Positions 1-37,757 of a stretch of 37,757 nt of DNA are shown here, one piece after another; position 1 is the first letter of the stretch; every line of letters begins with the position of its first letter. Position numbers and translations under genes: made by a program. This DNA is from a virus, in the IMG/VR virus record IMGVR_UViG_3300018421_000004, positions 1-37,757 of that record, one strand, 5' to 3'. The notes under the pieces are model-generated. The model did no database searches. It was not told the DNA's origin and was given only the letters and a program-made list of their open reading frames with translations.

Positions 1-82
1 AGGAGGATGAGTCGTGAAGTACATCCAGACCCCCAACTACATCCTGACCGAGCACAAGGGTGGATTCTACATCAAGGTGCGC
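1..82. repeat. Left copy of the 82-bp terminal direct repeat
   Basis: Identical to 37676-37757, base for base over 82 bp. It covers the ribosome binding site and first codons of the gene at 14. An exact repeat at both ends that continues one gene into another is what a circular or circularly permuted genome gives when assembled as a line; a short physical terminal repeat is less likely because it starts inside a gene junction. Confidence 0.95.
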
Positions 83-238
83 TCCGAGGCGCGCTGGCGC
101 GACTGCGTTGGCGACCCTGAGCTGGTCGACGCCGACCTCGCCGCGAAGCTCGAGGAGGGCCTCCGTCGCGAGGAGGCCGCGGAGTGGATTCGTAAGGCCG
201 CCAAGGCCGCGCCCGAACTCGCCGACAAGCTGGGCTGA
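14..238 (+). CDS. Small hypothetical protein, 74 aa
   Basis: The GTG start follows an AGGAGG at 1-6 and, across the circular junction, overlaps the stop of the upstream gene as GTGA, so the two are translationally coupled. The N-terminal half (about residues 1-35) looks like a small beta-rich domain with many aromatic residues; the C-terminal half is a charged, alanine-rich helix. No family recognised. It lies between two small DNA-binding-like genes and the terminase region, so a role in packaging or head assembly is possible, but nothing in the sequence proves it. The stop overlaps the next ATG as TGATG. Confidence 0.8.
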   Translation: MKYIQTPNYILTEHKGGFYIKVRSEARWRDCVGDPELVDADLAAKLEEGLRREEAAEWIRKAAKAAPELADKLG

Positions 239-981
239 TGTTCGGCCGCATCGCGGGGCTCAGGTCCCGAAACCTGACTCGGCGCCCCCTCGAGTATCGG
301 GCGGCGTCGTTCTCGCAGCTGATGCGCGCCCTCGAGACCATCGAGCGGACGCGTCAGGACGGGGTCGTGCTGCGCGCGTCGACCATCCGCCTCATCGCGC
401 CCATCGTCTTCGAGGAGACGGTGACGTACCCGTCTGGGTTCGCCGGCGTGCGCATCTACTCGGACCTGTCGATCGTCCACGAGGTTGCCGCCGGCGTGAC
501 GACGGTCTTTGAGGTCGCTGGTGACTATCACGAGTTCTCCATGCTGAACGTGGAGGGCGGGACGAACTTCGTCGCCCTCACGGAAAACAACACGGTGGGA
601 ACCGAGATTCGCCGCTGCCGCGTTAACGCGACCAACATCTGGCTCGGGGGCGGCTTCTCCAACACCAGGACCCGCATCGAGGACAACAACGCCCTCTCCA
701 GCGTGGTGCTGGGGCAGCTCGGTGCGGCGTCATTCGTTCGCGGCAACGTCCTCGACAGCATTGACGCAAACGCCGAGAGCATCTCCAGCTGCCACCTGAC
801 CGACAACTACCTCGGGCAGGACATCATCATCGACGGGGGCGGGACCTGCGTCGTCACGGACAACCTCGTGCTGGGCGACCTCGACACCTCTAGCGGTAGC
901 GGCTCGAACATCGTCGACAGCAACATCGTCATCGGCACGCTGACCACGCACGGATCAGATACCGCAGGGGACAATGAGTAG
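238..981 (+). CDS. Parallel beta-helix-like protein, possible tail fibre or spike
   Basis: 247 aa. From about residue 60 onward the sequence is a run of short beta strands rich in Asn, Asp, Gly, Val and Ile, with recurring patterns such as RIEDNNAL, VRGNVLDSI, CHLTDNYL, CVVTDNLVLG and NIVDSNIVIG. This ladder of 'xxDN/GNxI' turns is typical of right-handed parallel beta-helices of the pectate-lyase type, common in phage tailspikes and depolymerases. No catalytic residues can be assigned. The first 50 residues are basic and helical and could anchor it to the virion. It overlaps both neighbours (TGATG before, 8 bp with the terminase after). A fibre gene directly before the terminase is an unusual place. 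Confidence 0.6.
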   Translation: MFGRIAGLRSRNLTRRPLEYRAASFSQLMRALETIERTRQDGVVLRASTIRLIAPIVFEETVTYPSGFAGVRIYSDLSIVHEVAAGVTTVFEVAGDYHEFSMLNVEGGTNFVALTENNTVGTEIRRCRVNATNIWLGGGFSNTRTRIEDNNALSSVVLGQLGAASFVRGNVLDSIDANAESISSCHLTDNYLGQDIIIDGGGTCVVTDNLVLGDLDTSSGSGSNIVDSNIVIGTLTTHGSDTAGDNE

Positions 982-2596
982 GCCAGGGCTCGTAATCCCT
1001 CAGCCGCGCTTCTGTGCCGAGGTCGCCTCGACGCTGAAGATTACGCACGCCGAGACGCGTCAGACGATGCTCTGGGAGCCGACAGACCTCCAGGTAAAGC
1101 ACTGGGAGAATGTCGCCACCAATCGCTTCACGTACACGCTAAAGGCGCGCCAGGTCTTCATTTCCACGGCCCAGAATCTCTACAACCTCCTCTTCACGGT
1201 TTTGAACACCGCACAGGGGAACCACATCGAGACCTGGCTGGTCTGGGATACGGACGAGAAGGTCACGGCGAAGCTGATCGAGATCTCCGACTTCGCCACC
1301 CAGCTCGACATCGAGCACCGCCTGGTGACCGGCGACGGGCGCATCGAGTTCGCCCGCGGGCGCAACAAGCCGTCGCTCATCCGCGGGTTCACCGCCGGCG
1401 GCAAGCGCATGGGCGCCGGCCTGACCGCCAACATGGTCCACCTCTCGGAGCTTCCCTTCTGGGCGGACCCGGACGCCACCTTCCTCGCCATGGGTCCCGC
1501 GGTCGGCAAGAACGGGCGCCTCCACATCGAGACCACCATGGCGGCGGGCTCGGAGCTCTCGAGGCGCCTCTGGGATGAGCCGCGTAACCAGTTCGCGCGC
1601 GGGAAGCTCTTCCTCTCCGTCGAGGACCATCCCTGGTACAAGATGGACCCCGAGGACGTCCGGACGGACGACCAGAAGAAGTCCCACCCGAAGGACAAGA
1701 ACCCGCTCCCGGCGGACATCGAGGCGAAGCTGCGGTCCGAGGGCATGACCGACCGGCCGACGATGGCGTTCTGCTGGTGGGCGTACATGAACCTCACGGG
1801 CGAGGACTGGATCGAGACGCTGCGCGAGTACCCGCCCACGCCGCGCCACTGCTTCAACCTGGCCTCGGGCCGGTGGATCCGCTGCTCCCCCGAGGTGCTC
1901 CCGCACCGCTCGGTCATGTGCGGCTCGGGCGCGCGCCAGAATGTGCTCAAGGTCTACGTCGAGCCCCACGCGGGCTCCGGCCAGTACGTCATCGGGGTTG
2001 ACACCGCGGGCAAGAAGGGCATCACCCGCCACGCGGTCGCGGTCATCGACAAGGAGACCGGAGAGCTCGCGGCCTGCTGCGTCCTCGATGACGACGACCA
2101 CTACGGGCTCGTCGAGGTCATCGCGGAGGCCCAGCGGTTCTACACGGTGGTCCCGGAGAGCGCGCGCGTCTGGCTGCGCGATGGGACCATCGAGCGCGAG
2201 GTGCCGCCGGCGGTCATCGAGGCCAACGGGCCGGGCGCCGCCACCCTGACCATCGCCCGCCACCAGGGGCTCGACGTCATCGAGTACCACACCACCCACG
2301 ACACCAACGTCGTGGGCCTGCTCGAGGTTCGCAAGAAGGCGGAGGCCGGGGTGCTCAAGGGGCCCGACGAGCTGGCGCAGGAGGCCAACCACCTCACGCG
2401 CGAGCAGAAGCACGTCGACGCCCCCGCGGTCTTCAAGGGTCTGAAGGACCTCTGCATGGCTATTTCGGCTGCTTACGTGTATATGAGGGGTGACCCCTAC
2501 GAGGCTCCGGCGGAGGAGTTTCAAGAAGAGCCGCAAAGGTTTAGACTCTGGGGAGACGAAGAAGAGACCCCAGGAGGCGACGGTGGCATTTGGTAA
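974..2596 (+). CDS. terL: Terminase large subunit
   Basis: 540 aa, normal for the family. This ATPase-nuclease pumps DNA into the procapsid through the portal and cuts the concatemer. The N-terminal ATPase has a variant Walker A around residues 57-66 (LKARQVFIST), Walker B around 153-159 (MVHLSE, Glu catalytic) and a coupling motif LHIETT near 183-188. The C-terminal RNase H-like nuclease shows GVDTA (Asp343), VIEANGPG (Glu416) and KDLCMA (Asp492), the expected acidic triad. The ATG at 974 overlaps the upstream gene by 8 bp. It is followed, as usual, by the portal after one small gene. The small subunit is not obvious; candidates are at 36929 and 37339. Confidence 0.97.
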   Translation: MSRPGLVIPQPRFCAEVASTLKITHAETRQTMLWEPTDLQVKHWENVATNRFTYTLKARQVFISTAQNLYNLLFTVLNTAQGNHIETWLVWDTDEKVTAKLIEISDFATQLDIEHRLVTGDGRIEFARGRNKPSLIRGFTAGGKRMGAGLTANMVHLSELPFWADPDATFLAMGPAVGKNGRLHIETTMAAGSELSRRLWDEPRNQFARGKLFLSVEDHPWYKMDPEDVRTDDQKKSHPKDKNPLPADIEAKLRSEGMTDRPTMAFCWWAYMNLTGEDWIETLREYPPTPRHCFNLASGRWIRCSPEVLPHRSVMCGSGARQNVLKVYVEPHAGSGQYVIGVDTAGKKGITRHAVAVIDKETGELAACCVLDDDDHYGLVEVIAEAQRFYTVVPESARVWLRDGTIEREVPPAVIEANGPGAATLTIARHQGLDVIEYHTTHDTNVVGLLEVRKKAEAGVLKGPDELAQEANHLTREQKHVDAPAVFKGLKDLCMAISAAYVYMRGDPYEAPAEEFQEEPQRFRLWGDEEETPGGDGGIW

Positions 2597-3011
2597 CACG
2601 TACACCCCGACATCCCTCCCCGGCCGGCGCTACCGTGATGAGCGCTCGCGGGAGGAAGAGGAAGAGGCCGATCGCCTGATCGCCAAGATGGAGGCGGAGG
2701 CGCGCAACGCGCCCGGCATCGGCACCGGCATCGGCTCGGCCATCGGCGGCGGGCTCGGGCTCGGGCTCGGGGCCCTCCTCGCCAGCGGCACCGGCGGCCT
2801 CGGGGCGGCTGCGATCCCGGCCTTCACCACTGGCGGCGCGGCCATCGGCGGGGGCCTCGGTGGCGCCATCGGCCAGGGCATCGCCGGCGGCAGCGAGGCC
2901 AAGGCGGACGAGCTGCGCCGCAAGCGCGAGCGCGCCCTCGCGGAGCAGGAGCAGCGGCTGAACGCCCTCGCGCCTCTCGCGATGCAGCTGGGTCAGCGGC
3001 GGTACAGCTAA
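2583..3011 (+). CDS. Glycine-rich amphipathic protein, 142 aa
   Basis: I chose the GTG at 2583 because it sits 5 nt after a perfect AGGAGG (2572-2577); reading further upstream in this frame would only overlap the end of the terminase. Residues about 15-40 are highly charged (EEEEE stretch), residues about 40-105 are a Gly/Ala/Ile hydrophobic stretch with glycine-zipper spacing (GIGSAIGGGLGLGLG), and the C-terminus is a charged helix. This layout resembles small virion proteins that insert in membranes during DNA ejection, or a membrane-perturbing toxin; neither can be proven. Its place between terminase and portal, with TAATG overlap into the portal, favours a head-associated role. Confidence 0.75.
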   Translation: MAFGNTYTPTSLPGRRYRDERSREEEEEADRLIAKMEAEARNAPGIGTGIGSAIGGGLGLGLGALLASGTGGLGAAAIPAFTTGGAAIGGGLGGAIGQGIAGGSEAKADELRRKRERALAEQEQRLNALAPLAMQLGQRRYS

Positions 3012-4873
3012 TGGACGACCGCAACGGAGGCATCGCCGGCACCGACCTCACCGAGGAAGAAGCCGGCCAGGTCATCAATGAGCTCGTGACGGACTACGAG
3101 GAGCGCGCGCGCGGCTTCCAGGCGGTAGCCCTGCGCAACGAGCGCCTCCTGCACGGCGAGAACATGAGCGGCTACGTGAGCGGCCAGTCGGGCACCGACT
3201 CGTCGCACGGGCCCATCCACGTCGACCTCGAGGGCCGGCGTCCGCGCAACTACATGCGCAAGCTTTGGCAGACCTACGCGGCGCGCCTGACCGAGGAGCT
3301 TCCGTTCGCGAAGGCCTACCCCAACGAGAACAGCGGCTATGACATCGCGGCGGCGAAGGTCGCCAACGCCTACCTGTCCTCGCAGATGGCGAAGCACGAG
3401 TGGGCGCGCATGATCTTCGAGGCCGCCCTCGTCGCCCAGGCCCACGGGAGCGTCTACTTCAAGATCACATGGGACCCCTCGGCCGGCGAGACAGCCTTCG
3501 GCGAGGAGCCCCCCGGCGACGTCCACATCGAACTCGGCGACATCTTCAACGTCGCCATCGACGACGTCGACAACCCGCACGACGCGAAGTGGTGCGTCTT
3601 CCGGCGCGAGGTCGACGAGTACGAGGCGCAGGACCTCTACGACGAGTTTGGCGTCGAGGACCGCCCGGAACTCGAGCCCATCAAGTCGCGGTACGGGAAC
3701 AAGAAGCAGGGCATCATGCTCAACGAGCTCTGGTACATCCCGAGCGCGCGCTTCCCTGACGGGCTCTTCGCCCTGCAGGTCGGCGGGAAGATCGTCCACA
3801 TGAGCGCCTACCCGTACCAGCACGGGGGCCGTCCGCAGATCCCTGTGTCGTGCTGGCGCATCCAGGGCATCCGCGGGATGCCTTTCGGCGACACCCACGT
3901 CAACGATGCGGTCCCGATTCAGATCGCCGTCAACGAGCACTCGAAGGCCATCGCGGACATGACCCGCGAGGTGGGCAACGTCCGCATCATCGCGCACAAC
4001 AAGGTGGCCGGGCAGCTGCGCCGGTCGAACCATGTCGTGAAGGTGAACGACACCAACCTGGTCGCGGGGGGCGCGCGCTACCTCGACCCGCCCAAGCCGC
4101 CGGACATCATCTTCGGCCAGCTCGATGAACTCATCACGGCGCTCCACGACCTCTTCGGGCAGAACGAGCTTCTCCTTGGGCGGCGCGTGGGCGACCAGTC
4201 GGGCAAGAGCCTGGCGTACCTGAACCGCCTCGACGGGCTCGCCATGGCGGGCTCGCTGAACCACCTGAACGCGGCGAACCAGCGCACGGCTCGTCAGATC
4301 CTGATGCTGGCCCAGCAGTACGTGGATGCGGCGCGCGTCATCGCCATCGAGGGCGCCAACGCGAGCGAGACCGAGGTGGTGATGTTCACCGGCGCGGACA
4401 TCGCCGGCGCGACGGACGTCCGCGTCGAGGCCGCCTCGGGCAACGAGCACCTCTCCAGCGGGCGCGCGGCCCAGGCCGAGGAGGATATGGCGGCAGGCAT
4501 CCTTCCGCCCGACCAGGCCCTTGAGCGGCGCGAGACGGGCCTTGCCACCACGGAGGCGGAACTCGTCCAGCGGCAGATGGTCGGCCAGCAGATTGAGATG
4601 GCCGCCCAGGGGAACGACGTCGAGGCTGACTCGACCATCGACCCGATGATCGCCCTCGACGAGATCGCCGAGCGCGTGAGCCTCGAGCTTGAGCGCGGGG
4701 CGCCGCCCCAGGTCATCGACTCCCTGATGCGCCTGGCGTCGAAGTACCAGAGTGTCATCGCGCGCGCCCAGAACCCGCAGGCCCCGCCAGAGCCCCAGGG
4801 GGGCGGCGCGCCTCAGCCCAATGCTGGAACCAAGGCCGAGCAGGACCTGCCCGGCGTCTCAACCCGGATGTAA
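3011..4873 (+). CDS. Portal protein (head-tail connector)
   Basis: 620 aa. The dodecameric portal sits at one capsid vertex, binds the terminase and later the adaptor. The sequence has the portal pattern of short-tailed phages: N-terminal helical region with the core stretch around residues 100-155 (ANAYLSSQMAKHEW, then ALVAQAHGSVYFKITWDP), a beta wing domain, a loop with GIRGMPFGDTHVNDAVPIQIAVNEH near 290-315 that precedes the long crown/stem helices, and a glutamine/proline-rich C-terminal tail. Start ATG overlaps the preceding stop as TAATG. The fit to podoviral portals is good by eye; which subfamily is not decidable here. Confidence 0.92.
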   Translation: MDDRNGGIAGTDLTEEEAGQVINELVTDYEERARGFQAVALRNERLLHGENMSGYVSGQSGTDSSHGPIHVDLEGRRPRNYMRKLWQTYAARLTEELPFAKAYPNENSGYDIAAAKVANAYLSSQMAKHEWARMIFEAALVAQAHGSVYFKITWDPSAGETAFGEEPPGDVHIELGDIFNVAIDDVDNPHDAKWCVFRREVDEYEAQDLYDEFGVEDRPELEPIKSRYGNKKQGIMLNELWYIPSARFPDGLFALQVGGKIVHMSAYPYQHGGRPQIPVSCWRIQGIRGMPFGDTHVNDAVPIQIAVNEHSKAIADMTREVGNVRIIAHNKVAGQLRRSNHVVKVNDTNLVAGGARYLDPPKPPDIIFGQLDELITALHDLFGQNELLLGRRVGDQSGKSLAYLNRLDGLAMAGSLNHLNAANQRTARQILMLAQQYVDAARVIAIEGANASETEVVMFTGADIAGATDVRVEAASGNEHLSSGRAAQAEEDMAAGILPPDQALERRETGLATTEAELVQRQMVGQQIEMAAQGNDVEADSTIDPMIALDEIAERVSLELERGAPPQVIDSLMRLASKYQSVIARAQNPQAPPEPQGGGAPQPNAGTKAEQDLPGVSTRM

Positions 4874-4882
4874 GGACCTCAC

Positions 4883-5299
4883 ATGGACAACAAGACCCTC
4901 GGAGCCCTGTTCGCCCTCCTCTTCTCGCTCACGGTCGGCGTCATCGCGACCGGCTTCGCCAACGGGGCGCACGAGCTCTACTCGCGCATCTCGGGCGACT
5001 ACGAGCCCAGCCTCGCGCGTGAGCTGGTCGAGATCAAGACGACCACGGTCTCCTGCGGCACCTCGGCGACGCAGATCGCGCCCGGGGCCGGCACGCGCTC
5101 GTTTATGGTCGTGAACACTTCCGCGACTGCTGTCTACGTTGGCGGCTCCGATGTCGACGGCTCCACGGCGGGCACGACGGGTATCGACGTGTGCGACGGC
5201 TGCACGGCGGGCAAGACCCTCTCGATGGACGCGCGCGAGGCCTACTGCGTGGTTGCCTCCGGCAGCGTTTCCGTCGAGGTCGTCTACGGTGTGAACTGA
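4883..5299 (+). CDS. Membrane-anchored beta-sandwich protein, 138 aa
   Basis: Residues about 6-26 are a single hydrophobic segment (LGALFALLFSLTVGVIATGF) followed by a short linker and then a beta-rich domain from about residue 48 (TTTVSCGTSATQIAPGAGTR, FMVVNTSATAVYVGGSDV). The domain has four cysteines, spaced so that two disulphides are possible outside the cytoplasm. Comparable small beta-sandwich domains with 'NTSxTxVYVGGSDV' strands are frequent in phage structural regions, often as fibre tips or decoration, but the N-terminal anchor is unusual for a virion protein. Its stop overlaps the next ATG as TGATG. Function unknown. Confidence 0.75.
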   Translation: MDNKTLGALFALLFSLTVGVIATGFANGAHELYSRISGDYEPSLARELVEIKTTTVSCGTSATQIAPGAGTRSFMVVNTSATAVYVGGSDVDGSTAGTTGIDVCDGCTAGKTLSMDAREAYCVVASGSVSVEVVYGVN

Positions 5300-6228
5300 T
5301 GCGCCGGCTACTGCTCCCCATCCTGCTCCTGGCGCTGTGCGCGCCGGCGACCGCGAACATCGGCAGCGGGGCTATCCGCCACGGCATCATCGGCTCCGCC
5401 GCTGACCCCAATGGCGTGCGCGGCGGCGGCAAGATTGGTGGCGGCAAGGGCCTTCGCGGGCCCCCCGCCGGCAAGGGGCCGGGCGGCGGCGGCCTTCCGC
5501 AGGAAGCCCTTCTCTCCTGGTGGTACGACTCCGAGGAGCGTGGTGCGTCCGAGGAGCCGGTCAACCAGGGCACGGGCTCCTACGCGGCGATGGTCGCCGA
5601 TGGCGGCACCCCTGCGGTCGTCACGGCCACCGTGGGCGCCACGGACAACGTCGAGGTCTGGAAGCAGGCAAGCACGACCGCGCGCTGGCTCAGCGACGAC
5701 GGCCTGGGCGGGGCCTCGCCCATCATCGTTGACACGGGGGAGTCGGCGACGTTCTTCTTCCTCTACTCGCCGCTAAGCCTGGGCGACGGCCTCGAGAACT
5801 TCGCGGCGGCCCAGCGGGCGAACAGCTCGGTCCCTGGGATGAACTTCGAGAACCTGCGCTCGGGCACGACCACCATCACGTACACTCTGCGCTACGACGC
5901 GGGCGGCGGCACGGTGCAGATCGGATTCCCCGCGGCGGACCTTGCCCTCTTCTACGTCGCCATCATCATCCACAACAACTCCCAGCCCGGCGGCTCCGGC
6001 GGCGGCAACTACGATATGTACATCCGCCCCCTCGAGTCCGGGAGTTCCTGGACGGCGAACAGCGCGGGCGCGAGCGAGACGCTGCGGACCAACCACTCCA
6101 TGTTCATGAGCGGCGACGAGTACAACGGCGGGATCCAGAGCTGGGGCTTCTACCCGGGCATCGCACTCACCTCTGATGAGCGGGATGCTGTCTACGACTA
6201 CTTCGCAAACCGATTCGGGGAGGGGTGA
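5299..6228 (+). CDS. Secreted lectin-like (LamG-like) protein, 309 aa
   Basis: Starts at the ATG that overlaps the preceding stop. Residues 1-20 form a classic signal peptide: MRRLLLP, a hydrophobic core, and a likely cleavage after ATA near residue 19. The cysteine at about 14 lacks a proper lipobox, so it is probably not a lipoprotein. A Gly-rich linker (about 40-65) leads into a beta-sandwich region of about 230 residues with features of concanavalin-like/LamG folds (FFFLYSPLSL, ALFYVAIIIHNN, IQSWGFYPGIALTSDERDAV). The C-terminal 'LTSDERDAVYDYFANRFG' is typical of such lectin modules at the ends of phage fibres. It could be a receptor-binding protein or an exported glycan-binding protein; the signal peptide favours export. 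Confidence 0.75.
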   Translation: MRRLLLPILLLALCAPATANIGSGAIRHGIIGSAADPNGVRGGGKIGGGKGLRGPPAGKGPGGGGLPQEALLSWWYDSEERGASEEPVNQGTGSYAAMVADGGTPAVVTATVGATDNVEVWKQASTTARWLSDDGLGGASPIIVDTGESATFFFLYSPLSLGDGLENFAAAQRANSSVPGMNFENLRSGTTTITYTLRYDAGGGTVQIGFPAADLALFYVAIIIHNNSQPGGSGGGNYDMYIRPLESGSSWTANSAGASETLRTNHSMFMSGDEYNGGIQSWGFYPGIALTSDERDAVYDYFANRFGEG

Positions 6229-6554
6229 TGTCTGACGCCACCGAGTCCAGGGACGCACTGATTCGCAATGTGGAGCGCGGGCTCCTGCTGCTCGCCCTCA
6301 GCGGGACCGGGCTCGGCGGCTTCGTCTGGAGCGACGCCCTGAAGGATCTCAACGCCACGGTGCAGAGCATGTCCCGCGACCTCGCGGTGCGCAACGCCAG
6401 CGTCGACCGCATCGAGGAGGACCTTGCCGACGCCAAGGCCAGGCTCCGGGCCATCGAGCACAGCCGCTTCACCAACGCGGACGCCGCTCGCGTCGAGGCG
6501 CGCATCGAGGGCGTCGAGCGTCAGATCGACGTGTTCCACCCCCGGAGGAAGTAG
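6228..6554 (+). CDS. Small membrane protein with coiled coil, 108 aa
   Basis: The ATG at 6228 overlaps the upstream stop (TGATG) and follows GGGAGGGG. One transmembrane segment lies around residues 17-36 (LLLLALSGTGLGGFVW), followed by a long charged helix (about 40-102) with heptad spacing. This topology, a short cytoplasmic N-terminus, one membrane span and a periplasmic coiled coil, is shared by inner-membrane spanins and by several phage holin-like proteins. It sits three genes before the predicted cell-wall hydrolase, so a lysis role is possible. Alternative: an assembly or membrane-docking factor of the fibre block. Confidence 0.75.
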   Translation: MSDATESRDALIRNVERGLLLLALSGTGLGGFVWSDALKDLNATVQSMSRDLAVRNASVDRIEEDLADAKARLRAIEHSRFTNADAARVEARIEGVERQIDVFHPRRK

Positions 6555-7687
6555 TGGCCGGCATTGTAGGCACTGGCAACTCGACTACGGAGCCGCTCGC
6601 GGCGGACGCCGTGTACACGGGGAAGTCCGACATCGTGAAGGACTACGCGTCAATCGCGGTGGTGGTGGAGTCGTCTGCCGACTCGGCCTTCGAGGGGCTG
6701 GAGCTGCAGTTCTCGCAGGACGGCACCAGCTGGTTCACGGCTCGCACCGCCTCGGTTTTCGCCGACGAGGCGCTGACGCTGCGCCTTGGTGTCGAGGCCT
6801 ACCGCTTCCGGATCGTGTTCACCAACGGCTCGGCCGCGGCCAACACCCTCTCGATTCAGACCATCTACCACGCCTTCGCGAGCTCCGCCCATCCGACCGG
6901 CCGCACTGCGGCTCTGGCGCGCGCGTCCGACGCGCTCCCCGTCCGGGTCGTGCAGGACTTCCGGGTAGACGTGGGGGCGTCGCGCATCAACGGCGTCAGC
7001 ACGGTGAACAAGTTCGGCTCCAACCCGTCGGTGGGGACCACGGAGGAGGACGTGTGGGCTGCGGGCGGCACCTACAACTGGCTGACGGCGGCGTCAGCGG
7101 TCCGTGTTCGCGCGGGCGGCGACGCCAATGACGACATCGCTGGCACAGGCGCAAGGACGGTGTTTATCTCGGGCCTTGACGAAAACTGGGAGGAGGCGAG
7201 CGAGACCGTTGCCCTCGCGGGCACGTCGGCGAGCGCGGCCACCACCACCACGTTCATCCGCGTATTCCGCGCCTACGTCGTAGAGGTGGGGACGTACACC
7301 GGCAACAACGCCGGGGACATACTCATCGAGACCACCGGGGGCACGCTGGTTGCTGACATTCTGGCCGGGTACGGCCAGACGCAGCTGGCGCTCTATTCGA
7401 TACCGGCCAACAAGACCGGCTACCTTGAGCGCATGTCGCTACGGGCCGAGGCTTCCAAGGCGGTGACCTTCCGGGTGTGGCAGCGAACGCTCGGCGATGT
7501 TGTGTCGGCGCCGTTTCGCGCCAAGCGCATCCTCCGTCAGTTTGGTGGCGTTTCGGGGCAGGTCGATCTCCGCCTGGACTCGGTCATCAGGCTTCAGGAG
7601 AGGACGGACATCTGGGTCTCAGCCGAGGCGGCATCTGGCACGTCGGCCGCGTCGGCCGCCTTCGACATCATTCTCGAGGACTACTAG
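6554..7687 (+). CDS. Putative virion protein, beta-rich, 377 aa
   Basis: The GTG start overlaps the previous TAG and follows GGAGG at 6544-6548. Residues about 1-115 form a beta-sandwich reminiscent of carbohydrate-binding or neck-appendage modules (AVVVESSADSAFEGLELQFSQDG). Residues about 135-377 match by eye a family common in marine and soil phage structural regions: a SVNKFGxNPSV-like opening, an 'AGGDANDDIAGTGARTVFISGLDENW' type motif around 190-215 and a C-terminal half with repeated long strands. Such proteins are usually annotated as tail or head appendage proteins. Exact role unknown; location within the fibre block supports a virion function. Confidence 0.7.
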   Translation: MAGIVGTGNSTTEPLAADAVYTGKSDIVKDYASIAVVVESSADSAFEGLELQFSQDGTSWFTARTASVFADEALTLRLGVEAYRFRIVFTNGSAAANTLSIQTIYHAFASSAHPTGRTAALARASDALPVRVVQDFRVDVGASRINGVSTVNKFGSNPSVGTTEEDVWAAGGTYNWLTAASAVRVRAGGDANDDIAGTGARTVFISGLDENWEEASETVALAGTSASAATTTTFIRVFRAYVVEVGTYTGNNAGDILIETTGGTLVADILAGYGQTQLALYSIPANKTGYLERMSLRAEASKAVTFRVWQRTLGDVVSAPFRAKRILRQFGGVSGQVDLRLDSVIRLQERTDIWVSAEAASGTSAASAAFDIILEDY

Positions 7688-7924
7688 GTGAACTGGTCTT
7701 CTGTAGTCTGGATCGTGCTCTTCTGCTTGTGCGTGGGCTTCGAGGTCTTCACCGTGGTGAACAAGGCCGAGGGCGACACGCTCAGCGAGAACGTCTGGCG
7801 CCTGCGCGCCTGGCTCAAGCGCTCGGGGCGCGCGGGCCAGGTCGGGTGGGTCGCCTTCGTCTGGGGGCTCATCGGGTTCTTTGGGTGGCTGGTCATCCAC
7901 TTCGTCTTCCCGGGGAGCGTATGA
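7688..7924 (+). CDS. Two-helix membrane protein, holin candidate, 78 aa
   Basis: GTG start immediately after the preceding TAG. Two hydrophobic segments (about residues 4-24 and 53-75) flank a short charged loop (AEGDTLSENVWRLRAWLKRSGR). This hairpin topology fits class II holins, and the gene overlaps the next ATG (ATGA), which encodes the predicted NlpC/P60-like hydrolase. The arrangement holin then endolysin is common in phages. There is a second holin candidate at 9645, so which one times lysis is open. Confidence 0.7.
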   Translation: MNWSSVVWIVLFCLCVGFEVFTVVNKAEGDTLSENVWRLRAWLKRSGRAGQVGWVAFVWGLIGFFGWLVIHFVFPGSV

Positions 7925-8508
7925 GCGTCTCGCCGGACCGCCTCGTGGAGCTCGCCCGGAAGTTCCGCCGGTACAAGTACGGGAACAACCCGACCTACCC
8001 ATGGCGTATCCCGGGCGTGAGCATCCGCGTGCAGCGCCAGGGGGACACCAGCGAGACCCTCGAGACCAACTGCTGCTGCTTCGTCGAGGCCATGCTTGTG
8101 CGCGCCTTCTGGGAGAAGGACCACCGCCTCCACCTGGACGACGAGCACCACCGGGCCTTCATGGCTATCGGCGACCCGTATGGTCCGGTCCACGCGGCCA
8201 TCGAGCTGGGCTTCGCCGACCCCATCCCGGAAGAGGACTACCCGACCACGCCGTGGCTGGTGGCCCAGGGGTGGAACAAGGACATGACCCGCGGGCACAC
8301 GTTCTTCATCGTGAAGACCGAGGCCGGGGGGCGCGTCCTCATCCTCGAGAGCAACAACGCCTACGCCGTGCGCGGCGTGGGGTGGCGAGGCCTCGGCGGC
8401 ATCGGGACCTTCACCAAGGTGCCCAAGGCCCCCAAGTGGTGGACCTGGGCCCAGATGATGAGCAAATATCCAAACCTTCGCGCGGCGGCCATTCGGTTGG
8501 ACGACTAG
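7921..8508 (+). CDS. Putative NlpC/P60- or CHAP-like cysteine hydrolase, 195 aa
   Basis: Starts at the ATG overlapping the previous stop. A helix carrying Cys51-53 (TNCCCFVEAMLV) is followed by a His in a strand (MTRGHTFFIV, His126) and a polar residue in the next strands (LESNNAY, Asn145/146 or Glu143): the order Cys, His, polar is that of papain-fold peptidoglycan amidases and endopeptidases. The role would be cell-wall cleavage at lysis or during entry. No cell-wall-binding repeat and no signal peptide are visible, so a holin would be needed for release. A non-peptidase member of the same fold cannot be ruled out. Confidence 0.6.
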   Translation: MSVSPDRLVELARKFRRYKYGNNPTYPWRIPGVSIRVQRQGDTSETLETNCCCFVEAMLVRAFWEKDHRLHLDDEHHRAFMAIGDPYGPVHAAIELGFADPIPEEDYPTTPWLVAQGWNKDMTRGHTFFIVKTEAGGRVLILESNNAYAVRGVGWRGLGGIGTFTKVPKAPKWWTWAQMMSKYPNLRAAAIRLDD

Positions 8509-8525
8509 GCCGGTTGCGGTATAGG
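8497..8525 (+). promoter_or_regulatory. Candidate sigma70-type promoter
   Basis: TTGGAC at 8497-8502, 17 bp spacer, TATAGG at 8520-8525, upstream of the decoration-protein gene at 8549, which has AAGGAG at its start. The -35 half matches the consensus poorly, so this is a moderate candidate. Confidence 0.4.
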
Positions 8526-8548
8526 ATTCACACAAGCAAGGAGTCTCC

Positions 8549-9034
8549 ATGTCAAGCGCAGATCCCACCTTTCGCCCGTCAGCCCTGGTCGCCATGAAGG
8601 CCGGGACGGACGTCGTCACCGTCAGCACCGCCGGCACGGCCGTGGAGGCGGTCGACAGCGAGTTCACCCTCGTCCACTCCTCCGACAAGTTCGGCGACTG
8701 GTTCAGCTTCGACGTGAGCACCGGGCGCCTCAAGTGCCTGAAGAAGATCAAGCGCGCCAAGGTCACGATCCAGGGCGCGGGCGTCACGAGCGCCACGGCC
8801 GACATCATGCACGTCGAGGTCGGCGTTGACGGCGCCGAGGCCGGCAACACCCGCACCCTCCTCGAGGCCACGGCCGGCATCGAGATTACCTTCTGCCTCG
8901 TCGACATCCTCACGGACATCGCGAAGGACTCGGAGATCTCGGTCATGTTCGACGCCGCCGACGACGGCGACGCGATCACCCTTTCCGACCTCAGCCTCGC
9001 GGTTGAGGTCCTCGAGCTCGCTGGGCTCGGCTAA
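8549..9034 (+). CDS. Putative decoration or appendage protein, 161 aa
   Basis: Beta-rich throughout, no membrane segment. After about 35 residues it shows the pattern AGTAVEAVDSEFTLVHSSDKF, then strands spaced as in C1q/TNF-like jelly rolls, with GVDGAEAGNTRTLLEATAGIEITF in the centre. The next gene has the same order of elements (AGTAVALGDATFNKVESPDADD), so the two look like diverged relatives. Phage proteins of this kind form trimers on capsid or fibre tips. It stands as its own small unit, with a promoter candidate upstream and a terminator after its partner, as expected for highly expressed decoration proteins. Confidence 0.65.
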   Translation: MSSADPTFRPSALVAMKAGTDVVTVSTAGTAVEAVDSEFTLVHSSDKFGDWFSFDVSTGRLKCLKKIKRAKVTIQGAGVTSATADIMHVEVGVDGAEAGNTRTLLEATAGIEITFCLVDILTDIAKDSEISVMFDAADDGDAITLSDLSLAVEVLELAGLG

Positions 9035-9065
9035 CCAAAACGCGCCCAGCGCGCAGGAGTAAAAC

Positions 9066-9557
9066 ATGGCAGGAAACCTCTCTCAGGGCCGCATCCCCTT
9101 CGCCGGCATCGAGTACTTCGATCCGTCGACCCCGGTCGCGTTCGACGTCGCCGCCGCCGGCACCGCCGTCGCCCTCGGCGACGCCACCTTCAACAAGGTG
9201 GAGTCCCCGGACGCGGACGATCGCGGCAAGTTCACGATCACCCTCGCCGACGGCTCGATCACCGTGACGGACGCGGGCGTCTACCTCGTCCTCTTCTCCA
9301 CCTCGGGGGCGGGCGATGCGGCTGACCACATCATGGACTTCCAGCTCTACATCGACGGCACCGCCGCGAGCAATGCTGGCGCGTCCTACACCGAGGACGC
9401 CACTGCGGTCGCCAAGGGCTGCGCTGGCTTCCAGACCGTCCAGACCCTCGAGGCCGGCGCCGTCCTCGACGTCCGCGTCGACTCGGACGCCAACGGCGAC
9501 GACTGGGACCTGGACTCCATCCAGTTCACGGTCATCCAGCTCGCCTCGCGCGCCTGA
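9066..9557 (+). CDS. Putative C1q/TNF-like jelly-roll decoration protein, 163 aa
   Basis: Preceded by CAGGAG at 9053-9058. Residues about 20-160 follow the C1q/TNF-like plan: AFDVAAAGTAV, then FTITLADGSITVTDAGVYLV (the hallmark strand pair of this fold), DFQLYIDGTAASNAG, FQTVQTLEAGAVLDVRVDSDANG, and a hydrophobic closing strand. Such domains trimerise and are found in phage head fibres, decoration proteins and receptor-binding tips. No signal peptide. It is followed at once by an intrinsic terminator, so with the gene at 8549 it makes a two-gene unit. Confidence 0.7.
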   Translation: MAGNLSQGRIPFAGIEYFDPSTPVAFDVAAAGTAVALGDATFNKVESPDADDRGKFTITLADGSITVTDAGVYLVLFSTSGAGDAADHIMDFQLYIDGTAASNAGASYTEDATAVAKGCAGFQTVQTLEAGAVLDVRVDSDANGDDWDLDSIQFTVIQLASRA

Positions 9558-9575
9558 TAGGCTCGCACCCAGGGG

Positions 9576-9607
9576 GCCCCTCGCTGCTGGTCAGCGGGGG
9601 GCTTTCT
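9576..9607 (+). terminator. Intrinsic terminator after the decoration genes
   Basis: Arms 9576-9586 and 9592-9602 pair over 11 bp with one G:U, 5-nt loop, followed by a short T-rich tract (TTTCT). The stem is very GC rich. Confidence 0.8.
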
Positions 9608-9615
9608 GCTATTCT
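9607..9615 (+). promoter_or_regulatory. Extended -10 promoter directly behind the terminator
   Basis: TGCTATTCT is an extended -10 motif (TGn plus TATTCT). It begins 5 bp after the terminator stem and lies 30 bp before the GTG at 9645. No -35 is possible without overlapping the terminator hairpin. Confidence 0.4.
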
Positions 9616-9644
9616 GCGCCATGATTTCAGTCCAGGAGCCCGCC

Positions 9645-10010
9645 GTGGAAATCCCCGTCGCCGTCGTCATCGCCATCAGCATCGCCGCCTTCCTGCTTCC
9701 TGCCGCGGGCATCTTCCTGATCCCCCGCCTGGCGAAGTTCCTCAAGAGCAAAGGCCTGGACGATGAGACCCTCGAGTTCATCGACCTCATCGACGACTAC
9801 TTCGACGAGGTCGAGGACCTGGCCGAGGCATCGGGCATCAAGGGGGCCGAGAAGCTCGCCAAAGCCCTCACAGGGATGGTTGAGAAGCTGGGCCGGGAGC
9901 TGACCGCCAAGGAGAAGGCCGTGGCCGTCAAGCGCATCGTGGAGAACGCCCAGCGCAAGAAGGGCATTCGGCCCGGCGGCTCTATCCGGCTTGACGACGC
10001 GGGCATGTAG
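9645..10010 (+). CDS. Single-span membrane protein, LL-H-type holin candidate, 121 aa
   Basis: I chose the GTG at 9645 because an AGGAG (9634-9638) sits 6 nt before it; the in-frame ATG at 9621 lacks a ribosome binding site and lies where transcription would begin. One hydrophobic N-terminal segment (about residues 3-27, IPVAVVIAISIAAFLL) is followed by an acidic helix and a lysine-rich amphipathic region (EKLAKALTGMVEKLGRELTAKEKAVAVKRIVENA). This layout resembles the LL-H holin superfamily, in which a single span precedes an AEK/KEKK-rich helix. It could equally be a membrane-bound assembly factor. It has its own promoter and precedes the operator at 10004. Confidence 0.65.
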   Translation: MEIPVAVVIAISIAAFLLPAAGIFLIPRLAKFLKSKGLDDETLEFIDLIDDYFDEVEDLAEASGIKGAEKLAKALTGMVEKLGRELTAKEKAVAVKRIVENAQRKKGIRPGGSIRLDDAGM

Positions 10011-10051
10011 CAACACGGGTGTTGCATGTCGCAACACTGGTCGTGTAGCCT
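10004..10051 (+). promoter_or_regulatory. Operator repeats and candidate promoter before the scaffold-capsid genes
   Basis: GCAACAC-GG-GTGTTGC at 10010-10025 is a perfect inverted repeat containing ACAC-N2-GTGT (10013-10022). The 13-mer CATGTAGCAACAC (10004-10016) recurs as CATGTCGCAACAC at 10025-10037, exactly 21 bp later, on the same DNA face. A promoter-like TTGCAT (10022-10027), 18-bp spacer and TAGCCT (10046-10051) overlap these repeats, so a bound regulator would control it directly. Confidence 0.55.
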
Positions 10052-10110
10052 GCCATCACCGAAAGACCGGATGGTGAGAGCGCCAATGTTGTGCGCCTGC
10101 CACGGAGGTG

Positions 10111-11022
10111 ATGGTGGAAGAAGAAGCCCAGACCCAGACCGCAGACTCAGGAGCCGTACCCGCTGACGCGGAGATGGCCGCCTTCCTTGAGAAGAAGCAC
10201 GCAGACGCCCCGGCGCCGGCGGAGGACGGATTCGAGGATGAGGCCGAGGGCCTCGAGGAGCCCGAAGTCGAGAATGAGCTCGATGAGGAACTCGAGGATG
10301 ACCCCGAGGCCGCAGAGGAAGAGGACGAGGTCGAGGCAGAGGAAGAGCCGGAGCAGCAGCCGCTGAGCCGGACCAAGCGTCTTGCGATGCAGCGAGACGA
10401 GGCCCGCCAAGAGCGCGAGACAGCCGTTCATAGCTTCAACGAGGCGTTGGACGTCGCTCGCAACTTCCAGCAGCAGGCCGCTGCTGCCAACGAGGAGGCG
10501 GTCCTCTACCGAGCGGAAGCCGAGGATTGGAAGGCGTATGCGTCCAACCTGGAGGAGAGGTTGCGGGAGGAGCTCGGCTACGAGCGCCACCCTGCCGAGC
10601 TGGAGAACTTCCAGATGCGGCAGCAACTCCGGCGAGCCCAGCTGCAGCAGAACCGGGTCCGACAACAGTATGAGGCGGAGCAGCAGGTCATTCAGCAGCG
10701 CCAGGTCCAGCAGAGGGTCCAGGCGTTGTCTGAGGGGTCGCGCGAGCTTGCGCGGAAGTACGGGGTAGACCACGTCGGTCTCCTGCGTGCTGCATCGTAC
10801 GAGGGCCACAACACCCTCGAGGGGATCGAGCAGGTAGCCAAGGCCCTGCGACAGTCCAAGCGAGCGAAGGCAGAGCAGAAACGAGCGCCGCGGAGCGCCC
10901 GACTGAAAGGCGGGCGTGGGCGCGTAAGAGCCCCTCAGGGCCAGGACGCTGACGAGGCACGGACCAATGATATGGCCCAGTTCCTCGAGCAGAAGATGGC
11001 TCGTGACGGGCGCCTCAAGTAA
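10111..11022 (+). CDS. Scaffolding protein
   Basis: 303 aa. Scaffold directs capsid assembly and leaves before or during packaging. The sequence has all the hallmarks: an acidic N-terminal third (about residues 35-85, mainly Glu/Asp), a long coiled coil (about 90-200, many Gln, Glu and Arg), and a strongly basic C-terminus (about 245-275) able to bind the capsid shell, as in other phage scaffolds. It lies directly before the capsid gene. GGAGGTGA at 10104-10111 is a near-perfect anti-SD match; with ideal spacing the GTG at 10114 might be the true start, one codon later. A short C-terminal tail (AQFLEQKMARDG) repeats the AAFLEKKHAD pattern near the N-terminus. Confidence 0.85.
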   Translation: MVEEEAQTQTADSGAVPADAEMAAFLEKKHADAPAPAEDGFEDEAEGLEEPEVENELDEELEDDPEAAEEEDEVEAEEEPEQQPLSRTKRLAMQRDEARQERETAVHSFNEALDVARNFQQQAAAANEEAVLYRAEAEDWKAYASNLEERLREELGYERHPAELENFQMRQQLRRAQLQQNRVRQQYEAEQQVIQQRQVQQRVQALSEGSRELARKYGVDHVGLLRAASYEGHNTLEGIEQVAKALRQSKRAKAEQKRAPRSARLKGGRGRVRAPQGQDADEARTNDMAQFLEQKMARDGRLK

Positions 11023-11033
11023 GGAGCAGCCAG

Positions 11034-12212
11034 ATGGCTTTCAGTGACCTCACCCTGTCTGATGTGCAGGATCTTCTCGCCCGCTACGGTAACGACTTCG
11101 TCACCGAGCAGACCAACCTCATGGCCCCCTTCTTCTCGAGCAAGGCGCTCAAGAAGCGGAAGAACCGTGGCAAGGTCATCATCGTTCTCGTCAAGGCTGG
11201 TGGCCTGGCGTCGACCGGCTTCCTGGCCGACGGCGGCAACCTCCCCGACAAGAAGGGTAAGACCCCCGCGCGCGGCACCCTCTTCCCGAAGGTGCTCTTC
11301 TCCCGTCTGGGCATCGGCCGTCTCGCCGTCGCGACCCTCGTGGACGTGAACGACGCGATCTCGCTGTTCAAGGAGAACACCGAGAGCATGGCCGAGGACA
11401 TCGCCCGCCAGCGTGGCCGCGCGGTCGCCAAGACCTCGCTCGGCTCGCCGGCGACGGTGCCCAGCACCACGACCATCACCGTCTCGGATCCCTCGGGCTT
11501 CCGCGTCGGCTCCGTCGTGGACCGCTACAACACCTCCGACGTCTACCAGGAGACGGTCGAGATCACCGACGTGGACATCCCCGCGTCGGGCAACGCGACC
11601 ATCACCTTCGCCGCCGCGGACACCCGCGCGACGACGGACACCTTCTACCTGAAGGGTGCCCACGACAACGCCCCGACCTCGCTCAACGATGTCGCGGCTG
11701 ACTCCAGCCTCTACGGTCTCTCGCAGAACGCGAACGACTGGGCGGCTAACCGCAACGAGTCCATCGGCACCCTGTCCATCGACGACATGCGCCTGGCTTC
11801 GGTCCTCCACCGTCGCCGCCGCGGCAAGTCCTTCGACTGCCTCGTCATGAACAGCCTCAACGAGAAGCGCTACTCGGACCTGAACCTCGCCCAGCGCCGG
11901 TTCATGCCCGGGCAGAAGCTCGACGCCCGCGGTGGTCTCAAGTCGGAGTTCGAGGGCAAGCCCATCGAGGTCGACGAGAACTTCCCCGACGACGAGATCT
12001 ACATGATCACGGAGAGCGACCTCTACTGGAACGAGACCGTCTCGCTCCACAGCGACCGCGACGGCAGCCCGGGCCAGATGCTCGGCTCCAGCGCGCCGCA
12101 CGCTCACGTCGACCAGAACGAGTTCGCCATCGACGTCCACATGTGGGAGGCGGGCAACCTCGTTTGCACCCGTCGCTCGGGCGTCTCGGTCCTCGCTGGC
12201 ATCACCGGCTGA
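11034..12212 (+). CDS. Major capsid protein (HK97-like fold)
   Basis: 392 aa. Position after the scaffold, absence of membrane segments and the sequence pattern identify it. An N-terminal helix is followed by an extended E-loop-like region (KAGGLASTGFLADGGNLPDKKG, about 50-75), a long spine helix (LVDVNDAISLFKENTESMAEDIARQRGRA, about 100-130), then an inserted beta domain (about 137-205, VSDPSGFRVGSVV to AHDN) and the A domain with FDCLVMNSLNEKRYSDL near 260-280. The insertion resembles the accessory domains other capsids use for stability. The codons are strongly C/G-ending, as for a highly expressed gene. A strong terminator follows. Confidence 0.92.
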   Translation: MAFSDLTLSDVQDLLARYGNDFVTEQTNLMAPFFSSKALKKRKNRGKVIIVLVKAGGLASTGFLADGGNLPDKKGKTPARGTLFPKVLFSRLGIGRLAVATLVDVNDAISLFKENTESMAEDIARQRGRAVAKTSLGSPATVPSTTTITVSDPSGFRVGSVVDRYNTSDVYQETVEITDVDIPASGNATITFAAADTRATTDTFYLKGAHDNAPTSLNDVAADSSLYGLSQNANDWAANRNESIGTLSIDDMRLASVLHRRRRGKSFDCLVMNSLNEKRYSDLNLAQRRFMPGQKLDARGGLKSEFEGKPIEVDENFPDDEIYMITESDLYWNETVSLHSDRDGSPGQMLGSSAPHAHVDQNEFAIDVHMWEAGNLVCTRRSGVSVLAGITG

Positions 12213-12229
12213 TCGGGAACATTCCCATG

Positions 12230-12260
12230 AAAGGGGCCCCTACACGGGGCCCTTTTCTTT
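12230..12260 (+). terminator. Intrinsic terminator after the capsid gene
   Basis: Arms 12230-12240 and 12246-12256 pair over 11 bp with one G:U, loop TACAC, followed by CTTT. It would cap the abundant scaffold-capsid transcript. TAGGAT at 12263-12268 behind it is a possible -10 for the next gene. Confidence 0.88.
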
Positions 12261-12284
12261 GGTAGGATGAGCGCGGAGGCAACC

Positions 12285-12641
12285 ATGGACGAGGCAACCA
12301 AGTACATCCTGCAGATGCTCGGCATCGGCCCTGTCGCGACCGGCGTCAACGCCGCCAACGCGGCTATGACCAACCGCCGAGAGCAGCGCGAGTTGGACGC
12401 GCACAACTACGGTGCCCCGCGCGAGGCGAGCAACCTGCGGCGCGAGATCGGCTCGATCCAGCACACGATGGGCGGCTTCCCGTCCCGCGGCCAGCTGGAC
12501 CAGGACGCGGTGACGCGGGCGCACACTGGCGCCGCCGCGACGCCCGAGGAGCATGACCTGATCCGCCGCATGGTCGAGCTTCGCAACCGGAAGAGGTTCG
12601 GCGGCAACACCCCGATGCTCCGCCCCGGGCAGGCCATCTGA
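12285..12641 (+). CDS. Hypothetical protein, 118 aa
   Basis: The ATG at 12285 has GGAGG at 12275-12279; an in-frame ATG at 12267 lies on top of the -10-like TAGGAT and has no ribosome binding site, so I prefer the shorter form. The N-terminus (about 1-30) is a mildly hydrophobic Ala/Gly-rich segment (ILQMLGIGPVATGVNAANAAM); the rest is charged with several Arg-rich helices. No family recognised. It sits between the capsid and the connector genes, and its stop overlaps the next ATG (TGATG), so a head-completion or DNA-ejection accessory role is likely. Confidence 0.7.
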   Translation: MDEATKYILQMLGIGPVATGVNAANAAMTNRREQRELDAHNYGAPREASNLRREIGSIQHTMGGFPSRGQLDQDAVTRAHTGAAATPEEHDLIRRMVELRNRKRFGGNTPMLRPGQAI

Positions 12642-13051
12642 TGCACCGTGAACTCTCCCCTCGCCGCATGAAGCGCTGGCTCGACCGCCGGTGCGCCGAG
12701 CACCGCAAGGGCCGGCGCGTCGGCCTCGCGCCCTACCCCGTGCAGGAGGGGGAGGGCGGGTACATCGTCGGCGAGCGCATCCGGATGCGAATCCCCATCG
12801 GCCCCATCTCTTTCACCGTCCTCCGCCCCGTCGTCATCGGCGTCGCGCGGATGATGAGCAACTACAACTTCGCCAACATCAAGAGCTCGAAGGTCGAGCT
12901 GGCTGATGAGAGCTTGGCGGACAAGGTCCAGAAGTACCGGCAGCGCCAGCGGCGCGCGGTCGAGGAGCGCAAGGCCGAGATCCAGAACGCCATGCTCGAG
13001 GAGTTCGAGCACCGCATCAAGGCTCGACCGATGATCTCCGTCCCGAGGTGA
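12641..13051 (+). CDS. Basic hypothetical protein, 136 aa
   Basis: Coupled to its neighbour by TGATG. Strongly basic N-terminus (LSPRRMKRWLDRRCAEHRKGRR), a short beta region (GGYIVGERIRMRIPIGPISF), a hydrophobic stretch (TVLRPVVIGVARMM) and a C-terminal charged helix (KYRQRQRRAVEERKAEIQ) with coiled-coil spacing. Too short and divergent to assign. Its place between capsid and adaptor suggests a head protein; the basic character would suit contact with packaged DNA. Confidence 0.7.
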   Translation: MHRELSPRRMKRWLDRRCAEHRKGRRVGLAPYPVQEGEGGYIVGERIRMRIPIGPISFTVLRPVVIGVARMMSNYNFANIKSSKVELADESLADKVQKYRQRQRRAVEERKAEIQNAMLEEFEHRIKARPMISVPR

Positions 13052-13055
13052 CAAC

Positions 13056-13712
13056 GTGGGAATGACGATTGCCGAGGCCCTTACCCACATCCGGGAGGAC
13101 CTCCTCGACGACGCGAACAGCATCCGCTGGTCGGACACGCAGCTGCGGCGCCACATCAAGAGCGCCCTGTCCAAGTGCCAGACCCTCTACGTCGCCAACG
13201 GCGGGCACCGGTTCACCCGCGTGCTCACCAGCCAGAGTGTGACCTCCAGCGGCCTCGACGTGGTCACCGCGCTCGGGACCCTGACGCCCGTGGAGATCAC
13301 GGCGGTCATGCGCGCGGACACCGACTATCGCGAGCCCATCGAGTACATCCCCTGGCATCAGGCGGTCCTCTACGCGACCGACACCTACACATGCGACGTG
13401 ATGTGCGTCCCGCAGCTCGAGCACGACCTGGCCGCCGCCACGAGCACGGCCCTCGTCGTCGCCGTCACGGACGCCCCCGGCACATGGGACGCCTTCGAGG
13501 AGTGGGTGTGCGCCCGCGCCGCGATGGAAGCGGCCCGCAAAGACAAGGACCGCTTCCGCGACCTGGAGTGGATGGTCCGTGACGCGGCGGAGGCGGTCTA
13601 CGGGATGCTGCCCGAGGCCCCCGCGCCCGCCCTGAGCGACCTGCCGGGCCATGACCGTTTCCTCCGCTGGACCTACGAGAACGAGCTCCTGCGCCTCGTG
13701 AGGTACAGCTGA
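13056..13712 (+). CDS. Putative head-tail adaptor protein, 218 aa
   Basis: GTG start with GAGGTG 6 nt before it. The opening EALTHIREDLLDDANSIRWSDTQLRRHIKSAL is the typical helical start of portal-bound adaptors (gp6/gp4-like connector proteins), where 'LRxxLxD...WSDxxLxxxI..A' recurs. The middle is a beta-rich insertion (VTSSGLDVVTALGTLTPVEI), then two helices (FEEWVCARAAMEAARKDKDRFRDLEWMVRDAAEAVYGML) as expected for the helical ring that extends the portal channel. The C-terminal tail could dock the nozzle. Stop overlaps the next ATG (TGATG), which encodes the nozzle-like protein. Confidence 0.6.
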   Translation: MGMTIAEALTHIREDLLDDANSIRWSDTQLRRHIKSALSKCQTLYVANGGHRFTRVLTSQSVTSSGLDVVTALGTLTPVEITAVMRADTDYREPIEYIPWHQAVLYATDTYTCDVMCVPQLEHDLAAATSTALVVAVTDAPGTWDAFEEWVCARAAMEAARKDKDRFRDLEWMVRDAAEAVYGMLPEAPAPALSDLPGHDRFLRWTYENELLRLVRYS

Positions 13713-15217
13713 TGCCGCTGACTGAGGTGAGTGTCGACATCAGCCGGTGGTCGTCCCGCAACATGTGGCTGGGCGACGACGGCCAGCTGCGCGTGCGTCC
13801 GGGCATGAAGCGGGTGTGGACGGTTGACTCGGGACGCGACGTGGTCGCCGCGTTCAGCGTGTTCAACTACCACACCGATGAGCCGTGGCACTACATCGTC
13901 GACGTTGACCGGCAGACGTCCTCGACGTCCAACCAGGTCGACGCGCGCATCAAGGTCTACGACGAGGACTGGGTGCAGATCCAGGAACTCCCCCTGTACG
14001 CTGACCGCGTCCCCCGCGACGTCACCCACGCCCTCATCGGCGAGCGCGGCTTCCTGGTCATCTCGAGCCCCGACTTCGCCACCGTCCGCGGCCTGGTGGG
14101 TGGCGGGCTCCGCATCGCCGAGAAGGTCTCCGGCAGCTTCCTGACCTCGGTCGAGGTCCCCCGGGGTCTCTGCACCAAGTGGGCAAACCGCGTGGTCATC
14201 GCCGAGGACAACCTCGTCTACATCTCCGACCCCGTCGCCGCCACCGGTGGCGACCCGATGACGTTTGTCGCCGCGAACGTCATCGACCGCATGGGGAAGA
14301 TCATCGGCCTCCACGCGACCGCCGACGACCTCCTCGTGGCGGTCACCACGCAGGGCGTCTGGGGCTTCCCTGGCGAGGCCCTCGAGAGCGCCGACGTGGC
14401 CGACAGCGGCGCGCGCTGGATGCACATCCAGGACTACGAGGGGGTCACCTACCGCTCGAGTTGCATCGCCAAGGGCAAGCTCTACCTGCTGACCAGGGAG
14501 GGGTTCCGCATGGGCCTGACGCGGGACCCGGGCGCGGGCGTCAGCATCAACATGGAGCGCGGCGTATCGACCTACGACGAGCCAGTGTGGAGCTCCGACT
14601 GGCGCTCGGCCGATATGTTCGCAGCCGAGGACGGCCCCATCGTCTCCGAGCGCGGCCTGAAATACTCGCTCGTCACCGACGTTGACCGCAGCTTCAAGTC
14701 CTGGTGGGGGCAGGACTTCGACGCCTCCTCGCGCGTCGTCGGTATCTGTCGTCGGCCCAACGGGGAGCAGGTCATCGTGTTTGAGCACGGCGCCTACGTG
14801 GCGACCGGCAACTACGACGGGGCATACAACTCAACCAGCGAGACCGGCATCACCGGCAAGCCGGGTGAACTCATCGGCCGGGTTGAGATGCCGCCCGCCT
14901 CGAGCCACGTCCTGCGTCACGTCCACTTCATGACGGACATCGGGGGCCAGTCGGCGAACACGGTTGCGGTCGCGGTGAATGACTCGCTGTTTGAGATCAG
15001 CCCCGTCAAGGACCCCGTTGCCGCCGTCATCGGCACGTCGACGTGGAACAACACCGGGAACGTCTCGCGCCCGCCGCAGATGCGCTCGCACCGCGCCGAG
15101 TTTGATGAGCGCGGCGATGAGTTCCTGGTCACGATATCCTGCGCCTATTGCGATACGCGCATCGGCCGCCAGGCGACCATCGAGTTTGTGGCGGAGAGCA
15201 GAGGGGTTGATTCGTGA
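13712..15217 (+). CDS. Putative tail nozzle / DNA-stabilisation protein, 501 aa
   Basis: Consists almost wholly of repeated four-stranded units with turn motifs (HALIGERGFLVISSPDF, KWANRVVIAEDNLVYISDP, GLHATADDLLVAVTTQGVWGF, SSCIAKGKLYLLTREGFRMGL, GICRRPNGEQVIVFEHGAYVATG), the pattern of a beta-propeller. In short-tailed phages the hub or nozzle (T7 gp12, P22 gp10) is a propeller of similar kind, encoded next to the adaptor, and closes the exit channel. Order and size fit. The start overlaps the adaptor stop; the end overlaps the next GTG (GTGA). Not decidable by eye between a P22-like and T7-like relative. Confidence 0.6.
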   Translation: MPLTEVSVDISRWSSRNMWLGDDGQLRVRPGMKRVWTVDSGRDVVAAFSVFNYHTDEPWHYIVDVDRQTSSTSNQVDARIKVYDEDWVQIQELPLYADRVPRDVTHALIGERGFLVISSPDFATVRGLVGGGLRIAEKVSGSFLTSVEVPRGLCTKWANRVVIAEDNLVYISDPVAATGGDPMTFVAANVIDRMGKIIGLHATADDLLVAVTTQGVWGFPGEALESADVADSGARWMHIQDYEGVTYRSSCIAKGKLYLLTREGFRMGLTRDPGAGVSINMERGVSTYDEPVWSSDWRSADMFAAEDGPIVSERGLKYSLVTDVDRSFKSWWGQDFDASSRVVGICRRPNGEQVIVFEHGAYVATGNYDGAYNSTSETGITGKPGELIGRVEMPPASSHVLRHVHFMTDIGGQSANTVAVAVNDSLFEISPVKDPVAAVIGTSTWNNTGNVSRPPQMRSHRAEFDERGDEFLVTISCAYCDTRIGRQATIEFVAESRGVDS

Positions 15218-15714
15218 CGATCTCATCCGGCCAGACGATTACCCAGTCCGACCTGAACGGCCTCTTCGGCGACCAGCTGTCCGAGATGGCCGCCTCGGCC
15301 GAGGACGGGCGCCGGCCTCACTACATCAACGTTGACGCGTTCAGCGTCGCGTCGACGACGGAGCTCCACAAGCGCTCGAAAACCTTCCGCCCCAACGACG
15401 ACATGGAGATCATGGCGATCCACGTCTACGACTGGGGTCATGGCTCCGCGACCTCGAGGACCATCAAGGCTACCCTCGAGGAGGCCGACGGCGGCACCAA
15501 GTACCTGCTCGACGACGACATGAGCGTGAGCAACACCGACGCCACGACCGGCCAGACCTCGAGCGTCCTCGACCTCACGGACGTGGCAGCCGCAAAGAAG
15601 AACTGGGTCCTGAAGGGGGTCCTGTACCGCCTCAAGGTCGAGGTGGTCACGACCTCTTTCACCCACGGTCACATCAGCGCGCACCTCGCGCTGAAAGTGA
15701 GGCAGCGGCGATGA
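15214..15714 (+). CDS. Putative virion protein, 166 aa
   Basis: GTG start overlapping the previous TGA. A short N-terminal helix (ITQSDLNGLFGDQLSEMAASAED) precedes a beta-rich domain (YINVDAFSVASTTELHKRSKTF, EIMAIHVYDWGHGSATSRTIKATLEEADGG). The mix of an anchoring helix with a beta domain is common for small tail-fibre adaptors. Overlap with the following gene (ATGA) and position after the nozzle suggest that it belongs to the tail. No family recognised. Confidence 0.7.
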   Translation: MTISSGQTITQSDLNGLFGDQLSEMAASAEDGRRPHYINVDAFSVASTTELHKRSKTFRPNDDMEIMAIHVYDWGHGSATSRTIKATLEEADGGTKYLLDDDMSVSNTDATTGQTSSVLDLTDVAAAKKNWVLKGVLYRLKVEVVTTSFTHGHISAHLALKVRQRR

Positions 15715-16715
15715 GGGTTCTTGCTCGACACCAGTTCCGAACGGACGAGGTCCTCGACCACGTCCGTGTCGAGGACGCGTACAACCATCTGCGGCGCGAC
15801 GCACAGGACATCGTCAACCGCCGGTACATGCGCACCCCGTGCATCATCGACTTCGGCCCGTTCACCAGTACGTCTGTTGGGACCTATGCCGGCCTGGCGA
15901 CGATGATCATCAAGCCGCCGTTCGCCACCATGATCCGCGGCGTGGAGGTCGTCGCCAACTTCACCACGAGCGGAAGCAACGTGATGACGGTGTCAGCGAC
16001 GGGCATCAGCAACTGGAAGGACATCGAGGTCACCAGCACCGACATGGACACCGACGCGACCGTGATCCTCTCGCGGGACATGCGCATCGACGCCGGCCAG
16101 GAGGTGGTCCTCACGGCCACCTTTGACAACGCCACCTACGACGTCGAGCGCCTTGACGTCGTGCTCTGGCTCGATGTCGACCGCCTGCAGGACCTCACCG
16201 ACCGCCCCCTGCGCGGGTCCAACCAGCTGCCGACCCTCGGCCTGCGCACCGACGAGCCGAGCGCCACGACCTACGCGGCCATCGACACCAACTTCGACGA
16301 CAACTTCAACGCCTCGACCGGCGCCGAGAAGGCGTCCGCGAACCGGCGGCTGACGCGAATCACCGTCCACCGTCGCAGCGACAATGTGAACACGGTGACT
16401 AGCACCATCAACAACGAGGACAAGATCCCCGCCGGTGATGGGGGTGAGGTATACTCGTGGGACCACTACGCCACGGGGGACGCCCTGAATGTGTCGGACG
16501 TGGGGATGCTGACAGACGTCAACCACCAGGTCATCGACGATGAGCTGAACTACGCCACCACCACCGCGAAGAACCAGGGCAACGTGGTGAACGACGCGAT
16601 GACCGGCAAGGACCCGGCGGACCCGTCGGACTTCTGGAAGGTCTATTTCGACTACTCCGGGAACACGGATGTCGCAGCCGACCAGCGCCAGGTAGTCGTT
16701 CTATACTGGATCTGA
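15711..16715 (+). CDS. Putative tail/appendage protein, 334 aa
   Basis: The N-terminal 45 residues are helical (VLDHVRVEDAYNHLRRDAQDIVNRRYM), resembling the anchor helix of the gene before it. Residues about 48-165 and 195-334 look like two beta-sandwich domains (IRGVEVVANFTTSGSNVMTVSATG; NRRLTRITVHRRSDNVNTVTSTIN). The shared 'helix then beta domain' plan with the neighbour at 15214 suggests two related tail parts that may assemble together. No signal peptide, no membrane segment. Function inferred from place only. Confidence 0.7.
   Translation: MRVLARHQFRTDEVLDHVRVEDAYNHLRRDAQDIVNRRYMRTPCIIDFGPFTSTSVGTYAGLATMIIKPPFATMIRGVEVVANFTTSGSNVMTVSATGISNWKDIEVTSTDMDTDATVILSRDMRIDAGQEVVLTATFDNATYDVERLDVVLWLDVDRLQDLTDRPLRGSNQLPTLGLRTDEPSATTYAAIDTNFDDNFNASTGAEKASANRRLTRITVHRRSDNVNTVTSTINNEDKIPAGDGGEVYSWDHYATGDALNVSDVGMLTDVNHQVIDDELNYATTTAKNQGNVVNDAMTGKDPADPSDFWKVYFDYSGNTDVAADQRQVVVLYWI
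16702..16707 (+). promoter_or_regulatory. Candidate -10 element before the ejection-protein genes
   Basis: TATACT (five of six consensus bases) at the end of the preceding gene, 21 bp before the ATAGGAG-type ribosome binding site of the gene at 16728. No good -35 is visible, so this is weak. Confidence 0.3.
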
Positions 16716-16727
16716 TAGGAGTCCCCC

Positions 16728-17951
16728 ATGGTCTACGTCCCCTCCACCACCAAGTACAGCTCGGTCTCGCCGACTCGCACGAAGACGACGGACGAGAAGT
16801 ACGACCGCGACAAGATGAAGTTCGAGCAGGACGAGATGCGCATGGCGCTCGACCAGGCGAAGACGGCCCCGCCGACGCCCGCGAGCAACACCTCGTACGC
16901 CACGAAGACGGTGTCCCCCACCACGGCCGGCACCCGCATGACGCAGGGTTCGCCGATGGTGGGCAGCGCGACCTACTCTGGCGGGACCAAGAGCGCGATG
17001 AACACGCGCACCGCGATGAGCGGCATGGATCCGGGGCGCATGGAGACGAGCCCGCTGCAGAACATCACCGGGCGACCGCCGGCCGACAATGCGTACCCGA
17101 CCGGGCGCATGGCCCCCGACCTCGCTGCGGCCGTTGGCAACTTCGATCGCGGCATGGTCGGCGAGCAGATTATCGACCCGACCACCGGGGTGAAGATCAG
17201 CAACCCCGGCTTCGACAACGTCATCAACGAGCCGCCCCCGTTTGACCCCGAGGCTGCGGCCAACGACTACATCGAGGAGATGCTCACCGGCACCGTGCCC
17301 ACCGAGGAGGCCGAGGCCCTCATCCGGGAGATGATCCAGGACAAAACCGAGATGGGCCTGCGCGACGCCCGCGCGGGCATGGGCCGCGCCGGGCTCGCCT
17401 CGAGCGGAGCCATGCAGGCCGGCGAGGCGGACATCCGCCGGGCCGCCGGCCAGCAGGCCTCCGAGGCCATCCTCGGCTACCAGGACCGCGCGCGTGCCGA
17501 GGAGCGGGCCATGCGCGAGGCGGGCCTCGACGCCTACATGCGCGGCGAGGACCTCGAGCGCGGCCGCATCGCGGACGCGATCACCATCAGCCTCATCGCC
17601 GAACAGATGGGCGTCTCCCCTGAGGAGGTCATGGCGGCCATGCAGGGCGAGGGCGGCGGCGGCTACACGACGCCCGAGGAGCGCGTGCTGGCCGCCAAGC
17701 AGGCGAACCTCGACGCGATGCGCGAAGGAACCGGCGGGCTGCAGGGCGGCCCCTCGGGATTCGGCGGCCATGTCCCGGCATCCACCGATCGCCAGTTCAC
17801 CGACGAGGGAAGCGCGCGCGCCCAGGGCTACACCCAGCCCGTCGGCAACCCGGCGCGGTTCACTGATGAAGCCGGTGTCGAGTGGGAGGAGCGCGCCTTC
17901 AAGAACCCTGACACCGGCTATGTCGCGTCCGTCTTCGTGAGGTTGTCCTGA
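16728..17951 (+). CDS. Putative internal virion protein, 407 aa
   Basis: Low-complexity N-terminal third rich in Ser, Thr, Pro and Met, then a helical region (about 165-310; EEAEALIREMIQDKTEMGLRDARAGMGRAGLASSGAMQAGEADIRRAAGQQASEAI) with alternating charged and Ala/Gly faces, and a small beta C-terminus (GVEWEERAFKNPDTGYVASVFVR). Proteins that ride inside short-tailed phages and are ejected with the DNA (T7 gp14-16 type) look like this and are encoded after the tail genes. It heads three such large genes linked by overlapping start and stop codons. No enzymatic motif was seen. Confidence 0.65.
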   Translation: MVYVPSTTKYSSVSPTRTKTTDEKYDRDKMKFEQDEMRMALDQAKTAPPTPASNTSYATKTVSPTTAGTRMTQGSPMVGSATYSGGTKSAMNTRTAMSGMDPGRMETSPLQNITGRPPADNAYPTGRMAPDLAAAVGNFDRGMVGEQIIDPTTGVKISNPGFDNVINEPPPFDPEAAANDYIEEMLTGTVPTEEAEALIREMIQDKTEMGLRDARAGMGRAGLASSGAMQAGEADIRRAAGQQASEAILGYQDRARAEERAMREAGLDAYMRGEDLERGRIADAITISLIAEQMGVSPEEVMAAMQGEGGGGYTTPEERVLAAKQANLDAMREGTGGLQGGPSGFGGHVPASTDRQFTDEGSARAQGYTQPVGNPARFTDEAGVEWEERAFKNPDTGYVASVFVRLS

Positions 17952-19489
17952 TGAGCCTTCTTCGCCAACTCCAGGAAGAGCGACGCCGCGCCAAAGAGAC
18001 GGGGCGTCGCGGCCAGCAGATGCAGCAGGGGCTCCAGCAGGGGCTCCAGCAGCTGGACGCCATGCAGCGTCAGATCCAGGACGACGCCCTCCGCCGGAAG
18101 GGCGAGACGCAGCGGCAGGACATCGCCGGCCAGCGGGCGGACGAGGCTGCTGCTGCCGCCATGCGCGAGGCGAAAAAGTTCGAGGATCTCCACCCGTACA
18201 ATGTCGAGAACAAGCGCATCATCAACCAGCGGGAGACCGACTACCTCGACCGGCAGCGCGGGATGATTGAGGCCCAGAACCTCGCCAACGCCTACAACCG
18301 GGCGAACAACCCCCTGCGCCTCCAGGGGTCGATGTTCGACCTCCGCCTGAAGAAGGTCCCGATGCTCCGGGCCGAGCTGGGCTTCGCCGGCGAGGGCGTC
18401 GCCGGCAAGGAGCTCGGGCAGAGCCTGTTCCGCGACGTCCCGCCCACGATGGCCGAGAGCTTCGAGCAGTACCTCGAGCGGGCCAACAAGGCCGGCTTCG
18501 GCGGCGACATGATCTCCAACATCCTCGGCACCGCCAACTGGAACGCCGAGGGCGCGGAGATGGGCGCCCGGATGACCGAGGACCAGGCCTACAACGCGGC
18601 GAAGAAGGCCTTCGACGCCTGGAAGGTCGACCAGATGAACACCCAGGCTGGCCTGCTCGGCCTCCAAGGGAAGCAGGCGGACATCGACAAGAAGAACCGC
18701 CCGCCCGTGACGGGCCCATGGGAGCCTCGGGGCCAGAAGACGATCGGCGGCGGGGATCGCATCCCGCGTGGCGCCTCCTTCAAGGCTGCTTCTGTCGTAG
18801 GCAAGGGCAAGGCCGTGTTCGGCGTTGGCCCTGTCGGTGTGTCGGTTGACGAGGTCGGTCGCCATCTCGGCTGGGGCGTGCCCAAGGGCCCTCGCGGCGA
18901 GGTGAAGATTTCGCCACAGCAGAAGGAGTTCGCCAAGAACGAGAAGGTCCTCATCGCGGCGGATAAGGCTCTTCGCTCTCTCGACAAGGGCGTCGACACG
19001 GGCCGGTTCAAGGCATGGCTGAACGGCGTCTTCATGTCCGTTGGTATGGATCCGCCGGAGCTGTCTGGCGCCATCGCCGATATGGCTCGCACCGCCGACC
19101 TCGCGCTCCGCGAGGCGTCCGGCGCGGCGGCCCCCTACCAGGAGCAGCTGAAGGTCGCGAAGTTCACCGGCAACCAGGCCCAGGACGAAGACACGGCTCG
19201 CAGACTCATGCTCGGGACGCGGGAGCACTACCGTAAGACGCTGGGCGCGATGCGCCGCGACGCGGCTGAGAACTTCATCCTCAGCCCCAGCAGCGTCGAC
19301 CACTATGGCCGGGACTACACCGATCCGGTTGGCCTGGTGAAGCGCTTCAAGCTCCTGCATGGCGAGGCGCGCGAAACAGCCACCGCGGCCATCAAGGAGC
19401 TCGGCGGCATCGGGAAGATTGAGTCCCTTCCCCGTGATCGCCGTCGCGATCTGTCAACCCTCCTTCTCAGGCTGTGGGCTAACCAATGA
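17951..19489 (+). CDS. Putative internal virion protein with N-terminal coiled coil, 512 aa
   Basis: Begins with a Gln/Arg-rich coiled coil (about residues 4-75) holding a direct repeat (QQGLQQGLQQ, from a 12-bp DNA repeat near 18023-18047). The rest is mostly helical; a basic Gly-rich linker lies near 250-275. The C-terminal part (about 320-510) is a helical domain with ADKALRSLDKGVDTGRFKAWLNGVFMSVGMDP, a pattern reminiscent of the C-terminal helical domains of phage ejection proteins that carry a lytic module, but no Glu or other catalytic motif could be pinned down. Coupled to both neighbours (TGATG and ATGA). The role as an ejected core protein is inferred from size, composition and order. 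Confidence 0.65.
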   Translation: MSLLRQLQEERRRAKETGRRGQQMQQGLQQGLQQLDAMQRQIQDDALRRKGETQRQDIAGQRADEAAAAAMREAKKFEDLHPYNVENKRIINQRETDYLDRQRGMIEAQNLANAYNRANNPLRLQGSMFDLRLKKVPMLRAELGFAGEGVAGKELGQSLFRDVPPTMAESFEQYLERANKAGFGGDMISNILGTANWNAEGAEMGARMTEDQAYNAAKKAFDAWKVDQMNTQAGLLGLQGKQADIDKKNRPPVTGPWEPRGQKTIGGGDRIPRGASFKAASVVGKGKAVFGVGPVGVSVDEVGRHLGWGVPKGPRGEVKISPQQKEFAKNEKVLIAADKALRSLDKGVDTGRFKAWLNGVFMSVGMDPPELSGAIADMARTADLALREASGAAAPYQEQLKVAKFTGNQAQDEDTARRLMLGTREHYRKTLGAMRRDAAENFILSPSSVDHYGRDYTDPVGLVKRFKLLHGEARETATAAIKELGGIGKIESLPRDRRRDLSTLLLRLWANQ

Positions 19490-21261
19490 GCGAGTTCCAG
19501 GACGAAATCGAGGACCTCCGTGAGGAGTTCGGCGAGCCCGCGCCGCCCGCCAAGGACGCGCCGCCCGCCAAGGACGCGCCCGCAACCGGAGAGAAGAAGA
19601 AGAAGAAGAAGCCCACCGGCTTCGTCGAGTCCTTCGAGGCGGCGGCTGCTCCCGGCATCGAGCAGGCGAAGAAGGGGTGGCAAGACTTCGGCTCTGACGA
19701 CGTCGCCCGCGGCGCGGCCCGCGTGGTCGGCACCGCAGCGATGGGCCCGATGGGCATAGCAGCGATGTCTGGGGGGGGAGCCAACATGGCCGAGGACCTC
19801 CTCGTCGCCACGGCCGACCGGCTCGGCTATGGCGACAAGGTCCGTGGCTGGCTTGGGTTCGACAAGGGTGACCCTGGCACCCTGGCGCGGGGCGCGGAGT
19901 TCGCCGAGAAGACCGCCAAGGGGCTCTATGATATCGGGCTCGACTACACGAAGCGGAAGTACGCCATCGGCGACTCGGACCCTGTTGACGTCGGCGGCAT
20001 CGCTGGCGGCATCGCTGGCGGCACCGTCGGCGGCGTGGCGCGAGGCGCCGACCCGAGCCGCGTGGGGGCCCTGTCTCGAGAGGATCCGTACGGGCAGATG
20101 ATGGCCGCCTCCGATGTCGCCACCCTCGGCGCCTCCGGCGTGGGGGCGGCGGCCAAGCTGGCGCGCGGCGCCTCGAGGAAGATGATCCCCCGGGCGAACC
20201 CGTCGCACTACGCCGCCGCCAAGGAGGCCAAGGTCAGCAAGGGCATCGACGACCTGCGCGGCCAGTTCTCCGACGCGCAGATCGACGCCGCCTCCAAGTT
20301 CTCGCCTGACGAGCTGGCGCAGCTTCGACAGCAGGCCATCCTCCAGCAGGCGGACGCCATCGAGTCGCTGGTCCCCCCGGACATCGCCGCGGCCAAGGCG
20401 CTCGAGCGAAAGATGGCCGGCCAGCCCGACCTGCCGCCGCCGCCGGTCGATCTCGGCACTGACGCATTCTGGGGTCGGGGCAAGCGGGCGGCGCCGCCGC
20501 CGGGAGGCAAGCGGGTGCCCGACCCCGTCACCGGGTTCCAGACCCCGGACGCGGTCACCGGCATCAACAAGCCCCCCGAAGTCGACATGGGCTTCAACAT
20601 GAAGACGGAGTGGGGCGATGGTCCCGGGCCGCTCGGCCAACAGGCGGAGTTCGACCTGTGGGGCAAGCGGGCGGACGCGCTCGACACCCTGCGCGCGGTC
20701 GAGACCCACGAGGCTGTTCAGCAGGCCGCGGGCAAGCATGGGCTCGGGGGCATGACCCTGAGGCAGATGCAGGACGAGCTGGCCCTCCTTAAGGCGTCGC
20801 AGCAGCCCATCAGAACCCCGCTCTCCGGGCCGCTCGAGAGAGCGTCCGAGATGTGGGGGGGCTTCAAGGAGGGCTTCTCCGGCCTGCCCGGCAAGCCGGG
20901 TGCAGTCATGCGCGGCGCGGAGCGAATCGAGCAGGCCGGCGGCAACCTCGGGAAGCTGGCTGTCCCGGCCGGCCTTGGTCTCATGAGTGGAGGCGCAGCC
21001 GGGATGGCCGCGGGCGTGGGCGCCGGCCTCGCCGCGATGGCGGTGAAGGGCCTCGTCAAGAACCCGCAGAAGTTCGAGATGGCTATGTCGGCCCTCGAGT
21101 CGATGGGTAAGATCCCCCCGGGAATGGGCACCGGCGTCCAGGCCGCCCAGCAGATCGGGCAGATGGCCGAGAGCGACCCGCAGGTTGCTCAGGTCCTGCA
21201 GCAGTTCCTCCACATCGGCCAGGCTCCGCCGCCGCCGCCGCTTCCGTATCCGAAGGAATAG
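19486..21261 (+). CDS. Putative large ejection protein with membrane-active segments, 591 aa
   Basis: Acidic start, then a repeated APPAKDAPPAKDAP segment and a KKKKKKP cluster near residue 38, followed by helices and several Gly/Ala-rich hydrophobic stretches (about 75-100; 166-185, GGIAGGIAGGTVGG; 490-530, GLGLMSGGAAGMAAGVGAGLAAMAV). Such glycine-zipper stretches suit a protein that inserts in a membrane during DNA transfer. Pro-rich linkers lie in the middle (LPPPPVDLG) and the C-terminus ends with PPPPPLPYPKE. It is the last and largest of the ejection-protein candidates, which normally form the inner core above the portal. No domain with known enzyme function seen. Confidence 0.65.
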   Translation: MSEFQDEIEDLREEFGEPAPPAKDAPPAKDAPATGEKKKKKKPTGFVESFEAAAAPGIEQAKKGWQDFGSDDVARGAARVVGTAAMGPMGIAAMSGGGANMAEDLLVATADRLGYGDKVRGWLGFDKGDPGTLARGAEFAEKTAKGLYDIGLDYTKRKYAIGDSDPVDVGGIAGGIAGGTVGGVARGADPSRVGALSREDPYGQMMAASDVATLGASGVGAAAKLARGASRKMIPRANPSHYAAAKEAKVSKGIDDLRGQFSDAQIDAASKFSPDELAQLRQQAILQQADAIESLVPPDIAAAKALERKMAGQPDLPPPPVDLGTDAFWGRGKRAAPPPGGKRVPDPVTGFQTPDAVTGINKPPEVDMGFNMKTEWGDGPGPLGQQAEFDLWGKRADALDTLRAVETHEAVQQAAGKHGLGGMTLRQMQDELALLKASQQPIRTPLSGPLERASEMWGGFKEGFSGLPGKPGAVMRGAERIEQAGGNLGKLAVPAGLGLMSGGAAGMAAGVGAGLAAMAVKGLVKNPQKFEMAMSALESMGKIPPGMGTGVQAAQQIGQMAESDPQVAQVLQQFLHIGQAPPPPPLPYPKE

Positions 21262-21264
21262 TCA

Positions 21265-21825
21265 ATGAGCAAAGTGAAGAACCTCCCCCTCACCCTCGAC
21301 GAGGTGCTGAGCTGCAGCGAGACCATCATGATGCAGGAGGCCAAGGTCGTCCTCATCGCGATGGTGAAGCGCCAGCGTCGCGTCGGCAGCGCCATCGGCC
21401 TCCCGCTCAGCCGCAAGGACCTGTGCGCCAAGCTGGGTATGGACCCCGCCGTCGGCCTCGAGGCCATCCGGCAGCTGGTCAAGCTCGACTACCTCCACCG
21501 TGACGGCGAGAACGTCCAGCTGGTCATCGGCCACCCCGTGGTCGCGCACCTCGAGGTCGGCAACCTGAACACGGTTCCCGCCGAGGAACTCGAGGCCAAG
21601 GTCGCGGAGATCCTCGCGCCCAAGCCGTCGACCCCCAAGCGCGCCGCCGCCGTCGCGCGCGCGGTCGGCAAGGACGAGCCCCCCAAGCCGGCGCCCAAGC
21701 CGGCGCCCAAGCCGCGGTTCGCTCCGCAGGTCAAGGCGGTCCCCGCGGCCGAGGGCAACCCGAAGGTCCCGGCCAAGAAGGCCAAGAAGAAGTCCTCGAA
21801 GAAGGCAGCACCCAAGAAGAGTTGA
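21265..21825 (+). CDS. Winged-helix-like DNA-binding protein with histone H1-like tail, 186 aa
   Basis: Residues about 10-95 look like a winged helix: MMQEAKVVLIAMVKRQRRV, SRKDLCAKLGMDPAVGLEAIRQLVKLDYLHRDGENVQLVIGHPV, with the DLCAKLGM...AIRQLVKL helix-turn-helix and a following wing. Residues about 115-186 are a Lys/Ala/Pro tail (KPAPKPAPKP, then AKKAKKKSSKKAAPKK). This is the layout of H1-type linker histones and of bacterial H1-like proteins that condense DNA. It is the last gene of the late operon, 3 bp after the ejection-protein stop. It could help package or protect DNA, or act as a late transcription regulator. Confidence 0.75.
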   Translation: MSKVKNLPLTLDEVLSCSETIMMQEAKVVLIAMVKRQRRVGSAIGLPLSRKDLCAKLGMDPAVGLEAIRQLVKLDYLHRDGENVQLVIGHPVVAHLEVGNLNTVPAEELEAKVAEILAPKPSTPKRAAAVARAVGKDEPPKPAPKPAPKPRFAPQVKAVPAAEGNPKVPAKKAKKKSSKKAAPKKS

Positions 21826-21856
21826 CCGCCCAACGCAGGTGATGCTACACCTGTGT
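21822..21856 (+). promoter_or_regulatory. Candidate promoter with overlapping operator
   Basis: TTGACC at 21822-21827 (five of six -35 bases), 18-bp spacer, and TGCTACACC as an extended -10 (21843-21851). CAGGTG-ATGCTA-CACCTG (21836-21853) is a perfect 6-bp-armed inverted repeat over the -10, and ACAC-CT-GTGT (21847-21856) is the same 10-mer form found in three other control regions. Confidence 0.5.
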
Positions 21857-21892
21857 CTGGTCATGGGATTCCCCCCCCTTGAAAACGTGCTG

Positions 21893-21920
21893 GAAGGGCG
21901 TCCATTGTGGGCGCCCTTTC
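21893..21920 (+). terminator. Intrinsic terminator between the late operon and the gene at 21935
   Basis: Arms 21893-21902 and 21908-21917 pair over 10 bp with one G:U, loop ATTGT, then TCTTT. It ends the structural operon, but because the promoter candidate at 21822 lies before it, it may also work as an attenuator for the genes that follow; its T tract runs directly into their AGGAGG. Confidence 0.82.
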
Positions 21921-21934
21921 TTTAGGAGGCACAC

Positions 21935-22552
21935 ATGGAAGAGCGCACCCGCGGAATCATCAAGAGCTTCAACCCCGACGGCGACGAGGTCCCCGTCGAG
22001 GAGGTGAAGCAAAAGCGCGAGTACTGGCCCGACGGCCCCGACGAGCCGCCCAGCGGCTGGGACCCGTACTACAAGGGCATCCATCTCGTGGCCGAGCTTG
22101 GTCTGATGCGCGCGCGGTCGCAGTGCCTGCTGGTGCGCGCGGTCTCGAGCGACGTCATGGCGGGGACTGGCCTGGCGTCGGTGCGGGAGAACAGCCTGCG
22201 CGCCCTCGCGTTCGAGATCGTGGACATCGCCGACGACTTCCCCATCGATATGCTCTACCACGCGGACCACAACCCGACGGGTCTACGGGTGGGCGACCAC
22301 ATCCTCCACCTCTCTGCGTCGCAGGACCGTCTCGACCCTCGTGACGGTGGGTGTCCGTGGTTCTTCGTCGAGGCTCCGGACATCGCCGGGTCGTGGCGTC
22401 CTCAGGCCCTCAACGACATCCTGCGGTGTTCCAAGGGCAAGGACCTCCACGAGCTCAAGGAGATTGCGCGCCCGTTCGCTGACGCCATCCGCGCCTCCCG
22501 GGAGGCCATCAACGAGGAGCGCTGGGCGCGCCACCTCGAGGAGCAGAAGTGA
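21935..22552 (+). CDS. Hypothetical protein, 205 aa
   Basis: Good AGGAGG 6 nt before the ATG, directly behind a terminator hairpin. Mixed alpha/beta, acidic N-terminus (PDGDEVPVEEVKQKREYWPDGPDEPP), no membrane segment. The middle (residues about 45-130) is helix and strand with LVAELGLMRARSQCLLVRAVSSDV and FPIDMLYHADHN; the C-terminal 60 residues are helical and charged. No known motif. It heads a short plus-strand group of unknown genes between the late and recombination operons. Stop overlaps the GTG of the next reading frame (GTGA). Confidence 0.7.
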   Translation: MEERTRGIIKSFNPDGDEVPVEEVKQKREYWPDGPDEPPSGWDPYYKGIHLVAELGLMRARSQCLLVRAVSSDVMAGTGLASVRENSLRALAFEIVDIADDFPIDMLYHADHNPTGLRVGDHILHLSASQDRLDPRDGGCPWFFVEAPDIAGSWRPQALNDILRCSKGKDLHELKEIARPFADAIRASREAINEERWARHLEEQK

Positions 22553-22624
22553 GTGACCAAGAAGCCATCCTCGCCGCCATCCAGCAGCTCGCCGCCAGAC
22601 TCGAGCGAGTCGAGGCAGGTTCCG
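22549..22624 (+). other. Coding-like segment that changes frame, split or shifted gene
   Basis: The GTG at 22549 overlaps the previous stop and has GAGGAG before it, and the first 20 or so codons (MSDQEAILAAIQQLAARLERVEA) end mostly in G or C, like real genes here. After about 22615 that signal stops in this frame and appears one base over, in the frame of the gene called at 22625. Either a +1 shift joins them, or a base was lost in sequencing, or two starts overlap. If read straight on without a shift, the first frame has no stop until 23238 and would fuse with the gene at 22864 into 229 aa with a Gly/Ala/Arg-rich middle. Confidence 0.45.
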
Positions 22625-22891
22625 ATGTCGGAGGCCAGCATCAGGGAGGCGGCAAAGCGGGACACACCTCCCTGGAGAGTTCAGCAGACCAGTTCGCCGG
22701 TGGAGCGGTACGACAACCAGATGTGGTGGATCGCCCGAGCGGAGATGATGGGCTCGCTGGAGGAGCACGAGCTGGAGGCGCTGAGGGAGTCGGCGAGGGT
22801 TCGCCTGGAGCACGCGCTGGAGAACGACCACCGGCACCGGAAGGTGGCCGACCAGTACCTGCGATGGATTCGCAAAACCAACGGGCACTGA
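22625..22891 (+). CDS. Small helical protein, 88 aa, with possible shifted N-terminal extension
   Basis: The ATG at 22625 has only a weak GAGGCAGG before it, so translation may instead come by shift from the reading frame that starts at 22549, or from an in-frame GTG at 22553. Residues from ATG: a basic N-terminus (MSEASIREAAKRDTPPWRV), then long helices with many Glu and Arg (MMGSLEEHELEALRESARVRLEHALENDHRHRKVADQYLRW), suggesting a coiled-coil oligomer. Codons are G/C-ending as in the head genes. No family recognised. Confidence 0.6.
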   Translation: MSEASIREAAKRDTPPWRVQQTSSPVERYDNQMWWIARAEMMGSLEEHELEALRESARVRLEHALENDHRHRKVADQYLRWIRKTNGH

Positions 22892-23238
22892 ACGGCAAGA
22901 TCGTGAGCCACGTCGCCGGCGGCTGGGGCTCGGACCGCCAGGCCCGCATCGACGCGGCGGAGGCCCTCGCCAAAGCGGGCTGGAGCCCGGACCGCATCGA
23001 GAAGGCCCTCGGCCTCACGCCGGCGGAGCAGCGAGGCGTCCGCGAGGAGGTCCGTGCTCGACACGAGGCGTTCGCGGCCAAGGTGAAAGAGCTCACGCGG
23101 GTGGGCGTCGACAAGGGAATGGACGGCGGCTCAGCGCGTCGTCAGGCTGAGGTGGAGGCCATCAAATGGTTCACGAAAGAGAACGGCAGGAAGCCGGACA
23201 TGAGCGACCTCTCGGCCGGCGGAATCCGCCTGGGCTGA
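22864..23238 (+). CDS. Hypothetical helical protein, 124 aa
   Basis: ATG at 22864 overlaps the previous gene by 28 bp; the GTG at 22903, 12 bp after that gene's stop, is an alternative. The frame is open upstream to 22549, so an N-terminally longer form cannot be excluded. Residues about 25-60 (RIDAAEALAKAGWSPDRIEKALGLTPAEQRGVREEV) carry a helix-turn-helix-like spacing, and the C-terminal part (ARRQAEVEAIKWFTKENGRKPDMSDLSAGG) is helical and charged. It may bind DNA, but the motif is weak. Confidence 0.6.
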   Translation: MDSQNQRALNGKIVSHVAGGWGSDRQARIDAAEALAKAGWSPDRIEKALGLTPAEQRGVREEVRARHEAFAAKVKELTRVGVDKGMDGGSARRQAEVEAIKWFTKENGRKPDMSDLSAGGIRLG

Positions 23239-23243
23239 GATGG

Positions 23244-23519
23244 ATGCTCTCCACCATGATCGCCCAGGGCGTCACGCGCGGCTGGGTGGTGTGGTGGGTT
23301 GTGGCCTGGTGCGGCCTGAGCGCCCCTCTGAGCGGCTGTATCGCCGCCTGCCTCTCCTGGTCCGCCTTTGGCGCTACGAGGGCTGACAGGGCGCTACCGT
23401 GGGCGACAAGACCCGGCTGGTGGGTGTTCACCAACCGGGTCATCGTTGAGCCCCTTGCGGTCTGGGTGGTCTGCTACCTAGCGGTCGCCCTCGAGGGGGC
23501 CCTCCGCGCGGTCTGGTGA
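23244..23519 (+). CDS. Small membrane protein, 91 aa
   Basis: Six bases after the preceding stop. Two hydrophobic segments, about residues 14-45 (WVVWWVVAWCGLSAPLSGCIAACLSW) and 68-88 (IVEPLAVWVVCYLAVALEGAL), separated by a basic loop. Membrane protein of unknown role; small phage membrane proteins at the end of non-structural operons often act in superinfection exclusion or host take-over, which is only a suggestion here. Its last 42 bases overlap the end of the convergent minus-strand gene at 23478. Confidence 0.6.
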   Translation: MLSTMIAQGVTRGWVVWWVVAWCGLSAPLSGCIAACLSWSAFGATRADRALPWATRPGWWVFTNRVIVEPLAVWVVCYLAVALEGALRAVW

Positions 23520-23714
23520 CAGCCTCTTGGGGATGCCCAGGCGCTGCATGATGGAGCGCCTGGCCGTGTCCTTGAGGCGCCCCTTTCCGGCCCACCAGTT
23601 CCCCGGGACAGGTATCTGGTTGGCGTTCGCCCACCGCACCAGCACGCCGTCCGTCGGGTCGGCGTGCCGGTGCGGGTTGCGGTAGGGCTCGATGTCGGGG
23701 ACGTCGAGGCTCAC
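23478..23714 (-). CDS. Small basic protein, 78 aa
   Basis: Last gene of the recombination operon; the GTG start overlaps the stop of the gene before it (GTGA). Contains Trp- and Arg-rich stretches (VLVRWANANQIPVPGNWWAGKGRLKDTARRSIMQRLGI) with a helix-turn-helix-like spacing. The 'RWANANxxPVxGxWxxKGRL' part is mildly like the DNA-binding ends of nucleoid-type proteins, but the match is too weak for a call. The 3' end lies antisense to the end of the membrane protein at 23244 over 42 bp. Confidence 0.6.
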   Translation of the reverse strand: MSLDVPDIEPYRNPHRHADPTDGVLVRWANANQIPVPGNWWAGKGRLKDTARRSIMQRLGIPKRLSPDRAEGPLEGDR

Positions 23715-24067
23715 ACGCCCTCCTCGTAGACCTTCGCCATCTCGAGGAAGTCCTCGAGGCTGAGCACGACGAGGACCTTCTCCCGGGGCTTGCGCTTGAG
23801 TACCGCGATGGGGATCTGTCCCTTGCGCGCCACCTCCTCAGCCTGCGCCAGCGCGCTCCACGGCTGGTGGGCCTTGCGGTGCTTGCACTCCACGGCGAAC
23901 GGGCCGGTCGAGACGTCCGGGATGGCAGGCATGATGTCCTGTACCTCTTGGTCGGTCTCCTCACTCTGCATCCAGCCCGTCCGCCTCGCGAGGATGCCGG
24001 CGTCATTGAAGACGCCGGCCACCCACCGCTCCATGCGCTTGCCCTTCTCTCGCTCTGCCTTGCCCAT
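23711..24067 (-). CDS. PD-(D/E)XK nuclease, probable Holliday junction resolvase-like
   Basis: 118 aa from the ATG that overlaps the SSB stop (TGATG). The start EREKGKRMERWVAGVFNDAGILARRTG is the usual N-terminal helix with a conserved Glu; Asp near residue 50 (MPAIPDVS) and the pair in FAVECKHRK (Glu60, Lys62) complete a PD-(D/E)XK core; a hydrophobic strand IPIAVLKRKPREKVLVVLSLEDFL follows. Phage resolvases of the Hjc/RUSA-replacement kind and VRR-type nucleases have this size and layout. Genomic place behind SSB and a RecT recombinase supports a role in branch removal before packaging. Another short nuclease is possible. Confidence 0.65.
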   Translation of the reverse strand: MGKAEREKGKRMERWVAGVFNDAGILARRTGWMQSEETDQEVQDIMPAIPDVSTGPFAVECKHRKAHQPWSALAQAEEVARKGQIPIAVLKRKPREKVLVVLSLEDFLEMAKVYEEGV

Positions 24068-24462
24068 CAAAAGCCCAACTGGTCGTTGTCCATGAAGGAG
24101 TCGCCGTCCTTCGCGGGCGCCGAGTCACCGCGCCCGCCGCCGAGGAAGAGCACCGACTGGCAGTGGACCTCGGTGGAGTAGCGGTCCTGGCCGTTCTTGT
24201 CCTGCCACTTGCGGGTCTGGAGCCGGCCCTCGGCGTAGAGCTGGCGCCCCTTGGCGAGGTACTGGCCGCAGTTCTCGGCAGTCTTGCCCCAGGCGACCAG
24301 GTCGATCCACTCGGTGTGGTCCTCCCAGCTGTCGCCGTTCTTGCGGCGCTCGGTGACCGCAACCCGCATGTTGCAGACGGCGGTCCCGCTCTTGGTGAAT
24401 CGAACCTCGGGGTCTCGCCCGAGGTTCCCCATGATGATGACCTTGTTTACACCCTTGCTCAT
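24067..24462 (-). CDS. ssb: Single-stranded DNA-binding protein
   Basis: 131 aa with start at MSKGVNKVIIMGNLGRDPEV; AAGGAGG lies 6 nt before this ATG, whereas an in-frame ATG 21 bp further upstream has none. All SSB signs are there: the OB-fold opening, VRFTKSGTAVCNMRVAVTER, DHTEWIDLVAWGKTAENCGQYLAKGRQLYAEGRLQTRKW, and an acidic end, DSFMDNDQLGF, corresponding to the usual DDDIPF-like tip that recruits partner proteins. It protects ssDNA for the RecT annealing protein encoded upstream in the same operon. Confidence 0.95.
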   Translation of the reverse strand: MSKGVNKVIIMGNLGRDPEVRFTKSGTAVCNMRVAVTERRKNGDSWEDHTEWIDLVAWGKTAENCGQYLAKGRQLYAEGRLQTRKWQDKNGQDRYSTEVHCQSVLFLGGGRGDSAPAKDGDSFMDNDQLGF

Positions 24463-24473
24463 CTTTGCCCTCC

Positions 24474-25220
24474 TTACAGGCATTCAACGAAGCCGCCCTT
24501 CCAAGGCGCTCCGTTCTCGTCGTGTCCAGCCTTCGCACGCTCGAGGATGGCTCTCCCCTTCGTGCCATAGGCCAGGTCCAGCGCCTCCTCCGAGGCGTTT
24601 GTGGTTAGAATCGTGGGCCGTTTGGCCGCGTGCCGCTCGAGGACGATCCGCCAGACCACCTCGGAGCTCCACTTGTCATCCCCCGGCTTGCCACCCTTGT
24701 CGACGGCGAACACGTCATCGAGGACCACCAGACTTGGCCGCTCGGAGATGGCGCGCTCCTGGGCGTGGAGACTGTTCTTCGCCACCACGTCCCGCTCGAG
24801 GGCCCCGAGGCGCGTCCAGGCGGGCCGTGGGATGAAGATACCGGCGCACACCCATGCGGCGTAGCAGGCCGCAACCGTCTTGCCCTTGCCAGACCTCCCG
24901 CTGAGAATCAAGGTCCACCGCTCCGGCGCCCGGAGGTAGAGCTTGACAGCGCCCGCCGAGTACTCGTAGGGGGGATCCTGACGCAGCACCGGGTCCTCGC
25001 CGGCGCGCAGCCCGATAGCGTCGCGGGCGTGCTTCTGGTCCATCAGGCCGCGCATCCTCACCCGCTCCGCGTAGACGTGCGGGTCCGAGTCATCCTCTTG
25101 CGGCGCGTGGTCGCTACAGCCCACGCAGGTCACATCCTTCGGCGCCCACTTGATCATCTCGAAGGTGTCGCCGCACGACGGACACTTCCGTCGGTGCATC
25201 ATCTGCTTGAATACGTTCAC
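24474..25220 (-). CDS. DnaC-like AAA+ helicase loader with N-terminal zinc finger
   Basis: 248 aa. GTG at 25220 follows GGAGGTG at 7 nt and overlaps the preceding stop (GTGA). Cys13-x2-Cys16 and Cys32-x2-Cys35 form a zinc-binding module. The AAA+ part has Walker A SGRSGKGKT (about 107-115), Walker B LVVLDDV (164-170), sensor-1 TILTTNAS (203-210) and an arginine-finger-like GRAILERAK (222-230). DnaC/IstB-type proteins load the replicative helicase on ssDNA; no helicase is encoded in the window, so the host DnaB would be the partner. The replication organiser candidate is directly before it, as in other phages. Confidence 0.9.
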   Translation of the reverse strand: MNVFKQMMHRRKCPSCGDTFEMIKWAPKDVTCVGCSDHAPQEDDSDPHVYAERVRMRGLMDQKHARDAIGLRAGEDPVLRQDPPYEYSAGAVKLYLRAPERWTLILSGRSGKGKTVAACYAAWVCAGIFIPRPAWTRLGALERDVVAKNSLHAQERAISERPSLVVLDDVFAVDKGGKPGDDKWSSEVVWRIVLERHAAKRPTILTTNASEEALDLAYGTKGRAILERAKAGHDENGAPWKGGFVECL

Positions 25221-25816
25221 CCCCGCACCTCCTTCAGCCACGCGGGCCTCTCTTCTTTTGTCCCGTCGTGCATCGTCTGCTCCTCATACCAGCGGTGGAA
25301 CTTGATCGCGTGCTTGACCACCAGCTTCGTGCTCGGGTCCTTGCTGCGCTCACCCTCGAGCTTCCCGTTCCACCAGCCGCTCGGGTCGTAGAGCCACCCG
25401 TAGCAGGCCTTGGCGATGTAGCTCGGAGTCATCCGCGAATCGAGCGCCTGCCGCAGCGGCTCGAGGTTGGTCTTGGTCCAGGCCAGCCGCCCCCTGTCGC
25501 CGCTGATGGCTTCGCTGAGGCACTCGAGCAGGCCGGCGATCACGCGCCGCCGGTGGTGGTCCTCGAGGTGGCCGTCGTACTTGCCTTTGAGGAGCGACGC
25601 AGTCGGGACCGCGTCGTCCGGGCGCGCACCCGGCCAGGCGGGCTTCTTCGGCTGGATGGGGAGCTCCGGCGCCTTGCGCTCGAGCTTGTGCTCCCCGCAC
25701 CAGTCGTCGTCGCGGACCACCGGGAATGCGCGCCCCTGAGCCATGTTGAACGCCGGCGGATGGCGGCGGCACTCGGTGCCAGAGAGGTATTTGCAGGACC
25801 TGCAGCGGTACCTCAT
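25217..25816 (-). CDS. Zinc-binding protein, candidate replication organiser, 199 aa
   Basis: ATG start overlapping the RecT stop (ATGA). The N-terminal 45 residues carry CRSCKYLSGTECRRHPPAF and DDDWCGEH, a four-cysteine zinc or iron-binding knot. After a Pro/Lys-rich linker a helical domain follows (residues about 80-130), and the C-terminal part (MTPSYIAKACYGWLYDPSGWWNGK, then KLVVKHAIKFHRWYEEQ) resembles the end of phage replisome organisers, where 'AIxGxxxDPWW' and a 'LIxRxxKIExFxE' follow each other. Location directly in front of a helicase loader supports that role, but the call is tentative. Confidence 0.55.
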   Translation of the reverse strand: MRYRCRSCKYLSGTECRRHPPAFNMAQGRAFPVVRDDDWCGEHKLERKAPELPIQPKKPAWPGARPDDAVPTASLLKGKYDGHLEDHHRRRVIAGLLECLSEAISGDRGRLAWTKTNLEPLRQALDSRMTPSYIAKACYGWLYDPSGWWNGKLEGERSKDPSTKLVVKHAIKFHRWYEEQTMHDGTKEERPAWLKEVRG

Positions 25817-26697
25817 CGGGTCCCCTCAACGAGCGCATCAGCTTGGGCCCAAGACAGCACCGCGACCTCGTTTGCGTTCATTTTGTTCAGGCGCTCCTGG
25901 TCACCCTTGGCGGTCGCGAGGGCGAGGTTCCACTCCCAGCGGATGATCTCGCGGCCAACACCCTGCAGGCCCTGCAGGCTCGCTGAGTGCTCCTGCATTG
26001 TCGCCTTGAGTTCCTCCTCGGTGTCGCACTGGCGCAGGGCCTTCAAGTAGCTGACAACGCGGTCTCGGTCCTCTCCGAGGTCCGGCGGGTTCCACTCGGC
26101 CTCCTCGACCACCTCGGCCTCGTAGACCTCGGAGGCGCTCGCGGCCTGCGCGGACTCCACGATCTGCTCCGCGAGGGCGATGTCGACCTCCGGCTCGTTG
26201 CCGCCCAGCTCCTCGGCGGTGTACGCGGGCGCGCCGTCGAACACGTCCGCGAAGTACCACCGGGCCGCGTTGGAGATGGCGCGCGCCATCATCATATTGC
26301 GCGGGTACTTCGTCCACGTCGAGTTACCGAGGACGCCCGCAGTCCTCGCGTCCTCGATGGTGAACCGCGAGGGGCCGACGGGCTTCCCGTTGCGGTAGCA
26401 GCGGAGCTCCACCGCTTTGTCGGTCATCTCGACCACCTCATAGTGGCACTCGGGGTGGCGGTTGATGAGCGACGAAATCAGCGTCGACGACATCGCCAGC
26501 TTCCCCTTGATGTTGTGGATGCCCGTCAGCGCCGTGACCGGGCCGATGCCCAGCTCAGCGCCCCACTGGATCTTGATGACGCCCGCCGCCGCCGCCTTGA
26601 CGTCGGGGAAGAATCCGCTCTCCTTCGCCGCGCGAGCGAACATCCCGAGGTCCTCGATGGTGGTCAGCTGAAGGCCGGTGTTGTTGTTCTTGGTCAT
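25813..26697 (-). CDS. recT: RecT-family single-strand annealing protein
   Basis: 294 aa. Starts at MTKNNNTGLQL; the ATG overlaps the exonuclease stop (TAATG). The core matches the RecT pattern well: AAKESGFFPDVKAAAAGVIKIQWGAELGIGPVTALTGIHNIKGKLAMSSTLISSLI, then FTIEDARTAGVL...TWTKYPRNMMMARAISNAARWYFADVFDGAPAYTAEEL. RecT anneals complementary strands with single-strand tails made by a partner exonuclease, encoded upstream here. The long acidic C-terminus (about 195-240) followed by charged helices is longer than in typical RecT. Residue runs are shown only in part. Confidence 0.93.
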   Translation of the reverse strand: MTKNNNTGLQLTTIEDLGMFARAAKESGFFPDVKAAAAGVIKIQWGAELGIGPVTALTGIHNIKGKLAMSSTLISSLINRHPECHYEVVEMTDKAVELRCYRNGKPVGPSRFTIEDARTAGVLGNSTWTKYPRNMMMARAISNAARWYFADVFDGAPAYTAEELGGNEPEVDIALAEQIVESAQAASASEVYEAEVVEEAEWNPPDLGEDRDRVVSYLKALRQCDTEEELKATMQEHSASLQGLQGVGREIIRWEWNLALATAKGDQERLNKMNANEVAVLSWAQADALVEGTR

Positions 26698-27386
26698 TAG
26701 AGAATCCCTGTAGCCTTGCGGATGGCGCAGGCGCGCACCATCTCGGTTTCTTTCATGTCGTTGAATAGAACCGTCGTCGTCGCCTGGCGGCGGCTCTTGT
26801 TGAGGTAGACGCACACGAGCGCCTCGATGTCGATGCCGTACTCGCGGCGGAGGATGACGTCGTAGAGCGCGTTTTTGACGTGGTCTTTCTTGCCGGGCTT
26901 GCCCGTCTTCCAGTCGACCAGCGCGCGGCGCGGACGGTCCCAGTCCCTCATCTGCAGAATACCCAGCGCGTCAACCGCGCCCGCCGCGCCCATGGCCTCG
27001 GACCCGATGGTGTACTCAAGAGCCCAAGGGGCCCACACGAGCACGTCCCGGGAGAGCCAGACCTGCCACGACGCGAGCGCCGTCGACACGTCCATGGCGA
27101 AGTCACGGTAGGGCGCGATGGGCGCGACAACCTCGCCGAGCTGGGCGTGGTAGATGATGCGGTGGGCCTCATCCCCCACGCGCGCGGCCTGCATTCCCTT
27201 GCAGACCCCGGTCGACTCAGGCTTGCCGACCAGCTTGAAGTCGGCTAGGCCTTTTCTTCCTGCCGGGTCGGCGCGCGCCACCACCGCCGAGGCGCGAGGC
27301 AGGCGCGATACGCCGTCCGTGTAGAAGTCGTGGTCGACCAGAGCCCAGCCGGTATCTGGCGCGATGTCACCGTGTGACCAATCCAT
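26697..27386 (-). CDS. PD-(D/E)XK exonuclease (RecB/Cas4-like), RecT partner
   Basis: 229 aa from the ATG at 27386, chosen for GGAGAGGA before it; a possible ATG at 27416 adds ten residues with no clear RBS. The nuclease core is seen at AAGAVDALGIL (Asp) and ALVDWKTGKPGKKD (Asp-x-Lys), with a preceding helix that holds a conserved His (DEAHRIIYHAQ), as in RecB-like and Cas4-like exonucleases. It would make single-stranded ends for the RecT gene that follows. It is the first gene behind the 16-bp palindrome at 27421. Confidence 0.72.
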   Translation of the reverse strand: MDWSHGDIAPDTGWALVDHDFYTDGVSRLPRASAVVARADPAGRKGLADFKLVGKPESTGVCKGMQAARVGDEAHRIIYHAQLGEVVAPIAPYRDFAMDVSTALASWQVWLSRDVLVWAPWALEYTIGSEAMGAAGAVDALGILQMRDWDRPRRALVDWKTGKPGKKDHVKNALYDVILRREYGIDIEALVCVYLNKSRRQATTTVLFNDMKETEMVRACAIRKATGIL

Positions 27387-27420
27387 GCTCGTCCTCTCCG
27401 TCGTCTGCTGAAACACTTAT

Positions 27421-27436
27421 TGCACACGCGTGTGCA
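27421..27436 (-). promoter_or_regulatory. 16-bp palindromic operator at the recombination operon
   Basis: TGCACACG-CGTGTGCA is a perfect palindrome holding ACAC-GC-GTGT. On the minus strand it lies between a TTGTGG (-35-like) and AATAAG (-10-like) with 17-bp spacing, so a bound regulator would block the promoter. The gene upstream on the same strand (27447-27998) encodes a helix-turn-helix protein and could be that regulator, by autonomous logic only. Confidence 0.6.
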
Positions 27437-27446
27437 GTCCACAAGT

Positions 27447-27998
27447 CTAGAACACCTCTGATCCTGTGAGCTCCATCACGCCCAAGCCGCTCCTTTCGGC
27501 CTCTTGGTCCTCGATCTCTCGGCGCGCGCGGTGGATTTCTAGTTGTTCTTTGCTCTTGCGCGCCCGGCGGAGGAGCGCGAGGGCGAACGCCTCCGGGTCG
27601 TCGTTGTACGCGCGCTCCAGGTACTCCATACACCAGCTCAGCTTGTGGAACTTGCGCGTCTTGTCCACCTTCTCCAAGGTGACTCCTCGGGGGAACCGGC
27701 CTTCCTGCTCTAGCTGCTTCAGCCACGAGTAGGAGATCCCGCCGAGGACAATGCACACCTGTTCCGCCGTCAGCCAGACGTCCGAGCCTGGCGCCTCTGG
27801 CGCGTCGCTGACCGAGCTCGCCATTGCGAGCGCCACGCGCGCCCCCGCAAGGGCCTGCAGCGAGTGAGAGATGGCCTCATCTATCTGGCGGAGGGCGGCC
27901 CGCGTCTTCCGCTTGACCCGCTTGTGGTCGATCTTCCGCTGTTTCTTTTCGGCTTCTAGCTGCTCGCTCAGTCGCTCGATTTTCTTTAGCGCTCGCAT
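27447..27998 (-). CDS. Helix-turn-helix protein with N-terminal coiled coil, 183 aa
   Basis: ATG with GGGAGGA 5 nt before it. Residues about 1-65 are a basic coiled coil (IERLSEQLEAEKKQRKIDHKRVKRKTRAALRQIDEAISHSL). Residues about 90-120 carry an excisionase/MerR-like helix-turn-helix: DVWLTAEQVCIVLGGISYSWLKQLEQEGRFPRGV, where 'LTxEQV..LG..S.SWLxxLxxEGRFP' follows the AlpA/excisionase pattern. The C-terminus is helical and charged. A regulator or recombination directionality-like protein is possible; no integrase is present, so the regulator reading is favoured. It lies upstream of the recombination operon palindrome. Confidence 0.75.
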   Translation of the reverse strand: MRALKKIERLSEQLEAEKKQRKIDHKRVKRKTRAALRQIDEAISHSLQALAGARVALAMASSVSDAPEAPGSDVWLTAEQVCIVLGGISYSWLKQLEQEGRFPRGVTLEKVDKTRKFHKLSWCMEYLERAYNDDPEAFALALLRRARKSKEQLEIHRARREIEDQEAERSGLGVMELTGSEVF

Positions 27999-28056
27999 TG
28001 GTCCTCCCGATGTTTTAGTTCGCAGATGCAAGTAAAGTAGTTCACAGCAGCCCCCT

Positions 28057-28119
28057 TCAGGGGTTTGCCTCGAAGAAGGCGCGCGCAAAACCCGGCGGCG
28101 TGGCGGACCTGATCCTCAT
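28057..28119 (-). CDS. Possible 20-residue micro-ORF
   Basis: ATG at 28119 overlaps the preceding stop (TGATG) with GGAGGTGA seven bases before it, giving a 20-residue basic peptide (MRIRSATPPGF start). It lies alone in a 120-bp gap before the HTH gene. Coupled micro-ORFs are the rule in this part of the genome, but the peptide is too short to test by composition. Confidence 0.3.
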   Translation of the reverse strand: MRIRSATPPGFARAFFEANP

Positions 28120-28655
28120 CAGGTCACCTCCCAGAGCGCGAGGTCTCGCGAGGCCGCGAGGCTCTCGGCCACGGCCTCGCCGTAGTCGCTGAGCCCGATC
28201 GATCCATCCGCGTACCGGTAGAACAGGCGCTCCGATACGCGGGGCGGGATCCACGCGTCAACCATGTCATCCGGGTACAGGGGCCCGCTCTGCATTCTCG
28301 CGAGGGCTTCGTCAATTGTTGCCGGGGGCCTCCCTTTCCACGGATCCCGAAGCTCGCGCGCGCTCTTCCGCTCGGCCACCCAGAATGGGGAGTCAACATC
28401 CCAGAACAGCCGACAACTGCTTTGCGCCTGCCAGCCGTCCGGCTTCTTTTCGAGGCCGCCGGTGCGCGCAACCCAAACCATGCTCGCCAGCGCGGAGACG
28501 TTCTTCGCGGGACCGTTTGCCTTGACGCACAACACCGCGTCCAGCGAGTAGCTGCCCAGCTTGTGGCCGTTGCCCAATACGTCGAGCCTGTGCCCGCCCG
28601 CACCGGGTTGGGTGTGGTCTTGTCCGGCCTTCGGATAATCGTGCCTAAATGCCAT
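28119..28655 (-). CDS. Hypothetical protein, 178 aa
   Basis: The ATG at 28655 overlaps the end of the upstream gene by 11 bp. Soluble, mixed alpha/beta, with a His-rich N-terminus (HDYPKAGQDHTQPGAGGHRLDV), a middle beta region (SALASMVWVARTGG...SSCRLFWDVDSPFWVAERK) and an acidic C-terminus (DYGEAVAESLAASRDLALWEV). No catalytic motif recognised. It belongs to the accessory minus-strand block, directly upstream of the micro-ORF at 28057. Confidence 0.7.
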   Translation of the reverse strand: MAFRHDYPKAGQDHTQPGAGGHRLDVLGNGHKLGSYSLDAVLCVKANGPAKNVSALASMVWVARTGGLEKKPDGWQAQSSCRLFWDVDSPFWVAERKSARELRDPWKGRPPATIDEALARMQSGPLYPDDMVDAWIPPRVSERLFYRYADGSIGLSDYGEAVAESLAASRDLALWEVT

Positions 28656-28842
28656 CGGTGCCACCCCCGGTGCAGCACTCCGCGCAATACGTGTACCCGT
28701 CGCTATCGATTCTGAGCGACTTGCTGATAAGGCGCATTGTCATCCCGCAGTCTGTGCAGCGCACTGCGGTCGGGCTTCCGCCCGACCGGACGCGATCAAG
28801 TTCAGCCTTCTTCTCGGCCTCGGGCAAGGTTCGGTAGGTCAT
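28645..28842 (-). CDS. Small zinc-ribbon protein, 65 aa
   Basis: ATG at 28842, with AGGAAG before it, starts MTYRTLPEAEKKAELDRV. The C-terminal half carries CTDCGMTM near residue 31 and CAECC near residue 55: two Cys-x2-Cys pairs, as in zinc ribbons of the DksA/TraR or ribbon type. Phage proteins of this sort often bind RNA polymerase or other host machines. Function not shown by the sequence. Confidence 0.7.
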   Translation of the reverse strand: MTYRTLPEAEKKAELDRVRSGGSPTAVRCTDCGMTMRLISKSLRIDSDGYTYCAECCTGGGTDGI

Positions 28843-28858
28843 CGTGTTCTTCCTGTGG

Positions 28859-29023
28859 TTAGTCGAGGTCATAGCCAAGGATCGTTCCCTGGTTGGCCGC
28901 AATCTCTCGTCGCATCATTTCGGCCTCGTGTTCCCTGGAGAGCCGGTCAAGGCACGGGCGACAAAGTCCGATGTCTTCCAGCTCAGGACGGAGTCGGCAC
29001 TCGCCACACTTTTTTTTGGTCAT
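28859..29023 (-). CDS. Small zinc-ribbon protein, 54 aa
   Basis: Begins MTKKKCGECRLRPELEDIGLCRPCLDRL with AAAGGAAA before the ATG. Two Cys-x2-Cys pairs (CGEC and CRPC) within the first 25 residues, then a charged helix (SREHEAEMMRREIAANQ). It is shorter than most annotated genes but has a clear ribosome binding site. Similar in design to the genes at 28645, 29236 and 30479, so this block seems specialised in cysteine-pair mini-proteins. Confidence 0.65.
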   Translation of the reverse strand: MTKKKCGECRLRPELEDIGLCRPCLDRLSREHEAEMMRREIAANQGTILGYDLD

Positions 29024-29101
29024 ACGTGCGTTTCCTTTCGTGTGCGCGCGAAAGCGATTTTCGCCAAAAGCGCGCGCCCTGTCTGTGATGTACTCCCGGC
29101 C

Positions 29102-29158
29102 TGTGACCTCGAGCACGGTGTGGGGTCTTGGAAAGTAGCTCCTGTGCCCTGGGTCACA
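29102..29158. promoter_or_regulatory. Pair of CRP/FNR-like palindromes
   Basis: TGTGA-CCTCGA-GCACG at 29102-29117 and CTGTGC-CCTGGG-TCACAG around 29143-29158 fit TGTGA-N6-TCACA with one or two mismatches. They lie 41 bp apart upstream of the small gene at 28859 (minus strand). Confidence 0.45.
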
Positions 29159-29195
29159 GCCGCTGCTCGACCTCAACTGGCCCGGCCTAGCCGGT

Positions 29196-29225
29196 GCTAG
29201 TGCTGGGTGTCGACCCAGCACTAGC
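29196..29225 (-). terminator. Strong 13-bp hairpin, terminator-like
   Basis: Perfect 13-bp arms 29196-29208 and 29213-29225 with loop GTCG. It sits 11 bp after the stop of the gene at 29236 (minus strand). No T tract follows on that strand, so it is either a Rho-type or RNA-stability stem; a second hairpin CCGGC-CTA-GCCGG lies next to it at 29182-29194. Confidence 0.6.
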
Positions 29226-29235
29226 CCGAACCTTG

Positions 29236-29424
29236 CTATTCTCGCCAGTCGTCGTCGTCGCGCATTTCGTCGTAAAGACAATCCGCGAGGTAGTCCTCCA
29301 AATCCCTCTCGCAGTCCCCGCAGCGCTCTTGGTCGATCGGGCAATCGTCTCCACAATCGACGCACAGCCCGGCATCCTCCGGCGGATCAAGCGGCGCCTG
29401 AATTCGGTTTCGGTCGCGATACAT
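29236..29424 (-). CDS. Cysteine-rich acidic mini-protein, 62 aa
   Basis: AGGAGG is 9 nt before the ATG. The sequence MYRDRNRIQAPLDPPEDAGL continues with CVDCGDDCPIDQERCGDC, a run of five cysteines arranged as two Cys-x2-Cys pairs, then a very acidic end (DEMRDDDDWRE). It is likely a zinc ribbon with a DNA-mimic-like acidic tail; acidic small proteins are common in phage host-control regions, but no function is proven. Last gene before the 13-bp hairpin. Confidence 0.75.
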   Translation of the reverse strand: MYRDRNRIQAPLDPPEDAGLCVDCGDDCPIDQERCGDCERDLEDYLADCLYDEMRDDDDWRE

Positions 29425-29451
29425 ACTCTCATCCTCCTGTTGGGGCTAAGC

Positions 29452-29628
29452 TCACTCGCCGTCGGGCGGGGCAACGTAGGCCCAGATTCTCACCCACGCC
29501 CCTGTATTGGGCGAACCCGGCGGGCATACAATCGGGCTTACATCCTCTTCGGGATCGATCGGGTCGATCTCGAAATCGTCATCAGAGTAAATCTCTCGGG
29601 CCAAGGCGACCCAGTCATCGTTGGTCAT
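29452..29628 (-). CDS. Acidic mini-protein, 58 aa
   Basis: The ATG at 29628 overlaps the stop of the gene before it (TGATG) and the frame closes with TGA at 29454-29452. Translation begins MTNDDWVALAREIYSDDDF and runs through a D/E/P-rich middle to an end with two Trp (GAWVRIWAYVAPPDGE). At least 14 acidic residues and only two basic ones give a strongly negative charge. Coupling and lack of stops support it as real although it is short. Confidence 0.65.
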   Translation of the reverse strand: MTNDDWVALAREIYSDDDFEIDPIDPEEDVSPIVCPPGSPNTGAWVRIWAYVAPPDGE

Positions 29629-30479
29629 CAGTTAACCGCCTTTCCAATCTGAATGAGATCGAACGCGCTAGCGCCCGCACCATGAGCAGGGATCGAGATT
29701 GATCGGGCCCGAGTAGCGTTGCCGCTGCAGAGACCGCAATCAGCGCACGCTACCCCGCGTGCGCTAGGGCAATCGATCTCCCCTTCAATCAGGTCCGCGC
29801 CCCGCGACCTAACGCGGAAGTATCGCCAACCCATAGCGCGCGCTTCAGCTGCTTCCGCTTCAGAGTCAACCGAAGCCATAACGATCGCGCGCGCGTCGTG
29901 GTTTTGTTCTTCTTTCCACTGGTGCGTGTAACCGGTCCAGCGCGCAGAGACGTTGATAAGCGGCACCCAAACCGCAACGGGGGCAGCGAGCGGGTCTCCA
30001 TAGGTACCCAGGCGGAGGGGCCGATCGCGCACGAGTTCGCGCACGAGCGCAGCCTCCGGGCCGTCCGGATCGGTCGAGTCTACATATCGTCCTCTGTTGA
30101 CCGATGCCGAAACCGATCGGGGCCCGTGGGCCAGCGTCACGTAGCACGAGCGCTTGCCAGTTTCCGGGTTCAACCGATGCGGACAGGCACCGCAAATCGA
30201 CACGTCATCACCAGAGCGGACGTTGTCCATCGGCGAGCGCCCGTTATCCCGCAGAACGTAGGTCTGGACCATGGCACCTGTCTTCCCGTTAGCCGACCCG
30301 ACCGTAAGTCCGGTGGCAACCACGACGATCGGAGCCCCGTCAATCAGAGACGGCCCACGGTAGATAATTGCGCCGTTAGGGTTGGCGCCTTGCGAGCGGC
30401 AAAGCGCCAACCAAAGCGCGCGAGGCGTACGCCGGAGCGTGCGCGCGCGTTTGCTCTTGCTGATGATATCCGCACCCAC
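29628..30479 (-). CDS. Conserved phage protein of unknown function with cysteine clusters, 283 aa
   Basis: I start it at GTG 30479, which overlaps the stop of an 18-residue upstream gene (TAGTG) and has AAGGCGG before it. The body contains VVVATGLTVGSANGKTGAMVQTYVLR, SICGACPHR with a following SCYV, RPLRLGTYGDPLAAPVAVW, TGYTHQW and DCPSARGVACADCGLC. This order (GDCPHR, CYV, GAYGDP, TGYTHQW, Cys cluster) recurs in hypothetical proteins of many phages, as far as I remember. The cysteines suggest a metal site or iron-sulphur cluster, and the repeated strands a barrel, but no activity is known to me. Confidence 0.75.
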   Translation of the reverse strand: MGADIISKSKRARTLRRTPRALWLALCRSQGANPNGAIIYRGPSLIDGAPIVVVATGLTVGSANGKTGAMVQTYVLRDNGRSPMDNVRSGDDVSICGACPHRLNPETGKRSCYVTLAHGPRSVSASVNRGRYVDSTDPDGPEAALVRELVRDRPLRLGTYGDPLAAPVAVWVPLINVSARWTGYTHQWKEEQNHDARAIVMASVDSEAEAAEARAMGWRYFRVRSRGADLIEGEIDCPSARGVACADCGLCSGNATRARSISIPAHGAGASAFDLIQIGKAVN

Positions 30480-30535
30480 TAGCGCACCGCCTTGTAGCAA
30501 CGGTCGCAGAGGTCATACGACGGCTCGGTATTCAT
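30479..30535 (-). CDS. 18-residue cysteine-pair micro-protein
   Basis: Encodes MNTEPSYDLCDRCYKAVR. The ATG overlaps the stop of the gene before (ATGA), GGAG lies 7 nt upstream, and its own TAG overlaps the next GTG (TAGTG). It has one Cys-x2-Cys pair. The tight double coupling argues that it is translated, either as a peptide or just to feed ribosomes to the gene behind it. Confidence 0.45.
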   Translation of the reverse strand: MNTEPSYDLCDRCYKAVR

Positions 30536-30729
30536 GGCGTATCTCCAAAGGTGAGAAGCGCCTTAGCGTAGACAAGCCAAGATCCCGATGCGCCTAGGAT
30601 GAGCTCGGATCCGTCGCAAAAGCGCCATGTGGTGAAGTTTTCATCTGTATCGACAGACACGGCCAGATCCCCAGCGATTCGGGCGCGCTCGTTTTGGGGC
30701 TTTTGACTGATAGCGGCGGCAGTGTTCAT
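30532..30729 (-). CDS. Hypothetical protein, 65 aa
   Basis: AGGAACAAAAC ATG context at 30729. Small soluble protein with a beta-rich centre (AGDLAVSVDTDENFTTWRFCDGSELILGASGSWLVYAKALL); no motif recognised. First gene behind the hairpin at 30770 and coupled to the 18-residue gene after it, so it probably starts its own transcription unit running to 29236. Confidence 0.65.
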   Translation of the reverse strand: MNTAAAISQKPQNERARIAGDLAVSVDTDENFTTWRFCDGSELILGASGSWLVYAKALLTFGDTP

Positions 30730-30769
30730 GTTTTGTTCCTGTCAAAAATCCGGCCTAGTTTGGTTCTAT

Positions 30770-30797
30770 GCCTAAAGAGGGACCGGGCTCTTTAGGC
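30770..30797. terminator. 10-bp hairpin, likely terminator between two minus-strand units
   Basis: GCCTAAAGAG (30770-30779) and CTCTTTAGGC (30788-30797) are perfect 10-bp arms with an 8-nt loop. A T tract (GGGTTTT) follows only on the plus strand, but the genes before and after are on the minus strand. An imperfect 28-nt stem lies at 30820-30847, next to the stop of the gene at 30858. Together they separate 32028-30858 from 30729-29236. Confidence 0.55.
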
Positions 30798-30857
30798 CGG
30801 GTTTTCCAGATCACACCTAGGCTCGACTGACGGTCGCCAGCCGAGCCACGGTTTGCC

Positions 30858-31049
30858 CTAGAACCCAGCGAGGGCCCGATCTTCATGCTCCCGGTTAGCG
30901 GCATGCTGCGCAGCGTCTACATCGGGAAAGCAACCCGCCGATGCCCATGCCGCGAGTTGACGGGCGTGGAAGTCTACGTCTCGCCCCCTCTCCTCGCGCA
31001 TAGCGAGGAGAAGGGAGGCAAGTTCAAGCGTGGCACCTTCGTGAATCAT
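30858..31049 (-). CDS. Hypothetical protein, 63 aa
   Basis: GGAGG is about 7 nt before the ATG, and the ATG overlaps the upstream stop (ATGA). Mostly helical (LELASLLLAMREERGRDVDFHARQLAAWASAGCFPDVDAAQHAANREHEDRAL); no motif. It is the last gene of the coupled group that begins at 32028. Its composition suits a small oligomeric regulator or an inhibitor, without direct evidence. Confidence 0.65.
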   Translation of the reverse strand: MIHEGATLELASLLLAMREERGRDVDFHARQLAAWASAGCFPDVDAAQHAANREHEDRALAGF

Positions 31050-31276
31050 GAGAGGACCTCCGCGCCTTGGACCGTGGCTCCCGGGTAGGCGCGCACGAGA
31101 TCGGCCAATTCCAAGCGCGCGCGCTTCGCAGTCAACCGCTCTTCCTCAAAAAGCGTGCGCCCGAGCGCGTTCCAGTCATCGACCGGAAGCGAGAAGACTC
31201 GGATCCGGAATCGGTCGCGGTACACCTTGCGGCGCGTGGAGGCGTACGAGATCGAGATCGTGATTTTCTCAGTCAT
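31046..31276 (-). CDS. Hypothetical protein, 76 aa
   Basis: The ATG overlaps the previous gene's end by 8 bp. Beta-strand start (EKITISISYASTRRKVYRDRFRIRVFSL) then a helical half (WNALGRTLFEEERLTAKRARLELADLVRAY). The strand-then-helix pattern could be a small alpha/beta fold, but no family is recognised. Part of the five-gene coupled group between 32028 and 30858. Confidence 0.65.
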   Translation of the reverse strand: MTEKITISISYASTRRKVYRDRFRIRVFSLPVDDWNALGRTLFEEERLTAKRARLELADLVRAYPGATVQGAEVLS

Positions 31277-31586
31277 TGCGCATCACCCCGAGGTCAATCA
31301 GGTAGCAATGAGCCGCTCCGAAGTGCTCAAGCACTTCATTGTCGTCGATGGCACTCGGGTCCTCGACGCCCATAGAGCGCAGCGCAGCGATCCCGCTCGC
31401 AATCTGACACGCGATCCCGAGCGAGCGGTAAAGGTGGACGACGTCCGGGTGCGCGCCCTGCGACCCCCGGTCGTTCGCTTGCTTCAGGAACTGACGCGCG
31501 GCATCCGCAAGCGGCTTAGGCTTCTCCTCACCGATGAAGGAGCGGACGCGGTCCTCGTAACGGTCGATCTGCTCATGGGTCAGCAT
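31269..31586 (-). CDS. Hypothetical helical protein, 105 aa
   Basis: ATG overlaps the upstream stop (TGATG). Almost all helical: LTHEQIDRYEDRVRSFIGEEKPKPLADAARQFLKQANDRG and a second half with HPDVVHLYRSLGIACQIASGIAALRSMG and EVLEHFGAAHCYLIDLGV. The centre is mildly hydrophobic but too short for a membrane span. Unknown role in the early-gene-like block. Confidence 0.65.
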   Translation of the reverse strand: MLTHEQIDRYEDRVRSFIGEEKPKPLADAARQFLKQANDRGSQGAHPDVVHLYRSLGIACQIASGIAALRSMGVEDPSAIDDNEVLEHFGAAHCYLIDLGVMRND

Positions 31587-31837
31587 CAGCTCACCCCCGC
31601 ACGGATAGTGTCTCTATCGAGCTCAACCGGGTTACCGAATGCAGCGCAGTAGCGAACGGCCTCGCTCCTGAGGGCCTCGGACGCGTCGGCCAAGACCTGC
31701 GAAACGGTATCGGGCAAGGTCCCCGATACTGCGAGGCGGGCCTTGTGGGCCGCCGCCGCAATCTTGGCGTCGAAGTATCCGCGATCCCAATATGTGGGCG
31801 CTCCATAGGGGAGGAGATCGGGGTATAGGCAACGCAT
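31586..31837 (-). CDS. Hypothetical protein, 83 aa
   Basis: ATG overlaps the stop of the gene before it (TGATG). Starts MRCLYPDLLPYGAPTYWDRGYFDAK and continues as a helix with many Ala (IAAAAHKARLAVSGTLPDTVSQVLADASEALRSEAVRYCAAFG). Aromatic-rich N-terminus, helical rest; no domain recognised. Part of the coupled small-gene group. Confidence 0.65.
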   Translation of the reverse strand: MRCLYPDLLPYGAPTYWDRGYFDAKIAAAAHKARLAVSGTLPDTVSQVLADASEALRSEAVRYCAAFGNPVELDRDTIRAGVS

Positions 31838-32028
31838 CAGTTCACCCCCGCGCGGCCAGCGAGCGCCTCAGCCTGGGCGTCCGCCCCAAGACGGCGGAGG
31901 TAGCTATCAGCGCCCTCAAACGCGTACCCGTCGCAGTAGCGGCGGAGCTCTTCCGCGTAGAAGGTGGCGCGATCTTCCGCCTCAAGAGAGAACTCGCTAA
32001 GAACCTGAATCGTGGTCTTGCCGGACAT
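31837..32028 (-). CDS. Hypothetical protein, 63 aa, first gene of the small-gene block
   Basis: Start chosen at MSGKTTIQVLSEFSLEAEDR; the RBS is only a weak AGAAAG, and reading further upstream would run into intergenic repeats. The rest (ATFYAEELRRYCDGYAFEGADSYLRRLGADAQAEALAGR) is helical. It stands directly downstream of the repeat-rich control region at 32029-32365, so it is likely the first gene transcribed to the left. Function unknown. Confidence 0.6.
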   Translation of the reverse strand: MSGKTTIQVLSEFSLEAEDRATFYAEELRRYCDGYAFEGADSYLRRLGADAQAEALAGRAGVN

Positions 32029-32365
32029 ATCGTCTGCTTTCTGTTGCGGGGGGCGACCCCCTTGGGAAGCAGCTACCCTATCAAGCGCTGAAACGGTGTC
32101 GTTGACGTAGGTCACACCGTGACTGGCCGGTGTGTGCGCCAGGTCACCCAGGGTATTGCCAATGTGGCACGAGCTCGAGCTTGGCTTGTGCCAATATGAC
32201 AAACGTACCCAACCCCTATTGCGAGGTTCGGTTGGGCGTGCTACTTCCCTTACATGTTTCGCCAACGTGACATAGCTCACACGTTGTGCCCGCCTGAACC
32301 CGGGGCAAGCTTGCCCCGCGCCCCTGCGGATCCGGCTTGTCTCGCGGTTGGGTACGGCGCCGTAA
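32029..32365. other. 337-bp intergenic region dense in repeats, candidate origin/control region
   Basis: No gene fits here. It holds three CRP/FNR-like palindromes (32101-32116, 32133-32148, 32266-32281); the long inverted pair CGTACCCAACC (32204-32214) and GGTTGGGTACG (32346-32356), with an extra GGTTGGG at 32230-32236; a related motif GCCAATGTGGC, GCCAATATGAC, GCCAACGTGAC at 32158, 32190 and 32261; an 18-bp perfect palindrome CGGGGCAAGCTTGCCCCG at 32301-32318; and CGGATCCGGCTTG (32327-32339) inverted at 32389-32401. Iteron-like repeats plus palindromes between divergent genes suit an origin or a divergent promoter region. Confidence 0.5.
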
Positions 32366-32689
32366 ATGTCTGACAACGCAAGGCAAGTCAAGCCGGATCC
32401 GGATACGGATATCGATGCAGATCTTGAGGCGCTGATAGAGCGCTACCTGCAGCAACTCGACACTGTCGAGGGTTGCCGCCGGGTTCTTGCCGAAGTTCTA
32501 GCCAAGGCGGTTAGGGGTGAGGTATCGGAGCGTATGGCCGGCATTCTGCGCGGCATGGTCGATTCGGCCTCCCGCCTGATTGAGGCGGAGGCGCGGGGCG
32601 GTACGGATCAGCGCTCATCCGAGGCAATCCGCACGCTAGCAGAGGCAAACGCTAGGGCGCAGCGCAAGGCGCGCCGGCTAAACGGTTAG
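32366..32689 (+). CDS. Small helical protein, 107 aa
   Basis: ATG without a clear ribosome binding site; a leaderless message is possible. After an acidic start (MSDNARQVKPDPDTDIDADLEALIERYL) the protein is helical (QQLDTVEGCRRVLAEVLAKAVRGEVSERMAGILRGMVDSASRLIEAEARGG) with a basic C-terminus (NARAQRKARRLNG). Such a layout appears in small terminase subunits and in other oligomeric DNA-binding helpers, but no HTH is obvious. It stands alone between two repeat-rich intergenic regions, with an inverted repeat covering its first codons, which makes an origin-linked or autoregulated role attractive. Confidence 0.6.
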   Translation: MSDNARQVKPDPDTDIDADLEALIERYLQQLDTVEGCRRVLAEVLAKAVRGEVSERMAGILRGMVDSASRLIEAEARGGTDQRSSEAIRTLAEANARAQRKARRLNG

Positions 32690-33022
32690 CGTCTGGCGCT
32701 GGGTTGCGGTGTGACCTGGCGCACATTCCCCCCGCGCTAGCGTGATTCCCATCACAGACCGGCAGCGAGCGCTGTGCTATCGTGCGCGGCCCTGGGTGCA
32801 GCCGTCACACTGTGAGCTCCGTCACTTGCGTGACGTGGGTCACTTTTAAAGGGGGGGGTGTGACGTGGATCACTTGACGGGAATAATCCCTTGACACGCA
32901 GGGGGGGGTAGGGGGGGGGTACCCAGAAAATAACACGAGCACCTGAGATGGTCCTCACAGGTGTGACGCAGGTCAACGACAGGGCGGCCGGTTTCTGACA
33001 CGATGCGTTTCGGAGGTGAGAG
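32690..33022. promoter_or_regulatory. 333-bp intergenic region with CRP/FNR-like sites and long G runs
   Basis: Six palindromes of the TGTGA-N6-TCACA type are packed here: 32710-32725, 32741-32756 (CGTGA-TTCCCA-TCACA), 32811-32826, 32829-32844, 32859-32874 and 32962-32977. Runs of eight, eight and nine G occur at 32851-32858, 32901-32908 and 32911-32919; the last two, split by TA, could fold as a G-quadruplex. A perfect TTGACA is at 32891 but has no fitting -10. The gene after it (33023) has GGAGGTGAG as RBS. No coding frame is supported. Confidence 0.6.
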
Positions 33023-33214
33023 ATGAATCCCGATGATGTCGAGACCTGGAAAGAGATCGCCCAGTCTGCTCGAGACCAGCGCGACCTGACGGCGGCGGTC
33101 TACTCTGCCCGGGCGAAGTATGCCCGCGAGCGCGAGCGGCAGGCGTGCGTTCGAGAGCTCGAGGCTGCGGGCCTGTTTGCGGCTGCGGAACTGCTGATGA
33201 AGGGGGTGAAGTGA
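33023..33214 (+). CDS. Hypothetical protein, 63 aa
   Basis: GGAGGTGAG lies 5-6 nt before the ATG. Helical, with a charged N-terminus (MNPDDVETWKEIAQSARDQRDLTAAVYSARAKYARERERQ) and an end of CVRELEAAGLFAAAELLMKG, where hydrophobic residues repeat as in a helical hairpin. First of four coupled genes driven from the control region to the left. No function recognised. Confidence 0.7.
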   Translation: MNPDDVETWKEIAQSARDQRDLTAAVYSARAKYARERERQACVRELEAAGLFAAAELLMKGVK

Positions 33215-33480
33215 TGTTTGTCCAGACGAAGATGCCCATTCTTGACGTGACCATGAGCGAGGAGCTCTACCAGCGGGTCATCAACCGCCTGTTGGTGGGC
33301 CTGGCGTTCCGCTTGGCCGGGGAGGCTGTGCCCGGGTCTGCTGTTGAGGTCTACACCAGGGATTCGTCCCTGTTTGTGACCGACGGCGGCGAAGCCCCTT
33401 CGGGGGCTCAGCGCTGGAAGGTCAAGGAGGACTACGCCCAGGCCGCGTTCAACTGGGCCCAGCTCTCGGAGGAGCTGTGA
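33214..33480 (+). CDS. Hypothetical protein, 88 aa
   Basis: The ATG overlaps the previous stop (TGATG). Soluble alpha/beta: MFVQTKMPILDVTMSEELYQRVINRLL, a mildly hydrophobic helix (VGLAFRLAGEAVPGSAVEVY), a strand with SSLFVTDGG and a C-terminal WKVKEDYAQAAFNWAQLSEEL. No motif. The GTG of the next gene overlaps its stop (GTGA). Confidence 0.65.
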   Translation: MFVQTKMPILDVTMSEELYQRVINRLLVGLAFRLAGEAVPGSAVEVYTRDSSLFVTDGGEAPSGAQRWKVKEDYAQAAFNWAQLSEEL

Positions 33481-33587
33481 AGGATACCGGCGACAACGTC
33501 AACGCGAGCGGCTGCTTCAACATCATCTTCCACTACGTGATCGTGAGCTTGATTGCTTACTGGATCGGAAGGGCGTGTTTCCATTGA
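33477..33587 (+). CDS. 36-residue micro membrane protein
   Basis: GTG overlaps the previous stop (GTGA) with GGAGG about 5 nt upstream. After a polar start (KDTGDNVNASG) residues about 13-32 form one membrane helix (CFNIIFHYVIVSLIAYWIG), ending with a positive residue and Cys. The next gene starts on its stop (TTGA). Single-span micro-proteins coupled in pairs are seen in phage lysis and exclusion modules; nothing more can be said. Confidence 0.6.
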   Translation: MKDTGDNVNASGCFNIIFHYVIVSLIAYWIGRACFH

Positions 33588-33745
33588 AGACGATCAAGGA
33601 CGGCGAGGACCTGGTCGTGGTCTCCGCAGAAGAGGTCCCCAGCGACGCCTGGTGGCTGTTCATCGGGGTCTTGATGCTGCTCTGCGGGTTCGCGGGGTTC
33701 TTCCTGGGCTGGTTCGCCGGACTGGCGTTCCTGACCTGGGGCTAG
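33584..33745 (+). CDS. 53-residue membrane protein
   Basis: TTG start overlapping the previous stop. After an acidic start (MKTIKDGEDLVVVSAEEVP) residues about 21-50 form a hydrophobic stretch with a glycine-phenylalanine pattern (LFIGVLMLLCGFAGFFLGWF). Its TAG and the TAG of the convergent lipoprotein gene use the same CTAG, so the two genes end on top of each other. The pair 33477-33745 could be a holin-like or toxin-like module, on topology only. Confidence 0.6.
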   Translation: MKTIKDGEDLVVVSAEEVPSDAWWLFIGVLMLLCGFAGFFLGWFAGLAFLTWG

Positions 33746-34569
33746 AGCTCCACGCAGGGCGGGCTCGCTCCGCCGAGCGGGTAGATGAGGTCGTTCACGG
33801 TCGACACCCATCCGCCGCAGGCCTCGACGGCACCCGCCCAGTGCGGGAAGTGCGACTCCTTGGTGATGACGCCCAGCTCGAAGCCCTCGTCCTGACAGGC
33901 CTCGATGACCCGCAGGATCCCGTTGCTTCCAGCGATTGGGTCCTGCGGGGGCTCGTCTGAGACGACCACCACGAGGCGCGCATGGCCGGGGGGCCAACCC
34001 CCCACCAGGTTCGACGCCTCCTCAACTGCCCAGCCGGCGTGCTCCTGGCCCGACATATGGGGCAGGCTGACGCACATGTTGCCGCCCCAAGACACGATGC
34101 TGTAGTGGGGCTGCGTGTAGCGCCCGCCGAAGACAACCACCGAGCGCAGGAGGTCGTTTCGGCCATCCAGGGCGCAGAGCGCGTTGTTCACCCACTGGCG
34201 CCACGGATTCATGCTCCCAGAGCCGTCAATCACGATGATTTCGGCCCAGGGGGCGCAATCCTCGTCGTTGATTCCGTCGCAATCGCTGTCCAGCTCCGTG
34301 GGCAGCAGCGGCGGCGCGCCCAGGCCGTTGCAGTCGCGCCATCCGGGGCGGCACTCCCCCTGCGGGGCGCCCTCGAGGGGCCAAACGAGCTCGATTTCGC
34401 AGGATTCGGGCTCAGGGCCCGCCTCCGGGCCGGCGTCCACCTCGAGGGGGTCTCTCCAGCGCGTGCCGTCCTCGGCGGGCGGCCCAGAATCCGGCTCTGG
34501 GGGGATGTAAATCAGCCTCTCGTCGCCGCAGGCGGCCAAGAGCAGCGTCAGGAGCAGTGCTCGGCGCAC
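33742..34569 (-). CDS. Secreted von Willebrand factor A lipoprotein
   Basis: 275 aa from the GTG at 34569, one base after the stop of the gene before. Residues 1-14 form a lipoprotein signal ending in LLAAC (lipid Cys14). A Pro/Gly/Asp-rich linker (DAGPEAGPEP, about 45-55) and a Ca-type DSDCDGINDEDC motif (94-105) lead to a vWA domain: IIVIDGSGSM is the MIDAS triad start (Asp115, Ser117, Ser119), with Asp205 in VVVVSDEPPQD as the usual later Asp. Eight or more cysteines could form disulphides outside. Gly after the lipid Cys suggests outer-membrane sorting. Phage lipoproteins are known to block receptors; a vWA phage lipoprotein would be very unusual. Confidence 0.9.
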   Translation of the reverse strand: MRRALLLTLLLAACGDERLIYIPPEPDSGPPAEDGTRWRDPLEVDAGPEAGPEPESCEIELVWPLEGAPQGECRPGWRDCNGLGAPPLLPTELDSDCDGINDEDCAPWAEIIVIDGSGSMNPWRQWVNNALCALDGRNDLLRSVVVFGGRYTQPHYSIVSWGGNMCVSLPHMSGQEHAGWAVEEASNLVGGWPPGHARLVVVVSDEPPQDPIAGSNGILRVIEACQDEGFELGVITKESHFPHWAGAVEACGGWVSTVNDLIYPLGGASPPCVEL

Positions 34570-34570
34570 C

Positions 34571-34804
34571 TCACACCCATCCGCGCTTGTTGGCGACGTA
34601 TCCCTCGCCGAGGGTGCCATCGTCGAGGAACCTGCGGATGACTACGTGGGAAATCTCGCCCGTTTTGCAGTCCCAGGCGCGCGCCACTACATGAAACCAG
34701 CGACGATATCTGTCGTGATCGACCAGCTCGACCCGGTCGCCCGCCCTGCGGTGCTCGAGCATCCGGAACAGGCCCGGGGCCCAGGGGGGCTGCTGGGCCT
34801 TCAT
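34571..34804 (-). CDS. Small beta-rich protein, 77 aa
   Basis: ATG overlaps the stop of the upstream gene (ATGA). Residues about 18-70 look like a small barrel: GDRVELVDHDRYRRWFHVVARAWDCKTGEISHVVIRRFLDDGTLGEGYV. No signal peptide or membrane span. The strand pattern could be a compact SH3- or SPOR-like fold, but this is a guess. Stop lies one base before the lipoprotein start. Confidence 0.65.
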   Translation of the reverse strand: MKAQQPPWAPGLFRMLEHRRAGDRVELVDHDRYRRWFHVVARAWDCKTGEISHVVIRRFLDDGTLGEGYVANKRGWV

Positions 34805-35139
34805 TTGACGCGGGTCCCGATGGGCGTGTGAGCCGGCGAGGAGGCCGCCCGCTGCCGCTCCCAGCGGCGCAACTCCTCCTCCTCAGCGCTGGCGAGGAGG
34901 CGGAGCCCGCCGTTCTCGCCGCGGATGTACGACGCGCAGTCGTGGAGCCCTCGAGCTGCGCCAAGGCAGACAGCGAGGAACGCGGTGATGGGCAGGTAGA
35001 CCAGCATGCGCACCGGCGTGGCGACCGCGACGTCGATGAATGTCTGCCAGGCGCGAATGCTTACAGCTTCACGCCCTTCGGCGTTGCGAGCGGTCGCTCT
35101 TTCGAGCCCCACCTCACCAGTTCGTCGTCTATCCAGCAC
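34801..35139 (-). CDS. Single-span membrane protein, start uncertain
   Basis: The safe part begins around residue 42 from GTG 35139: VRMLVYLPITAFLAVCLGAARGL is a membrane span, followed by a charged tail (ASAEEEELRRWERQRAASSPAHTPIG). Residues just before (RAWQTFIDVAVATP) look like a natural amphipathic start, so translation may begin at an unusual codon near 35055. GTG at 35139 has GAGGGG 5 nt before it but would overlap the previous gene by 79 bp; GTG at 35016 is the shortest choice. Confidence 0.5.
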   Translation of the reverse strand: MLDRRRTGEVGLERATARNAEGREAVSIRAWQTFIDVAVATPVRMLVYLPITAFLAVCLGAARGLHDCASYIRGENGGLRLLASAEEEELRRWERQRAASSPAHTPIGTRVK

Positions 35140-35255
35140 CGCAGCCCCTCGCTGACCCGCAACGGGTCGTCTCCGTCTTCAAGAATAGCGCGCGCGGTGA
35201 TGCGCCTGCCATCCGGGGACACCCTCTCGACCGTGATGCTCTCGAAGTAGGCCAT
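35061..35255 (-). CDS. Small beta-rich protein, 64 aa
   Basis: Starts MAYFESITVERVSPDGRRIT at the ATG that overlaps the metallophosphoesterase stop (TGATG). Strand-rich with charged turns (ARAILEDGDDPLRVSEGLRCWIDDELVRWG) and a basic end. Could be a small adaptor of its neighbours. No family recognised. Confidence 0.65.
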   Translation of the reverse strand: MAYFESITVERVSPDGRRITARAILEDGDDPLRVSEGLRCWIDDELVRWGSKERPLATPKGVKL

Positions 35256-36259
35256 CACCCGCTCCGGAGCCATTCGAGGTACTCCGCCGCGAGCTCCACG
35301 TCGTGGAACAGCTTGCAGCGGTCCCCAGGGTGGGCGCTCATGTCGATGACCGTCGTCAGGCTGCACCCGTAGCTGTCCTCCGGGAAGTCCTTGGCCTCCG
35401 CGTACTCGTCGTCCCGCTTGTAGCCCCGCACGCGGATTGACATCGCGCACCGGCCCGGCTGGGCCTCCTCGTAGTACTGGCCCCAGCAGTGCTTGTGGCC
35501 GCAGACGAGCAGGTCGCCCCATGGACGCATCTTCGCGCGCTTCATCATCCCATGCGTGTTGTTCCACATCGAGTGCCCCTTGAAGTCGTGGCGCACGTTC
35601 AGGCGGAAGGTCGCGCCGGCCTGGTTGAAGTACTCGATGCGCGCCTCGTGGTCGGCGAACGCGGACACCTGGGCGCCTGCGGAGAACTCCCGAAACAGGC
35701 TCCCGCCCTGGTTCCAGTGGTCGTGGTTGCCGAGGATGATGTAGTCGTAGGGCACCTCGTGGAACAGCCATTTACCGAGCTTGAAGGCTTCGCTCTCCGT
35801 CGCCCCCTGCTGCTTGTACTTGCCGATGAGCTTGCCGACCCAGTTGTTGACCGTGTCGCCCACGTTGCCGGCGTACATGCCCTCGGTTGCGTTGATGGTC
35901 TCCACGTCGCGGATGAGCGCGTCCCAGTCGCACCCGTCGTCGTCGACGTGCGGGTCGCCCATGTGGACCACCGCGAAGGGCTCGTCGCGCTGGATGCGCA
36001 CCACCCGCTTGCGGACCTCGTTGGCGCCGCGGGCCCGCCGCGACCGCGCGACCTGGCGCGCGACAAGGGCCTCGACGGGCTCCTCGGTCGGGTCCTCGAG
36101 GGTGTGGTGCTCGGCGTCGAGCTCTCGGTACTGGAAGTGGCACTTGCGCTGCGGGTTCACCCGCATCTCGAGGTCGCCCTGCAGGGCCCGGTAGCGCACC
36201 CCGGCGGTGCCGATGCCGAGCCTCTTCGCCATCTCCCCGGCGCTGATCCATTCACTCAT
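35255..36259 (-). CDS. Calcineurin-like metallophosphoesterase with N-terminal helix-turn-helix, 334 aa
   Basis: ATG at 36259 has GAGGAGGA 6 nt before it. The first 30 residues (WISAGEMAKRLGIGTAGVRYR) form a MerR-like HTH. The hydrolase core has all motifs in order: GDPH (Asp102, His104), GNVGD (Asp135), ILGNHDHW (Asn178, His179), and CGHKH (His255, His257), i.e. the two-metal site of the family. Substrates of such enzymes range from nucleic acids to cyclic nucleotides and proteins, so the target is open. Placed in an operon with a membrane protein, small proteins and a vWA lipoprotein, it could serve an exclusion or signalling system; a DNA-linked role is favoured by the HTH. Confidence 0.9.
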   Translation of the reverse strand: MSEWISAGEMAKRLGIGTAGVRYRALQGDLEMRVNPQRKCHFQYRELDAEHHTLEDPTEEPVEALVARQVARSRRARGANEVRKRVVRIQRDEPFAVVHMGDPHVDDDGCDWDALIRDVETINATEGMYAGNVGDTVNNWVGKLIGKYKQQGATESEAFKLGKWLFHEVPYDYIILGNHDHWNQGGSLFREFSAGAQVSAFADHEARIEYFNQAGATFRLNVRHDFKGHSMWNNTHGMMKRAKMRPWGDLLVCGHKHCWGQYYEEAQPGRCAMSIRVRGYKRDDEYAEAKDFPEDSYGCSLTTVIDMSAHPGDRCKLFHDVELAAEYLEWLRSG

Positions 36260-36521
36260 GCAGATCCTCCTCGATCTTGCCAAGGCGCTCCTCGAACTTG
36301 TCGAGCGCGGCCTCAAGCGCCTTTATCTGGCGCCGCAGTTTCTTGATTTGCTTGTCGGTCTCGCCAAAGGCAGCAGACGTCGCGTGAGCAAGGTCACTCT
36401 CCTCGTCGCCTCGCGCCCAGAACTTGTCGGCCAGGTGTACGCCCGTCGACCAGAGGGCCGCCACCAGGACAGCCCCCACCGCTAGCGTGAACAGTTTGAC
36501 TACGTCAAAAGGGTCGTCCAT
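36252..36521 (-). CDS. Membrane protein with coiled coil, 89 aa
   Basis: One membrane span near residues 9-28 (LFTLAVGAVLVAALWSTGV), then a helix from about 30 to 89 with strong heptads (ETDKQIKKLRRQIKALEAALDKFEERLGKIEEDL). The ATG is followed by a D/P-rich start. Resembles the inner-membrane spanin plan, also the gene at 6228, but here it heads the accessory operon and overlaps the metallophosphoesterase by 8 bp. It may act as a membrane anchor for the enzyme. Confidence 0.75.
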   Translation of the reverse strand: MDDPFDVVKLFTLAVGAVLVAALWSTGVHLADKFWARGDEESDLAHATSAAFGETDKQIKKLRRQIKALEAALDKFEERLGKIEEDLHE

Positions 36522-36549
36522 TCGGCCACCATACCAGTCCGCGCCCCCA

Positions 36550-36604
36550 TTGGCGGTATGTGACCCCCATCATAGACACAGGTGTGCGATTTTGCTAAAA
36601 ATCG
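36550..36604. promoter_or_regulatory. Divergent control region with three stacked dyads
   Basis: Between divergent genes at 36521 and 36627: a CRP/FNR-like TGTGA-CCCCCA-TCATA (36559-36574), ACAC-AG-GTGT (36576-36585) and CGATTTT-GCTA-AAAATCG (36587-36604, perfect 7-bp arms) lie end to end. TTGGCG at 36550 could be a weak -35. The order suggests tight control of both operons. Confidence 0.55.
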
Positions 36605-36626
36605 TCTTCCAACCAACGGAGGCAAC

Positions 36627-36932
36627 ATGCCCGGACTTGACGAGCAGGTTTACGAGGCCGCGTGCGCGCGGATGGACGGATACACCCAGGCGATGAAGCA
36701 GGTGAGCGAGCAGTGCAAGGAGCAGCCGCTCGTGTCGATGCTTGGCGAGGTGACGGCTGTCGGGGTCATCTACAAGATGGTCACGTCGCGTTTCCTCGAG
36801 GAGGTCGAGGGCCACGACGGGCGCGCCGCCGCCCTCGCGGACAAGGTGGCGGAGGTGGCGGAGCGCATCATCGAGGAACTCGAGGAGCTCGCCGAGCTGC
36901 AGAAGCTCGAGGGCGAAGGCGGCCCGCATTGA
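36627..36932 (+). CDS. Hypothetical helical protein, 101 aa
   Basis: GGAGG 7 nt before this ATG (MPGLDEQVYEAACARMDGY) makes it the likely start over an upstream ATG. Helical throughout: QAMKQVSEQCKEQPLVSMLGEVTAVGVIYKMVTSRFLEEVEGHDGR, then a coiled-coil end (ADKVAEVAERIIEELEELAELQKLEGEGG). The middle is slightly hydrophobic but not a membrane span. The first gene of the group running into the late operon; the next gene starts at its stop (TTGA). Function unknown. Confidence 0.75.
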   Translation: MPGLDEQVYEAACARMDGYTQAMKQVSEQCKEQPLVSMLGEVTAVGVIYKMVTSRFLEEVEGHDGRAAALADKVAEVAERIIEELEELAELQKLEGEGGPH

Positions 36933-37306
36933 GTCCGGAGGACTTCGAGCAGCTGGTCGACAAGCTCGAGGACGTTAGGGCGTGGCTCGTCGGCCGCGCG
37001 CTTGACGGCCACGTCGTCTACACCGACGTCCTCGAGGCAATCCGGATGGCGCGGGCGCTCCAGCCGTCCACCCCGTTCCCGAATGGCCGCCCCATACGCG
37101 TCGGGGGTCGCACCTATGATTCGGCCCGTCAGGCTGCTTTCATGGAGGGTGTCTCGCCGTCGACGATGAGCCGCTGGGTGAGCAAAGGGCGCGCCGCCTA
37201 TCTGGATGGCGGCGGCGTGCGTCGGCATAAGAAGACCAGCAGAAAGAGCGCGCGCGCTGCGGCGCGTGCGCTAAGATCGGAAGCCGAGCAGGAAGGCTGG
37301 TTGTAG
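36929..37306 (+). CDS. NUMOD/HTH-like DNA-binding protein, terminase small subunit candidate, 125 aa
   Basis: The TTG overlaps the previous stop (TTGA); an upstream ATG in this frame would lie wholly inside the previous gene. N-terminal acidic helix (SPEDFEQLVDKLEDVRAWLVGRALDG), then PIRVGGRTYDSARQAAFMEGVSPSTMSRWVSKGRAAYLDGGGV (about 55-100), which fits the NUMOD1/HTH motif of DNA-binding modules (xxYxSxxxAAxxxGVSxSTxSRxxxxG), and a basic C-terminus. It is encoded upstream of TerL, so it may recognise packaging sites; a late-gene regulator is the alternative. Confidence 0.65.
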   Translation: MSPEDFEQLVDKLEDVRAWLVGRALDGHVVYTDVLEAIRMARALQPSTPFPNGRPIRVGGRTYDSARQAAFMEGVSPSTMSRWVSKGRAAYLDGGGVRRHKKTSRKSARAAARALRSEAEQEGWL

Positions 37307-37338
37307 CGCGCGGCGGGGGGGCCCGACAGGAGGGCCAC

Positions 37339-37692
37339 ATGGACGAGAAACTGAACAGGGCCGAATGGACCCTGGACCGCTGCTGGAGGGTCGAGACCGA
37401 CGAGGGAACTCGCTGGTACTCGACCCTCCGCGACCTTGAGGCGGAGCTCGGGCCGCAAGTCGTGCTCGATATGCCGGGCGGGCTCCGCGTCGCCGTCGAC
37501 ACCTGGCGTCAGCTGGACATCCAGAGCCGCCGCATCGACCGCGAGCGCCGGGCCACGCTGGACTCCTGCGTGCGGGAGCTGGTAGAGCGTCAGGGCTGGG
37601 CGCGCGCGGACGTTGCCTACTTCCTGGGCAAAACCGCGACAGTCATCAACCGATCTCTGCTACGCTCGGCGAAAGAGGAGGATGAGTCGTGA
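37339..37692 (+). CDS. Putative DNA-binding protein, terminase small subunit candidate, 117 aa
   Basis: AGGAGG 7 nt before the ATG. N-terminal part is alpha/beta with many Trp and Asp (WTLDRCWRVETDEGTRWYSTLRDLEAELGPQVVLDMPGGLRVAVDTW). The C-terminal half is basic and helical, with RATLDSCVRELVERQGWARADVAYFLGKTATVINRSL giving a helix-turn-helix-like spacing. The GTG of the gene that restarts the circle lies on its stop. Either this or the gene before it could be the terminase small subunit; nothing decides between them. Confidence 0.6.
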   Translation: MDEKLNRAEWTLDRCWRVETDEGTRWYSTLRDLEAELGPQVVLDMPGGLRVAVDTWRQLDIQSRRIDRERRATLDSCVRELVERQGWARADVAYFLGKTATVINRSLLRSAKEEDES

Positions 37693-37757
37693 AGTACATC
37701 CAGACCCCCAACTACATCCTGACCGAGCACAAGGGTGGATTCTACATCAAGGTGCGC
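37676..37757. repeat. Right copy of the 82-bp terminal direct repeat
   Basis: Identical to 1-82. It contains the RBS and first 23 codons of the same gene as at position 14 (GTG at 37689). Joining the two ends gives a circle of 37,675 bp. Confidence 0.95.
37689..37757 (+). CDS. Partial copy of the 74-aa protein (first 23 codons)
   Basis: Same sequence as the start of the gene at 14; it runs off the window end because the sequence wraps around. Not an extra gene in the circular genome. Confidence 0.9.
   Translation, partial: MKYIQTPNYILTEHKGGFYIKVR

Follow-up and report, generated by a model that had tools for sequence, protein, structure and literature searches.

Nine genes on the plus strand fill the slot between the portal gene and the probable scaffold gene (positions 4883 to 10010, Table 1) of the virus contig IMGVR_UViG_3300018421_000004, which was analyzed at its full length (positions 1 to 37,757; 37,757 bases; referred to as the window). 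The genes and their products are named here by their start positions. An earlier note on this DNA had described five consecutive genes ending at position 7924; the slot extends past this position, and the genes 7921, 8549, 9066 and 9621 likewise precede the scaffold. All five genes of the earlier note are coding, as judged by third-position GC, Shine-Dalgarno sequences or stop/start coupling, and tight overlaps. Their third-position GC ranges between 0.86 and 0.94, which is similar to that of the neighboring genes. A Shine-Dalgarno-like sequence was found at all of them except 5299, which starts via a stop/start overlap (TGATG), and the start codon of 6228 was determined to be the ATG at 6228, not at 6225. 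About 5 of the 8 membrane or exported genes detected in the genome are located within the nine-gene slot, an enrichment with a p-value of ~0.005 in a rough hypergeometric test (10-gene slot, 50 genes), which was performed post hoc with approximate gene counts.

Table 1. Genes of the portal-scaffold slot, its borders and a second cluster of membrane or exported ORFs.
Gene	Position	Strand	Length (aa)	Characteristics
Portal	3011..4873	+		Left slot border; PF16510 P22_portal, E 5.6e-11; phrog_156, 7.6e-25
4883	4883..5299	+	138	N-terminal hydrophobic span, then beta-like domain with four Cys
5299	5299..6228	+	309	Type I signal peptide, Gly-rich linker, beta-rich domain
6228	6228..6554	+	108	Weak N-terminal span, then coiled-coil-like region; spanin/BhlA-like in layout only
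6554	6554..7687	+	377	Virion protein; phrog_8198 over residues ~138-376, extra N-terminal beta-like domain
7688	7688..7924	+	78	Two-span protein; phiC31 gp29 family, phrog_3555, 2.8e-9; putative holin-type
7921	7921..8508	+	195	phrog_26504, 7e-36; candidate endolysin
8549	8549..9034	+	161	Beta-like; weakly similar to 9066 product, hhalign E 0.0012
9066	9066..9557	+	163	Beta-like; faint BclA_C / collagen-like minor tail match
9621	9621..10010	+	129	One strong N-terminal span; LLH-holin-like
Probable scaffold	10108..11022	+		Right slot border; by position and acidic/coiled composition only; directly upstream of major capsid gene
Major capsid	11034 (start)			phrog_14242, 2.8e-17
Small ORF	33575-33745	+		Strong hydrophobic span; beside lipoprotein
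Lipoprotein	33742-34569	-		GTG start, LLLAAC lipobox, Cys-rich region, VWA-like DGSGS motif
Small ORF	34801-35139	-		Strong hydrophobic span; beside lipoprotein

An exact direct repeat of 82 bases is present at both contig ends (1-82 and 37676-37757), by which the genome is probably complete, and the lysis genes should therefore be present. The portal protein is P22-like, judged by its profile matches. The phage is of the podovirus type. Since TerL and the capsid protein found no match among 50,697 phage records and the relatives of the portal in these records are distant only (20-26% identity), the phage is, in terms of sequence similarity, without a close known relative in the searched collections. 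Peptide patterns of the portal, TerL, the capsid and the 7921 product did not recover any genuine relative among viral contigs, the single TerL pattern match (L099) being a chance match, and the members of the portal alignment were too divergent to serve as a search query. The best matches of the SSB were scattered over Rhodothermia/Bacteroidetes, 'Deltaproteobacteria' and Gammaproteobacteria, and the host was not assigned from them. Outside the slot, an ORF upstream of TerL (238-981, plus strand) reads as a right-handed beta-helix of the tailspike type and has no family match, and a glycine-zipper-rich protein, which may interact with membranes, is encoded between TerL and the portal (2490-3011, plus strand).

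In the 4883 product, a single strong span covers residues 8-26 (mean KD 2.14), in line with the anchored beta domain that had been proposed for it, whereas the beta nature of the domain follows from the appearance of the sequence only. No family match was obtained in the profile searches (Pfam and PHROGs among them), and tblastn gave matches only at E >= 3. A relationship between this beta domain and the small beta proteins beside phrog_8198 in other phages found no support (hhalign probability ~0.1%). The 5299 product starts with an n-h-c signal peptide (MRRLLLPILLLALCAPATA, with the cleavage site before N), comprising a positive n-region, a hydrophobic core and an A-x-A site near residue 19. 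This N-terminus ranks first as signal-peptide-like among 1,474 start codons on both strands, using a home-made score and a cleavage site set by eye, and the clean signal peptide was thus borne out. The description of the same protein as lectin-like was not: no match was found in Pfam, PHROGs, NCBIfam, PDB sequences or INPHARED, and the searches of the first four gave no LamG or ConA-like lectin. An AlphaFold model made without an alignment reached a pLDDT of 38 and is unusable for fold comparison.

For the 6228 product, a marginal 17-residue span (KD 1.60, apparent dG +1.5) was found in front of the coiled-coil-like part, for which weak coiled-coil matches only were obtained in Pfam and PHROGs. 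Of the single-span coiled-coil protein suggested before, the coiled-coil-like part is present but the span is marginal. As a two-component Rz/Rz1 spanin, 6228 found no spanin PHROG at E 0.1, whereas the spanin genes of two other viral loci (L073 and L089, see below) do match, and a lipobox scan of the slot detected no lipoprotein as an o-spanin partner. The exported and membrane features ascribed to the five genes are thus largely real for 4883, 5299 and the two-span protein 7688, but weak for 6228.

The 6554 product is firmly of the virion type, as its label of virion-like had implied, with a match to phrog_8198 of E 8.3e-44 (profile positions 41-261 of 262). In an alignment with other members, the identity was 30-35% with 12 invariant columns. 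The family was found in 52 phage records. In cyanophages, its genes mostly adjoin terminase and some are annotated as 'virion protein' or 'tail fiber protein', and in MW202879 the gene is located between TerL and the portal. The cyanophage protein S-SCSM1 gp031 and WJZ48171 of phage DSL-LC05 are homologous to the C-terminal ~240 residues of 6554 with 30-35% identity, and their genes likewise lie among terminase, portal and scaffold genes. In contrast to these, 6554 has an extra N-terminal domain of ~135 aa and is surrounded by span-bearing genes.

A scan with the phrog_8198 alignment yielded 80 viral loci. A protein with an N-terminal span was found within six genes of phrog_8198 at 15 of 87 loci, a count based on crude gene calls and including many short loci. 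At L073 (10001-12420) the phrog_8198 gene is upstream of lysozyme and Rz-like spanin genes, and at L089 (9884-12000) upstream of an Rz-like spanin pair, in both cases directly or at a distance of a few genes. At L098 (89-2975) its downstream neighbors encode a lipoprotein, a protein with faint similarity to spanins and an endolysin of the M15 type. Lysis genes thus recur next to this virion gene in unrelated viral contigs, though at a minority of the loci. L073 and L089 resemble the slot in that membrane and lysis genes come after a virion gene, but their lysis genes are Rz-like spanins of phrog_739 and phrog_812, plus a phage lysozyme in L073, families that are absent from the slot. At a further locus, L024, a signal-peptide protein with curlin-like repeats (11162-11860, plus strand) is encoded two genes past phrog_8198 and is followed by a 689-aa membrane protein.

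The assignment of 7688 as a two-span protein was confirmed, the spans having KD values of 2.60 and 2.12. In tblastn, it matches phiC31 and 90 Streptomyces phage records, and a motif NK-(x2)-GDTLSE-x-VW is conserved between 7688 and the phiC31 gp29 family. ORF1 of X91149, the phiC31 cos-region record, corresponds to gp29 and is annotated as 'putative; lysis gene from Holin family', and the holin-type role of 7688 is putative, resting on this old annotation of the phiC31 relative. The two spans, the GDTLSE-x-VW motif, 41% identity and a location near packaging or head genes are shared by 7688 and this relative. The phiC31 gp29 relatives, however, are Streptomyces phage proteins beside tRNA, HNH or terminase genes, whereas 7688 is located past the portal gene and overlaps a putative peptidase gene. 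In the inspected Streptomyces phages, the phrog_3555 relatives are found near genes for HNH, thioredoxin and terminase proteins rather than near endolysin genes.

The overlapping gene, 7921, starts within an ATGA shared with 7688. Reading the product by eye, the residue order Cys51-53, His126 and Glu143/Asn145 was noted. Such an order of Cys, His and Glu/Asn suits a CHAP/NlpC peptidase. At full length, the protein matched none of the curated CHAP and NlpC-P60 profiles; a subfragment reached 13.1 bits (E 0.14) against Pfam CHAP, below the cut-off of 26, with a weak alignment across most of the profile. The AlphaFold model, again made without an alignment, had a pLDDT of 32. Despite the match to phrog_26504, tblastn against the 50,697 phage records gave no relative at a cut-off as loose as E 10, and members of this family appear to be absent from the searched phage collection. 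In genomes, no pattern match was upheld by tblastn, and phrog_26504 was absent from ~750 sampled genomes (partly overlapping samples, limited to the phyla that were reached, and a scan that had no positive control). The 7921 product is listed as a candidate CHAP/NlpC-like endolysin.

The products of 8549 and 9066 are probably virion surface proteins, and the two genes (8549-9557 in the window) are perhaps a duplication. The 9066 product matched BclA_C with 3e-4 at 21 bits (cut-off 38) and phrog_30509, a collagen-like minor tail protein, with 0.023. The 9621 product resembles the LLH holins (PF09682, Phage_holin_6_1) in its one N-terminal span and an alignable C-terminal part, but its score of 22.0 bits (E 2.2e-4) is under the curated gathering cut-off of 24.9. 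A match to the holin phrog_608 was found with 0.043.

The expectation that exported proteins do not occur between portal and scaffold was partly supported. In the gene-order comparison, no exported or membrane proteins were seen at this position in the small number of portal relatives that could be compared, but the slot is known to take extra genes. In Jasmine, Shocker and DS1 it holds zero or one gene (the DS1 genes being identified by position). In DSL-LC05 it is occupied by phrog_8198 together with a tailspike and further beta proteins, and is in this respect similar to the slot described here; it differs in having no annotated exported or span-bearing gene, and the holin and peptidase of DSL-LC05 close its late operon. 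Among the portal relatives, MW202795 carries a muramidase directly upstream of TerL, and in Shocker genes for a peptidase and a membrane protein are located in the vicinity. Microbacterium and Arthrobacter phages provide published examples of extra-gene blocks in head operons and of displaced lysis cassettes (PMC7302621, PMC5513430). The slot is thus permissive and not restricted to packaging genes, and it is the placement of mostly ordinary phage parts in it that is unusual.

No membrane span was found among the called genes at 21265-23238, downstream of the ejection-type proteins, where DSL-LC05 has its lysis genes. Among the remaining late proteins that were scanned against Pfam and PHROGs, none belonged to a peptidoglycan-hydrolase family, which points to the slot for lysis. 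This exclusion argument is limited, because a second cluster of three membrane or exported ORFs on divergent strands is located at 33.5-35.1 kb, without a recognized hydrolase. Its lipoprotein has the second-best signal in the genome and matches Pfam VWA only with E 0.22.

Taken together, the slot is best read as one late-transcribed block that combines virion surface proteins (6554, probably 8549 and 9066) with the lysis proteins of the phage, a reading to which we assign a probability of about one half. Of the possibilities raised in the earlier note, the cassette for lysis and adhesion agrees best with the data, considering the ATGA overlap of 7688 and 7921, the LLH-holin-like 9621 and the virion fiber or decoration protein amid these genes. 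The suggestion that it was inserted here found no support as far as a recent event is concerned: in codon usage, each gene of the slot deviates from the core genes by no more than ~1.1 SD, and since GC and codon usage of the slot equal those of the core late genes, nothing indicates that the block was acquired recently. We infer the holin, endolysin and surface roles, their order of action and the late transcription of the slot genes as follows. Late transcription of the head operon would yield the virion surface proteins, the holin-type proteins and the peptidase from one message. Late in infection, the inner membrane would be opened by the 7688 and/or 9621 products that had built up in it, and the 7921 peptidase, which has no signal, would then cross the opened membrane and cut the peptidoglycan. 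The 6228 product may be an accessory membrane protein, while 5299 would be exported by Sec and 4883 anchored in the membrane, and the two would function when infection ends, either in the periplasm or on the outer surface.

Several observations count against the combined fiber and lysis block. No functional match reaches a curated holin or endolysin cut-off, the relatives of 7688 are not beside endolysins, the slot lacks a spanin lipoprotein partner, and three more membrane or exported ORFs are present at 33.5-35.1 kb. In addition, the phrog_26504 protein 7921 could be a virion peptidase instead.

It is unlikely, though worth weighing, that the whole block belongs to the virion, with the beta proteins as fibers or decoration and with 4883, 5299, 6228 and 9621 being packaged, ejected and inserted into the host envelope by their hydrophobic parts. 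The content of the same slot in DSL-LC05 and the annotations of the cyanophage phrog_8198 proteins are consistent with this. However, the signal peptide of 5299 is a textbook cleavable one and not a plain hydrophobic helix, ejection-type genes are already present at their usual site past the tail genes (16728-21261, by position), and 7688 is without virion precedent.

With the same low likelihood, 4883, 5299 and 6228 may form an exported moron beside ordinary fiber and lysis genes, which would coat the infected or lysing cell for receptor masking, superinfection exclusion or the release of progeny from debris. Such a unit is supported by two exported or anchored products that are encoded next to each other with translational linkage and lack virion relatives, and the phrog_8198 neighbor in L024 is likewise a signal-peptide protein. 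Without any relatives, however, no conserved unit can be demonstrated, nothing ties 5299 to a receptor, and the position in the late operon is late for exclusion. Still less probable is that these three genes constitute a new late device, encoded within the head operon, in which an anchored and a Sec-secreted beta protein on the infected cell mask receptors or assist in breaking the outer envelope without classical spanins. Least likely of all, lysis would be performed by the two small span-bearing ORFs and the lipoprotein of the second cluster, with the slot genes doing something else; such ORFs are indeed present there, but their strands are divergent, they are not part of the late operon and no recognized hydrolase gene adjoins them, and the nearby 35255 gene is DNA-repair-exonuclease-like.

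Overall, the region represents a real but moderate oddity, in which parts of familiar kinds occupy an unusual slot, together with one exported protein without relatives in the collections searched. The combined fiber and lysis reading means that a mixed module of fiber and probable lysis genes can be accommodated in the portal-scaffold interval, although P22-like phages usually keep this interval tight. The recurrence of phrog_8198 virion genes beside lysis genes in unrelated phages aids the annotation of both. Furthermore, 5299 provides a defined test case of a Sec-exported late phage protein without relatives in these collections.
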